From Thuidium tamariscinum (lineage: Eukaryota > Streptophyta > Bryopsida > Hypnales > Thuidiaceae), in NCBI GenBank assembly GCA_947034885.2, contig OX344751.2, positions 7,502,001 through 7,566,000 of the forward strand: a DNA stretch of 64,000 nt, given 5' to 3'. The notes under the pieces are model-generated. The model was not told the DNA's origin and ran no database searches. It saw only the letters and a program-made list of their open reading frames with translations. The translations under genes were made by a program, and so were the position numbers. This document shows, one piece after another, positions 1 to 64,000 of this stretch; the stretch's first letter is position 1; each line of letters opens with the position of its first letter.

Positions 1-1257
1 ACCACGAAAAAAAGTGAAGAAAAACGAACTAAATATAAGTGCCACTCGTGTAATATTTCCCAGTGAAAACTTTGAACATCTTTACAAATGGTCACATGCT
101 TTAAAATTCTTCTTTCCGCCGCCATGACATGGTAAAGTCAACTTTCTATAATAAAGAGAAGACTTACAGCACACCCATGGCACAGAAACATCGTATTCTT
201 CGTCCATACCTTTCGCCATTAAAGCATGAAAACCGAAACTCTCTCAAAAACAATTAAAGGAAAGTTTCAAAATAGCAGAGTGTCCTTGGAAAACACAAAA
301 TACGTAGCGAACCCGAACCACGGTACAAACACTAACTACCGACCTGCACACTCAATTTCCGAAATTTGGGTGCCGAAAGCGAGCGAATTCGGAACGTTAT
401 CAAAGGAAAACACGACTCTCCACAGAGAACTACGCAAATTACACCAGATTGCAGAAATTCGGAACCCACACTCACGAATTGTTGAGAATTTGGCAAAACC
501 CGATTTTGAAGTCCCGAAATAGAACGGAAAAGGCCCAATTTAATCCGCGGTTTCTCCACCCTATTCCAACCATTCCTAACAATTCTGCAACCGCTTCGTA
601 AACCCAAATTTAAGTTACCCTGTTTAACGCGTACCGAACAAGCACTCCGCAAGCAACGAAACACACTGACTGCCACTCCATTCTTGCAAACAAAGAAGAG
701 GCAGAGACGCCCACTTACAACAGAATTGCCGTCGAAACCCCGGCTCTTGAAACCCCCAACTGACGCTCTCGAAATTGACACAACTCCCCAGCTGTGATGA
801 GTCAAGGTAGCGCCGAACTCAAGAGAAACTGGAATCAAAGGTGTCAGCACTCGAGGAAGTGCGCGACAAACGAAAGTTATGACCCCCAAGAAAGTGAGAA
901 ACTACACATTTACCAACACTACAAGTTGACCTTTGTTGATATTGCAACAGCAAGAAAACGTGGCCGTGGAATAAAAAAATACATGGACGCTCAGTGCAGG
1001 TGAAAAGTGGGCAATTGAATTGTAACCCTAGTCAGTGTAAGTGTGAAAGTGCAATTCTTTGTGAACATCACGATTACGGGTTGCACAAGATACGAAGTTA
1101 TGACGGGAAGAGTAGCGAGAGCCCTTGCAAGGGAAGGGAAGGGAAGGGAAGGGAAGAAGGGCGCGCCGGCACACAATTGTGAGTCACGTTTGTCTGCTAC
1201 TGCCTTTGGTCAGCTAGGTTCATCTAACTACTAATCACACTCACTAATCACCTACTA
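1..1257. other. Non-coding stretch with a short GGGAA repeat
   Basis: I see no gene I can support here. Open frames occur on both strands between 226 and 1003, but they lack recognisable domains and splice structure. A short tandem repeat of GGGAA (five units) sits at 1131-1155. The stretch ends at the TA that flanks the MITE starting at 1258. Confidence 0.5.
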
Positions 1258-1530
1258 AGGTAGGTACACCCAAAAGCGCCCTGTTTCTTAAACCGCCATC
1301 TACAGTGCACATACATTTTCAAAATCAGTCATGTTCGCAGGCTGTAGATGGCGGTTTCAGAAACAGACTTTGACTGTGAATAACTTTTGCATACGGTGTC
1401 CAAATCCTGCGTTCTTTGGTGCGTTGGAACATGCTTTCACTTGGCCACAAGACTGTATAAAAATCTGGACTAGCTAATAACAGGAACTAGGCACAGTATG
1501 AAAAACTGGCGCTTTTGGGTGTACCTACCT
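1258..1530. mobile_element. MITE, AGGTAGG family, copy 1 (TA target duplication)
   Basis: The element is 273 bp long and begins AGGTAGGTACACCCAAAAGC, with the exact reverse complement at its other end. It is flanked by TA on both sides (1256-1257 and 1531-1532), as expected for Tc1/mariner-type insertion. It holds a second, internal inverted repeat: arms 1281-1305 and 1342-1366, about 25 nt each with two mismatches, around a 36-nt loop. It has no coding capacity. Copy 2 at 39813-40085 has the same length and high similarity, and copy 3 at 34026-34276 is more decayed. Confidence 0.9.
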
Positions 1531-4412
1531 TAATCACTTACTAATGATGCTCAGTTTTAGCTGGGGGAACCAGTGCGGCGGGAATGCTTGATTGGCACGG
1601 TTAACCTTTTTCTTGACTCATAAGTTGCTGGGGGGTCAGCAGAAAATTAGTTGGAATACTTGGAAATTCAAATGTTGGAAATTCAAATTTTCAAAACAAA
1701 CTGTATGAAACAATTGTACGTAGGAAAACAGAATCTTGCAAAATATTTGTAATTCTGGCATCCATTGAATATATTATTCTAAAGATAAAAAAATCAGGGA
1801 AGGATGTGTTGATCTTATCTCACATTTTTGATACTACCTCCATCCGACTAAAAAGCTCCAAATCAAGTAGATTTTTTGTCCCACTAGAAAGCTCCGTTTT
1901 CTTATTTCTACCATTTAGTAAGTGTTTGTTGTGTTGAACAACTTTGTGGAGGCAAGTAAAACAATCTTGGAACATTCCCTTGGCCTTGCAAGCTTGGTCT
2001 TGCCTATACAAGGCACTTTGTACTAATTGCTTCTACACACGATAGTGTTGACAATGCATTTAGTAATAACTTCACTGCTATGAAAATTTGGTGATAAAAT
2101 GAGCTAGGTTTCTTTTTTTTTGGATATTTAGGTTAGGGAACATCTTTCTAAGATCCCATTGTTGCCACCGCATTTTAAATCATCTATAATGATAAAACTG
2201 GTGGCATTTACAAAATATGCTCAAATACCACACTTTCCACATGAATTTTCAGTGCCTTAACAACAACACCTAAGCTAAAGATTTTGCATAGATCTAAGGG
2301 GTGGTTTACTTGTTCGTAAATGCATGTATTTGTGGCACTATGATTGAAATTATAGTTAATCCTTCAAGAGGAATGTTTTTGATCCCTAAGGAATAAAAGT
2401 GTTAATATTTTATTTAATGGAGTTGAAGTAAATCACTTCCAACAATATGATGGCAAACTAATTTTTGTATGGGGTGGAGAGGTTCAACCATTCAACTCAT
2501 TTTGGTTAGAAAAACAACCTTGAGAAACACAATAAGATGGTGGTATGTCATCTTCATAGGTTGACAAGTGCGAGCAAGTATAGGTGTAATTTAGAGGAGA
2601 CAAGTCATGTGCTTAGAACGTCTTTTCAAGCCTTCAACAAGTTTTTAGAGTATGTCTTCCCTTATGCCACCTACATCTAGGAACATTCATCCCATCCTAA
2701 GAAGTTATAAGAAAGTAACAAATTACTTCATTAATAAGAAAAAAGAAATTACCTAACATTTTTGAAAAATTCATGTATAATGTTTTGAAAATTACTACTG
2801 TTGGTTTATTTAGTAGCCTTAATAAATAATTTCTATTCATAAATTGAATAGTTAGGAGTTAATGTTATAATCTAAATGCCTATTATGTTCATCATCATAA
2901 AGATTTTGAAACACTAGAACAATATAATAGTATTGAGTGTAATTGTCACATGAAATAAGGACTTGGGATTTAAGAAACTATTCTAAAAGTCTTTTTTTAC
3001 TTGTTGAACTTCTCAACATAACAAAAAATCTATACAACTTCTTATGATGATTATAGATTTTGATTGTGACAAAATAAACTTATTTTTTAACATAATACAT
3101 GTATTTTTTAGGGTTTGATAATACAACAATAGACTTGATCTTCAAGAATGTAATATTATAGAACAATTGATATTAAACAGGATTTAAGTTTACATCAATC
3201 TCTGTGATTTGATGGAGTATAATTAGCTTAAGCCAAACGAGGAGAACTGTGAGGTACTGAACTACAGTGGAAACACCCAAAACCGTCAAAATAAGGAATT
3301 CAGCATAGTTGGAGGCAAGGTTTTCTAAAAATGATATTTTTCTAATATTAGCAAGTAAAAATCATTAATATTCAAAAAAAAATTTAGATTTTTCAGCTAC
3401 AGTATGTAATTTCTACAAATTTTCAAAGTGTTGGCTCCCTAGACCTGTGAAACCATCCTATAGGTGCCCCAAAAACTGAACCCTACGAAGATCAACACTC
3501 AACCAACCAGATTTTCCTATATATCCTTCAATTGTGTCAGCAAATTACAATCACACATGTTGCGAACACATTAAAGGAACTCTCCTGACACATTTAGGTG
3601 AATCTACTCTCCATTGCAAGGAACAAACACGGGAATGGGTGTTTTACCCTTACTTATGTTTTAAGACATGGTGTGGAGATTCGGCATTGGTTGATTGGTG
3701 TGACGCGATGATTCTGAGTGATCCAATGTCTTTACCTTTTGCTTTTTGTTTTTCCTTTGACTGGTGGGTTTGGGCCACGTGTCCATTCGGCATTTGGAAG
3801 ACTGTGTCAATTGGAACACTCCTGGCTGCATTAGAAAAGCATTCTCGGATGGGCCATTGCTGCTGCTGGGTTGCATCGACAGCGCTGCATTTTCTGGGTT
3901 TCGTTTGACAATTGGGAGTCCACAAAATCACGAGATTACGCAAACATATAACCTCGAGCACTGAATTCAGGACTGATAGCATGTGAAACCCTAAACACAA
4001 GACCTGCAACAGAAATCTGAAGGGCATTGGGAGGGAGTACCAATTACAATCCACTCCAATTTCTTTTCAATTCAAACAATTGATGAGATTTCCAGAATTG
4101 ATTCAAACTTGATTACAAATGCTTACATTACAAAAATTTGAGAAAAGTCTGAACCTAGCGTCCTGCAAAGGACTACCATGCCTAAAATTCGTTCACCACG
4201 TCACAAACATCACACACTCAAGGCTGAAGATTATACATTGAGAGAGCATTACTGAACAGTACATACCCTTCAGAAGGTGATCTCTAAGAACTCGACGGTC
4301 TACCTGTTGCTGCAGATCCTTCGGCCTGCACTGATAGCACACCGATCCTGAGCACTTTCCTCGTTTGGACGACAAAAATTCATGGCGGATTGACCCCAAG
4401 AATTGTCGGTAA
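1531..4412. other. AT-rich intergenic DNA with one dispersed repeat
   Basis: No gene is supported. Frames around 3534-4054 on both strands overlap each other and show no domain. A diverged direct repeat of about 175 bp lies near 2200-2375 and recurs at 29100-29280; shared blocks include ATTTACAAAATRTRCTCAAA and AGATTTTGCATAGAT. Part of 4147-4412 may be the 3' untranslated region of the membrane-protein gene that ends at 4413. Confidence 0.5.
2200..2375 (+). repeat. Dispersed repeat, copy A (pairs with 29100-29280)
   Basis: By eye this segment aligns, with small indels, to 29100-29280 in the same orientation. Shared strings include the run ending in GCATAGAT near 2281-2292 and CTATGATT near 2339. 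No terminal inverted repeats or coding capacity are visible, so the element type is unknown. Confidence 0.6.
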
Positions 4413-5968
4413 TCACACTTCAAATTTCGCATTTCGATTCCTGAAACTTGTCCGACGAGATTTACATGACATACATTCCAGCGACCGGGGTTCCATTTGC
4501 TCCTCCGATTCGGCGCTAGCAATAGGTGACACTCTTCCGGTGGCAAACTTGGCAAATGCGGGGAAGACTTGCGCCAGGATGTGCGAAATGGACCGAAACA
4601 GAACCACAGCAGTAACACCGTAGGACCATATGCACGCCACAACCACGGCTGCCAACACCAATCCAGCCATCTGGTCCATTCCCCCACTTAAGTCATCAAC
4701 GAAAGATAAGTACGTGCCCATGAGGATGAACACCCCGAGTTGGCCAAACACTCGCTGCCACCGCCAGTCGTCCGAGATGTTCTGCAAGGAGTACCAAATT
4801 TCGCCTTCTGTTTTGAGTTTGCCCTCCTTTCTCAACCTCTCAAACTTTGCCTGTTTTTCCGGTTTCATCCAGGCGTAGGCAATTTGCCGGAAGATAGACG
4901 ACAGTACCGCAAACAATGACAGGTACGAGTAGATCACCCCTGTGTTGTACATGACTGTGGGGCGCCATATGTGAAGGTCGCTATGGCCAATGGCTTCCAT
5001 CATAGAGTAGCCCACCAATACTAACAGGAAGAGATGGATCACTTCGGAAACGAAATCTCCCCAATGTAAGTTCCAGAACCAGGCTTTCAGGTAGAACACA
5101 CGTTCCTTGTTAGTAAGATCTTTAACGAACGTCAAACCCCACCTGAGGATCACTACCACTGCAACAATAATTTGGATGATGCCTTGCATCACTCCGGCCG
5201 CAGAAACCCCGTTTCTCACCGTGAATTTCCAGAATCTGCATTGCAAATCATTTGAAAGTCAGTGCACTTCATTCTCTTTAGTATATCCTCCTAACACACG
5301 TTACTCTAGGCTACAGAATCTTACTGGGGATGTATTTTTTACCTATGGACATGGCGCGAATAGATACTAACTAGTCATGTTGACATAATTCCACAAACAT
5401 AGCCAGAAAAAGACCAAGCCTCCAGTCAAAAACTAGAGTAACTTGCTCTACGCGGCAACACAAAATAGAATCAAGGGTGTACTGACGAAATATTCACTAG
5501 GCTTCGCAACTCCTACCTGTAGGCGTACAGGTCGTGTAAGTCGTTGTACTCGCAATTGACGGTATAAGATAACATCCTCGTGTCAACTCTCCAGAACAGC
5601 CAGCGCTTCCAGTAGGGCTGATAGAGCTGCACTACACCCAAATCGTAGTAAGGCCGGGGATCCAACCGCCCCTGAGTTTCGCTGTAGGAGAAATTGCTGA
5701 GGGACAAATTCGCATGCCCAGGGTCTTCACAGAAATATTTAAACTTAATTGTTGGCAAATTCTCTGGCCAGACCTCAAAATACCCCACCACAGAATCATT
5801 TCGAAACTGGGTAGCCGGATATAATTCGGGGTTCCAGACTCCTATGATGCCAGGTAAGTCCAGTGAGGAAATTGTCAGGTTCCTGGCAGCTAAACATGCC
5901 TGGAAAATAGACGATAAGAGGACTAGTATCAGCAACGGGGCTGCAATCCTTTGCCTACTAGCACCCAT
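4413..5968 (-). CDS. Uncharacterised secretory-pathway multi-pass membrane protein, 2 exons
   Basis: The coding sequence joins 5968-5517 to 5235-4413 (GT-AG intron, donor CAG|GTAGG, acceptor TGCAG), giving 424 residues. Residues 1-27 look like a signal peptide (hydrophobic LLILVLLSSIF then CLAA). Residues about 28-160 form a presumably lumenal or external domain with several N-glycosylation sequons (NLT, NDS, NLS, NFS) and many aromatic residues. Five hydrophobic helices follow, at about 166-187, 212-233, 245-266, 313-329 and 340-364. A charged loop with KPEKQAKFERLRKEGK lies between helices 3 and 4, and the tail is Ser/Arg-rich. I do not recognise the family. The layout (signal peptide, external domain, then helices) resembles lung-seven-transmembrane/GOST proteins, but the helix count and motifs do not match them. 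Start codon choice rests on the signal peptide and on the telo-box just upstream. Confidence 0.8.
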
Positions 5969-5985
5969 GCTCGTTGAGTTCTGAT

Positions 5986-5994
5986 TTAGGGTTT
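5986..5994 (-). promoter_or_regulatory. Telo-box (AAACCCTAA) upstream of the membrane-protein gene
   Basis: On the minus strand the 9-mer AAACCCTAA lies 18-26 nt upstream of the ATG at 5968. Telo-boxes are known cis elements in the 5' regions of many plant housekeeping genes. A single 9-mer can occur by chance, so its function here is inferred from position only. Confidence 0.5.
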
Positions 5995-8436
5995 CGAGTT
6001 CTTCAATGATGGTTGGTGCTCAGAACGGACCACATGGAAGCTCCTGCGGATGCTCTGCCAGGATCTGCAAGACAAGCCAAAGCTTTAATCCCCGTCACCC
6101 ATCGAGGGACATCATCTACTTTGGTTTAGAAATCCAGACGAGATCAATGCCAATTTCCGGAACATGCCTAGTAACTTTTTTCAAGCTCTTGCAGTCTGGC
6201 TTGAGTTTCTTGCAGTGGTGAAGAAAGCGCATGGCAAACCATATTGGGTTCCCAAGCTTCCTAATAATTTTAAGAGTCAGAGGCCCCAAGAATGGAGCCA
6301 GTGGTACAAACATGCTGACGAACTACACGGCGCAGTATTAGGATAGTCGAAATTCGACGCTCTCTCTCAGCTCGTTTTGGATTGTTAATATTCTTTATAA
6401 AAAGGAAAATTCAAGACAAGCTGAGAGAGAACTATACAAGACACGCCATCAATATACTTGCCGCTAAAGACGATGCTACTAACTGCCATAGCCGTTCGTC
6501 GGTACCGACAAGTTATCAAATAACAGAGCAACTCTTCTACAAATCAATCGGAAGTCGAGCAATTGCTGGTGTCGAATTCATCCCTCACAATAACATGCGC
6601 TCTCACAAATTTACGAACAGATATGACCGTAGCCATGGCTGATTTCTCAACAACACCACAACCAATAGTCGACCAAAGCTCAGAGAAGTCACACCTCAAT
6701 TCAACTGACACTCTACGTCGGTCTTCTCAGCCCCTAATGATGAGCACTCAACCCCAGGCAATGGACTCTGCAAGTACTCCAAGCTCAATGCGGCCTCCCC
6801 ACGACCACCGTAGTGCGGCTCATCACGCCAACTGAACAAACAAGCGACTCCCTTGCTCAGAAATTCTCGAATAGCCGAAAGTATCCAGAAGCTCTTGCCT
6901 ACCGCGTCCCAAGATGCGTAAACTATACACGTTAAGTTATGTCAACCTCCTAAGACGAGGATAACCCAAGTTCCAACGGGGCCAATGCTTTGAAGAACAG
7001 AGATGTCTGCGGGAATGGGCAAATGAGCATCTGAAGCGGATGAAATGAAGAATCACGCGGCTATCATTCCCGAGCAGACACTCTGCACCAACGACGATTG
7101 CGTGTTCCACACCTCCCCTTTCCAAAGTCAGTCGGGTTACCGACTGCACGAATGTTCCACGACGGTGCGTCTCACCATACAAGGTCAACATTTTCATCAC
7201 GAAGCGCTGCGTCGATGGATTAAAAAGGTACTGTATAGTCTCGTGACTCCGTTCAGGAACTGAATGTCCGGGAAATTCTTCCTGACACGTTTTCAGCGCG
7301 TTCATCGTAAAGGAATCGCAGTTGCTGAAATAGAAATGACTCCGTCAAGCAGGATGAGCATCATGAAAAGTGAGCCTAAATTACTGCGGTGAAGGGTCCC
7401 TGCTTCGGCACTTCAAGTTCCGCGTTAATCGTTCTTCCATTACTTCAAACGACTGGCTCTGCCACTTCGGAAGATACGATCAGATTTTTCAGACTTTACC
7501 CTAAAAATTACAGATGAATATGACCCCAAACGTTCAAGCAGATGGACAGAATGATCAACGGCTGTCCACTAAACTCTGATTCTGATAGGACCCGGATGCA
7601 AACTCGACATTCGCAGCAGTTGTCTCCCGTGTGCCTGCCTAATAGATTTTTCAGAAGAGAGCTTGCGAGCTGATAGTTACGAATCAAAGTACGAATCTCA
7701 CTTCGAATATCCCTTGGGCAGACCCAGGGATTGGAGAGGTTTTAGCACCAGCTCATCTATACGGTGCCCATCATCAGCACATCCAGTGCTTTCCCGGCTG
7801 CCTTGTCGAAATTGCGTCAAGGAAGCCTCGAAAAAGGGCAATGCACAGAGCCTTCTTCAATCCTCATTACGAAACATCAAAGCCCCTTCTCACCAGAACA
7901 AGACTATTGTTCGGTGTTACAGTATCTCGAGGAAGGGAGCTTCGACAAGCGATTCAAGTGAACGTTCTATAGAGAAAGAACAAGCTGAATGGACTGGATC
8001 AAGTGACCTATGTTTAGTCAGGCACTCATATCAATCGGCAGAATCAACCTGAATAAATGTTATGGCAGGCAGCTTTTACATCCTCATGAGACGTTCGACG
8101 CCCCAAATTCATGTTGAATGTATCAACGGCTCGCATGTACACATGGGCCCTGTAATCTCAATTTTGCTATACTACAACATTCCCATGAATATGCAACTAA
8201 AATGTAATTGAATGGTGCTCTCGGATTCTTTGGATACTATGCTCACTTCACCTGCAGTAGTCCCTTAGAGAATACCTTGTAGCCTCATTGATTGAAATAC
8301 TATTCAAGAAGCATGCTTGCAGGCATCGGTTTTCACTTCCCAAAATGCACTGCATCATTTTTTACTTCCACCCTCTTCCCGATAAAACTACAATGCTCTT
8401 GAGAAACCGATTAAATCACCCCAAATCTTCTACTAC
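5995..8436. other. Intergenic DNA without a supported gene
   Basis: The stretch has higher GC than the surrounding deserts and several short frames (for example 7045-7263, 7663-8052 plus strand, 6937-7305 minus strand), but none shows a domain, a convincing start or splice partners. It may be an old, heavily mutated element or untranslated sequence. I cannot tell which. Confidence 0.4.
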
Positions 8437-11260
8437 TTACTCAAAATAATGAAGACCATTTGAATGGGCGGAACCATTCACTGGTGGGTAACGGACAATA
8501 TCGTCTGGAATAGCTCCCAAATCGAGGCCTTTTGCAGCAGCATCGAAGTGTTGGAAAAATGACGGCTCAACAGTGTCCCAGTTGTTGTTTAGCTCCCCTG
8601 GCCGGGCAATCTTCTGCCTGTACCACAGTTGAAAGGAAAGGCAATAGTCAATAAAGGCTGGGATTGCAGAAAAATGGATCAAAATTAGGACGGCTCTCTA
8701 CGATAGAGCGAATTTTGAGAAAAGAAATACGGAGTATCTCTCAACCAGTTCAGATATCGAAAATGTATATGCTAACAGTTACTGTTGCCATCATCTCACT
8801 GAAAGAGCATACCATTCCTGATCCTCGATCATGTCATCAGTCATGCCGAAAGCTCTGAGCTCATCTGCTGAGTGATGCATTGTCAAGCTGTACCTGAATT
8901 CAGAAATTTTATATTGATCAATCTACCAGTAAAAACACAGTCGCCAACCATCTACATGCGGCAAAATGTAAACCTGGAAAAGACTATTGGCTTTTCTTTC
9001 ACTAGATGCAAGAACCATCCACATTTTCTACAGTTTAGGTGTGTTAAAGCAGATATCCAGGAGATTCCTACACAAGCATTTTAGACTGATACACAGATTA
9101 CAATTCTATCTGCATTTGTCGAATTGACATGCAGAGGGTCACAAGATATACCGGTCGTGGTATCCCTGAGACTAAGAACTGATCAGGCAACTAAAAAAAA
9201 AACTCACCTGCCTCCAGGTCCAAGCTCCATAACTAGCATCTCTGTATTCCCAAAATTGTAGAGGCCCTCGAATTGCTGCACGGTCCACTTGTACCATCGC
9301 ATCAAAAACACTCGAAGAGTAAGACCATGAGACACAAGAACCAGATTCATGTTCTTGGATCGGGACTCTGGTCGCTGAAAGCGACCGACATCAATATCTG
9401 CTCTCAATGTTTCTCTAAAACCTGCATCTCACACCAACAAAACATTACACCAAAATTTTAGACACCCGATTGCGATCGTTTTTAGGAACAAAGAACTCCC
9501 GGACTGAGGATATTCCTTGCTTTTCTTGTCCTCAAAAATGAAAAATCAAAAGTTGGCTTGCAATAGATAGACCAAACTATGAATGCATGCACGCACATTT
9601 AATCCATGAACCCAACTTTCAGATTTCACTCCAAATCTCAAAAAAGGATAGACAAATAACAGATGCAACACTCTTCGACGTCCTACGCTGGGCAAAAACG
9701 AACTTACGAACGTGCCAGGCCCATTAAGCTGGACACTGAACATATTACAGAACCACTATCAGGTTTTCAAGAAACCAGAAAAGATAAATCGTACAGCACG
9801 TCATACTGCTACAGATTTATGAGGTTTATGGGCGGTGCCTGTAATGCGATCATAAACATCTGCAGCCGATTCACCGTTCGGAAAACGATAGAAAAAACGA
9901 CCATAGCGAAGCCGAATGGCTTTCTCCACCCTCATTCGCTCCCTATCCTGGAAGTTACCTACACAACGACATTACTGATTGGTCAACGCATTCCAAGAAC
10001 ATTTCGGAAATTTAAATAGCGACTAAGCAAGACGGATTATGGATGCGACGATATATACATAAGGAAACAGAGCGACAACCAGTGACACCCACCAAAGTCC
10101 TGCTCGCGCAATCGAGGCTCTTCCCTAACCCCTGCAATGCGGTCGCGCTCAAAGGCCATCCCAATTCCACGCAGAGTCTGCAACGTGCGCTTGTACGGTG
10201 AAACATAAAAGTAAGCTTTCCAGTCGACACTTTGATCACACTCGATCAGTTCGCGTATATCCTGTCCGCATTTCACTGCTTGAATCCAGCCTTTCTCCGT
10301 CAGACAGATTTTTGAATCAGGGATTCGTGTGTAAGCACTTTCATCGACATTCCCTAAACTTTCACCATGTCGCACAAGTATTATTCTCCGGGGCCGCGGC
10401 GGCATTCCTGTAACAAAACATCAATTCATCATGTGAGAATGCTTAAGTTAGGCATGAAGGGACCGGCTTTCGCGTAATGAACCTCAGCAATAAATCTCCC
10501 TGCGAGTTCTAACAGAAAAATACTACACAGGAAATAATAGAAATTAAAAATACAAGTAATAACCTACAAAACACTATAGAGAGCAAATGATAAAGAAGCT
10601 AACAAACACATTCCCCAATACAATATCAATCCATCCGTTCGATGGATTGATATGATATTGGGGGAATCATATCAGTCCATCCTGTTCTACAGTCTTTACT
10701 TAACTTTGCTACTCCACATCTCTGATGCTCAGAGTTGATCCTCTATTGCCTCGACAGCGAGCCGAAGAAGATGGATCGCATTGTTAGTAAAACTTCGAAT
10801 CACACGTAGCAAGAGATGCAACCATATGAGTGGAGATAAATCACTTTTGTGTTCAGCACGTACCAGCATGCTCAGAGAAAAGGGAAGCAATCGTCGACTC
10901 TGAAAACTCCACAGGTCTGCCCCTCTGCATGGCCTCCTGTTCCTTGTATCCCTGAATCAATCTCTTCACACCCTTATTACGCCAATTTAGCGAAGGAACC
11001 GAGTAAGACTCATACTGCAGAGGATTATGCGGCAATTGACCGGATGCTCGAGGTCTCAAAGAAAACGCATTGGTCGACCTCTCCATAACTCTAAAATTGT
11101 GAAGAAAGCATCCATTCACAGAATGCCGCACCGATGTGTTCCTCCATTCGGTTGCTGCCATGACTCCGGAGCACTGATCTCCACACCTGGAAATCATTAG
11201 GGCTGATATCCCATCGCCAGCTAATGCAGGCAGCATCCCCTGCCCTAATGCCATCTTCAA
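8437..11260 (-). CDS. Phosphoglycerate-mutase-like histidine phosphatase, AT74 type, with N-terminal extension
   Basis: The exons read as 11260-10864, 10407-10093, 9958-9839, 9421-9208, 8893-8813 and 8617-8437, giving 435 residues. The catalytic RHGES motif is at about 145-149 and the second histidine in SHGLT at about 308-312. REQDFG and the block QFEGLYNFGNTE match plant AT74-like members of the histidine phosphatase (phosphoglycerate mutase) superfamily, whose substrate is not settled. The intron after 9839 has a GC donor (CAG|GCACCG); all others are GT-AG. The ATG at 10405 would give a shorter 302-residue protein of usual AT74 size. However, a perfect acceptor (TTACAG) sits two bases before it, and the open frame at 11260-10864 ends at a good donor (G|GTACGT) that joins in frame. 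The added about 133 residues (Met, Ser, Arg and Ala present, few acidic) might be an organelle-targeting region. Confidence is high for the core and moderate for exon 1. Confidence 0.85.
10611..10666. repeat. 56-bp imperfect palindrome in the first intron of the phosphatase gene
   Basis: The left arm TTCCCCAATA...ATATCAATCCATC faces GATGGATTGATAT...TATTGGGGGAA around a short GTTC centre. It would form a stable hairpin. It is too short for a typical MITE and no target duplication is obvious. Confidence 0.75.
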
Positions 11261-12529
11261 ATTCTCCTTCGCAAGTGACAGTTACAATAAAGAGGACAGA
11301 CACTCTTCAACTTTCCAGGACAGAACTTCTTTCTCCTCCTCCTTTCCACTCCCTCCATGACCATCTCCACTCACACCGCCATCTGCCATACGAACAAATT
11401 ACAATATTTTTAATATTATTCCACCAAGATACAGCAAAATTTAACAAAAATATACAATCTGCTCTTCAAAAACCCATCAAATACTAAGAATTTTAAGAAG
11501 ATTTAAGAAGAATCGCAGACTTTAACCTAGTCTCTTTCATCCCGACTAAGGTACAAGCAATTGAAATTGAATGACTAACCTTAAATTGAACAAATTTATA
11601 AGTTATTTTCGTCAGTCAGCTCCGGAGCTCCACACACGCCCGTCAGGTCACTCAATTCAGTCACGACTTTTTCATCAGAAATTCCTCGAAACCGCCTCCT
11701 GAGTTCCACGCCATCGCTTCACTAACTCATCAACCCTTACTTTCAGAAAAACATCAAAATCCTCTCAGTCACCAGAACTCCGTCACATCCCTCTGAGAAT
11801 CCGACTCCTCGTCACAGTCATCTCTCCATTCTCCACCTTCTTCACATGCGAATTTTCAATTCTGCCACACCTCCGAACGCAATCACTTGCGGAACACTTC
11901 TCTGTTTCTCATGCACCCGCCCGCGCTATCCACGCTTCAAACGCCCAGCACAAAATACAATCCTAAACAAATTCCAGAGAGACGAGTCCAATGCCGAGAT
12001 GCAAAATCTGGAGTCATCTCCGAATCATCCTTAAGAATCCAACGTCGATTCCTTGCAATCCGAGCAACCTCTGAAAAACAACAGCTAAGTGGAGACTACC
12101 GGGCAACAAACGGTGACCCCGCTAGCTTATCGACTTACTGCGTGCCGTCTATCGCCGTGACGCTTCCAGGCTCCCAGTGACGGCACATGACGGCGGTTGA
12201 TTGTGAGCCGTTGGAATTCCTCGCTCTCGACAGTCGGTTTCTGGCGCCGTTGGACACCGTTCGTCCGGTAGAAGAGGTCTGGTAGGAGTAGTGAGCGTCA
12301 ACAAGGGCTGCTTGCGGTTGGTCGCTTTTCAACGTGGGAATTGATGGACCACCATGCTCGGAATCTCGAATGTTTCGTAGATATTCATACCCTGAATAGG
12401 GCCCCTTTTTTGATGCTGACTTGGTGAATCTAGACTTTCGCAAAGTATTGTTGTGAGCATTGGTGTGTGGAACTGTCAACCCTATTGCACATGTATGAGA
12501 GGAGAGGTGTAGAATATGCTCATATTAGG

Positions 12530-12760
12530 GGTAGTTACATCTTCTTTGAGAAGCAAATTTCTATGAAGAATGAGAAGTTGGTGAGAGAAAGAGGAATCTA
12601 TGGGGAGCCATTTTGCGAGAAAAAGGGGAACACCACTTGTTGCAGTAGGGATAGTCATACCTTCTTCCGAAAGCAAATTTGTTGAAGTATATGAAATTGG
12701 TGCAAGAATTGAGGAGTCAATGGAGAGCTTTGTATGTGAAGAAGGTGTGACATTCCTTTT
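12530..12760 (+). repeat. Degenerate tandem repeat of about 125 bp
   Basis: Two adjacent units share the order TACATCTTCTTTGAGAAGCA / CATACCTTCTTCCGAAAGCA, then a GAAGTTGG / GAAATTGG block, then GGAATCTATGGGGAGC / GAGTCAATGGAGAGC. Weaker relatives appear near 13300, 13620 and 15170. The origin is unknown. Confidence 0.5.
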
Positions 12761-13020
12761 TGTTGTATGGAGTATGGAGAATGAAAGTTGGAGGATGCAT
12801 GTCATGGAGGTAGTTTTGCAATGATCATGGATCCAATTAGACAAGCTAAAAATGAAAGAGGCTAGAAATGACATTGACAAAGTTAGCAATAATAAAGGCG
12901 GTGAAACCAGCAAAGAGGTGAAAATGTAGTAGGAAATGGTTGAAACTACAGAGTGCAAGATAAAAATTCTTCGAGAAAATTTCTTCACTTATGGAAGATA
13001 ATAGGGGTCATTAGATGAAA

Positions 13021-13300
13021 TTTGAGGGCATTAGGAGACTACGGGTTCCCGGACTGTGAGAACGCTGTTTCTGCCCTGTGAACTTGAATCCTACATGATC
13101 ACACCCCTGCCACGTAATTAAAAAAAATCAAATTTTTTTGGGATTTATTTTCATATTTCAAGACCCTCCCAATTTTTTTAATTTTTATTTTTGGATTAAA
13201 GCCAGCATGACAGCACCCGGCGGCATTGGGAGCCATTTTGGGAACAGACCCGAAACGGCCCTGTAGTACCCTCAGATTTCTTCTAATGAGTTACACCTCC
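13021..13300 (+). repeat. Dispersed repeat family R1, copy 1
   Basis: The copy starts near AGGAGACTACGGGTTCCCGG and ends with a block like GGAACAGACCCGAAACGGCC followed by CTCAGATTTCTTCTAATG. The same order of blocks recurs at 51486-51820 and 52670-53105, and in reverse orientation at 42870-43190 and 50886-51190. Interiors are AT-rich and variable in length. It behaves like a non-autonomous DNA element, but its ends are not sharp. Confidence 0.55.
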
Positions 13301-16300
13301 TATAAGAAACAAAATTCTTTGAAGTTGGAGAAATTGGCATGAAAAAAGAGGAGCCAATCACAAGCCATTCCACGAAAAGGAGATGTAACCTCCTTTTTAT
13401 TATTTTGCAAGTCATGCCCAAACAACCACATTGAAAAACTCCTCAAGAATACTCTTACAAGTGTTGTTTCTTCATCTACAGAAGAAAAGAAACAACACCT
13501 TTCATTCTTAAGGAAACTTGACCATGCCTACTACAAACTACCTACTAGAAAGTGTCACTTGCACATTCTTCAAAGATTGTAGCCATATTAAAGGTGTGAC
13601 AACCCCTAATAATGGGCACTCTCATTTCTTTGAAAAAGGGACCTCTATAAGCCATGTATAGGCAACCAACAAGGAAGTACCACATCTCCTAATGTGGAAC
13701 ATGGAGAATGGAAACTAGATAATGGATTTACCTCCTTCTACGTGGTGTAATTTTAGAGAGTTCATACACTGAATCAAATAGACTAAAGTGTTCAAGCTCT
13801 TGACATGTGAGTGCTATGTTTGGCCTTAGTTTATTTTGTTTTTTGTGCACACGCTTGAACTTTTGTTAATCCAAGCTCTGACAAAATGGTCTCATTAAAC
13901 TCAGTATGCTCTTTAGTTTAGATTGAAAATGCAACAATGTAGACTTAACAAAGAGGTAAAACGGAGTGCAAATGCCAATCTATACCACTTAAGATAGGTT
14001 GTTTGTTTTTGTTTGTTTGTTATTTTGAAATCGCCTAGCTTATGCCTCTTCAGATCACATGCTTGGTATCGTTAGAAAGCCTTCAACAAGAAGGAATGCA
14101 CAAGCTTTGTTTCATGTCATTTGAACCTATAATGTGAAGGTTATGAATTTCTAAGTTATTTTTGGTTCTAAAAATTTAGAAAATTTCTTTTACTTTTATT
14201 TTGGTTGTAGCAATGACATAGGGCACACTAGTGCATGTTATAATACATATGTGAAACTATTGTAAAATCTCCCACCAATCCAAAAATTTACAAATAAAAG
14301 CAAGACTTAATCTAAAATCTCATTGCATAAATTGGATCAATCAAAACAACCCATCACAGTAGTTGCACTTTTTTCCATCCTTACACCCAATGCCATGCAA
14401 ATTCCATCCATGCATTTGTTTTAGAATTCTTATTCCGAAAATAAATGGATGGATAACACTTGGATAGCATTTGGTGTATGGACAAAGTAGAGGGCAACTA
14501 CCTTAATCCTTTAACAAGTTGGTGATCATGGAAATCATAAATTTTGATATTGTAGGAATTATTGGTTCAAAAAATCCAAAAGTTTTCATTAGAAGTTAAA
14601 GCACTATAGAAGATCTTCCCTTTCTACCACTAATTACAAAGATGAATAGTTGGATTTTTGTCCTAGACAAAGAGATTTTCTCTCATTTATTAACAAGAAA
14701 ATGGCTTCCATGTTGTTTATAAATTAACCACATACACTTAACTTTAAGTGAACAAATTCAACTCTGTATATAGTAGCCTTTCTTTAAATTTTTGAAAAAA
14801 AGTCCCAAGATGGCAATTGCTTGAAATTTGATGAAGCATCATATTTCAACATCCATCTATCTTTTTGACCAAAAAATAATTTTCAATCATATTCATACAC
14901 TTTTTCATCCAAATTTGGTGATTTCATCTATATTTTGAATAGAAATAAAACATTTTTGGCAAAAAAAGATTTTTTTTTCTAGTGATAAATTGAAATTTAT
15001 TTTGAAATGGTGCAATTTGGCACCATGGTGCTAAGAAAAGGCTAATATATAGATGTAGCTCTACAAAGTCACAATAGAGATGGGACACCAAGGAGCACAA
15101 GATCAAACTTCTATGAAGAAATCTCCTTCACACCCTAAAACCTCCAAAAAAGAAGTATGGTGATAATCAATCTTCTGAGAAGGGAACCTCTACAAGCTTT
15201 GAAGAGCCAATGAGAGAGTACCACATCCCTATTCTATGAAGATTGAAAATGGGATGAAGATCAAAGGTGGGACTACTCCTATTGGGTGTCTATTTTCCAT
15301 AGGTTTGTTGTGAAAGTTTCCTATCCTTGTTTATTTGAATGAACAAAATTCATCTTGGTATTTGTTATTGGTATATGATCCTAAGAGTATTTTCACCCTT
15401 GAATAAGTACAAAAATTCAAGTTTAGACCTTGGACAATGAAAATAAACCACTTCCAAATTAGCTTAAGACAAAAATTATAGAGGAATTGGCAAATCACAA
15501 TTATCAAATCACATTTCATTACAAAATCCAATCAATAATGACTTTTAGAAAGAATATTAATTTTTAATTTTGGTTCACATTTTGTTGAAAAGAATTGGTT
15601 AGAAAATTTAAAATAGTCTAAATATGGTCAATTATAGATCATAATGCAACTTATGTTTGAAATTTACCATTCAATCATTATTCCAAAAAGAAATTTTGAG
15701 ACCTCCAAACACTATAGAACTCCATAAGGTTGTAATAATTTTTCATTGCATCAATTCATCTTTGCATGAGGCACTTTGACCTTAGTTTAGAAATTATCCT
15801 CTAAAGGACTATTGTCCCTTTGGAAGACAACAAAGCATGTTCCTATGACCTCAATTTTTGGTGGAATTTTATGAAACTTTTTTATTACCTAAAAAAACTT
15901 ATAAGCTTTGTAAGAATATAATTTTTATTTCAATTAGTGTCTGGGTACAAAAACTATAATACAAAAAGTCCAAAATTGAACTCAACGAATTGCAAATTTC
16001 TTTTTGCAAAAAGACAAAATGAAAATTAATTTTTTTTTCCTAGAAGCATATCTTTTTGTCTACATCTGAAGATTTGATTCATTCTATTTGGACTAGTAAT
16101 GAAAAATTACAGACAATATTGTTTTTCAGGCAATTCTAGCATTTTTTTGAAAAAATAACTTTTATTGCTCATGTCTTTCAATTTGTATTGTTAAACTTCA
16201 TAAAATCTTTACCACACGATTTCAAATAAATTAAGTATAAATCCTACAGTTATATTTTTTTTAAATTATTTTTTGGGGTCATAGATGAATGTAGTAGAAA

Positions 16301-16824
16301 TGGTAGTTTTGAATGGTTTTGATAGAAAAATGGCCTCAATCCTTTAGGGGTAAAAAGATATTCATTACAATGGCAAACATTAGGTGAAAAATAGTTGATT
16401 TTTTCTTTGACCTATGAGTATTATTTTTCAATTTTCAAGCAACCACAAGAACTACACTAAAAAGGGTATTTAGTGTTGGCAACACTATTTGCGAACCATG
16501 ACACTAAATATCATTTATCCTACTAAAATAAGTAACACTAAATGTAATTTCTAACACTAAAAGTACTCTATGGTAAATCTGAAATATGAAGAGGTTTACA
16601 TTTAGTATTAGAAGGTAAAAAAAGAATTTGGAAAGAAAAAGATTAAAGACAAGTAAAATGATGGAATGAGTAGAAAATGTGGAAAACATGTGTAATAAAA
16701 GAAGTCTTTGAACATCAAATAAGGAAAAAATTAATTAATATTTAGAGCAAAAAAAATACAGATTTCATACTTGGACTGGAATTTGTTGTCCATGGAAGTA
16801 TGGTTCATGCTTGGCTATAATTTC

Positions 16825-18283
16825 CTACAAATGTGGAAAAAGTTGATTGACACTCCAAGTGCCATCAACACCCAAAGCCATACCCGGTCTAATCATAGCT
16901 TTCCTAGTATATGACAAATTATCACAATCTACTTCTTTGTTCACATCCTCAATGCTATCCGCAGCCAGTTGTAGGAAAAATCTTTTTCCTAGATTTGTGA
17001 GTTTTCCTGACCATTGCCCATCAATCCAAGGAGTATTTTGCCAAGCATTGGTTGCAATGAGCTCGGCCTTTTTTGCTTCCCATCGCTTGGTCCAAGCATC
17101 TTTGACCTTAGAAATGATGAATGTATCCACCAGTTGACACAAATGTGTAGAACAAGGTGGCAAATACCTAAGAGTAGCCTGTTTTGCTTCCAAAATAGCT
17201 GATAATGTTGGGGTCATTCTATGGCTTGTACAATTGTCAACCCAAATGACTTTTGTATGGCTATGAACATCAGTTTGGAAGGCTTGGGGTTCAACAAAAA
17301 ATTCAGCAAAAAGTGCTTGGTCTATCTAGCCCTTAGGCCTAGATCTGTAATATACTCCTAGAATATTGTCTTCCAAGCCCCAAATAGGATAGTTGCTGGT
17401 GGAATTGGTAAAAATCAGCATAGGGGCTTCAATCATTGATCTACGCCCTCTAGAAATTCTAATGATCATGGTCATAGAATCTCCCCCCAAAACCACTTCG
17501 GCATACTTGACACTGTGTCTCCCCTAAATCCCAATGTCCGACCATGTCCAAATTTACAACAAAATGAACTTCATCAATGTTTTCTATGAAATTTTCATTG
17601 AAAATACCGACTTGGAACCCTCTTTTCAACACACCTAGATGGTAAGCTATTGCCCTCTCAATTTGTAGTTCCTTCTCGGGACTACAAGACAAACGTCCCC
17701 TCTGTGACAACAAAACAATGTTGTGTACATGCATAAATTGTTGAACTCAACTTGGGGTCAACTTGGCTGTGAGTAGGACATTGTCCTTTGGATAACGAGA
17801 TTCAGCTGTATATGGAGAGGTAGGATCTAATAAGATGGTCATAGCTAGCTCAATGAGTAATTTGGAAGAAAATTTGACCCCAGCCTTTCTAAATCTATCA
17901 AATGCATCCAAAAGTATAGAATTGATCCAAAGTTCCCATTCAACTCGCTTGGGCCCTTCACCAAGAGCTGCCTTTGTGCGAAGTTGTTTTCGCCTACCAT
18001 CCCGGCTCCTACTGCGTGAAATTGATGGAGGTGTGTTGTCCGTCTCTCCTTCATTGCAAAATTGTTGACGTGGAGCCCACCAATGGGAAGCCCGAACAAG
18101 GGTGGAACTCCTTTGAGCTCGAAAATGCTCGAGAAATGTATTGATTGTGTGAATGTAGAGCCCCCCAAAGTCGTGCACAAGTTCATCTTGAACCATCCAA
18201 ATGATGATGCGTTTGCGAATATCAATTGTAGAAACTTGTTGTAAGCGTCGGGGTGTGGAATTGCTTGGTGGGGCATCGGCCAT
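16825..18283 (-). pseudogene. Broken pogo/mariner-type transposase (DDE_1 domain)
   Basis: The reading starts at ATG 18283 (context ACCATGG). The N-terminal part is basic and rich in Ser/Arg. Catalytic-core landmarks follow: NIDEVHFVVN (first Asp region), the block SMIEAPMLIF...NYPIWG, VIWVDNCTSH (second Asp) and CSTHLCQLVDTFIISKVKDAW (third Asp region, as in DDE_1/CENP-B-like proteins). The frame is broken at least three times: an in-frame TGA near 17749 after KLTPS, a frame change near 17495 between the first and second Asp, and a TAG near 17325 in a place where SRPKG is normally followed by Trp. The protein would cut and paste the element it lies in, but this copy cannot do so. Confidence 0.85.
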
Positions 18284-18741
18284 GGTGGATTTCCTAAAAT
18301 GGGAAGCAAAAGATCAATCCAAAAAAAACAAAAAATGTCGACAAGTCGAAGATGAGTAAAAAAAAGAAAAAAGGTTGACGGATCAATGAACCAGGGAAAA
18401 CAAACCTAGATGAAGTTGTAATTGCCGCAACAAGGAGCGATGGAGCAAGTGGGAGCGGGAATAGGCGGGAGATTCAAACCACTCACGGGAGGCGGGAAAT
18501 GCGGGAGTATAAACACCCATCCACCCCCTAAAAAAAAATTCACATTCAAGGAATTGTAAGTGCAGAGAAGCGGGATAGCAATAGAGAAGAAGAAGCCAAT
18601 CTGAGGCAAGGTAACCAAGTCGGAATGGAAGAGAGGCCCAAAAGGCAATATACAAGGTAAGGTCGCAAAAGCAGATTGCAAAGGAAGTCCAGAGAAGAAG
18701 TCCAAAGAAGGAGATGATAAAAGTGAAGACGACACAAAGGC

Positions 18742-19156
18742 TGTTATGACTCGGATTCCAACGTGCCTATTCTGCTAATGCTTCCTAGTGGATTTCATAT
18801 CCGATTGCTATTCTCCAACTCAACCACTCCAAATTAATACTTCTCTTAACATAACCTAAACTAAATAGGAATAAGAATATAAATGCGGTCAATCATAATA
18901 TGTCAAAATACAAGAACATCTTCTTCCATTACAAATCAATCATAGAATCAACACAAAGAGATATCGAAGCGAAGGACTCATCATTGGAAATAGTTCTTAC
19001 ATTAACGTATGTCAAGTGAAGGACATTGCTCCCTTCACCGAGCTTAAGTTCAAGCTTTGGTCCACCAACCCTAAGTAACCGTCTCGTCCTCTACTAGTAA
19101 GACCCGCTCCCCGTCCATCGTATAATCTTGTCCCTTGGAATGACATAGTCATAACA
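18742..19156 (-). repeat. 3' LTR of the chromovirus
   Basis: This 415-bp repeat starts TGTTATGACTCGG and ends ATAACA in plus orientation. It is the 3' LTR because coding runs on the minus strand. It matches the LTR at 24526-24940 except for about six C/T or G/A differences in its second half (for example GAAGG versus GAGGG near 19019). Confidence 0.97.
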
Positions 19157-22100
19157 TTACCCCCCCTTTCAAGGCGTATAGCTCATGAATTGTGGAGGTA
19201 TTTGGTTTGGCTGCTTGTGGGTGACGCCTGTGGAAGTCAGCTACTACATTAGAAGCATTTTGCAAATTAGCAGCCGGTTCCCAAGAATTCTCTTCAGGCC
19301 CATATCCTTCCCAAGCTACCAAGTATTGGAGTTTTCTCCATCTTCCTACCCGTCGAGAATCTAAAATTCTATTCACTTCCCACTCCATGTCGCCTTCTGG
19401 GGTAACAATGGGCGGCGGTGGTCTTTGTTGTCGACCCAAGATGGTATCAGGTCGGTACCTTTCTAACAGTGATACATGAAACACATTGTGTATACGAAGA
19501 TCCTTTGGTAGCCGAAGTCGATAAACCAAGTCAGAGAGTTTAGAAATAACGGGAAATGGCCCCAAAAACTTAGCTTCCAATTTTTTCATGGGCGCAGTTG
19601 TAGAGATGTTATCGTGTCGAAGTAATACCTTGTCTCCTACTGCAAATGATGGTTGTAGTTGTACTCGTTGATCATAGTTGAGCTTGGCATGGTCACCTGC
19701 TATTTGGATCATAGTCTTTACCTCATCATGTATTTCTTTTAAGAGTCGAATCCTGTCCTCTGCCGCCGGAGCACTTGAAGTTGTTGGTGTACCAATTAGT
19801 AATGCTGGGTGATACCCGTAGGTGGCATAAAACGGTGAAAAACCTGTTGTTGAATGAATTGCATTATTGTAAGCAAACTCTGCTATTGGGAGGAGGTCTG
19901 ACCAGTCATCTTGTCGTCGAGTTGTAAACATGCAAAGAAATTGCTCGAGAACTTGATTTACCCATTCTGTCTGACCATCAGACTGTGGATGGAAAGCTGT
20001 TGTCAAAGCAGGTTGGATGCGAAGGAGTTCGTGTAAACGTTTCATAAATTTAGAAATGAACACCGGCCCACGGTCGGATATAATTTCTTCCGGAATGCCA
20101 TGATGTTTCCACACGTGGTGGAGATATAGATTGGCAGTTGCTGAAGAATCCACCGTTTCAATAGTCGGAATGAAATGCACTAGTTTTGTGTTTTTGTCCA
20201 CAACAACCAAAATGGAGTTGGATCCATTGCTATTAGGTAGTTTGACAATGAAATCGGCTGTGACACGTTTCCATAGAGCCTCCACCACGGGAATGGGTTG
20301 CAATAATCCATGTCGGGCATGATGAGTAGGCTTTGAGCGTTGGCATAAATCACACCCATCAACATACCAATGCACGTATTTTCGAAATGTTGGCCAATAA
20401 AAAGTTCTTGACACCAAGTCCACGGTTTTTGCTCTACCTTGATGTCCCGTCGCGAGTGCATCATGTCGAGAGCGCAATATTTGTTGTTGTATCTCATCAT
20501 CATCCGGTACATAAATTGCATCCCGAAAATAGAGTACGCCGTCACTAATCTTATAATCTTGAAAACGTCGACGAATATTCATTGGAGCACAGTCAGGGTC
20601 ATTCATAAAGAATGCCAATATTGGTTTAAGTGAGATATCCTCTCTTATGGCCCCTTTTATGTGTTGAATGATTTTAGCATCAGTCCAAATGAGATCGCAT
20701 GCCTCCATTGTTGCTAATTTTAGTAGGGGCTTGGATTCTTCGGATGACTCTACTAATATATCGGGAGGTCTTGAAAGCATATCGACACGGCCATTTAATA
20801 CCCCTGGCCGATGGTGAATTTTGAAATTGAATGCGGAAAGTTGCTCGGACCACCGTGCTTGTCGTCGGTTTAATTGTTTAGTTGTTAAGAAGTGTTCCAA
20901 ATTCTTGTGGTCTGAAATCACCCGAATTAGATGTGGTGAACCTTCTAGGTAGACCCGCCATTCTTGAAATGCCAGCACAATACTGAGCAATTCTTTGTCA
21001 TATATGTCATAATTCTTCTCTGCCGGTTGCATTTTGGAACTCCGATAGGTGCATGGATGTAGGTGCCCGTCCTCCGCACATTGTAATAAAATAGCTCCTG
21101 TAGTGTTGTCTGAGGCATCTGTTTCGACAATAAATGGGAGTTGAAAATTAGGATGAATTAATATCGGGGCCTTAATGAACCGAGACCTTAGCTCTTTGAA
21201 TGCTTCATCCATTGAAGATGTCCATTCAAACCGTTGATCCTTTCGTGTCAATGAAGTAAGAGGTGTAGTAATTCTAGAATAATCGTAGATGAAGCGCCGG
21301 TAGAAATTAGCAAAACCAAGGAAAGATTGGACCTCTTTCACAGATTTAGGAATGGGCCATTCCTGGATGGCTTGCACCTTGTTGTTGCACATTTCTAATC
21401 CCTTTTCCGAAACCATCATACCCAAGAATTCCACTTGACTTTGATGAAACTGGCACTTCGAAAGTTTAGCATAAAGACCGTGATGCAACAACCGTTGAAG
21501 TACTTCTCGCACAATTGCCATGTGTTCTTCTAATGTTTTAGAGAAGATAAGAATATCATCCAAATAAATCACAACGAAAATATCTAATAAGTCATAAAAA
21601 ATACCCTGCATGTGCGCTTGGAATTGAGCAGGAGCATTGGTTAACCTGAATGGCATGACCAAGTACTCGAATAATCCATAACGCGTTTTAAACACCGTTT
21701 TAAATTCATGGCCTTTTGCCATTGATAAGCTTGTCTTATATCAAGCTTTGAGAAAATTTTGGCTCCCACCAATCGGTCAATTAAGTCACGGATTAACGGA
21801 AGGGGGTACCGATTTCTTATCGTGACTTTGTTTAAGTTTTGATAATCCACACAAACCTGGATGGATTCGTCTTTTTTTCTTGCAAATACAATAGGGGCCG
21901 AAACTGGAGACTTGGATCGGCAAATCCACCCTTTGCCTAGATTTTCTTCAAGGTATCGTCGGAGTTCCTTGAGTTCCACGGGAGACATAGGCCGCAATCC
22001 CGTGTTATGGGGCTCATGTGCCTCTTTGAACTCCACTTTCATATCCGACCCACTATGATTGGGTAAATTGTTGGAGGCTTCTTCGCTGAACACCTCTTGT

Positions 22101-22180
22101 AAGTCTTGATATTTTTTTGGAATTTGGGAATCTAATTCCCCCGCAATATTATTATTTTTCTCCAATTCGGATACTTCCAA
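19149..22180 (-). pseudogene. Chromovirus pol: reverse transcriptase, RNase H, integrase, chromodomain (frameshifted)
   Basis: Frame one (22180-21641) holds the start of reverse transcriptase (VCVDYQNLNKVT, KLDIRQAYQ). Frame two (21722-19149, 857 codons, no stops) continues with VMPFRLTNAPAQF and the catalytic YLDD box. RNase H follows (ETDASD, DKELLSI, SDHKNLEHF). Next is integrase with an HHCC zinc-binding region ending CDLCQRSK, catalytic Asp in TADFIVKL and SDRGPVF, and Glu in QTEWVN. Last comes a chromodomain (YLVAWEGYGPEENSWEP). The two frames overlap near 21722, where the residues normally found between QAYQ and MAKG are missing, pointing to a small deletion. Chromodomains of this kind are thought to steer integration to heterochromatin. 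Confidence 0.93.
19157..19170 (-). other. Polypurine tract of the chromovirus
   Basis: On the minus strand GAAAGGGGGGGTAA directly abuts the 3' LTR, as expected for the primer of plus-strand DNA synthesis. The pol frame runs through it and stops just inside the LTR at 19149. Confidence 0.85.
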
Positions 22181-22341
22181 AATAAATAGATCAGCTTCCT
22201 TAGCTGAAGACGAAACGCCAAAGCCGATACAAAAGAATGACTTGGAATAGATAATGATGATGTTGGATTTTGAATCCCTTGTTGAATTTTTTCTTCTTCA
22301 CTGGTTAATTTTGAATTCTGTGTGGTTGCAAAAAAAATTTT

Positions 22342-22585
22342 AAGCCCGATGGCTGAGCTGGCCCGCTTGCCTAGTTTGGCCGCAGCGCCAACCAGCTTGA
22401 CTAGCGCGGCATCTACGCCGAGTTGGCCTGGCCGCAGCGCTAGCCAGCTTAATTGGCGCGGCACTTGGGCCGGCCTGCCGGGCTGGCTCGATCGCAGCAC
22501 CGACCTGCCGGGCTGGTTGGCGGGGTCTCCTGTCGGCCTGCAGGGCCTGGTACAGACTACCGGGCTGCCGGGCTCGGTACTGTAA
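22342..22585. repeat. GC-rich repetitive insert between protease and reverse transcriptase
   Basis: About 245 bp of strongly GC-rich sequence with recurring CTGCCGGGCTGG-like and GGCCGCAGCGC-like units stands out from the AT-richer element around it. In this position the polyprotein normally has a variable linker. It may be an expanded low-complexity linker or a foreign insertion; no target duplication was seen. Confidence 0.7.
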
Positions 22586-23230
22586 TCAAATTTTGGTCAA
22601 AATTTTTTTTTTCTTTATACAATAATGTTGACAATAATCTGAGTCGAAAATTACTTGATGTTGAGGCCAACGAATGGTGGGGGCGTGGCGAATAAGCCAA
22701 GGTGTTCCCAAAATACAATGATAGCGACCCGTATTTGTAAGATCTGCGACAATCATTTCTCGGTGATTTCCCACTTCCAATTCAAATATTGCCTCATGGG
22801 TGATAAGCCCAGAGGTTATTACTCTCCCATCTATAACTCGGACCTCCCGTGGAATCTTCTTAGATTGTATTCTTGCTCCACAATTATGAGCAAAATCTTG
22901 ATGCATAAAAATGCCAATAGCACCCGAATCAATCAAAGTTGTCGTTGCAATCGAGTTGACACGAGCATCCATAGTCAAATGCGCCCCCGGCTTTGTAGTG
23001 GCACGTAAATAATGCAGCAATGCAACCTCATCAAACTGTTGTGATTGTTGAAGTGTAACTTCATCGACCAAGTCTCCTTTTGAGATTGCACTTGCTGTCG
23101 TTTGATGTGTACCCAGGTATCGAATAAAAGGCTTTAGTCTTGGGCCCGGCCTTTTTCCGGACCATTTGATCCACCTTCTTCTTCTCCAACAATGGCAAGG
23201 GAATAGGGTTTGGAGGGATTGGTAGGACAC
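22586..23230 (-). pseudogene. Chromovirus aspartic protease region
   Basis: The frame contains the retroelement protease signature TLIDSGA, followed by conserved GRYHCILGTPWL. The upstream zinc-knuckle segment is in another frame (23349-23134), so the junction between gag and protease is shifted near 23150. The first residues of this frame are therefore probably not natural. Confidence 0.85.
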
Positions 23231-24396
23231 TTAGCTCGTACATGCCCATGCAATCCGCAACCCCAACACCTCCCTTGTTTTTGGTATTCCATATGATCAG
23301 CTGCAGTCTTTGCCAGGGCGGTCGATGCAAAAGTAGCATCAATCTCCATTGGTGTCAGGCCAGAACTCCCTAAATTGGATTGACTTCGGCCTGACTGATC
23401 TCGTAAGTGTGAAATGGGGAGGGGTGTACGTCGATTCTGTCGTCAGGTCCATAAACGCTCATCAATTCGGGAGGCCATGGACATCCACTCCTGCAATTGG
23501 CGAGGTTGATTTTCGGCGGTAGCTACTGAGTCAAGAATTTCTTCCTTTAATCCCCCACGAAATCTTGCTACCAAACTTGGCTCATTCCAATCAACTTGTG
23601 CTCCATATTCGTTAAACATGGAAATATAAGCCGCAACCGATCCCGTTTGTCGAATTTTCCCAAGTCGATCTTCCGCCGTGCCCTTGTGGTCAATCTCTCC
23701 ATATACGGCGATGACCGCTTCTCGGAAAGCATTATAATCCGCCAAAAAATTGTGAGGTCGTCCTTCGTCCAACGCTTGAAGAATTGGCATCGCCCAATTT
23801 TGGGCGGCACCGTTCATATAGGACAAAGCATATGCAACTTTATCTTCATCACAACGATATGCATGTGGCTTCACTAGAAGAAAAATGCAGAAATTCCTAT
23901 TAATTTCAACGCAGCACGTCAGGTAGATTGTGTTGAGACTGCGTTGCTGAAAACGCAGGAAAACGCTGAAAACGCGTTTTTTTGTGTTTTTTCCGCATTT
24001 TCAGTAACGTAGTCTCAACACAATCTACCTGACGTGCTGCGTTGAAATTAACAGGGATTTCTTCTAGTGCTTACCTCGGAACACTAAACGGAGTTGTGCG
24101 AACCATTTGTAAACTTTCGCGCCTTTCTTCCCCGAAAATTTATCCGGTATTGCAACCTTAGAGTCCCGTCCCTCGAAGTCTTTACTGTCACGTCCTTCCG
24201 ACCTTGACCGTGTATTATTAGGTGTAGATATTGGATCTAGCCGGCTTACTGCACGCTCCAAAATTTGTTGGACAATATGAGGAATGGCAGTTTCAAACAC
24301 GACTTGCACTTGTTGTTGGATGAAATTCACCCATTCTGACCCAAGCCCTTCTGGCACAGACTGTGCCGGCTCCTCGTTGGTCCTGTCTTGAGACAT
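23134..24396 (-). pseudogene. Chromovirus gag, split by a MITE and frameshifts
   Basis: The likely start is ATG 24396 (MSQDRTNEEP). The N-terminal part runs to about 24070, is interrupted by the 198-bp MITE at 23872-24069, and resumes with KPHAYRCDEDKVAYALSYM, a typical retrotransposon gag core (to 23443). Deleting the MITE and one CTT joins the two halves in frame. A stop or frameshift follows RIDERLWT near 23443. The zinc knuckle CWGCGLHGHVRAKC (CX2CX4HX4C) is then read in a different frame at 23349-23134. Gag would package the element RNA, but this copy cannot make an intact protein. Confidence 0.88.
23872..24069. mobile_element. CACTA-type MITE inserted in gag (CTT target duplication)
   Basis: The 198-bp element begins CACTAGAAGAAA and ends TTTCTTCTAGTG, with a three-base duplication CTT on both sides (23869-23871 and 24070-24072). 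Its arms are about 80 nt and nearly identical apart from a small gap and a few substitutions, so it folds into a long hairpin. It has no coding capacity. CACTA ends plus a 3-bp duplication fit the CACTA (En/Spm) superfamily. It must be younger than the retrotransposon it interrupts. Confidence 0.93.
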
Positions 24397-24525
24397 AACT
24401 ACAACAACACAATCTTTTCTACAAAATTCAACCACTTCCTCAAATTGATCGGTCTACCATCATTAGTCATACTCAACCGAACACCTTCTACCATGGAAGC
24501 AGGGGCAGTCAAAGACTTGACATAA

Positions 24526-24940
24526 TGTTATGACTCGGATTCCAACGTGCCTATTCTGCTAATGCTTCCTAGTGGATTTCATATCCGATTGCTATTCTCC
24601 AACTCAACCACTCCAAATTAATACTTCTCTTAACATAACCTAAACTAAATAGGAATAAGAATATAAATGCGGTCAATCATAATATGTCAAAATACAAGAA
24701 CATCTTCTTCCATTACAAATCAATCATAGAATCAACACAAAGAGATATCGAAGCGAAGGACTCATCATTGGAAATAGTTCTTACATTAACGTATGTCAAG
24801 TGAGGGACATTGCTCCCTTCACCGAGCTTAAGTTCAAGCTTTGGTCCACCAACCCTAAGTAACCGTCTCGTCCTCTACTAGTAAGACCCGCTCCTCGTCC
24901 ATTGTATAATCTTGTCCCTTGGAACGACGTAGTCGTAACA
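24526..24940 (-). repeat. 5' LTR of the chromovirus
   Basis: This 415-bp repeat runs from TGTTATGACTCGG to GTCGTAACA and is followed by the AAGGC target duplication. Read on the minus strand it is the 5' LTR and should hold the element promoter. It pairs with 18742-19156. Confidence 0.97.
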
Positions 24941-25061
24941 AAGGCGGGGCATTGAAGTTTAGTACTACACTAATCGTCCTAAAATTGACATTTAGTGTAG
25001 GGTCAAGTAGGGTGGTAATTACACTAAATGTAATCCAACACTAAATACCCTTTTTAGTGTA

Positions 25062-27832
25062 CTACTAAGTTGCATATTAACTAGAAAATGGAATTAGTTG
25101 AAGCCACAAGACTATATAAACTTAAAGACAAGATTATTTTGACACCATTTTTGTTTGTCTTTTCATATACAATTGAATTGTTTTAAAGGCTTTGTCTTAT
25201 GTCCTTGCATTTACAATGCATTTAAACTCCATGTAGTTGTAGTCAAGTTGCTTTGATCTAGGTACCAACATACTTTTGTCATTCTAGGTTCACAACTCAT
25301 TTGTAAGTCTATTCATCCATAAGGCTTTCACCCTTAGGAATTGACCAAGGACCAAAGACCAAGGAGTTGACTTTGGGCTTTTTGAAAATTTAGATAACCT
25401 CTTTTGACTTCATAATTTAGAATTATGCATAAATTATTTATGATGGATGCTATTCATTATAATCTATATATAAAGCTCTATTTCATATCATTCTAATATA
25501 TATTGCAAAAGTTAGAGGGAGATTTTTAATTTTAATGTCAAACTAGGCAATTAAAAAAACATTCTAAAAAAAATATTAATTATTTTTCTTTCAATATTGT
25601 ACAGATTGATATGTACTTAAAACATTTGAATCATTCAATTCCAAATAATGAAGTAAAAGCTATGAAGAGTTTTACTTTGGAGGCAATGAAGGTAAAAAAA
25701 ATACACAAAATCATGTTTCATTCTTAGTTTTGAAAAAAATTTAATAAAAAAAAGGGTACAAATTGTTTTTTAGATCATTCTCACTATTGATCCTCACCAT
25801 TGAGATTAAGGATTTTCAATATCTTGTAAAATTTATTAGCCAAAATTAGTTTTTTCTTTCATTTGGTACTACCTTCTACTTTACAATTTTTATGCAAAAA
25901 TAACAAAGTATGAAAATATTTTTTGGTTAAAATTATTTATACACATTTAAAACCCATTTTACAACATATGAACATAAGAGCCTCCCAATATACTCATAAA
26001 ATCAATGTAGCTAGGATTTTCTATTGTGGCATGATTTAATTGGCAAATTAAAGTCACATTAGAATTTATATTGCTCAACATCAACCCGTTTGTTTTTGCA
26101 TATTGCCAATAGTTTTTTAATAAGGCATTCTATTGGTCCAACTATCATATTTCCAACAATTGTATTCAATTTTATGTGAAATAATCAATGGCCTTTGTAT
26201 CGCTTTATAGACTATTGTTCTTTAAAATAAAAATATTTACAAAATTTCCAACATTGATTTTTTGAATTATTTTTGGTTGAATATGTAGTTTAGCTGTAAT
26301 AATTATAAAATATCTAGTCTGCTTCAATTAAATAAGCCACCTATCAATTAAAAAACATGTGATTGGTTATTCACACTTAACGACCAATATTTCTCAGGGT
26401 TTTTTTTTCATTTCTTGTGAAGTGCCAAAGTGGCAATAATTCATTTTATTGTGGAGCTCCAAATCTCAACATTCATCTATATATTGGATAGAAAATATCA
26501 TATTACCACATAATACATATCTATCATTCTATTTTCATTCATTATTTGATGATTTCATCTACTATTTTAAAAAAATTTGAAGTTCATTGGCAATTTCATC
26601 TAGAATTTTACTGTATTTTTCCTATAGGCTTGGTGCCAGGCCAAAAAAATTCGTACAATTTTGCACAAAATCACCAAAAAAAAAACACTGATATTTTTCT
26701 AATCCCAAATATGTTTTGTAACTTATATTAACCTTGTAAGGACACCATGGACCAATAAGGTCTTATAGATGACAAGGAATTCTCCTATGTAGGACAAAAA
26801 TGCAATCATTCATCCTTGGTTTTAGGAGTGGAAAGTAGAGATCTTCAACAATGCTTTGACTTCAAATGAGTTTTTTTGAATATTTTATTACCAATGATTC
26901 CTATGGTTTTAGAAATGATGAATTCCACAAGGGCCCCCCATCCTTCCAAGGTTAATTGGATTCTTTCATGGCAAGCTTTGGTGAGATTCATAGCACCTTT
27001 AATGAATACACATGCTCTAAATAAATCAATGGATCACCTCTAAATATTTAAATTCAATAACTCATCTTTGCTAAATTCACCTTGAACTTAGAAACTTAAG
27101 TCCAAAACAAAAGTAAAGAAGACATTAAAATTCAATTTGCAAGTTAATATCTCTCAAGTTGCTAGTGCCATGGCTAGATAGGTTCTAATATGAGGTTGGG
27201 TTTCATAATCTTTCTTCAAAATTATTAGCACTTCATTCATCGTCAACAATTTAGCAAAAAATAATCACCTTCTTCTAGTTTATTGATCACTTCAGCACAT
27301 AAGACTTTTAGATTGCTTCATGTTATTTTAATATTTTGAAGAAGCTTGGGTATTTAATGAGAAAATTTACTACAATTTAGACCAATATGAAGTAGGAAAG
27401 GTGTATGGCATTATCGTGCAAACTTCCAAACAAATTGAAAGTTGCAGTTTATTTTGCCTCATTATACACCTTGTATTATTTTGTTGACTCTTAATAAGCA
27501 CTATGAAATACAAATATATTCCTTCAAATCTCTCCTATATCTCTATATCTCTATATCTAAATTTTTCCAATATTCAAAATCAAAATTGAGATGCTTGGAA
27601 CCTACCAATAATGAAATTAAATCCCATTTGGAGCAATTACAAATTATGCACAAAATCATAATGTATCCAACAATATATTGCAACAAAACTTCACAATGTC
27701 AACACGATGTGGATTAAACTTGCAAATTCTACCTTAAATCCATACTGAAGAATGGGCTTTATTAATATTAAGCTATTCGAAATGTCTTTATTATTGTACA
27801 TTTTTACATAAATTTCTAAAATACCAAAGTTA
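25062..27832. other. AT-rich intergenic DNA, nothing recognised
   Basis: No gene, tRNA or structured element is supported. Short frames at 26546-26731 and 27442-27717 look random. A CTCTATAT microsatellite-like run lies near 27530-27560. Confidence 0.5.
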
Positions 27833-28800
27833 TCACTTTGGTATAGTTGCAATTTGCACACTAGAATAGGTGATTGATGTAGAGAAAGTAGTAAAGGAAA
27901 AATATAAAGATTCTGATAGAAAATCAAGGTCCATCCATACACAAAAGGTATCCTGGTATGGTGAACCTCGCCCTATTTGGATGAGTTTTGCGTGATTGTC
28001 TACAGACACCCAATAACAACTTGTATTATTTGTTATTCCTGTCTGCACCACACACAAATTCCGTCCTCCACTTTCTCTTTGAATCACGGATCGTGTATTG
28101 TTCCATCCTCCAATGATAATCACATACATGGGCTTCATTGTTTGAGGGTGAGCTGAAATTGCTATGTGGATGTCTGAGTTGCCTTCAGCTACAAATGCCA
28201 ACACACCTTATCCCATTCTTGGAAGCTTCCAGTATTGAGCCCAAGTGAATTGTCCATGACGGGGTAAGATTGACCACTTTTGATTCATAACCATGGCAAG
28301 ATGGATTTTTTCTTCTACATTGTGTGAAGGACCCAATATGCGCTCCAATTCCTTGACTACAACGTTTGAATATGTGATGGGCACATCCCATGTTGTAAAT
28401 GAGATGTATTGGGCCTCCAAAATAAAGTAGGGATCCATGTATTGAGAAAGGATATCTTGGTTACTTGGCTCTCCTTGACCAATTTGGATGATGCGCGTTT
28501 GTCTATCAATTGACACCCAGAGTTGAATAGGGCTCTTTGGATTAATCACACCCACTGTTGCTACAAAAGAAAGATTTAGCCCTTGTGCCCGTCTTCGTAT
28601 AGCAGATGTACCATTCTCCCATCCACCAATGACAATCTCGTACATAGGATCTCGAGTTTCAGGTACTGTGGAAATGGCTACATGGATATCATTTGAGCCT
28701 TCAACTGTAAAGGATACAATTCCTTCACCTGGGCTCAAAAGCCTCCAAGAATTTGTCCATGTATAGAGGCCGTCCAAGGGTGGAATGGTCCAAGATTCTT
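27833..28800 (-). pseudogene. Tandem farnesoic-acid-O-methyltransferase-like domains split by one stop
   Basis: Two related domains of the Methyltransf_FA type lie head to tail in one frame. Domain 1 (about 28780-28390) has the signature DPMYEIVIGGWENGTS and LWVSIDRQTRIIQIGQG. Domain 2 (about 28205-27833) has KPMYVIIIGGWNNTRS and YWVSVDNHAKLIQIGRG. They are joined by a linker ending FTWAQYWKLPRMG. A TAA at 28208-28210 then interrupts the frame exactly where the first domain has Glu (SPGEGIVSF versus RMG-stop-GVLAF). No ATG was found at the 5' end, where the frame runs on upstream of 28780 without a clear start, so a 5' exon may be missing. The domain is best known from sugar- or lipid-binding-like modules of uncertain function; despite the name, methyltransferase activity is doubtful. 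Confidence 0.75.
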
Positions 28801-28839
28801 GTTGCTTGAGAATTTGTACACATTTTCAAAAAACAACTT

Positions 28840-30176
28840 AAGAAGATAATAATTATACAATTATAATTTTTTTAATTTAATAATTTTTATAAATCATTTT
28901 TCATATGAAATTATGTCTAATAATAATAAATTTATCATATTTCAAGGAAAATTAAATACTAAAAACATGCATTGAATCTTCAATTAAGCCAACTCCAATA
29001 CAATATCATCATTAAAATGTTGGTTTATTTCCTAGTTATCAATAAAATAACTTTAAAATGGTATTATATCCAAAATTGTATCATCTCAAATGACAAAGTT
29101 GGCAACATTTACAAAATGTACTCAAATGTGATTCTTTCCATATGAATTTTGGGTGCCTAAATGGCAACACCTAAGTTCAAGATTTTGCATAGATTTTAAG
29201 GGATAAGTTACTCATTTTCAAATACATGTATTGGTGACACTATGATTAAAAATACAATTAATCTTTCAAGGAGAGGATTTTTGGAGGTTGTTAGTGGGAG
29301 AGAGGGAGTACTATTCAATTACCAAATTTCCTGAAAAATTGTAGAAAACTTTTCTAGATTTTTTTATTCATTTTAGAACAATGATGCCATTAATTCAAGA
29401 GATTTTTCAATTAACTATTTGATACTCTTTTGCCAAGCCTACTCTTAAACCACACTATCAATCACCAATTTAATGATAAGCCCAAGGCATATTTATCACT
29501 CACCTCATTCAATCGTGGTCTTGTGTGCTCATACATAATGGCAGTTTCTTTTGATGGTGGACTGCCGCTCGACTCCGCACAGATTTCATCACTCTTAATA
29601 CTTGTATTCTGTAAAAACTCCACCTGCAGTAAATTTCTAGGATAATTAAAAACAAGTGTCTCCCAATTATGAGATTATATATGACAGCGGGTCTTCTCAC
29701 TCATAAAACATTATAAAATCACAAATTTACCTCGTACATGACTGATTACATGGAGAAATCTTGAACTCAACACCACATGAACCACGAATATCAAACGATT
29801 AAAACCTCAATGAAGTTCACTTAATATGCTATGTTTATCAAGTTCAATGAACTCTTAGGGTAAAGTAAAACATCTACTCAAAATCTAGTGAAATTAGGTT
29901 GCCTTGCATCAAGAAAGTTAATACTTTAAAAGCCATCAAAATCCACAAATATTCTAAAAAAGCAATTCGATTTATACACAAGGAGGTTCATGAGTCTCAA
30001 TGGCAATAATAAATGAATCAAAAGTAGTGCATTCTTGTACAATCATGGTGAGTTTCATTAATATGGTGGTATTCATGTGCCATTTTCACAGAATGTTGTG
30101 TCATTTTGACATATTCTTGTGTCATTTTAATGGAATATCACGCCATTCTATAGGAATATCGCCAAATCCACCATAG
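28840..30176. other. AT-rich intergenic DNA with one dispersed repeat
   Basis: No gene is supported. A repeat copy lies at 29100-29280 (partner at 2200-2375). The last part may include the 3' untranslated region of the TIR-NBS-LRR gene ending at 30177. Confidence 0.5.
29100..29280 (+). repeat. Dispersed repeat, copy B (pairs with 2200-2375)
   Basis: It aligns in the same orientation to 2200-2375, with shared strings such as AACACCTAAG, AGATTTTGCATAGAT and ACTATGATT. Similarity is clear but diverged. No ends typical of a transposon family were seen. Confidence 0.6.
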
Positions 30177-33100
30177 TCATGATTTAGATGCTACAAAAGT
30201 GACTGAAATGCATGATCCATCAAACTTAAGGATAGTTTTTTGTACCAGAGGTGGAATTGCATCATCTGCCAACACAAGCTTGCCCAACTGGAGACCCAGA
30301 TCTTTGGACTGCGTCTTGCTCAACAACCTGGAATTCACCGCCACAACTTGGTCATCCTTGTTTTCCCCATGAACCACACATATGGCTCCCTCCTCCACGG
30401 AGATTTTCCATCCCACCCAAACAGTTGTTTGTGCGTACACGCAAACCTTGTCTCCCCGCTTGAGTGATTGGAGCAATGGATCCTGCCTCCGCAGTGTGAC
30501 CAGGTACACTTGGTTGTGTCGATCGGCGTGCTTCAACCGAAACAGAAACGCGGAGTGCACCTGGACGTCGTCTCGCAGGACCCGCACCTCCAGATGACAG
30601 GGGCTGTTGTACAGACCCTTCTCGGTCGGATCCATCTCGGAGGGGTGACTCGTCCACCCTTGGTCATGGGCCACAACGCAAATGAGCAGAGCAACGCACT
30701 CGGTCGGGCTGAGAATGGTGGCGTCCATCAGGAGCTCCACTTCCCCAATACGAACCTCCCGGATCTTGTGCGTCATACCGTTCGGGAGGAACCCCATGAC
30801 GTTGCCGTAGTAGCTGATGAGTTGCAAACCAGGTTCCCTCTGCGACCGTCAAATGGCTTACAGTGCTTGTAAATTTTTTCTTGAAACATCGTCAACAGTT
30901 TACACTCCATGGTTCAAGTCCCCAAATTCATGGGATTCAACCCTCTTAAAACTGCCCATGAATTCTCACAAAAGAGTGGACCCATAATATATATATTAGG
31001 CGAGTCTACAACCAGGGCAATTGTTTGAGAATGTATTCCATGAGAAAGTTACTTGCTTCATCCAAAGTGAGATTCAAAATCTTGAGATTTCAACCATTCT
31101 CTTACTTCATGGAATGCTTGACAATCAAGTGTCGATTGAATCTCCTTCTGAAACCTTGATACATTCCAAGAAAATTAACATTCCAGGCTCTTGGGAAGGT
31201 GGAATTCCAATTCTTCTTGAATGCATTGAGGTTGAAGAAGAGAGTGGCACATTGTCATGCATCCCATGAAGCGGGAGAGTAGTAACTCGAAGTGACTTGC
31301 ATTAACATATGAAGTACCTCATTCCTTGAGAATCCATTCTGTGAAGATAATCTACAGTGACGCCCTCATTATCAATCCTCCCATCGGAATCTCAAGTAAG
31401 AACACAGAAGAAGGGGTTAAGGTATACTGTACATCAATGGAAGAAGGAAATTTGTCCATCATCATGGACTACACAAAAACATGATATTCACCCTAAGTTC
31501 GAGCAATGTTCAATTCATAAATTTAACCTTTTTTCCACTTAGTACTGTAAGGATAATTTAGGGAAGGCAGAGTGAAACCTTTAGGAAAGTTACCTCAATT
31601 AATCGAAAGCACACAGTCTTCTAAATCCAGAATTATTAGTCGAAATTTCCATGATTAGTCCGAGACTAAACAAGACAATCTGAGTAGTAACTACAATTTT
31701 GGATATAATTTTGGTTACAGATAGAAAATCAGGAGGTTCAAAACTGTAACATTTCTGAAGGGACTGAGCCGTTGATCATAACAAGTCAATACTCACCTCA
31801 GACCAGGCATTGTCGTAAGACACACCAAGACCACTGCCGCTCAATCCACACATGCGCAAAGCTCTGCAGCTATGTACAACATTGTGCGCCAAAGACGTGC
31901 ACCCCGCAAGGTTGACTTCCTCCAGAGAATCCACAGACTCCAGGCCCGGAACGCCAGTCAAGCTCTGGCAGTTGCCCAGATTGAGGTACTTCAACCACCT
32001 ATGGACCTTAAATTTGTTAGATCGGCAGTTCTCAAACTTACCATCAGCACTTTTAATGGCACAAATCTTTCTAGATCATGCAAATTCAAACATTTAAAGA
32101 TAAATCTTGACACCATTCGATCTGAATTCTATCCATGGTCTCTGCAGTAAGAGACGAGGAATTTTTTTACGAATTGGTGACACATTTGGCAATATGAAAA
32201 CCAAATATATATATAGCCGTGCCTCATCTCTGCAAAGGACGGAAGATGCACCAACTGATGGCAATTGAACAGATTCAGGCTTTGCACGTTCGGCGGGAGC
32301 GCTGCAACAGCAACCAGCTGGGTGCCCTGCAAGTTGAGCGTAGTGAGCGCCGTGAGAGCTCCGAAGCTGGAGGGCAGGGAGCCCTGCACCTTGCACCCCG
32401 CCATGTCCAGAAACACCAGCGCCTCCAGCCCATGGAAGCTGTCCGGGAGCGCCGTGACGACGTGGGAGGTGGACGAGGTGTGCAGCTGGGCGTAGAAGTC
32501 GCCCAGAGTCATGCCGTCGCGGTCGTCCGCCTTCACGGAGGGCGGGGTGCACATGCGCAGGACCCTCAGCTTCCGCAGCCTGCCTATGGAGGGTGGGAGC
32601 TCCTCCAGGCTGTTGCAGTTGGAGAGGTTGAGCTCCGTGAGGTTCAAGAGCTTCCCGAGCTCCAGGGGCAGCAGCTTCAGGCGGATGCAGTCGTTCAGCA
32701 TCAGCTTCTCCAGTTTGCAGAGGCTCCCTATTGTATTGGGCAGCGCCGTGAGGCTTTCGCAGCCAGACAACACTAGCTGCTCCAAGTGCCGCAGCTGGCC
32801 GAGCGACGCGGGGAGCTCCTGGATCAGGGAGCAATTCTCCATCTCCAGCGCCCGCAGCCTTGGTATGCTGCGGTCTATGTTTCCTGGGAGCTTCTCGAAG
32901 CCTCTGCAATTTTTCATAACCAATCTCTGGAGATTCGGAAACTGCAAAAGCATCAAAAGTAAGGCGTTTTGCCAATTGTACTATCTTTCTCTGACGAATC
33001 TGTGTATTTTTGCCCCTCCAACTCATTCAAGTGGTATCAAAACACTTACATTTGATGTTTGGATTGCACTAAAAACTTGCATCTAGAAAATTTTGGCCAA

Positions 33101-36100
33101 ACTACGGTTCCCACCGAAAACTGCCTTGGAACATATTAGCAATGAACTCCACCTAATCTACAGATAGATTAGGTGGAGTTCAGGAATTTGAACATCTGGC
33201 TACCAAACTTGGACCAAACTATTCAATCATGCCACCAGCCTCAAGAGTCAATTAATACGTGCATCTAGAGAAAGATCATGCAAACTTCTTACGTACCTCA
33301 AGAGGAGCATCGTCTTGCCAAAGTCGACACAAATTGGCGCTGTCGGTGAGATCCAAAACTGCGAGGTTGAGCAGGTTCAGGTGAGGGGGGAGCTCAGCAG
33401 ACGGAAACGACCTCCATTGCACCCACCGCAATTCCTGTGACAAGTTGGAGAAGTCGCCACCACCGACTTCACAGCCGTCCAGGACAAGCAGGTGCAGCTC
33501 CTCCGCACTTGCGAACTGCTCCGCTTCCGGAGTCGGTGTGCCATGGCGGTCCATGGCCGAGAGGTTGATCCCCCTCAGCCTCCCTGTCCCCTGCACACGA
33601 AAACGCGATGTTTATATGCATGCACCTTACCAAACTATGTCCATGATCGGGTAGAATGTAGCAGCGACGACCTCGCCAATGGCGCCGGAAGAATCGCCGG
33701 GCGACCCCTGCCGGGAAAGATGAAGTTCATCGGCTAACGGACAGATCGGGGTAATGGACAGGGGTTGATCACTCCTGTTCTTTTGGTTTTAAAATTAAAA
33801 TTAAAAAAATTAGAACATTGGAGGGGGGCGGGTCGGATGTCCTTCGTTTGTTGGACGGAATGGAGGGGCAGGAAGGCGCTCACCCGGCCATTCTTCCGGC
33901 AATGGCGACCGAGGTCGTCGCTGCTACATGTGTCCCGCTACGGCTTTTAAGAAATAATGGAAAGGCATATTGTACAATGTACTGACATCTGTTGAGTCCT
34001 AAACATTTACGTCACGCATCATCTAAGGTAGGCACCTCTAGGTAGGCACCTTAAACCGCCATCTTCAATCTTCACTCTGGGTACATGACCAAAATCAATT
34101 ATGTACTTAAGTGGAAGAAACAACTATAACTTTGACCCTTCATAACTTTTGCATATTGTATCCAAATGTTGCATGCTTTGGTGCGTTGGAATCTCCTTTC
34201 AATTACCAACAAGATAATGTTAAAATTTTCCTAATAGAAGAGTACCACTTTGTGGTGATTTTGGGTGTATCCACCTTATGCCCTCAATGTTTAAAGGGAA
34301 AAAAATGTGTCATCATAGGTTTGATAATTTTCCATTACAGTAGGCCATAATCCGGAATCCAATGAATGGGGAGTACCAGCATTTAGTTACAAGTTAGCCG
34401 ATTGAAATCTAGAATTTCTGAATGAAGTTCAAAATTTCAGGAAAAAAACTGATCATTTTAGAAGAAAAAAAAGAACATTCTTTATTTTTTGAAGGCCTAG
34501 CTAAGAGTATTCTCCAAGCAACCGATTGGTGCAAGAAAATGTAGGATTTTAGCCGGTTAAGCTAAAATTTCTTCCCGGACTGTGCTGGAATCAGCTGTAC
34601 GAGGATTAAATTCACCACTCTGATTATCATATTTACTGCAAGACCCAAATTAAGTGCAACAATCATATGCTGACTCTCGTATTAACTGTGGTAACAATTG
34701 GCATCACTTTGAGTCATTGTAATTAGCGCGCCTCACACTTGATTTAATTCCCAAATTACTGTGAATTTTGTTATTTGTGCAGCTGGCACTAAATAAGATG
34801 AATGTGTGAAGTGAAAAACCTGGCATAGAATATCCAGAGAAAGACTTTGGATTCCCTGGATCTTTTTGTCACAAATTTTGTAGAAATAATCCCAAGGAAC
34901 CCTACTTTCTTTGGGTACTTCAATTCACCACAAGTTTTTTTTAATTAGTGATTCAATATATCCACTGGTTAGAAAGATGGTTTGAAGAAACCAACAATTA
35001 TACCAAACTTAGTGGCTTCTAGCACTCCAAACCAAGTGTAAATTGCTGTTATTTCGTATTAACACTCGTGGAATGATCTACCCAAACCATCTTTCCAGTA
35101 GCACTCCCAGGCTTCCAGCAAGATAGCCACTTCAAAGACCGAATATAATGTGGGACTTGGTATCAAATGGTTGAGAGCGGAACACAATTAATGGGAAGCA
35201 CATTCGCCCCTGGCATATATGGATCAGGGAGTGACAAGAAAGTCTCGTAGTACCGACCTGATATTTCCTCAACACTTTGACAGCGGTTGCGGGATCCCAC
35301 AAGTGCGTTCGCCTCCCCGGATACTCCTTGGGCACCTCCTTGCTCACGACGTCCCTGCCCATGTCGCGAATGTTGTCGTGCATGCTCAATTGCAACTCAC
35401 CTGAGCTGGAGTCGAGCCGCACCAGAGACTTGTCCAAGAGCGTGCGCAGGGCCAAGTGCGGGCCTTTGGAGGTGGAGCAGTAGTCGCTGCACGACTGGCA
35501 CGAGCTCCAAACCTCCAAAGCCACCTCCTTCCGCACGCCGATCATGAGGCACGCTATGTCTAGGAACATGGCCTTGTCGCCATCGCTGGGAAGACTGTCG
35601 TAGCTTATCCTCAGCTGAAGGGAGAGAAAAGTCGCCACAATTCTCGAGATTAGTCTCAGCCATGCCGCATACTATACAGCTAGTCAAGTGAATTGATTTC
35701 CATAGTAACTAATTTATGGCCAAGAATGGATGATTAATCTACTAACAAATGTAACCTGCTGGATCTACAAGGATTTTATTCGATAACTTGATCGTAGGAT
35801 TATCAAATTAAAGTAATTATAAGTTTTTTAAAACAGATTTGAAGTCTATCCGTGAGATATTTTTGTTCCAACATACTGGCACCTCTTTAACAATAGACTG
35901 GATACCGCACTCGAAGCGCAGGATGCCGGGTACTGGAAACAAAACTTAGCCATACAGTTTTTGATTGGAAGAATATGATCTGCTGGAAAGTCTATCAAGG
36001 TATATTGATGGATCGAAACCAGCAGGATGCGCCGTGAATACTCTTAATATTATTCATGCTCGGTATGGTCATCCCACAATTAAGTACTCCGTATAAGGCA

Positions 36101-38036
36101 ACGCGCAGATCAGGAACAAACTTGGAGCAGGAGTCGCGTCCATACGAGGCAGACCGGGAATTTAATAAATTAGATGCTCTACCTTATCCAGAATGTTGTC
36201 ATTCTCCTTCAATGCTTTGATGGCGTCCATCCACACGAGTCGATCAGCTTCTGGGTCCTTTTTGTCGAACAGGGACGCGCCGATGATCTCCAGCGCGAGA
36301 GGGTGCCCGCTGCATGCGTCTGCAACTTTCTCGGCCAACTCACGGAAATCATCATGGTCCGGCTCCTCGTTGCAGAAAGCGTGCCAGTTGAACAGCTGCC
36401 GGGCGAACGTGCACTTGAGCTCCTTCACTTCGTAAACGGCCTTGTGCGCCATTGGTCTCATCGCGCCGTGCAGCACGTCCAGGTGCCGTGACGTCACCAC
36501 GACGCGGCTGCCGGGACCCAGGTGCGGAAGCTCAGGGATCAACTCCGTGAACTGGCTCACGTGGTCGATGTCGTCCACAACAATAAGCACCTAATGGCTA
36601 TATTGGTTAGATCGGCAGTTTTCAGTACTTCTGTGCAAACCTTTTTAGATCACACAAATTTTAAATGTAATTTGAGCACTTCAAACCTTGATACCATTTC
36701 ACCACTCTTATTTCAGGCCTGCATTATATATTGTGTAGGTGCAACTTAGGGCATGTTAGAATAGAGAATGAAAATTACAGATTGTTCAAGGAGAAAGTAT
36801 GATTATCATTAATTGACGCTGTGAAAACCGCCACTACTTATCTGCACGAATTGAATACCTTCTGGCTCTTGAACCTGTTGAACCATTTGCGGTACGGCAT
36901 GGTGGTCCGCCCCATGTCCACTCGGAAGAGATCGCGCACCAGCTGCCTTTGGAGGTGGGATGACGCATTGGAACGGACGTCTTTCAGGAAACTGTGGACT
37001 TTGAATTTGTCTGCTTGACTTGAAGCGAGGAGGCTTCGGTAGAGCTCATCGGCCAGTGTAGTCTTGCCGATTCCGCCCATGCCGTATAATCCGAGGATGC
37101 CCACGCCGTCGCGGGGCATGGCGTCCAAGTGTTGCAGTGCGTCGAGGAGCGACTCTTCGATGCCAAATCGGGGTGTGTGTGATTCCAGTTTTGTTGGCAT
37201 TTGCGTGAACACTTCGACCACGAGGCTCCGTACCAGCTGCTCTTCATCCCTGGAACGCCATAAAAGGTCAACAAGCAAAATATGGATGAAAAACTGCTTT
37301 CCATCTCTGCAGCGTTGTTATCCTGCTTGTTGATGCTTGTTATCCTGCAGCCACAAATTGGTGCCGTAGCGTTGCTGGGTTCAAAATCATCCTGTGTGAA
37401 GAGAGTAGATGTGACTCACCCAGCAAACTCATTTTTGGTGAAACCTCGGTGGTCAGCAACCTCCCGGAGTGCCTTCCTCCACTGCTTCGTCTCCTCGACC
37501 TTCCCACGCTTCCGGTGTCTCTGAAACGCTGGGGCATAAGGCCCTTGGTCCACGTCCTTCAGGTCCTTGGGCTGGACATCATAGAACACAGGCAGGATCA
37601 CCTTCTGCGACTGCAGCATGTCACAGAGCTCCTGAAGGCAGTATTTGGACTCCGCGTACCGCCGCGAAAAGATCGCCACATGCACACACGCATCGCCGAG
37701 CGCTTCGTCAATCGAGTTGAACACATGGCGCCCTTGCCCGATAGACTTCGCGTCGAGGAAGGGGTGGAATCCGGCGTTGCATAGAGCCTCTTCTAAGTGC
37801 GCAGCAAACGTCAGTTTGACATCTGGTCCCCGGTGGTTGATGAAGACGTCGTATTTGTGCAACTTGGGTGCGCCTGCTTTGACCACCGTGTCTTTATTCC
37901 TCTGGTTCGTCTCTACCGACGGCAGTTTCTCGTCGACGTCGACATGATTCCTGCGACGGGCCGAAACTCTCCCGAACAACAAGGTAAAAACTACGCATAA
38001 TACTATCAGCCACACGCCGGAGATCGTTAGCGACAT
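30177..38036 (-). CDS. TIR-NBS-LRR immune receptor with N-terminal membrane anchor, 8 exons
   Basis: Exons: 38036-37420, 37249-36859, 36590-36183, 35614-35258, 33590-33297, 32941 to about 32241, 31998-31797 and 30839-30177. All join in phase to about 1210 residues; the exon 6 donor is uncertain. Residues 4-22 are a hydrophobic helix followed by RRR, a likely membrane anchor. The TIR domain (about 62-200) starts KYDVFINHRGPD and keeps the CLQEL glutamate used for NAD cleavage. The NB-ARC has P-loop GMGGIGKTT (262-270), kinase-2 VLIVVDDID, RNBS-B GSRVVVTSR, GLPL-like GHPLALE and MHD (LSMHDNIRDMG). LRRs of the LPxSLGxLxxL type fill exons 5-7. Exon 8 is a 220-residue post-LRR domain with LKRGDKVCVYAQ and VWVGWKISV that I do not recognise as a named family. 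Such receptors sense pathogen effectors and act through TIR-made nucleotide signals. Intron 4 hosts a MITE. No disabling mutation was found. Confidence 0.9.
32018..32130. repeat. Repeated segment in intron 6 of the receptor gene (copy 1)
   Basis: The stretch TTAGATCGGCAGTTCTCAAA, a TCTAGATCATGCAAATT block and a CTTGACACCATTCGATCTGA block recur in the same order at 36600-36720 in intron 2 of the same gene. Part of it overlaps one minor reading frame, but coding is not supported. Confidence 0.65.
33143..33182. repeat. 40-bp near-perfect palindrome in intron 5 of the receptor gene
   Basis: TGAACTCCACCTAATCT faces AGATTAGGTGGAGTTCA around a central ACAGAT. No larger element is visible around it. 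Confidence 0.85.
34026..34276. mobile_element. MITE, AGGTAGG family, copy 3 (decayed), in intron 4 of the receptor gene
   Basis: It is flanked by TA at 34024-34025 and 34277-34278. Its ends (AGGTAGGCACC... and ...GGGTGTATCCACCT) and interior (CATAACTTTTGCATA, TTTGGTGCGTTGGAA) match copies 1 and 2. It is 251 bp, has a partial duplication of the left end, and has lost pairing of the internal hairpin. Confidence 0.85.
36600..36720. repeat. Repeated segment in intron 2 of the receptor gene (copy 2)
   Basis: It matches 32018-32130 (TTAGATCGGCAGTTTTCAGT, TTTTTAGATCACACAAATT, CTTGATACCATTTC). Both copies lie near the 3' end of an intron of the same gene. Confidence 0.65.
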
Positions 38037-39442
38037 TGGTCATTAATTAGCCAGGCTTTCATCTAACTAATTCACTGGGCCTTACAAGTACACAACCTTA
38101 AACCGGTACCAGTCGCTCTGTGAGACTTGAAATCTGAGTTTTAAGTGAGTTATCAAGACTCTTAAATGCAAGCGCGCACTTCGAGTTTGCATCTAGAAAG
38201 TTTCAAAGCACAAAAGTGCTAAATTTTGTGTTACCAAAAGATACTGCCAATACACGTGATGCATATAGCCGGCCAAGATGGTGTGCCACACATGGAGGGC
38301 ACGTACGAATGTAACGCAATGATCAATGTTAAACAAGCATCACAAATCTTGGCGAACACTGTCAAGCATGAATATAATTCATCCTTGCCGGTTGAGCTTT
38401 GGCATGAGAAGAATTGAGAACTTGGTGAGACTGTAGAGCAGATTCATTTGAGTGATGTCGACGTGCAGCAGTACTTGAGGTGGTTTCTTCAGCTTGAATT
38501 CGGAGGATTATACTGTTTGCTGAGAACTTTAGCTGAGAACTTTAGTCAGTCGGAGGAAAGTCTGTACCAAATAAGCTCGTCGACAACTTTCATTACAGAA
38601 AATCTGGACTCCCGACAGGACCGATAAGAAGGGGCGGAAGGGGCGGAAGGGAGCCATGATTACATTTATTCTGCACGAGGAAGAACTTTTCCTCTATAGC
38701 TGTGATGCACAAGCATTTATGTGTTCAACAGTGCAGCCAAACATCATGACCTTGAAGTACGAGCTCTTGAGTTTAATTGGACAAAAACTGTAAAAAACTG
38801 ACATATTTTGCTTGCCAATGAAGATATGCACACAAGCTGAACTGCATATTTTGTCAAAAATCGAGCTCTTTATATAAACTGGGCTGACGGGCTTATCAAA
38901 GTTAGACAACTTTGTGGAAAGTCCAAATTTTCTCTAATGTTTTAGGGCATTGATAGTCCCAACTCACTATTTGTTATGTCCACCTTATTTTCCTCCATCT
39001 AATATTCCATCAGTCTTCTCTTCTCAAAATTAGTTGTTGACTTTTCAACACTAAGGCTAATTTTGGATTGATTCTTTCTATTTATGCGTAAATGTGTTCC
39101 TTTTTCTAATTTTTCTCAAGAGCGATTTTTCTAAATTTTGTAGAAAGAGTTGTAAATAATTTCTTAAATCTTGACATCTTCCAAATTTTCCCCAGTTATT
39201 TAAGAAACTGACCTACAGTCTTGTAGTTTATCAGATGGAAACAAAAAGTAATCTGCCAACATTCTAACAACGTCAAGCACGCTGATAAGTGACAAAGATG
39301 ATACGGAGTATAATATTGGTCATTTGGGGGACGTTACAGTAGAGTCGCCCCTCAACTAGGTATATCTCAGAGAATCGTCCCTCAACTGGTGCCTGAGTAA
39401 CCGGTACAGAAATGTAGTTCAGTTTTAAGTCAAAAGCAATTA
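38037..39442. other. Upstream region of the receptor gene, no gene recognised
   Basis: It holds the promoter side of the TIR-NBS-LRR gene, but no TATA or other element could be assigned with confidence. Short frames (38226-38417, 38694-38909) show no domain. Confidence 0.45.
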
Positions 39443-39779
39443 AGGTAGAAGGTCCTATAATGGACCATCTAAGGGCTGAAACTGAATTTCAGGGAAGTAA
39501 AACTTCTAGAAATATTTTTCAGCAAATTTTCCTTAAAAGACAAGTAGAATCGACATCTAACCCAATTCGTTTCATATTTTTTGGAGCTTTGTTGAATTAG
39601 TTATCAAATTTTGAAGTTGAAGTGGCATAGGGCTCTAAAATGGAGCATTGCCTAAAATGTACACAGTTTTTACACCACTGAAGGCTATGAAAAAGAAACA
39701 TGTACAAACTGTCTACATTTAAGATAGGGCTCCATTTTAATGCCCGCTCCATTTAAGGACCTCCTACCTTACACACTGA
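39443..39779. mobile_element. Non-autonomous TA element, AGGTAGAAGG family
   Basis: A 337-bp element flanked by TA (39441-39442, 39780-39781). Its ends are AGGTAGAAGGTCC and GGACCTCCTACCT, a terminal inverted repeat with one mismatch. The first bases resemble the AGGTAGG MITEs, but the interior is unrelated. Decayed relatives occur near 41040-41260 and 51280-51500 (shared ATTCATAACTAATT and GACTTGGGTTAGAT blocks in reverse). Confidence 0.8.
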
Positions 39780-39812
39780 TTGCTTCAATTGGTGTACAAG
39801 AAGTGGATATTA

Positions 39813-40085
39813 AGGTAGGTACACCCAAAAGCACCCTGTTCCTAAAAGCGCCATCTATAGTGCACATACATTTCCAAAATCAGTCATGTTCATAGACTGT
39901 AGATGGCGCTTTCAAAAACAGACTTTGACTGTTAATAACTTTTGCATACGGTATCCAAATCCTGCGTTCTTTGGTGTGTTGGAACATGCTTTCACTTGCC
40001 AACAAGACTACATAAAAATTTGAACTAATTAATAATAGGAACTAGGCTCAATATGAATAAGTGGCTTTTTTGGGTGTACCTACCT
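39813..40085. mobile_element. MITE, AGGTAGG family, copy 2 (TA target duplication)
   Basis: It is 273 bp, the same length as copy 1, and flanked by TA (39811-39812, 40086-40087). It has the same terminal inverted repeats and the same internal hairpin, but the hairpin arms read AAGCGCCATC and GATGGCGCTTT where copy 1 reads AACCGCCATC and GATGGCGGTTT. The two differences compensate each other. Confidence 0.92.
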
Positions 40086-41609
40086 TAATGGGGAAAGACG
40101 TTAACTCTATAGGACGCTAACTTTGTCCCATGAAGTAGGTCCAGCATAGTAAAACTTGAGTTACTCGGGGTAAAAGTGAAAAAGCCCCTAAGGGAGGAGG
40201 CTCGAAAATTGCTCAGGCTCCAAAACCACTCACCTTTTGAAATGTATATTTCTGGGGTCATTGCAAGAAAGACCTGCGGCAAAGTGTAGCGTTTTGCACA
40301 ATACTCACTTTTTTCTTTGGGAGTACTGTATAAATAGTAAATCAATTTTTAAAAAAAGTGAAAAATATGTTTGATGTATATACCTTTAAGAAGAAGATAC
40401 CCTAGGAAGGAAAAGCATAGAAAAATTCTCTAAGTAGGAGAACTAGAAAAGTGCTTAATTTCGTGAAAATTGTAACTTTCACTATATTTTCACATTTTAA
40501 TTTGTAAAAAATAGGGAAAGTAATTTTTCTTAAAACTAAAAATTGTCCATTTGGGAAGACTTGATGGTAAAGGTATTTCACCAAAATAATGATCCGAAAA
40601 CTATCTTGATTGTTCAAAAATGTGCGCGCAAGGGAGGCCTGTTAGCACACATGTAGAGGAAAGAGAATAATGATTTTTTAAATTTCCTTCAGTGGAAACA
40701 TGCCTACTTAGTGTAGGAATAGACCCTAGAAATCTCAGCTCTAAATTATTAATTTAAAGTACTCCCCAATACTAAAAACCCCTAAACCGCAAAGTGTGAC
40801 AAATTAGAGAAATTAGAATTTAAATATAAAATGATTTTTGAAAATTTCTGAAAAATAAGGGTTTTGATAACTATCAAGTCAGTCATCTTCAATAAAAATT
40901 TCAAGTTCAAAGAGTTAATGCTTCAAAAGTTATAGCTCATGACAACTCCATCACTCAAAGTGTGACGCCAAATAGTACAAGTCTTTCTTGCATTCACCCT
41001 CTGGTACATGATGCTTTTTGATCTTTACACTAATGTACAAACAGTGAACATTTGAGGGGGTGGGCGGTTCTGGAGCCCTATGCCATATTGACTTCAGAAA
41101 TTCATAACTAATTCTACAGAGCTCCAAAAAATACAAAACGACTTGGGTTAGATGCGTATTCAAGCTGTCTTTCAAGAAAAATTCACTGAAAAATATTTCA
41201 AGATGTTTGACCTGCTCAAAATTCTATTCCAACACTTAGATGGTTGGTTTATGGACCTCCTCCCCTGGTTTCATGTCATGTTTTAGGGTATGTTCTCGGC
41301 TTCTTTAAGATAATTTGGAGTCTGTGATTGCAAATATGAATTCAGAATTTGAAAAAAATAAAAATTGTAAGAAATAAAAAATTTCAATGTTTACCCCTGG
41401 GATAAATCCAGCCCACAAGATCCACTATGTATGACGAAGTTAGCGTCCTGCGTTAACTTCTACCATCAAGGTGGGCCCAACAGGGTGGATTCGCCTTGGG
41501 GAGAAACGCAAGAAGTTTTTATCATTTCTTGCAAATAACTTTTTTTTGCAAATTCATAATTCATATTTGCAATCAGACATGCCAAAATAATTTTCTGAGG
41601 TCTAGCACA
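40086..41609. other. AT-rich intergenic DNA, no gene
   Basis: Short minus-strand frames (40085-40345, 40402-40617, 40951-41175) have no recognisable domain. A decayed copy of the AGGTAGAAGG family spans about 41040-41260. Confidence 0.45.
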
Positions 41610-41762
41610 CATAACATTCAGTAGCAGCTTGTCACATTGCCTCCCAGCGGATGAAATGGTGTGGAATATTCCACACCATTCAGTAACTAAAGTTGCAAAT
41701 GTCAGATGAAATTAGGTGATGGGGACTTAAGGCAGTCCTTCTATAGGCTACTGAATGTAATG
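41610..41762. mobile_element. Small inverted-repeat element, CATAACATTCAGTAGC family, copy 1
   Basis: The left end CATAACATTCAGTAGC faces a right end GCTACTGAATGTAATG. The interior holds the 20-bp palindrome GGTGTGGAATATTCCACACC. A second copy with the same ends is at 49136-49278. The target duplication is unclear. Confidence 0.75.
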
Positions 41763-41775
41763 CATACCCTAGATA

Positions 41776-41975
41776 CACTACAAGAGAAAGGGGTGTTTTA
41801 AGTAGTGTCCTAGACATCATGTCTTTTAAGTAATGTCTTTTAAGTAAGGTTTTAAGTAAAATTTTACTAAAAAGACTGTCGTTTTAGTAAAATTTTACTT
41901 AAAACCTTACTTAAAAGACATTACTTAAAAGACATGATGTCTAGGACACTACTTAAAACACCCCTTTCTCTTGTG
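41776..41975. mobile_element. Foldback element with CACTA-like end
   Basis: Arms 41776-41872 and 41882-41975 are identical in reverse complement except for three bases missing from the right end; the loop is only nine bases. It begins CACTACAAGAGAAAGGGGTG, the same start as the 4.5-kb CACTA element at 43329, so it is probably a deletion derivative of that family. No matching target duplication was seen. It would transcribe into a nearly perfect hairpin RNA. Confidence 0.9.
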
Positions 41976-42761
41976 TATATACAACCCCAAATAGGGAGTT
42001 TTTTCACTTTTATCCTGAAGAACCCAAAATTTATCTTGTTGACCCACCTTTGATGGTAGGATTTAATGTCCTACATTAATGGGTGGTTGCAAGAAACACA
42101 TGCCTAATTGCCTACTATTTGTTGTGCTTTTTCTTGGGTATGCAACTCTTGTATTTGGCTTAGAGGATGGCTTTTGTTAAATTTATATGAAATTAAAAAG
42201 ACCAAAAAGTTAGGTGAAGGCCAAATTAAAAGAAAATTATATGTAGAAAATATTGCATTATATACATTCTAGAAAAAAAATTCACAATATATATGAAGAA
42301 TTAAAACACCTATGCATAGTTTTTAAAAATCCATACAAAAGTTCTCTCCAATTAAAATTAAATTTTTATTAAAAAGCCCCAAAAGTTGGGTAGCTCAGCC
42401 TATGATACATGTATTAAAAAAACTCATATAATTAGGTTTTTAATGCTATTATTGCCCTCAAAAATATTCATTTTACATAAATAATTACATTTTTGGATTC
42501 CTTGTTAAAAGGGCTACAAGAATTTCCTACATTAGAACAAATTATATACTTTGAAAATAGATTAAAATGCATTCAAAGTGATTATAATCAAGGCCTTATA
42601 ATATGGGAGTTGCATACCTGGGCGCTTTTTATTTTCAGTGTTTTAGTACTTTTTGTACTAAAGTATGAGTCCCTTATAGGATTACTTAAGGTAAAAAATA
42701 TGAAATCTAGAATGTCAATTGGATTTCAAATCTACTATTTTTAACAACTTGTGGAGTTCAT
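41976..42761. other. AT-rich intergenic DNA, nothing recognised
   Basis: A frame at 42493-42744 looks random. No other structure was seen. Confidence 0.45.
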
Positions 42762-42869
42762 TACACTAAAAAATATATTTAGTATTGGATTACATTTAGT
42801 ATAATTACCCCCCTACTCCACACAACACTAAATCTCAACTTTGGAGGAATTAGTGTAGTGTTAAACATA

Positions 42870-43190
42870 AGAAGATTTTTGGGCCCAATTTCAGACAGTT
42901 CTGTGAAACTATTCCCACTACTGTAGAGTGCAGACCAGCCCCCTGCTGGTCTGAAATTTTGAATTTTGAATAATTTTTTTTTTAAATTTCCAAAAAAATT
43001 CAGATCGTATTAAAAAGTAAGAAAGTGATTTTCAAAAATAATTCTTTTTCAAAAATAATTTTTTAATTTTTTAATAATGAATTAAAATCATTAATTAATT
43101 AATATTTTCTGACGTGGCGGTCGCTCGACCACATCAACATAGCGCTCCCGGCATTCCTATAGCATTCTCAGCATTTGAGAACTTCTGTTC
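42870..43190 (-). repeat. Dispersed repeat family R1, copy 2 (reverse), inside the mariner relative
   Basis: It starts ATAAGAAGATTTTTGGGCCC and contains CAGACCAGCCCCCTGCTGG and a GACGTGGCGGTCGCTCGACC block, both matched in reverse complement or order by the copy at 50886-51190. It replaces the transposase part of the host element. Confidence 0.55.
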
Positions 43191-43609
43191 TAACACTAAA
43201 TGTAAACCTCTTCAAATTTCAGATTTTCCATAGAGTACTTTTAGTGTTAGAAATGAGATTTAATGTTACTTCCTTTAATAGGCTTAATGATATTTAGTGT
43301 CATGGTTCGTAAATAGTGTTGCTAACACCACTACAAGAGAAAGGAGTGTTTTAAGTGAGATTTAAAGTCAAAAAATGCATATTGAAAGGTCATGTACTTT
43401 AAGTAAAATTTGCTTAAAATCATGTGTCTAGGACTTACCTTAAAATACCTTGCTAAAAGGTCAATTTAATGAATTTGCATGTCTTTTCAGCATTCTTAAA
43501 AGACAACATTCACTACAAAATTGAACTCTCTAAGAGACATTTCGCTTTACAAAAATTTGTACATTTAAGAGAGCCAAATGAACAAAGAATTTTATTTCTG
43601 AAAAGAAGT

Positions 43610-43860
43610 TTGAATCTACATATGATAAAGTATAAATCTAAGAAAAAAGTTCAAATCTCTAAAAAAATCTAAATAGACCAAAAAAATTCTAAATCTATAA
43701 AAGAAGTAAAAATCTATAAGAAACTCAAAATGTATAAAAGAACCCAAAATCTATGAAAGAAGTCTAAATCTATGAAATAAATCTAAACCTGTAAAAGAAG
43801 TTTAAATCTATGAAAGCAATCTAAATCTATGAAAAATTCTAAATGTATAAAAAAACATGG
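43610..43860 (+). repeat. Subterminal repeat array of the CACTA element
   Basis: About a dozen loose copies of a 12-20-bp unit around AAATCTATGAAAGAAGTCT follow one another near the left end. In CACTA elements such subterminal repeats bind the transposase-associated protein. No comparable array was seen at the right end. Confidence 0.7.
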
Positions 43861-44100
43861 AAGTCTGAATTCTTGAACTACCATGTGACTTATCACTGCT
43901 TCCACTCCAACTAAAACATCAACTCCCTACATAAAGAACAAGAGAAATATCTTCAGGCTCGCTCCAACTTGCATGTTCACAATCAGTTTAATGACATTTC
44001 CAAACAGCATCTGTTTACTAGCTTGACCTGGCCTTGCCGATAGTCCACCAGATCATCAATAAGGTCATTAGGAAACCTCGCCACCACAGTAGTTTCCTCA

Positions 44101-44284
44101 CAAGGAGCTTGCTTCAGGTACTGAACATGCAACTTGCGAGGCAGGTTGAGACGATTCCATAGTTGGCTGCATGTGCTCGGAAAGCTCCAGGGATACACAA
44201 GAGGCACACATTATTAAAAAGTAATTAACATAGTTATTAATTTGTCTCAGTCCTCAAAGAATTTTAACGACTTGGTTGTATGCG
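44101..44284. repeat. Internal duplication of the CACTA element, copy 1
   Basis: It matches 46104-46287 in the same orientation over about 184 bp with scattered substitutions, for example CAAGGAGCTTGCTTCAGGT and ACACATTATTAAAAAGTAAT. A minus-strand frame crosses it (43983-44207), but no domain is recognised. Confidence 0.88.
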
Positions 44285-46103
44285 ACAAATCCTGGGACTA
44301 GCCAATCAATTTATATATTCCAAGATGCATATAACCCAACAAATGATAGGGAGGCAAGCCTAAAACCATGTACCTCTGATCGTAAACATACACTGACCTT
44401 CAATCAGAGCCGACTTAAATATGCAACAACAACAGGTACAGTAACTTGTAGACACATATGACATAAATTTATCCACAACACTAAACCCTCATGTACAATG
44501 CGACTGGATATATTAGAGGCGTCTACATAGCTACCATGCATTGCAAGGAAGCTACCATTGCCAGAAACATTTGAGCCGCTTTCTAGCAACCTACACACAA
44601 CGATGGAGCACGTGCAACCGAACACAAAAACAATTCAAGGTGATAGTACCTTTTATTATTATTACAGTCTTTTTCCTCACATGATACACTTCATGTACTC
44701 CCTGCCAGGTTTGTCCAATGCCGGGGATTGATTATGTGCTCAATCAATCAACTGCCCAACCTAAGGGGACTTTCATTGTTCCAAAATTGCACCCACCCCA
44801 CAGGCATCACTACACACGCACATTCTTAGGAGCTTCACAAAACTGCTGATGTAAAACCAATCTTTGACAATACTTTGCACTACTGGAAATTCCAAACATC
44901 AATAGACACTATTCCATTGTACAACTATGAAATTTCACAGCTTCACTATCAATTTAGAGAACGAAATTCTATATTCAATCTGTGAAATTTCTTAATTGCA
45001 TTAACAAATTGGGTCTATGAACTTTTTGGATTTCTACTATTGTACAATCTAAGAACATGCATGGAACATAAAATCAAAGAATGTATGAGGGTCAGAGGCA
45101 TCACCTTTAATGAATCGCTTGCATCGAACATTGTTGTTTGGATTCAATATCACTAAATTGCATTTGCAATAGTAAAAATCGGTCCATCTATAGCTTGAAA
45201 GAAAACTGCAATCTGAAATTGTGATTGATTAGCTAGATTCCATTCATTCCAACGACAATTATTGAAAAACTCTAGATAATTATTGCAGTCTATGAAACTA
45301 AAATAGCCAACATATTAAAAAAAATTATTTAACCAGAATTAGCTAGTAGCCTCATCTAATTTTTTGTGACAACCTGAGCAAAACTGCAAAACAAGAAAAA
45401 TGCCAAGATAGACTGGCTCGCACCTTCTGCTTAGTAAGCTGTAGATTGAGATCACTCAAGCTTTCTAGGTCACACCTTCAATTTCCAACTGCTGAGACTT
45501 GAGACTTATCTCTGCTCCATGAACACAACCAAGAACCAGTTCTCTCATCCTGCATTCATTCCCTAAAACAAGACAATTTCGTGGAGGAAACCGAACCATT
45601 AATGAGCTACTAACACCCAAGAAGACATTAATTAGCACATTAACTAGCTATGAATTGAAGTTGAGAAAGTATTCTACTGTAACATCACAACTTATCTCGG
45701 TGTGATCGACCAATGTAACTCTTGTTCCATCTCTAATATTACTCTGAAGTGGTACACTATAACAATTAATCCCAGAATGTGAAGACATTCATTTTCAGCA
45801 GCTAGAAAATTCAAAAGGAACGTACCTGCCGATCCATGTACATGAAACCACATCCTTCACTTTTGGTTTTGGGGTCTTGCCATAGTGCACGGGCATATGT
45901 ACTTGTAGTCCATAGCCATCTCCTTCGATCTGTTTCAGAGTTCACAACAGGAGCACAAGTAGGATTGATATATCGAGCTCCATCTATCGTCTTTTACATT
46001 GAGAAATTAACTAGTGTGTACTTCCAATCAAGTCTTGCAAGAGTCAATTGTTCGTTCCATCTAGATGAGAGGCTCACAGAAGATTACCGAGTTTGCTCAC
46101 AAT

Positions 46104-46287
46104 CAAGGAGCTTGCTTCAGGTGGCAAACATGCAACTTGCGAGGCACGTTGGAACGACTCCATAGTTGGCTGCACGTGCCCAGAAAGCTGCAAGGATACA
46201 TAAGAGGCACACATTATTAAAAAGTAATTAATATAGTTGTTAATTCGTCTCAGTCCTCAGAGAATTTTAACGACCTAGTTGTGTGCG
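46104..46287. repeat. Internal duplication of the CACTA element, copy 2
   Basis: Second copy of the 44101-44284 segment. On the minus strand it lies next to the exon-like pieces at 46370-46654 and has an acceptor-like TTGCAG near 46190. It may be another exon of the same captured gene. Confidence 0.88.
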
Positions 46288-46369
46288 CATTAGTGTAAGT
46301 AATGCATACATTTTCAATGCTTGGTACTAATAATTCAGCTACTATATGTCCAAAATCAAGCAAGTTCAC

Positions 46370-46654
46370 CTTCTCTTGCTGTCGACTGTACTTCTCCTGC
46401 TCCTACTGCAGAGCAACTTTTGCCTACAACACCACATGAGAGTCCGAGTTACAAGCAAAAAATTTAGTCAAGTTCACAAGATATGATCAACAAAACCTCG
46501 AAGTTGCGCTGCTAAATCATTCGGGAATCATTCCACTCCAACATTAGGTAAGCTCTGACATGATTGTTAAAGCCTTGCTTAGCATTGACGTAAATTGAAG
46601 TACACTCACATACCTACCTTGATTTCCATTTCGCATTCCAGCTCCTCTAGGTAC
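46370..46654 (-). pseudogene. Captured exon pair of an unidentified coiled-coil gene
   Basis: Two short exon-like segments with proper borders lie in a row. The first is 46654-46618 (CACAG acceptor, AAG|GTAGGT donor), reading [12 protein letters not shown]. The second is 46423-46370 (TGTAG acceptor, AAG|GTGAAC donor), reading AKVALQ-stop-EQEKYSRQQEK. Phases agree. The heptad-like charged composition suggests a coiled coil. The in-frame TAG argues for a dead fragment. The source gene is not identified. Confidence 0.5.
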
Positions 46655-46678
46655 CTGTGTTGTTACATTGCTGCACCA

Positions 46679-46891
46679 GGTCTCCTAACAGCGCGACCGA
46701 ACTCGAAGGCCGTGACCTGCGACGGGAGGATCGTTCCCGCAGCCGAAGCTTTACGAATGATCGGACGAGAGAAGCCGTTCGAGCTTCAGCCCAAGGAAGG
46801 CCTGGCTATAGTGAACGGGACTGCAGTCGGGTCGGCCTTAGCCTCCACTGCGTGCTTCGACGCCAACATCCTGGCGGTCCTGGCAGAAGTT
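46679..46891 (+). pseudogene. Captured fragment of phenylalanine ammonia-lyase (PAL)
   Basis: About 71 codons without a stop match the central part of PAL: RPNSKAV, then [20 protein letters not shown] and [15 protein letters not shown] converts phenylalanine to cinnamate at the entry of phenylpropanoid metabolism. The full enzyme is about 700 residues, so only a tenth is present. The catalytic MIO loop (Ala-Ser-Gly) lies outside the fragment. It starts abruptly after a splice- or junction-like CACCAGGTCTCC and ends with a stop just after LAEV. It lies inside the CACTA element and is not a functional gene. Confidence 0.88.
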
Positions 46892-47123
46892 GCTTGAGGT
46901 CCTCTTCAATACATTTGTTCTTCTCCTCTTCAATCTTCCCTTTCCACCCCTCAAGAAAACTGAGGCATGATCGGCAAGAACTGAACCTTTGCTAAAGTAA
47001 TGTCAGTTGGAAATTCAATACACTTGACCTAAAATTCTTAATGCAACAAGAAACAGACCAAATGCAGGAATGAAAGTCGAGTATCAACACTGGAGGAGAT
47101 TTAAAGTTATATAGTACAAGTAT

Positions 47124-47200
47124 GGTCCCTCGGACGATGGAGTTGTTGATCACCACCACGCGTTTACCCTTGAAGACGTGAGCCACCGGTGCTGTCTTGG
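47124..47200 (-). pseudogene. Captured fragment of glutamine-PRPP amidotransferase
   Basis: The frame reads [18 protein letters not shown] then SIVRGT. This is the PRPP-binding loop of amidophosphoribosyltransferase (first step of purine synthesis), where the family has two Asp before SIVRGT. Here both are Asn. It follows the 14-3-3 fragment in an open frame, with a few unexplained residues ([13 protein letters not shown]) between. Only about 25 residues are present, so the assignment rests on that strong motif. Confidence 0.75.
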
Positions 47201-47229
47201 CCAAAATTCGTCCATAGGCAAAACATCTG

Positions 47230-47625
47230 CCACACTCCACCAAATATCTCTGGTAGTTGCCTTCGTCTTGAAGTAGAAAACCTTCAACTCCCCAGTGCTC
47301 GAAAAAGGGATGAGGTGCGAGTGCAAAAACTTCGAGATGTTGCAAATGGTGCTCAACTCCGCCTCCACCTTCGCACAGTATTCCTTGATGGCGGACACAT
47401 GCTCCTTACTGCCCTTGCTCTCCTCCTACTCGGTAGAGGAGATGATCCGCTACGAAGCTCTCAACGTGCCAATCACATTCTTAGATGTCACCAATAACAG
47501 GTTGCGTTCCTCCATGTCGACGGTCTTGGTCACCTTCTCCATGGCCTCCACCATCTTGTCGTCCGCTCTGCTTGCTTGGTAAGCTTGGCCATGTAGACAT
47601 TCTCCTCCCGCACCTTGGACGTCAT
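47230..47625 (-). pseudogene. Captured 14-3-3 protein fragment, intron-less and broken
   Basis: The original start seems preserved: ATG at 47625 reads MTSKVREENVYMAKLTKQAER. A frame change leads to DDKMVEAMEKVTKTVD and ERNLLLVTSKNVIG. An in-frame TAG then replaces the Trp of RASWR, and a second TAG follows at SSTE. After that come [18 protein letters not shown] and [16 protein letters not shown], and after a further frameshift GNYQRYLVE. These are helices 1 to 5 of a 14-3-3 protein (phosphoserine-binding adaptor). The C-terminal half is absent and replaced by the amidotransferase piece. It cannot be functional. Confidence 0.88.
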
Positions 47626-49135
47626 TGAAATTAGAGCGTTGTATTGAAATGAGCAAGAGAGGGAGTAGTGGAGAGAAGCAAAGGATAAGGAATTAGCGGC
47701 AGAGTGAAGAGAACCGCACAACCAAAATCCATACATTGCCGTGACTGATCAGCATTCCGCTTGTTAATTTACTTATTTCGACTTTTCAGTAAGACCTTCC
47801 AGTAGAATAAAGCACTTTTAAGTAATTTCTTACTAATATCTCTTCTTTAAAATACCCACATCTCTTGTAGTGCACTAAATATACTTTTTAGTGTACCGTA
47901 GTAGATGGCGAGGATGAATGGCATTACTTAATTTGCCATAAAAAATAGTTTATATTAATAAATTGAAGGCACTATAGGCCTTAAGCCTCCAACAATACTA
48001 TTGACTCTTTTTGTGTATCTTGAAATACTATTTTAAACCACATACTACAATTTACACTAGAAAATGAGACTTTCACATATCTATGATTTAAAATTAGAAA
48101 ATGGAGTTAAAAATTTTATTTTAAAAGTGGCCATTGTTGCCAACTAATAGCAAAGAAAGAAGATCAAAGCAAGAATTAAAAAAAAAAAAATTTAATTTGA
48201 GATAAATTTAACTTGAATATAGTACACTTTAGGTCAATATAAAACACACTTTGAAAATGATTTTGGAAATCTCTCTTGAGAAGGTGTATTTCTATTAGAA
48301 AAGATAGCCTACCAAATTCACAATGTAACTTTTCAAAAAAGATACTCAACATTACTGAAAAACACCCAATTCATATATGTGACATATGTTCAAAATTCAA
48401 ATCCCTCTACTTTATCATTTTTTAAATTTAAAAAAAAATGCAAGTAAGATCTCTCATTCTAGAAGAATCTTCATACCAAATTTTATTATCATCCCATCAT
48501 TTTTGCAATACTTATGGCATGAAACAACTTCCAAGTCAAATTCCACTTGCTAAATGACTAGTCCTAGAGTATCTGGAATCATGTCCAGAATTGAGGATTT
48601 GGGAAAAATCATTATAAAGTACTATTTGGAAGAATATTTTGGGATTGTAATACAAACAAAAGTTGTACATTTTGAGTTTTAGATTCCATCCATATGGTTA
48701 GAGTATATCCCCAATGCTTTCACCAATATTTTCTATAAATTCTAAAAGGAAAATTTCAAAATCCCTTCAAAATTCAATTACGAGAAAAATATTGTCACTT
48801 TTCAAGTAAAACTTGTTGGAGTGGGTTTGAAATGAGGTTTTCTTCATATGGTGATTTTTTGAAATCTTTTGTTCTTTAATTCTATGACCTCATTTTTACA
48901 AATTTGGTTTTGAACTACAATCAATGCAAGTCAACCACCTAACATACTTCCAAATTTGTAATTTTAGAAAAACTATATACTTTAGTAATACCAAATTCAA
49001 CCCTTGGATAGAACAAAAACTTCATAAAAAATTTCTAAAAATTAGGATGACTTCCATCCAAGCAATAACAAGACAGGAAAGTAATTTCGAATCTATTGAT
49101 TGTCTAGAAATTGGATGTTGGCGCGCTCTAGGGCT

Positions 49136-49278
49136 CATAACATTCAGTAGCATGCCATGCTTCTACAGTGATGGTGTGGCATATTCCACTCCCAACCAAT
49201 CAACACTGTTGAGTGTGGCATATTCCACACCATCACTGTAGAGCCAAGGCAATGCCAGCCATGCTACTGAATGTTATG
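49136..49278. mobile_element. Small inverted-repeat element, CATAACATTCAGTAGC family, copy 2
   Basis: CATAACATTCAGTAGCATG at the left faces CATGCTACTGAATGTTATG at the right. Inner arms CTACAGTGATGGTGTGGCAT and ATTCCACACCATCACTGTAG also pair, so the whole 143 bp folds as a hairpin with an offset centre. It shares its ends with 41610-41762. Confidence 0.85.
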
Positions 49279-50885
49279 CTAACTAAAGGGTGTTTCGGGT
49301 GTAAAAAATTACAAAACTAATTGAAACTTTTTCACACTAATCACTGTCAATGTTACTACTGTACCTGTTGCACTAATTTCAAATTAATTGGATTTTATTG
49401 CCATCCTTACAATTTTATTTTCACCTTTGGAGAGTCAGAGTTTCCAAACAAGGTGTAAAAATAAAATTTTCATTTCCACATAAAAATTAGAAATTAGAAA
49501 AAAGAAATTCTCATTTTTTTTTCTTCCACTTGAAGAAAAAGAACGAACCTTTTCTTTGACCATTTATATTTTTAATTTATAAAAAAATGAATTCATACAA
49601 AATTTAAAATATATTTAGTCAATTTTTTTGAATCACCACACTATGCAAAATATTTTTTGAAAATGTTTCACTCCTCTTCTACTTCTAAAAATTGATTACT
49701 AAAAATAGTAATAGCATGTATACCATAATCATATATAAAATTTGGATCTTTTGCTTTGTAAAAGTATGGCACAAAGTAAAGTTAAAGTGTATTGATGCCC
49801 TTCTTGTAGAGAAGCAAAGTTCCCTCTCTCATCACTTCAAACAGAAACTACAATATTTAGATTTGTATAATCAAATGTTCCAAAAATATATGAGTATGTA
49901 GTTTAAGTAGTAAAGATTAAGATCTTATGGTTAGAAATAGAAATAATAGTTTTATTTTTATTTTCCAATCTTTGGGCTAGGAAGGACATTTTTGAAGTGT
50001 TTTGGAAGAGGCATTGTCAAGGATTTTTAGGCATTAAGTATATCACTTGAAATACCAATTTATCTCTATAATATGACATGTTTCTCAAGAAAGTGGATGT
50101 GAGGCATATATAACATTTTAGAACCAATGTTAGGCAACCTTTTGTGATTTCTTGTAATCATTGTTGAATTTCAATATTGTTTGATTTTTTTTCTAATGGG
50201 CAATGCACACTTCTTTGATGACACACATCTAGTTTGAAACTTTGATGGACACTTGCTTCATTCTCGTTGGCCTCTTCTAGTTGGTTTTAATGATTCTAAG
50301 AAAATTAAGAATCATGCCTATGTTTGATTCACCTTGATGGAAGGCCACCTACAACCATTTCCACAATGTATACAAGGTCTATACTTAAAATTAATAAGGA
50401 AATAGTAGAATAGTGGATTATGATATTTAGGAGCTAGATAAATTTATACCATTGCAATAGAAGCATTCTTTGAATATAATTGAGGTTTTTTTAGATTTTA
50501 TTTCAATTGTAAGTCATTTTTAGCTAATTAAAAGTTGTGTACAAAGAGAACTAGTGAAGCAAAAGGAGAAGAGGTGACTTGATGCAATATGTAGATTATT
50601 GCCTATATTTTATTCTTTTCCAAGTTTAATGATGTGTTTAAAAATTTATTGGTAGTATAAAGAAGATTGTGTTCTTTTAAAAATGAATTTTGTACTTATT
50701 TTTGTATCTTCTTTAAAGGTTTCATTCAATTTATTGAATTTAGCCTTCAAAAAATTAATATAAAATGCCCCTTCATACATATTCTTTAGAAGTTGCAAAT
50801 GAAAAAAATTGATAGTCCCTGGTAAGAAAAACATCACAAGAATCACATCTTCCTATCACTTAGTGTTATTTGTGAACAATGATCA

Positions 50886-51190
50886 AAACATAAGAGGATT
50901 TCGGGACAGTTTAGAAGACTGCAAGTTTCCAAACATTGGAAACGCTATGGGAACACTGGGAACGCTATGTTGATGTAATCGAGCAACTACCACATCAAAA
51001 AATACTAATTAATTAATTAAATTAATTATTAAATATTTTAAAAATATTTTTATAAACAAAAATTTAATCATTTTTTTGCTTTTCAATACATTTTGAAGTT
51101 CTTTGGAAACTTTTTTTTCAAAATTCAAAATTCAAAAATTCAAACCAGTAGAAGGCTGGTCTGCAGCAATGGGAACAATTTCTAGGAGCA
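50886..51190 (-). repeat. Dispersed repeat family R1, copy 3 (reverse)
   Basis: It starts ATAAGAGGATTTCGGGACAG and ends near AGGCTGGTCTGCAGCAATGG. The CAGACCAGC block and the gatgt...gagcaac...accacatca block correspond to the copy at 42870-43190. The interior is AT-rich. Confidence 0.55.
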
Positions 51191-51485
51191 GCCATTGAGG
51201 TAGGGATTTGTAATTGCAACCTTGTCTCTAAAAGAGATCTAGTAGATTTTGCCTCTAACATGTACCACAAGTGTACATTTCAGGAGGAGGTCGCTTTTAG
51301 AAACCATTGTGCTTTCAACTTCAAAAATTCATAACTAATTGTATGAAGGTCCAAGAAATATGAAATGACTTGGGTTAGATACCAATTCCATTTTCCTTAC
51401 CACAAAAATTTACTAAATTTTTTTTAAAGGAGTTTAGCTTCTCTAAAATGCAAATCAGCTGGTAAAGGGTCGCTTTTATAGCCCC

Positions 51486-51820
51486 CTACTTTAGAGGAGA
51501 TTTGGGCTTTTAGGAGACTACGAGTTCCCACAGCCCGAAATCACGTAATCTACTATGGGAATGCAGTTTTGTAAGAATCCTATATTGTCAAGAAGGTGCC
51601 ACATCATTAATTTTTTTTTTAAAAATTTAAGTAAAATTTGGAGGGGCTTTTTTTCATATTTTAGGACACCCCCCTATTTATTTATTATTTTTTTTGGGAA
51701 GTGCTAGCCAGCAGTTTCCAGATGAGTTTCAAGAACAGTCTCAAAATGGCCCTTTCGACCCGTCAAATCCCCTCTAATGGGCCTGAAACGGTCTTCCAAA
51801 GGCTCAGAAATCCTCTTACG
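51486..51820 (+). repeat. Dispersed repeat family R1, copy 4
   Basis: It starts near TTAGGAGACTACGAGTTCCC and ends CTCAGAAATCCTCTTACG. It shares AACAGTCTCAAAATGGCCCT-like and GCCACATCATTAA blocks with the other copies. Confidence 0.55.
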
Positions 51821-52669
51821 TATGGTTTGCTCACTTCGAAGTTTTCACTATATCTAGATGAGGTATAGATTTCAAGCTAATTATTAGAAGGGTGCTATAT
51901 CATTATCTTGCTTGTCTGATTGACATCTTCTTTGATGCTATTGTCTCTAGAAACAAGTGTCATAGATGCAAAAAGTGCAATTATAGAAGCTTTTTGAAGA
52001 GACTTTACCTTTGGAAAAAGCTTTTCAAGTAGCTTTCAAGCTTGTCAATGTCCATCAAAGCTTGATGAGAAGCTTAGGATCCTCAATTATTTATAGAAGT
52101 CATGACCAAGAAGTTCCTTAATCTCAACAACTCCCTAATGGGTGAGACCATCAAAATTTATAGAAAACTATATGTGATAAAAAAATAGGGTCTATTTAAT
52201 TCATTGGAGGGAAAATTTTTAACCTTAGTTAGATTTACCATAGCATTGTATATCTACTTAGGGTGATCATAAAAAAATTAGGTGTTGTATAATTCTTCTA
52301 TTTTCTTTTAGAGTAGAAAAAAAAATCCCAAATACAAGATCCCTCAAAACTTGTTTACAAGGTTCAATTGCATTATTAGTGGCTGGTTTGGTTTCATAGA
52401 CAAGTGACTAGTTTTTTTGTCCTATTTTGACTTAGTTGCGCGGAGAAAAATTTGATTTTCTGTTTCTGGACAGTGCAATGGCATACCAAGTTACTAATGA
52501 CCATAAGCTTAGGGTTTTGTGGCATGCATCTAATGTTGCACTTTAGCCTATGCGGTCTTTATTCTATGAATTTCTAGGTGATTTGGTGTAGTTTTTGTTT
52601 AGGATTTGAATCAAACCCTTATTATCCTCCTTACATTCTTTACAAATTGGAATACACATAAGTCAATTT

Positions 52670-53105
52670 TCAGTTGGTGTTGAAAACCGTAAGTTCCCAG
52701 ATTGTGGAAACTCATTAAAAGCTACCATAGAGGCGATCTCATGTGGCCAAGAGACTGCCACATCAAATATTAATATTTAATAAACTTTTAAAATTTTAAA
52801 ATTTTAATATTCTTTGATTTTTTTAATAATTTTTAAAAAATTAATTAATTTTTAATAATTTTAATATTCTTTGATTTTTTTAATAATTTTTAAAAAATTA
52901 ATTAATTTTTAATAATTTTAAAATTAATTAATTTTTAATAATTTTAAAATTAATTAATTTTTTAATAATTAAAAAAATAAAATTAATTTTTAATAATTTT
53001 TAATAATTTTTAAAATTTTAAAATTATTCTTTAATCTGACTGGTTCACAGATTGGGGAATAGGGCTGAAACGGTCTCTCAAAGCCCTAAAAAAATCCTCT
53101 TATGT
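52670..53105 (+). repeat. Dispersed repeat family R1, copy 5, with expanded AT tandem core
   Basis: Ends AACCGTAAGTTCCCAGATTG and GCCCTAAAAAAATCCTCTTA match the family. The centre (about 52790-53030) is expanded by tandem units of TTTTTAATAATTTTAAAATT type, including a direct repeat of about 55 bp containing TTTAATATTCTTTGATTTTT. Confidence 0.6.
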
Positions 53106-55994
53106 GTTTTTCTTTATTATTTTAGTATACAATTTGGTATTCCAGAGGTATGTTGATACTTCATTTGCAAGAACCTCTGCTATGAAGGGTTAAAGTGAAG
53201 CATGGCACAAAGGATTACTGTATTAATTGTAACTTCTCAAGTAGATTTTCAACTATGTGGTAAGTGACTCTAAAATCTTTAGTTCTTGGTCTTCTTCTAT
53301 TGCATGCAAAAACCTTTAAAAAATTGTAATGTTGAAGGTCTACATTTATTTCTAAAGAATTTATAGGTGGTTTGCTTTAGTTTTAATTTATGGTTTGAAT
53401 CAAGCATTTTTTTACCTTCATTGCAACCAAATTTTTTTTTTCTTGTGTGTCACATTGCAATTTGGCTTCATATAAGTACATTGATATCTAATTTGCAAGA
53501 ATTTTTGCTGAGAAGTTAGGGTAGAGCGTTGCATAAAGGATTACTCTTTAGAGTGCAATTTGTACAACCAATTTCTAATTGTGTAATAAGCAATACTAAA
53601 ATCTTTATCTATTTTTCTTTTATTGTATCAACAAACCTTGTAAATGCTATAGTTGTTTAAAGATTTGTAGGTTTTAGAATTTGGAAGAGTTGCTAGTGGT
53701 GAATTAGGATCCTCCATAATCTCATTTTCAATTTAGGGTTCCTAGGTTTTAGAATTCAAATTCCATGAATTTTGACAATGTCTTATTGGGGTGCAAGGTT
53801 TTGCCCAATAGTTTTATCTTTGATAATTATTAGAGTCTCGGATGAAGAAGATCAAAGTGTACACCCTTATGTAAGAAGGTGCATTGTCCAAGCGCATAGG
53901 GACCATAAAAGGCGAGGAAGAAGAATCTTTAGTTGACCTTTGAATTTGTTTGGAAGAAAAGTGTTAGTTTTTCAATTTCAATATTGGGATCTTTAGGAGT
54001 CTTGTAGAGTGACTATGATGTTGGAATTATCAAACAACATTGAGAACAATATTTTCATGATTCCTATCGTTGTTGACAAGTTGGACAATTTAGAAAGTAA
54101 ACAACAATGCCTTGGACAAAGACCAACTGAATCTTGGAGATAGCTAAAAGAACAACATTATTCACTTAAACATGCCATAATTTCTCTAAATCAACAATAT
54201 GAGGAATCCCAACATTGACATTGTTGTTTTGCTAAAAGTCCCTCCTTATTTAGCATCCTACTTAAGGGTTAGTGATGCAACTACACAATGTTTTTCATAG
54301 TCCAAAATCATGTCTAAAGAGGACATGACAATGTACAAAGAAGGAAAAGAGAAATTACACAAACTACTAAAGATGTGACACTGGAGGATCATAAGTGGTG
54401 CCTCAAGATGTATGATCACTATAGAAATACAATTGTCATTCCTATTGTTTGGAATGCAAGGTTTTTGGCTAGATAGATGGGCAACACATTGAAGACAATT
54501 TCTAATTTATTCTCTAATTTCAAAATGAGACACATCATGAGTAACAAACACATCAAAAGTTGGTGTTGAAATTTTGCATGCATAACATCTAATGAAATTG
54601 TTGAATACCAAATATTGACTTAAATATTATTTTTTTCCTACTGTAAACACAATTATTTGAGTTTTAATACTTTGACTTTGAAGATAATCTATGCAACTCA
54701 GTTGTATTTGAATATAGCCAACATTGCTGACTATTCATCTATTTTTGTATAGTTCAAGTATTAATTATTTCATCTTCTACGAGGCAAAGAGTGAATTTCT
54801 TAACTAAGTTTCTATTACCATGACTAAGTTTCTATTACAGAAACCCTACTGTAGATCATATCAATGTGAAAGAATGTGCAAGCACATAAATTAGACTGCA
54901 TCAGGAAAGCATTTAACAGAACTCTCATTCATTTACACTAAAACCAGCTAACATTTCAGTTGCCAGGCTCCCCAGAGCCTCTCTGCATGCTGGCAAATCT
55001 CAAGTGTTGGTAATTCAGCATCCAAAGCGTTGAGATCGCAACAAGGATAAAACTGTCAGCAAGACGCTGCAACAGATAAGTTAGAACGGGTTCTAAGCGA
55101 TGGCATATGAATTTGAGTCCTATCGCCGCCATGTAACTACCGGTACCCAGAATTCAAAGGACCACAATAGAATTCTCCTAAAATAGGATGATCACAGCAA
55201 AACCCGGCTAACCTTGTTCCTCAGTGGTGCTTGAATTACTCTCTATTTCTCGCATCTCCTTCATTCGCTTGACGCAGTCGTTTCAAAATTTTCCCTACTC
55301 AAAGAGATCGCTGTAATAGGTAGCTCATGGATGTCCACTCCAATATGAACAAAATTGGAGGAAAAAGCCTACTGTTGGTTGATTCCACAAATAAGATCCA
55401 GACTTCATCCTGCTCAGGCCGCAACTTGGCCTTATACAGTTTACCACCTTCTCACCAGCGATGTCAGAAGCTGCAGACAAAAAGATAGACCTCCATCGTG
55501 AGTTTTAAGCCAGGCAAGTTTAAGATTTTTCTCATGATATAGGGTAAAGGATACTAAAACCCTTAGAAACCTGACCCTGTCTCCTATAATAACAGCAACT
55601 CAACTATCCGTACACTCGGTTGGCCTTCAATTAGCAAGTGGTGTAAGCATGGCTTGGTTGATTACGGTCCATGGCTACAGATCTTCGAATGGAAATGAAG
55701 TTGTCCACTATCTCATGAATAGTGATCCACAACTTCCCACTTTGACATTGCATAAGAAATTCATAAACAGTGATGAAAAATACCCTCGAAGCACACTAGG
55801 CTCTTGCATCTCTCCCACAGCTCTATAGTGATCCCAGAAACTACCTCTCCATGTGTTCAAGTGCTTAAACTGATGCAAACAGTACCCTCTACCATAGCAA
55901 CCCAGGAATGTATAGCTTCCAAGATCCAATTAGCTTTGAGCAATTTTGAAAAGGAGGACCGATATCTCTAAGTGGAGAATTTGTGGCAAGTTCA

Positions 55995-57448
55995 TCAAAT
56001 CCAAAAAAGTGAAGAACTGACTCCAGACAGACTGGATAACCATACCTCAAGGAACTCAAAGACCCCTCCTGAGCGATTGGCTGGTCTTTTCTCGACTGTA
56101 TTTCCACCATTCGCAAAGACGTACACAAATGCCACTCGCCAACCAACCATGAGAAATAACAAGCTCCCCAAGGAAACCAGGATAAAAGCTTGTGCCGGGA
56201 TATGAGACGTCACAATGCTTCTGATCACGAGTCCAAGCTGTCAACATGCACACCAAAGTTATTGAGCACGTGTGATCCGCAGAGAGAGATCGTCTACTAA
56301 AAACTGATAACAAGTGAAATGCTTAATATTCTACAAACATAGCATCTAACTCAAATTCACACTACTAAAGGAAAAGTTAACAAACGACTACATTTTTTTC
56401 CTCAAATGTACATGACTAATTTCCAATTATTAGCAGTTAGATTCTAAATTTCAAAAACTTACAGGAACTCCCACAGCCCAGGACTTGAGAGCGGAAGTGG
56501 CAGCTCTAGATACACCGTTCATCCCTTGCCCATCAGGACCATAACCTCCCAGGAAGAAGGACCCCAAAAGCCATCCTGAAAAAAGAAAAAAGGCAGTATC
56601 AACATTTTGCAGATACAGACCACAGATCAATCCTGAACTATCACTCTGTTCAAAGGCGCATAATGTTCAAATATTCTCAAGGCTTTTCAGCTGACCTGCT
56701 ATGAAAGGATCAGCCGTCCGTAAAGCATCCCAATTCAAAGTTGTCAGTCCATGGCTAGCTCGACCGATGACAGCGAAGGTAACCAGAGCCACCAAGTCAC
56801 CCGCAGCTAGTACTCCCACACGCCTGAGTTCACAACCGCAAGACATGCATTCCAAGCTCAGGCGATGCTTTTTTTGCCAGATGCTACTAATTGACAGGGC
56901 AGAGTAGAATAGAGGTTAACGCGCACTACTGAGTAGCTTCATAGATACCGAAAGTGAGCATAACAGGGTTCTGGGTTTCTTCATTTATCATAAAGCCGCC
57001 AGACGATTTATCGTTTCACACATATTGACAAGTAGAAGGAAAAATCCCAAGCAGGTGATAAAAAAACAATAACATTGACAACGCACCCCCAGGAAAAGCT
57101 CGAGGATGCAGCTTCCCGATCAACCCTACCGACACCTTCCAGAGAGACGCCCTCATCTTCTACCAACACGGTCTCCATCGATCGCGTGTCTTCTGAGTCA
57201 CCGACCGTAAGACTTGCGGGAGGCGGTACGGTCTTCCTGCGCCGCAGTACAGGTCGGTTGACACTCTCCTTGTACTCCGAGGCTGAGGATTCGCCTTCTA
57301 ACCCTGCCCTCGCTCTTCCACGCGGGTGGATGCGTAAGGAAGTGCATGCTGAGAAGCCTTTGGAATTCACCCGGGAGGAGTCGAAGGAAGAGAAGGCAAG
57401 CGTGGACTTGAGGCTGTACGTGGGGGCATGCGCAGGGGCAGTCGCCAT
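55995..57448 (-). CDS. DUF3054 membrane protein, probably plastid, 4 exons
   Basis: Exons 57448-57087, 56823-56696, 56575-56463 and 56237-55995 join in phase to 281 residues. The start ATG 57448 sits in ACCATGG. The first about 70 residues are Ser-, Thr-, Ala- and Arg-rich with few acids, typical of a chloroplast transit peptide. The DUF3054 core begins AAGDLVALVTFAVIGRASHG, continues LRTADPFIAGWLLGSFFLGGYG and GPDGQG, and ends with a hydrophobic segment and VFANGGNTVEKRPANRSGG. It should have about four membrane helices. The family function is unknown; members occur in cyanobacteria-like and plastid contexts. The last exon could instead splice at FLE|GTATGG into a further exon, so the final about 20 residues are uncertain. 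Confidence 0.88.
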
Positions 57449-59968
57449 GGTAGCTACACCTCCGAGCAAATCCCAGACCTAAAAAAAATCCCAACCAAGA
57501 CTGGAATCAATCAGCCGCGGCCTTCAGTCCTTATTGAATGCGCCGTGAAGTAGACTGCTGATGCAGATTGGAGTAATCAATCAAAACATTCAACCCCAAC
57601 ACTTATTTGAGGGCTCCAACTTGGGCGTTTATGAGGTCTACTCCCAGAGATTAAAGAGGAGGTGAAAAGAATGCCCTCCAATTCAGACCTACCTAAAAGA
57701 GAAGGGTAACACAAGTAACAGCCAAGACTTCATCTATCACACACAAGACTGTCATCTCTCCATTACCACTCCCTGTCGAAGACGTAGCATTCAGAAAAAC
57801 CTGACACCCCCTACGCAAGCCAAGCAAGAAGCAGACGAGACGCCCCAATTGTGGAACCGTAACCCTAGAATTCAAGCTACGCTTCGGATTTCGTCGCTAG
57901 TGTTCCAACCATTGAATCTCTAATTACAACTGACTCAATGGGAATGCGAAACAAGTTTCTAAACCCTCGGAAGGATTCGAATTCTACCAACCAAGACCAT
58001 CGACGTCAGGAATTCACCTCAATGGCCAAAACCCTTGAGCTCCACACGCAGACTTTGAAGCACCGACTTGAGACAATTGCATTTGAATTTGAACTCTGAG
58101 TCCCAAGTAGCTCCAAAATCGAAGAACAAAACTGCAAATGAACGCGGGTGATAGCAAGGATTTGCCGAATCACTTCTGTTGCATGGGTTTGTGATCAAAC
58201 AAGCGAATTGACAGCGAAATCTTCGCCATGTTGGAGTTGTGGTGGAGATTCCAGGGCCGCGGTGATAGGGGCTCCTTCGGCACGGCAGTGGGGATGCATG
58301 AGAGTGACTGTCCATCACCGTAGAAACGGTAACCAATCTCATCACCTCCGTCAAGGGATTCACGGAGTCAATTCCCCTGTCACCGTGCTGACACGGACAT
58401 TGGATTGTGGGTGTTGGCAATTGGATTGGGTTTTTGAATTTTTGAATTTTTGAATTTTGAATTTTAGGATTTCTTTGTGTGTACTCCAAGCACGAAATCA
58501 TTGATGGCAAGACAAAACCTTGATGAGGTGCAACGTTAAATTGGTCCCACGAAGTCCCTGAGTTTACCATAGGGTAAAAGCTGAAATTTTTTATTTTTTG
58601 CATAAATTTTTTTTTCAAATTCAGAGCTCATATTTGGCATCAGAGACTCCAAATTAATCTAGGGAGGGTTAAACACAACCAAAAAATCCAACAAAAACAT
58701 AAACCCCCAACCCCTATCAACCTCTAGTAAAATGAGTTTTACCCCATTGGAGCCACTTCATAAGACCGATTTAATGTCTTGTGAATGGAATTGTCTATTT
58801 TGTCCAAAAAAGTATGCAAACTACAATGACATATTGAGTGGGTAAATTTTTGTTTATTGTGTGTTGTTTTCATTGAGATTTCCAAAGGAAAAATACCTAA
58901 AATCATCTAAATAAGAGTTTCAATATAGTTCTTTATATTTAATTGTAAAATTTTTTGTTGGGTCTTATTAACGATCAAAGGATTCTAGATTCAATTCTAG
59001 ATTCTCTTCAATGCATTCTATGGAAACTATAAGAATAAAATATGAACTTCCTAATTGCAAAAGCCTAAGTTAAATTACACTACAACAAAATATTTGAAAT
59101 TTAACAATGAAAATTGAAGGATAAGTGATGCAATCATAATTATTGCTACATTTATATAATAACTTACCCTCATAATAGCAATGTATTCATTTTATATGAA
59201 ATGCCATTCATATACTAGTACATTAATTTACCCTATTTGTATGTCTTACAAAATGAAATTGCATATAATAATAGCTTCTTATAGGGAGGAACATTTTTAC
59301 CAATGATATTTGTCATGATTCCTCCACATGATTGAACATTGCTTTACATAAGTTACAAAGGGTGAAAATGTTCCTCCCTTTCAAAAAAATAATAATAATA
59401 TGTAACATATGTAAATTCATTTGATAGCATGCACTAATATGACAAATGTGAGGTGTGTGCAGTCTTGAAAATAAATATACATCAGATTTTCCAAATGCAT
59501 CATTCATAAACCATTATTAAGATGAGATTTCTGATGAACAGATTGCATCGTTCCAAGTCGTATATTGCAATAGAATTTACTCCCTCTGTCCCACTAAAAG
59601 CTTCCTAATTAAGCTGATTTTCAGTCTCCCCAGGAAGAATTTGGGAAGCTTTTAGTGGGACAGAGGGAGTAGTTTTAAAGTGATAGCATCCAAAATGCCA
59701 CACCCTGATATGGGGCGATCAGTTTCTGAAGAGAAACAGACAGTGAACTGAGCAGCAACATAGCTTTCTGGCATTGAACATTGAGAAATGATATGCCATC
59801 AGTGCAAATTGAAGTCCAGTCCATTGAAGCCAGAAAGAGACAATTGATGCATCCTTCTGGATCCAATTGTGGAGCATATTGAGAACCTCCCAAATTGAGC
59901 TACCTAAAATCGTCTAAATAATCTTTATATTCTACAAATCATGGTAATCAAGACAGACAAATGTTTAA
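57449..59968. other. Intergenic DNA between DUF3054 and PHD/RING genes
   Basis: A 199-codon minus-strand frame at 58019-58618 contains low-complexity sequence from a GAATTTTT tandem run (58434-58464) and no domain, so I do not call it. A Stowaway MITE lies at 59580-59669. The rest is AT-rich. Confidence 0.45.
59580..59669. mobile_element. Stowaway MITE (90 bp)
   Basis: The ends CTCCCTCTGTCCCACTAAAA and TTTTAGTGGGACAGAGGGAG are perfect reverse complements, and the pairing continues inward through GCTTCC. TA duplications flank it (59578-59579, 59670-59671). CTCCCTC plus TA is the classic Stowaway signature, derived from mariner-type transposons. Confidence 0.95.
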
Positions 59969-62900
59969 TCACTTCTTCTGAACGTAGCTCTGAAGATACT
60001 GATCAGCTAGCTTCTTGACTTTACTTCCCTCCACAATCAAAAAATCTGCAGACGTTGCGTCTCCATGATGCTGCATGACCTTGGAAGCTGTTTTGGAAAC
60101 TGCGTACCGGAATTGGTCAGACTTGATAACCCCACTTTTGTACAAAGGTTTTAGATGTTCTTTCACGTATGCCTCCACCTGCAAATCAGCACAAATTGTT
60201 AACAACAAGCATTACACCTTCGACTGGACCGATGTACTGATTCTTTAAATTAAAAAAAAGTCCTGCAAAGCTTGGTGTACTGTTGCGTTGACCCTGACTC
60301 AAATGAATTATTTAGGAAGCTTCAAGGCAGGTAACAAAATAAACCAATAGAAAGCAGAACCTATAATTATTTAGAGATGGAAATATGTTCCAAAGGATCC
60401 CATAATACCTGAATCAACTAAAAACCTTCAAAGTGGATTTTTCAGCTTGGGCTCCGAAAGGTAAACTTAGTCTTGAAAAGAAAGATCCATCAATAGCAAC
60501 GGAACCGGAAAGGAAAAGCACTTGCCTGTTTCTGAACTGCAGTTGATATCTCAGACTCCTTCCCACCAGGATTGGATCCATTAGCTTTTCTATTTGGAAT
60601 ACTAGCAGCACTGGAAGGTTCAGCAGTCTGTCCAAGTCGAGCTTCATTTGTGGAACAAGGCTCGTGAAACGAACCACCAAAAATATGTTCCTCCCCGAAT
60701 TGTGAAATAAACGATGAGCTCATCTTCAGAACGTCTTTCCTCATTTTATCAATGCGGCTGTCCAAGTCCCGAAACTTGCCGGTGTTCATCCAATCATCGC
60801 CATCAGACTCGCCACTTAATCGAACGGGAGCAGCACATCCAGGCTTAGACTCCAACTCAACCTTGTTCATTGCACCTGATTTCTCTTCACCAGGAACCAC
60901 AGAGCATCCATTGCCTGGTTTAACAAGCGTACTCGTTTCATTTGTCTTTTGGCCATTACTGCATTTTGTGGTGGAGTCTACAAGCACATCCGAACTCTTT
61001 CCTTGTTGGCTTGAGGGCAAAATACCTGAAACTGCACCTTCTTTTCTCGTGCTCGACCCTTCAGGATTCTTTTCATTGTTCACAGGCACCTGAGGAGGGT
61101 TATTTCTGTTAGAAAGAACAACCTTCATCTTGTTTCTAGGAGATGCTGACTGCGCTGAAGAGGTGATATTTCCTTCACCAGATTTCACCTCCAAGTCCAA
61201 ATCCGTTTCATTGAAGACGTCAGAGGACACAGGTTGGGATACATCCAGAACATTTTCAACGTCTCCGATCTGAGAAAATGAGGCGTTATTACTGTCTGGA
61301 AAATTGGAAAGAGAGTTCTCTGCAGGGCCAGTGCTCCCTGTGAGCATTCTTGATGATCCTTCCTGTAAGTCTTCCAGAGCTTGGTTATTTGGACGTGTTT
61401 CGGTATTAGCGTTCTGGTTTTCACAAGGGCTTGCAGGAGGAGAATCAGAAATAAGACCAGTGGCTAGTAAAGCCTCTGTTACAGCAGCCGCTTCGTCTGG
61501 TTGACCAGATTCAGGAATGGAGACTTGAAGCCTAACTTCGTCTTGTTGAGACAAGGCCCTAACGCACAGATTCACATACACCCCTTTGCTGTTGGAACTC
61601 TCATAAATTTCCAGCTCCTTGGCCACTGCTGATGCAATCACGGACTTCAACTTGTAACCCCCTTGGAGATTTGCCAATTTCGCCTTGCGCAAGTAGTGCT
61701 CAAGAATTCGATTCAGTTGGCCCTGAAACACCATAAGTGAAAGCCAGTAAGAAATTAACAAGAAGTCCTACACACCGTTTCATCTGTGTAGATCGCTTGT
61801 AACAGAAAACCGTGAAGAATCGAACATCTCAAAGCTCCGTCAGCGTAACTACCTGTCGAACTGCTGTGGGGACTCTGCTCCTACGATCAGGTGGTAGTGT
61901 GGGCTTCATTACCTCTGGAACCTGTCCCTGTTGTTCAGAAGATAGCTAAGCATGAGACAAACTTGAAGGGGTGTCAATTATTACCAGGACGCATCTCTAC
62001 CATGAACACCAATTTCAAGTTTCACGGACCTCGCAATGAAGCACAATACCATTTTAGACGCCAGACAAATAAGAAACGCTATTTGAAGGAGCTAAGAGAA
62101 TCAACTACTGCAACTTCCCAGCGAATTCGCGTTTCCAGCAATTAAAGCAAGAAATAGTATTATGTCAGCTACACTTGTACCAGAAGGGAGGACTCCTTTT
62201 TAGTCCTGCCTTGACATTTTGATGATGATGAAGTCACGGCATCTCCAGACCTCCTTGCCAATAGCTCAAGTGCCCATTGACGTTTGTCCTTCTTCTCCTC
62301 AGGATCTGGAGGGCCTGATGCCTTTGAGGCGTCAATATGTTCATGGTTTCCTGGAAAACCTGATCCTTTTATTGTGCCTTTGCTGCTCTTTTCTGAAATG
62401 TCACAAGATGGTACCTTCAACCCCTGTGGAGATGTAATGACTGCCCCGTTGCTTAAAGCGCCACCAGCTCTATTACACTTTGTTTCTGTAGGTTTTCGAC
62501 CCATACTTGCTTGGGACTTCAAACTCTTGGATTCAGATGCCGCTGCAAGTCAGTCAGAGAAAAATCACATGTTGAACCCTCTTCGAACAAATTTGCAGCA
62601 AACCTCTAATCCTGTTGCGGAGGCAGCGTCAAAGAAACAATGTTCGAAAATAATGAGGCCGTCAAATGTACACACATCTTCTCCTTCCTGTCTTTGAGTG
62701 ATACCCATAGCTTTTTCAGATTTTTAAAAGTAATAGAAATTACCTTTTTCACACTTAGGCTTGCCCTCTTCTTTGACATCGCCTAACAATGATATCAAAG
62801 GCTTAATATCGTTATCACGTGGAAATAGAGAAGTATCTGCAACATAAAGTCTACTGAAAATGGAGTCGCCCTCGGCATCGATATTCTTTAATTTCTGCAG

Positions 62901-64000
62901 AACCACATCCTCCTCCTTAATCCCTTCCTCCTTAACCCGCACACCAGATCGACCTTCCACAACATCTGAAGCCACTTGCTTGGCCTTCTTAATACGGGCT
63001 GATTGTTCTTTCCAAAATGAGATGTCCCAATCCCTATCCCAGGTCTTCCGAGACACTCCTCCCGCGTACAATTTCTTGGTCAGGCTCTCGCGAACTCCAC
63101 CTGCCTTACCACGAGGCGCTTTATCCAGCATTTTGTCCAACCAGGAGTTCCGTCGTCGTTTCAAACCCTGAGATTTTACGCCCTGGTTTTGCTCCTGGTT
63201 GCGTACCATGGCAGCCTGCACCATAACATCTGGATGTCAGTAGGGTATATGATGATTAAAAAAAAAGTCTTAAATCGGTGTCAATTGAAGGTGAAAGAAG
63301 ACTTGAATTTCTTTCCAGTGACATTAAAAACATTAAAACCGCATAAATTTCTCCACGGATCTTCCTTAACTAAAGAAATACCCCCAAATTATATTGTTTG
63401 CAATATAAATAGTTAGATGGGCACTCTAAATCAACCTTGACATGCCCCTATTCCTCCACACTTGCTAATAAATTCAACCATATTTGATTGTGAAAACGGT
63501 TTGTAATACCATTAAAAATGCCAAAAAAACAAAAATTCGGAGACGGTATACAAAACTCTCGATTTCCACAATTTGTGGGGCATAAAACTTGCAAAAAATA
63601 TTTAGATATGAGATGAATCGTTTGTGATCTAGGAAAAAGTCCTCTACGAGGCTCAATTGGCCAAACAATTCTTATGCATAAAAGTTCCATGAAGAAAAAT
63701 TGGGGATTCAAGTAAGCAACTCGAAAAAAAAAATAAAGAATTAGGCATCACCTTGAATGCTGAAAAAAACCTTTCATCCGAAACTGTCACTTTGCCATGG
63801 TCCTCAGTTGCCCCGTAGCCTGCGGCAGCCCTCATTTGCCGGCGGATATCCTCAACAATCTGTGCAGCCCTACCATCTGATTCTCGACGCATGACCACCC
63901 TAGTTCGCACCCCACCCGCTAAATTGCTTCCAATGCCTCCAGTGTGCTCATCCTTAACTACTCCAGTACCGACTGTGAGCTCGTCCTTGACGATGTGCAC
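59969..64000 (-). CDS. PHD/RING-finger protein of At4g10930/PHRF1 type, C-terminal part with SRI-like domain
   Basis: The 5' part lies beyond 64000. Visible exons: 64000-63752 (partial), 63215-62744, 62542-62181, 61927-61853, 61722-60526 and 60178-59969, in phase, about 854 residues. Landmarks shared with plant At4g10930-like proteins are [74 protein letters not shown] and [15 protein letters not shown]. The last exon ([20 protein letters not shown]) resembles the SRI domain of PHRF1, which binds the phosphorylated RNA polymerase II tail. The PHD and RING fingers would be in the missing part. A Ser-rich, low-complexity stretch fills most of the 1.2-kb exon. The last intron has a GC donor (CAG|GCAAGT); the others are GT-AG. 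A role in transcription or chromatin is inferred from the family. Confidence 0.9.

Follow-up and report, generated by a model that had tools for sequence, protein, structure and literature searches.

A moss CACTA transposon that very probably packed fragments of six host loci and then multiplied in a small burst

The window is the whole stretch of 64,000 nucleotides analysed here, from the moss Thuidium tamariscinum. At positions 43329-47872 it holds a 4,544-bp non-autonomous CACTA element, flanked by a CAC target duplication. We are confident that this is a non-autonomous Pack-CACTA of a moss, which probably captured its cargo stepwise by repair and later spread in a burst mobilised in trans. 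Six host loci, all identified and spread over four contigs (C1, C2, C3, and C4), supplied the cargo. They are a DUF3326 gene, the downstream region of a SAUR gene, and genes for AIG1, PAL, amidophosphoribosyltransferase, and 14-3-3. An earlier note on this DNA had placed CACTA ends with CAC on both sides at the same coordinates, which are exact. It had counted at least three host gene fragments; DUF3326, the SAUR downstream region, and AIG1 are the three it missed.

The element starts with CACTACAAGAGA... and finishes with ...TCTCTTGTAGTG. Its 26-nt terminal inverted repeat is 81% complementary, and the repeats start with CACTA and finish with TAGTG, as in the CACTA superfamily. CACTA (En/Spm) elements are defined by a 3-bp target site duplication and short subterminal repeats. 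On the 5' side, at about 43600-43856, lie short A-rich repeats with a spacing of 19-38 nt, which may correspond to the latter. At up to 2 mismatches, the 5' terminal 26-mer occurs at 2,678 places in the genome and the 3' terminal inverted repeat at 139; patterns read backwards as a control gave 0 for each. Since all 4,544 bp also recur in five copies, and the 5' count stands at 2,678 against 0, the structure is not due to chance. Scanned in six frames against Pfam (E up to 0.1), the element showed no transposase, as the earlier note had held, and it is therefore non-autonomous. Helitrons have neither terminal inverted repeats nor target duplications, and they insert at AT. We rejected a Helitron identity because the element has both structures.

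The features of the element are as follows.

43326..43328, no strand: CAC target site duplication, left
43329..43354, plus: 5' terminal inverted repeat, CACTACAAGAG...
43329..43854, plus: 5' terminal region common to other family members (83-88% in 34 relatives listed)
43855..44089, minus: DUF3326 gene fragment, 93% identical to C3:18180458-18180692
44091..44822, minus: segment A, SAUR downstream sequence, 90% to C2:39.78 Mb
44817..45873, minus: segment B, more distal SAUR downstream sequence, 86%
45874..46088, no strand: stretch X, unassigned, only in the five copies
46089..46287, minus: segment A', which repeats part of SAUR segment A, 93% identical to the SAUR locus
46288..46647, minus: AIG1/GIMAP-type GTPase gene fragment, intron kept, 82% to C3:11.70 Mb
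46648..46890, plus: PAL fragment, 237/243 identical to C1:35654322-35654564
46891..46938, minus: remaining AIG1 fragment, 92%
46939..47122, no strand: stretch Y, unassigned, only in the five copies
47123..47220, minus: amidophosphoribosyltransferase fragment, 90% over 70 bp to C1:2.76 Mb
47234..47626, minus: 14-3-3 first-exon fragment, 83% to C4:4795528-4795943
47648..47872, plus: 3' terminal region common to family members (70-83%)
47847..47872, plus: 3' terminal inverted repeat
47873..47875, no strand: CAC target site duplication, right

A genome-wide search for parents, which the earlier note had proposed, located the parental loci elsewhere on the four contigs. They are still present, and their coding exons are open in the parts of each gene that were examined. 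The PAL fragment lies on the plus strand, as had been claimed, and consists of 32 bp of intron and 211 bp of exon (Pfam 4.9e-14; PDB phmmer 2.8e-22). In the parent, exon 1 ends with ...SYIAG and is followed by a GT...AG intron, to which the 32 bp belong. The 14-3-3 fragment, correctly assigned to the minus strand, matches its Pfam family at 1.4e-23 with stops read as X; stops and shifts break its frame. It is also 82% identical to an inverted copy of the parent at C4:4770524. The claim of an amidotransferase fragment on the minus strand holds by its DNA match to the gene. Its protein match is weak (29 aa, E 0.011), the parent has Pfam Pribosyltran at 3.2e-10, and 180 nt of internal coding sequence are missing from the fragment. 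PAL, 14-3-3, or amidotransferase protein is most unlikely to arise from these broken pieces.

The DUF3326 parent reaches 6e-28 with Pfam DUF3326, and the frame in the element 1.4e-5, where its 24.7 bits fall just short of the cut-off of 25. Segment A begins at base 12 past the stop codon of a SAUR (auxin-responsive) gene, whose ORF matches Pfam Auxin_inducible at 5.3e-16. Segments A and B adjoin each other at this locus, and their order is permuted in the element. Positions 46104-46287, within A', are an 89% repeat of 44101-44284 in A. The AIG1 parent matches Pfam AIG1 at 1.3e-22. Stretches X and Y together span 399 bp, and a genome search with them matched only the five element copies. Parents other than PAL are 82-93% identical to their fragments. 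Thus, these fragments may have come from a paralogue that has since been lost.

The earlier note suggested from the PAL sequence that the host might be a non-seed plant, and one chalcone synthase exon supports this, pointing to a moss. It agrees with the Physcomitrium enzyme at 153 of 168 positions and is far closer to it than to the other plant enzymes among the best 60 of 80 PDB matches.

The element is present in five full-length copies, the window's included, each on a different contig; their flanks are unrelated and their target sites duplicated. They differ pairwise at 4-21 positions and have no indels; their 35 variable sites comprise 29 transitions and 6 transversions. Four have 3-bp target duplications (CAC, ATA, AGA, and TCA). 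The fifth shows a 4-bp direct repeat (CTAA) instead. So, the cargo travels with the ends, in several copies with duplications. Together with the absence of transposase and with host gene fragments whose parents lie elsewhere, this is what characterizes a Pack-TYPE element.

The same ends also occur on other elements with different interiors, a recurrence that the earlier note had wanted examined. All 12 relatives that we fetched have both ends. Exact 3-bp duplications are found in 11 of them, and in 11 the interior is unlike that of the window element. Changed bases occur among the last 8 in L025, L028, L034, and L037. In five of the 12, the match at the 3' terminus is limited to the last 143-145 bp, and L025 aligns to the 3' terminal region in two pieces. 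Host domains above the Pfam cut-off are present in four of the nine relatives scanned; the scan found no Pfam domain in L027, L028, and L040. L025 carries a 14-3-3 piece that is 82% identical to the same C4 locus as the window's fragment.

The order of two captures can be read from their nesting. The PAL piece sits within the AIG1 piece, and the uninterrupted site is visible in the AIG1 gene (L056 2076/2078), with one AIG1 base lost at the insertion point. PAL entered an AIG1 fragment that was already captured. This is an ordered record of two events that preserves the undisturbed site, and such nesting suggests stepwise gap filling. A genome search recovered no AIG1-bearing element that lacks PAL; its matches were PAL genes, the AIG1 gene, and the five copies. 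Most junctions in the element show little or no shared sequence (microhomology). From the junctions, we infer break repair: breaks or gaps inside the element would have been repaired with ectopic host DNA, one fragment per event. A low-copy autonomous CACTA family with a near-identical terminus would then have supplied the transposase that moved the finished chimera in trans by cut and paste, and this movement would have produced the recent small burst of copies.

Other routes to the same structure have to be weighed. It is rather unlikely that all captures followed the route known for Pack-CACTA in Arabidopsis. There, two elements inserted close together on either side of a gene piece lose the ends that face each other and travel as one hybrid (two-element fusion is described in section 7 of PMC13317346 and in passages of PMC8903248); in the moss this would have happened several times. 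The partial repeat A/A' and the permuted SAUR order A-B-X-A' could mean that two related elements fused. However, PAL is bordered on both sides by AIG1 sequence rather than by transposon ends, which is hard to reconcile with fusion as the sole route. Besides, with six unlinked parents such fusions would have had to occur several times in series. Inside the element no clear terminus was found; the nearest approaches are 12-mers with 2 mismatches, located in the AIG1 and 14-3-3 pieces. Breaks in plant chromosomes can be patch-repaired with ectopic filler. The chimera could have been assembled first in the chromosome, by such repair or by a Helitron or MULE, and have gained CACTA termini later. 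The scarcity of shared sequence at most junctions agrees with patchwork repair. Nevertheless, at the junctions searched no place except the five copies joins the two sources; for A/B and A'/AIG1 this holds among the matches listed. The same ends also enclose other cargo in other family members. We consider this assembly improbable, more so than serial fusion.

Capture from spliced mRNA is very improbable. The amidotransferase piece without 180 nt of the gene could suggest splicing, but the missing part is open coding sequence between near-repeats and not an intron. The AIG1 fragment retains its intron and the PAL fragment includes intron sequence. Therefore, the source of these two was DNA, and spliced RNA is ruled out for them. 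Least probable of all, to a degree that we consider negligible, is a single decayed host locus between CACTA-like ends. Nothing in its favour was found, and the five transposed copies, the parents on four contigs, and the mixed strands rule it out. The fragments are not colinear with a single locus and the ends recur, so capture, as read in the earlier note, stands.

CACTA elements with gene fragments have been described in flowering plants. In 2007, Zabala and Vodkin reportedly described a CACTA element of soybean that had captured gene fragments; as in the moss, several fragments of host genes lie between its CACTA ends. Rice Pack-MULEs are likewise non-autonomous cut-and-paste elements with gene fragments. 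They belong to a different superfamily, with long terminal inverted repeats and duplications of about 9 bp. In contrast, the moss element has 26-nt CACTA ends and a 3-bp duplication. Pack-MULEs are mentioned in section 7 of PMC13317346. The Pack-CACTA of Arabidopsis, rice, and maize (Pack-TYPE; passages of PMC8903248) share with the moss element CACTACAA-type ends, the lack of transposase, host coding fragments, several source loci, and several copies. However, the target duplication is 5 nt in the CACTA set of those passages. Compared with flowering-plant Pack-CACTA, the moss element has six identified source loci in 4.5 kb and a nested fragment whose undisturbed site was identified. Animal Pack-TIRs, in the passages of PMC8277862 used here, are also terminal-inverted-repeat transposons with foreign DNA filling the interior, and their multicopy forms move after capture, as in the moss. 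Microhomology is common in them (67.6%, at one breakpoint or both) and scarce at most moss junctions. Gap-filling and fork-switching (FoSTeST) models have been published for them in the same paper, whose text names CACTA once.

A literature search over titles, starts of abstracts, and some passages yielded no account of gene capture by CACTA elements outside the seed plants. Pack-CACTA is a known kind of element, and the moss is apparently an unreported lineage for it. In the sources consulted, CACTA capture is known from flowering plants (Arabidopsis, rice, maize, and soybean), and capture by other terminal-inverted-repeat elements from animals (PMC8277862). Gene-fragment shuffling by CACTA transposons thus extends beyond flowering plants. 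Its presence in a moss, across many elements and with recent activity, means that such capture either dates far back or originated more than once. Mosses are a haploid plant group with laboratory tools. The route by which unlinked fragments enter a plant DNA transposon becomes testable in them.

We scored the CACTA transposase family PF02992 at 150 places among 627 genome candidates. A rare terminus, CACTACAAGAGAAGTGGGTGTTTTAA, occurs at six places in the genome. It is identical to the common family end at 24 of 26 positions and to the window copy's own at 23 of 26. Five of the six places lie upstream of a listed CACTA transposase and face it, at 9.3-18.8 kb from start to start; the remaining one has no listed transposase. 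The five are at C3:12909068, C5:20528758, C1:26956842, C1:7072339, and C1:21593259, and their 3' ends would be expected to resemble TTAAAATACCCACATCTCTTGTAGTG. In three, the outer tip of the terminus is 9,257-9,260 bp away from the nearer edge of the transposase domain. In contrast, among the other 95 places of the 3' terminus listed, 2 face a listed transposase within 25 kb. By this arrangement of sequences, noticed post hoc, the low-copy CACTA family with this terminus is a candidate autonomous partner.

We suggest tentatively, at somewhat less than even confidence, that such a low-copy autonomous CACTA drives a pack family with dozens of members or more, which captures unlinked genes by repair inside the element. 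If true, plants would have their own version of the gap-filling route that the passages of PMC8277862 describe in animals. This would also match the "alternative, yet undiscovered mechanism" allowed in section 7 of a 2026 plant review (PMC13317346), and CACTA-mediated gene shuffling would occur on both sides of the moss/flowering-plant split.

The CACTA element occupies 43329-47872 of the window, exactly where the earlier note had located it. It measures 4,544 bp, has CAC at both edges and carries 26-nt terminal inverted repeats beginning CACTACAAGAGA. The window lies within contig 3 of the assembly searched, G000 (363 Mb, 19 contigs). A DNA search of this genome, using the whole element as query, found five full-length copies, on contigs C1, C2, C3, C6, and C8. 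The search scored 40 of 486 candidate places, so the family counts drawn from it are lower bounds. All five copies are 4,544 bp long without indels, and pairs of them differ at 4 to 21 positions. Transitions account for 29 of the 35 variable sites. Compared copy against copy, the 200-bp flanks show 21.5-31.5% identity, near chance. The target duplications are CAC, ATA, AGA, and TCA, and the C8 copy has a 4-bp direct repeat, CTAA. Because near-identical, indel-free copies with target duplications lie in unrelated flanks, this chimera is a mobile unit that has recently moved.

The sources of the cargo were traced by searching the genome with separate pieces of the element. The pieces (window coordinates) and their sources are the following:

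43855-44089: DUF3326 piece, 93% to the gene at C3:18.18 Mb
44091-45873 and 46089-46287: SAUR downstream pieces, 86-93% to C2:39.78 Mb, the region just 3' of the SAUR stop codon
46288-46647 (82%) and 46891-46938 (92%): AIG1-type pieces, intron included, parent at C3:11.70 Mb
46648-46890: PAL piece, 237 of 243 bases identical to C1:35.65 Mb
47123-47220: amidophosphoribosyltransferase piece, 90% over 70 bp to C1:2.76 Mb
47234-47626: 14-3-3 piece, 83% to C4:4.80 Mb and 82% to an inverted near-copy at C4:4.77 Mb

Summed over matches, 3,359 of the 4,544 bp are host-derived, 751 belong to the shared termini and 434 have no assigned source. In genome searches, the stretches X (45874-46088) and Y (46939-47122) match the five copies only. 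The next-best PAL matches to the PAL piece reach 80% over 214 bp and 87% over 122 bp. The amidophosphoribosyltransferase piece lacks 180 nt of coding sequence, with the gap between near-repeats. The SAUR segments are permuted: A, B, X, and a partial A' in the element versus B, A in the host, read on that strand.

The parents are unlinked. The earlier note proposed searching the whole genome for full-length parents. The loci are there, each with open exons and a Pfam match, and the word intact holds for parts of them: coding exons are open in the stretches of the parent genes that we examined. The matches are Auxin_inducible (5.3e-16), AIG1 (1.3e-22), Pribosyltran (3.2e-10), 14-3-3 (2.3e-61) and, for PAL, Lyase_aromatic (3.2e-40 and 2.7e-55). 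The DUF3326 parent gives 6e-28, with stops taken as X and reading across introns. The two 14-3-3 genes (C4:4767500-4774000 and C4:4792000-4799500) are inverted, 25 kb apart, and identical at 617 of 624 bases over the open frame with the first exon.

The PAL piece is nested in the AIG1 piece. The parental AIG1 gene, in the fetched stretch L056, is uninterrupted at the position of PAL in the element (L056 2076/2078), where it has a single base that the element's AIG1 parts together lack. This continuity shows that PAL was inserted into a previously captured AIG1 piece. At 97.5% versus 82% identity to their parents, the PAL capture seems much more recent than that of the AIG1 piece. All five copies share five PAL differences from the parent, and another two vary among the copies, so the PAL capture is older than the last burst. 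The PAL piece holds 32 bp of intron (parental bounds ...SYIAG/GT and CAG/G); in the AIG1 piece an intron is preserved in full. The intron sequence in both pieces indicates a DNA template for these two captures. We compared by eye the five junctions with both sources known (DUF3326/SAUR A, A/B, A'/AIG1, AIG1/PAL, and PAL/AIG1); only A/B has several shared bases.

The 5' end of the element occurs at 34 or more further genome places. We fetched 12 relatives: 11 of those listed places, plus L025, reached through the 14-3-3 piece. L031, retrieved solely for its 3' end, is excluded from these counts. All 12 have the matching 3' end. Their lengths are 2.6-5.9 kb, and 11 have exact 3-bp duplications; the exception, L034, shows base changes at the 3' tip and is 99.6% identical to L033. 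L033 (C4:1507986) and L034 (C2:21461582), near-identical elements of 4.08 kb, represent a second recently moved cargo. Only L025 resembles the interior of the window element, in 14-3-3 sequence.

Interior parts, mostly GC-richer, of nine relatives (L034, L036, and L038 left out) were scanned against Pfam in six frames. Four show host domains above the cut-off:

L025: 14-3-3
L035: Peptidase_S9_N, two frames
L037: Yos1
L039: UCH, two frames

Two have matches below it, L032 (MIP) and L033 (UCH and MATH); the weak matches of L033 are perhaps those of a USP7-like ubiquitin protease. L027, L028, and L040 gave no Pfam domain in these scans, and none of the scanned parts of the nine interiors gave a transposase family at E 0.01. 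Thus, the 12 shared 3' ends and the differing domains bear out the expectation of related elements with the same ends and other cargo. L035 (C4:31178271) and L036 (C3:29148936) have the same layout (97% and 95%), with about 3.1 kb of extra interior in one and an 11 bp overlap at the breakpoint. This size difference could reflect a deletion within the shorter element or a large capture in the longer one.

For the 5' terminal 26-mer, the genome contains 1,340 + 1,338 places at up to 2 mismatches, and for the 3' terminus variant 70 + 69; the backwards control gave 0 for each. Among 100 listed 5' places, all on C1, 27 facing pairs lie less than 400 bp apart. These pairs show that many of the 5'-terminus places belong to miniature elements roughly 0.2 kb long.

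The genome has 627 candidate matches to the PF02992 transposase; 150 were scored, many without stops. The terminus CACTACAAGAGAAGTGGGTGTTTTAA occurs exactly six times. It is identical at 24 of 26 positions to the common 5' end of the pack family (elements with these two ends and varied interiors), and at 23 of 26 to that of the window copy. In five of the six places it lies upstream of a listed transposase and faces it, at these distances from outer tip to near edge of the domain:

C3:12909068: 9,260 bp
C5:20528758: 9,257 bp
C1:26956867: 9,260 bp
C1:7072364: 12.5 kb
C1:21593284: 18.2 kb

The sixth, C1:53993411, has no transposase nearby among the 150 listed. In contrast, only 2 of the other 95 places listed for the 3' variant search point towards a listed transposase no more than 25 kb away. 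With 100 listed 5' termini covering part of C1, 3 of the 34 listed C1 transposase places have one within 20 kb. The CACTACAAGAGAAGTGGGTGTTTTAA group was chosen post hoc, from inspecting the place list. We infer that this group, a candidate autonomous partner, mobilises the pack elements.

The account that fits best has two stages. The interior would have been patched stepwise with host DNA, repair being the event that presumably joined the fragments. The finished element would then have been mobilised in trans by a putative transposase donor. Interior patching is already a published idea, since PMC8277862 proposes gap filling for the single-copy elements among 370 animal Pack-TIRs. It ascribes the multicopy ones to fork switching, then transposition. 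Section 7 of a 2026 review (PMC13317346) describes tandem-insertion fusion as a capture route and states that, for unlinked genes, an alternative undiscovered mechanism may exist.

The cargo probably has no function as protein. The only ATG-started frames of at least 80 aa in the five copies have 109 and 90 aa. Neither of them follows the reading frame of any captured gene, and the 14-3-3 piece has a broken frame.

A non-seed-plant host had been proposed, and one gene, with a wide gap to the next enzyme, places it as a moss. The chalcone synthase exon at C2:3816719-3817222 is identical at 153 of 168 positions to PDB 6DX7 (338 bits), tied with 9JL6 and 9KAH (same letters). According to PMC8580882, 6DX7 is the Physcomitrella patens enzyme. 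The next distinct enzyme, 2P0U, has 126 of 168 (276 bits), and others are lower among the best 60 of 80 matches. The PAL exon comparison was uninformative on this placement. In the literature searched, which omits most subscription-journal papers, we found no report of gene capture by CACTA elements in a moss or any other non-seed plant, so the moss case appears to be unreported. The available passages of the Sphagnum genome paper (PMC9946827) are unrelated to capture by transposons. PMC8903248 makes no mention of moss, Physcomitr, Selaginella, Marchantia, bryophyte, gymnosperm, fern, lycophyte or algae.

According to their genome matches, PAL and chalcone synthase (CHS) genes form physical clusters at four places, with only tens of kb between them:

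C7:8.97-9.00 Mb
C7:10.73-10.76 Mb
C7:14.84-14.87 Mb
C3:12.89-12.94 Mb

The candidate autonomous CACTA at C3:12909068 to 12918945 sits within the last one. The window has these other features:

16825-17325, minus: DDE_1 transposase fragment (Pfam, 1.3e-5)
19149-24453, minus: Ty3/gypsy-type retrotransposon polyprotein with chromodomain (Pfam)
35132-38039, minus: TIR-NB-ARC disease-resistance-type gene

The retrotransposon shows RT, RNase H, integrase, and Chromo in 19149-21740, with more interrupted frames in 19149-24453. Leucine-rich-repeat-like frames, seen by eye at 32129-33611, accompany the TIR-NB-ARC gene.
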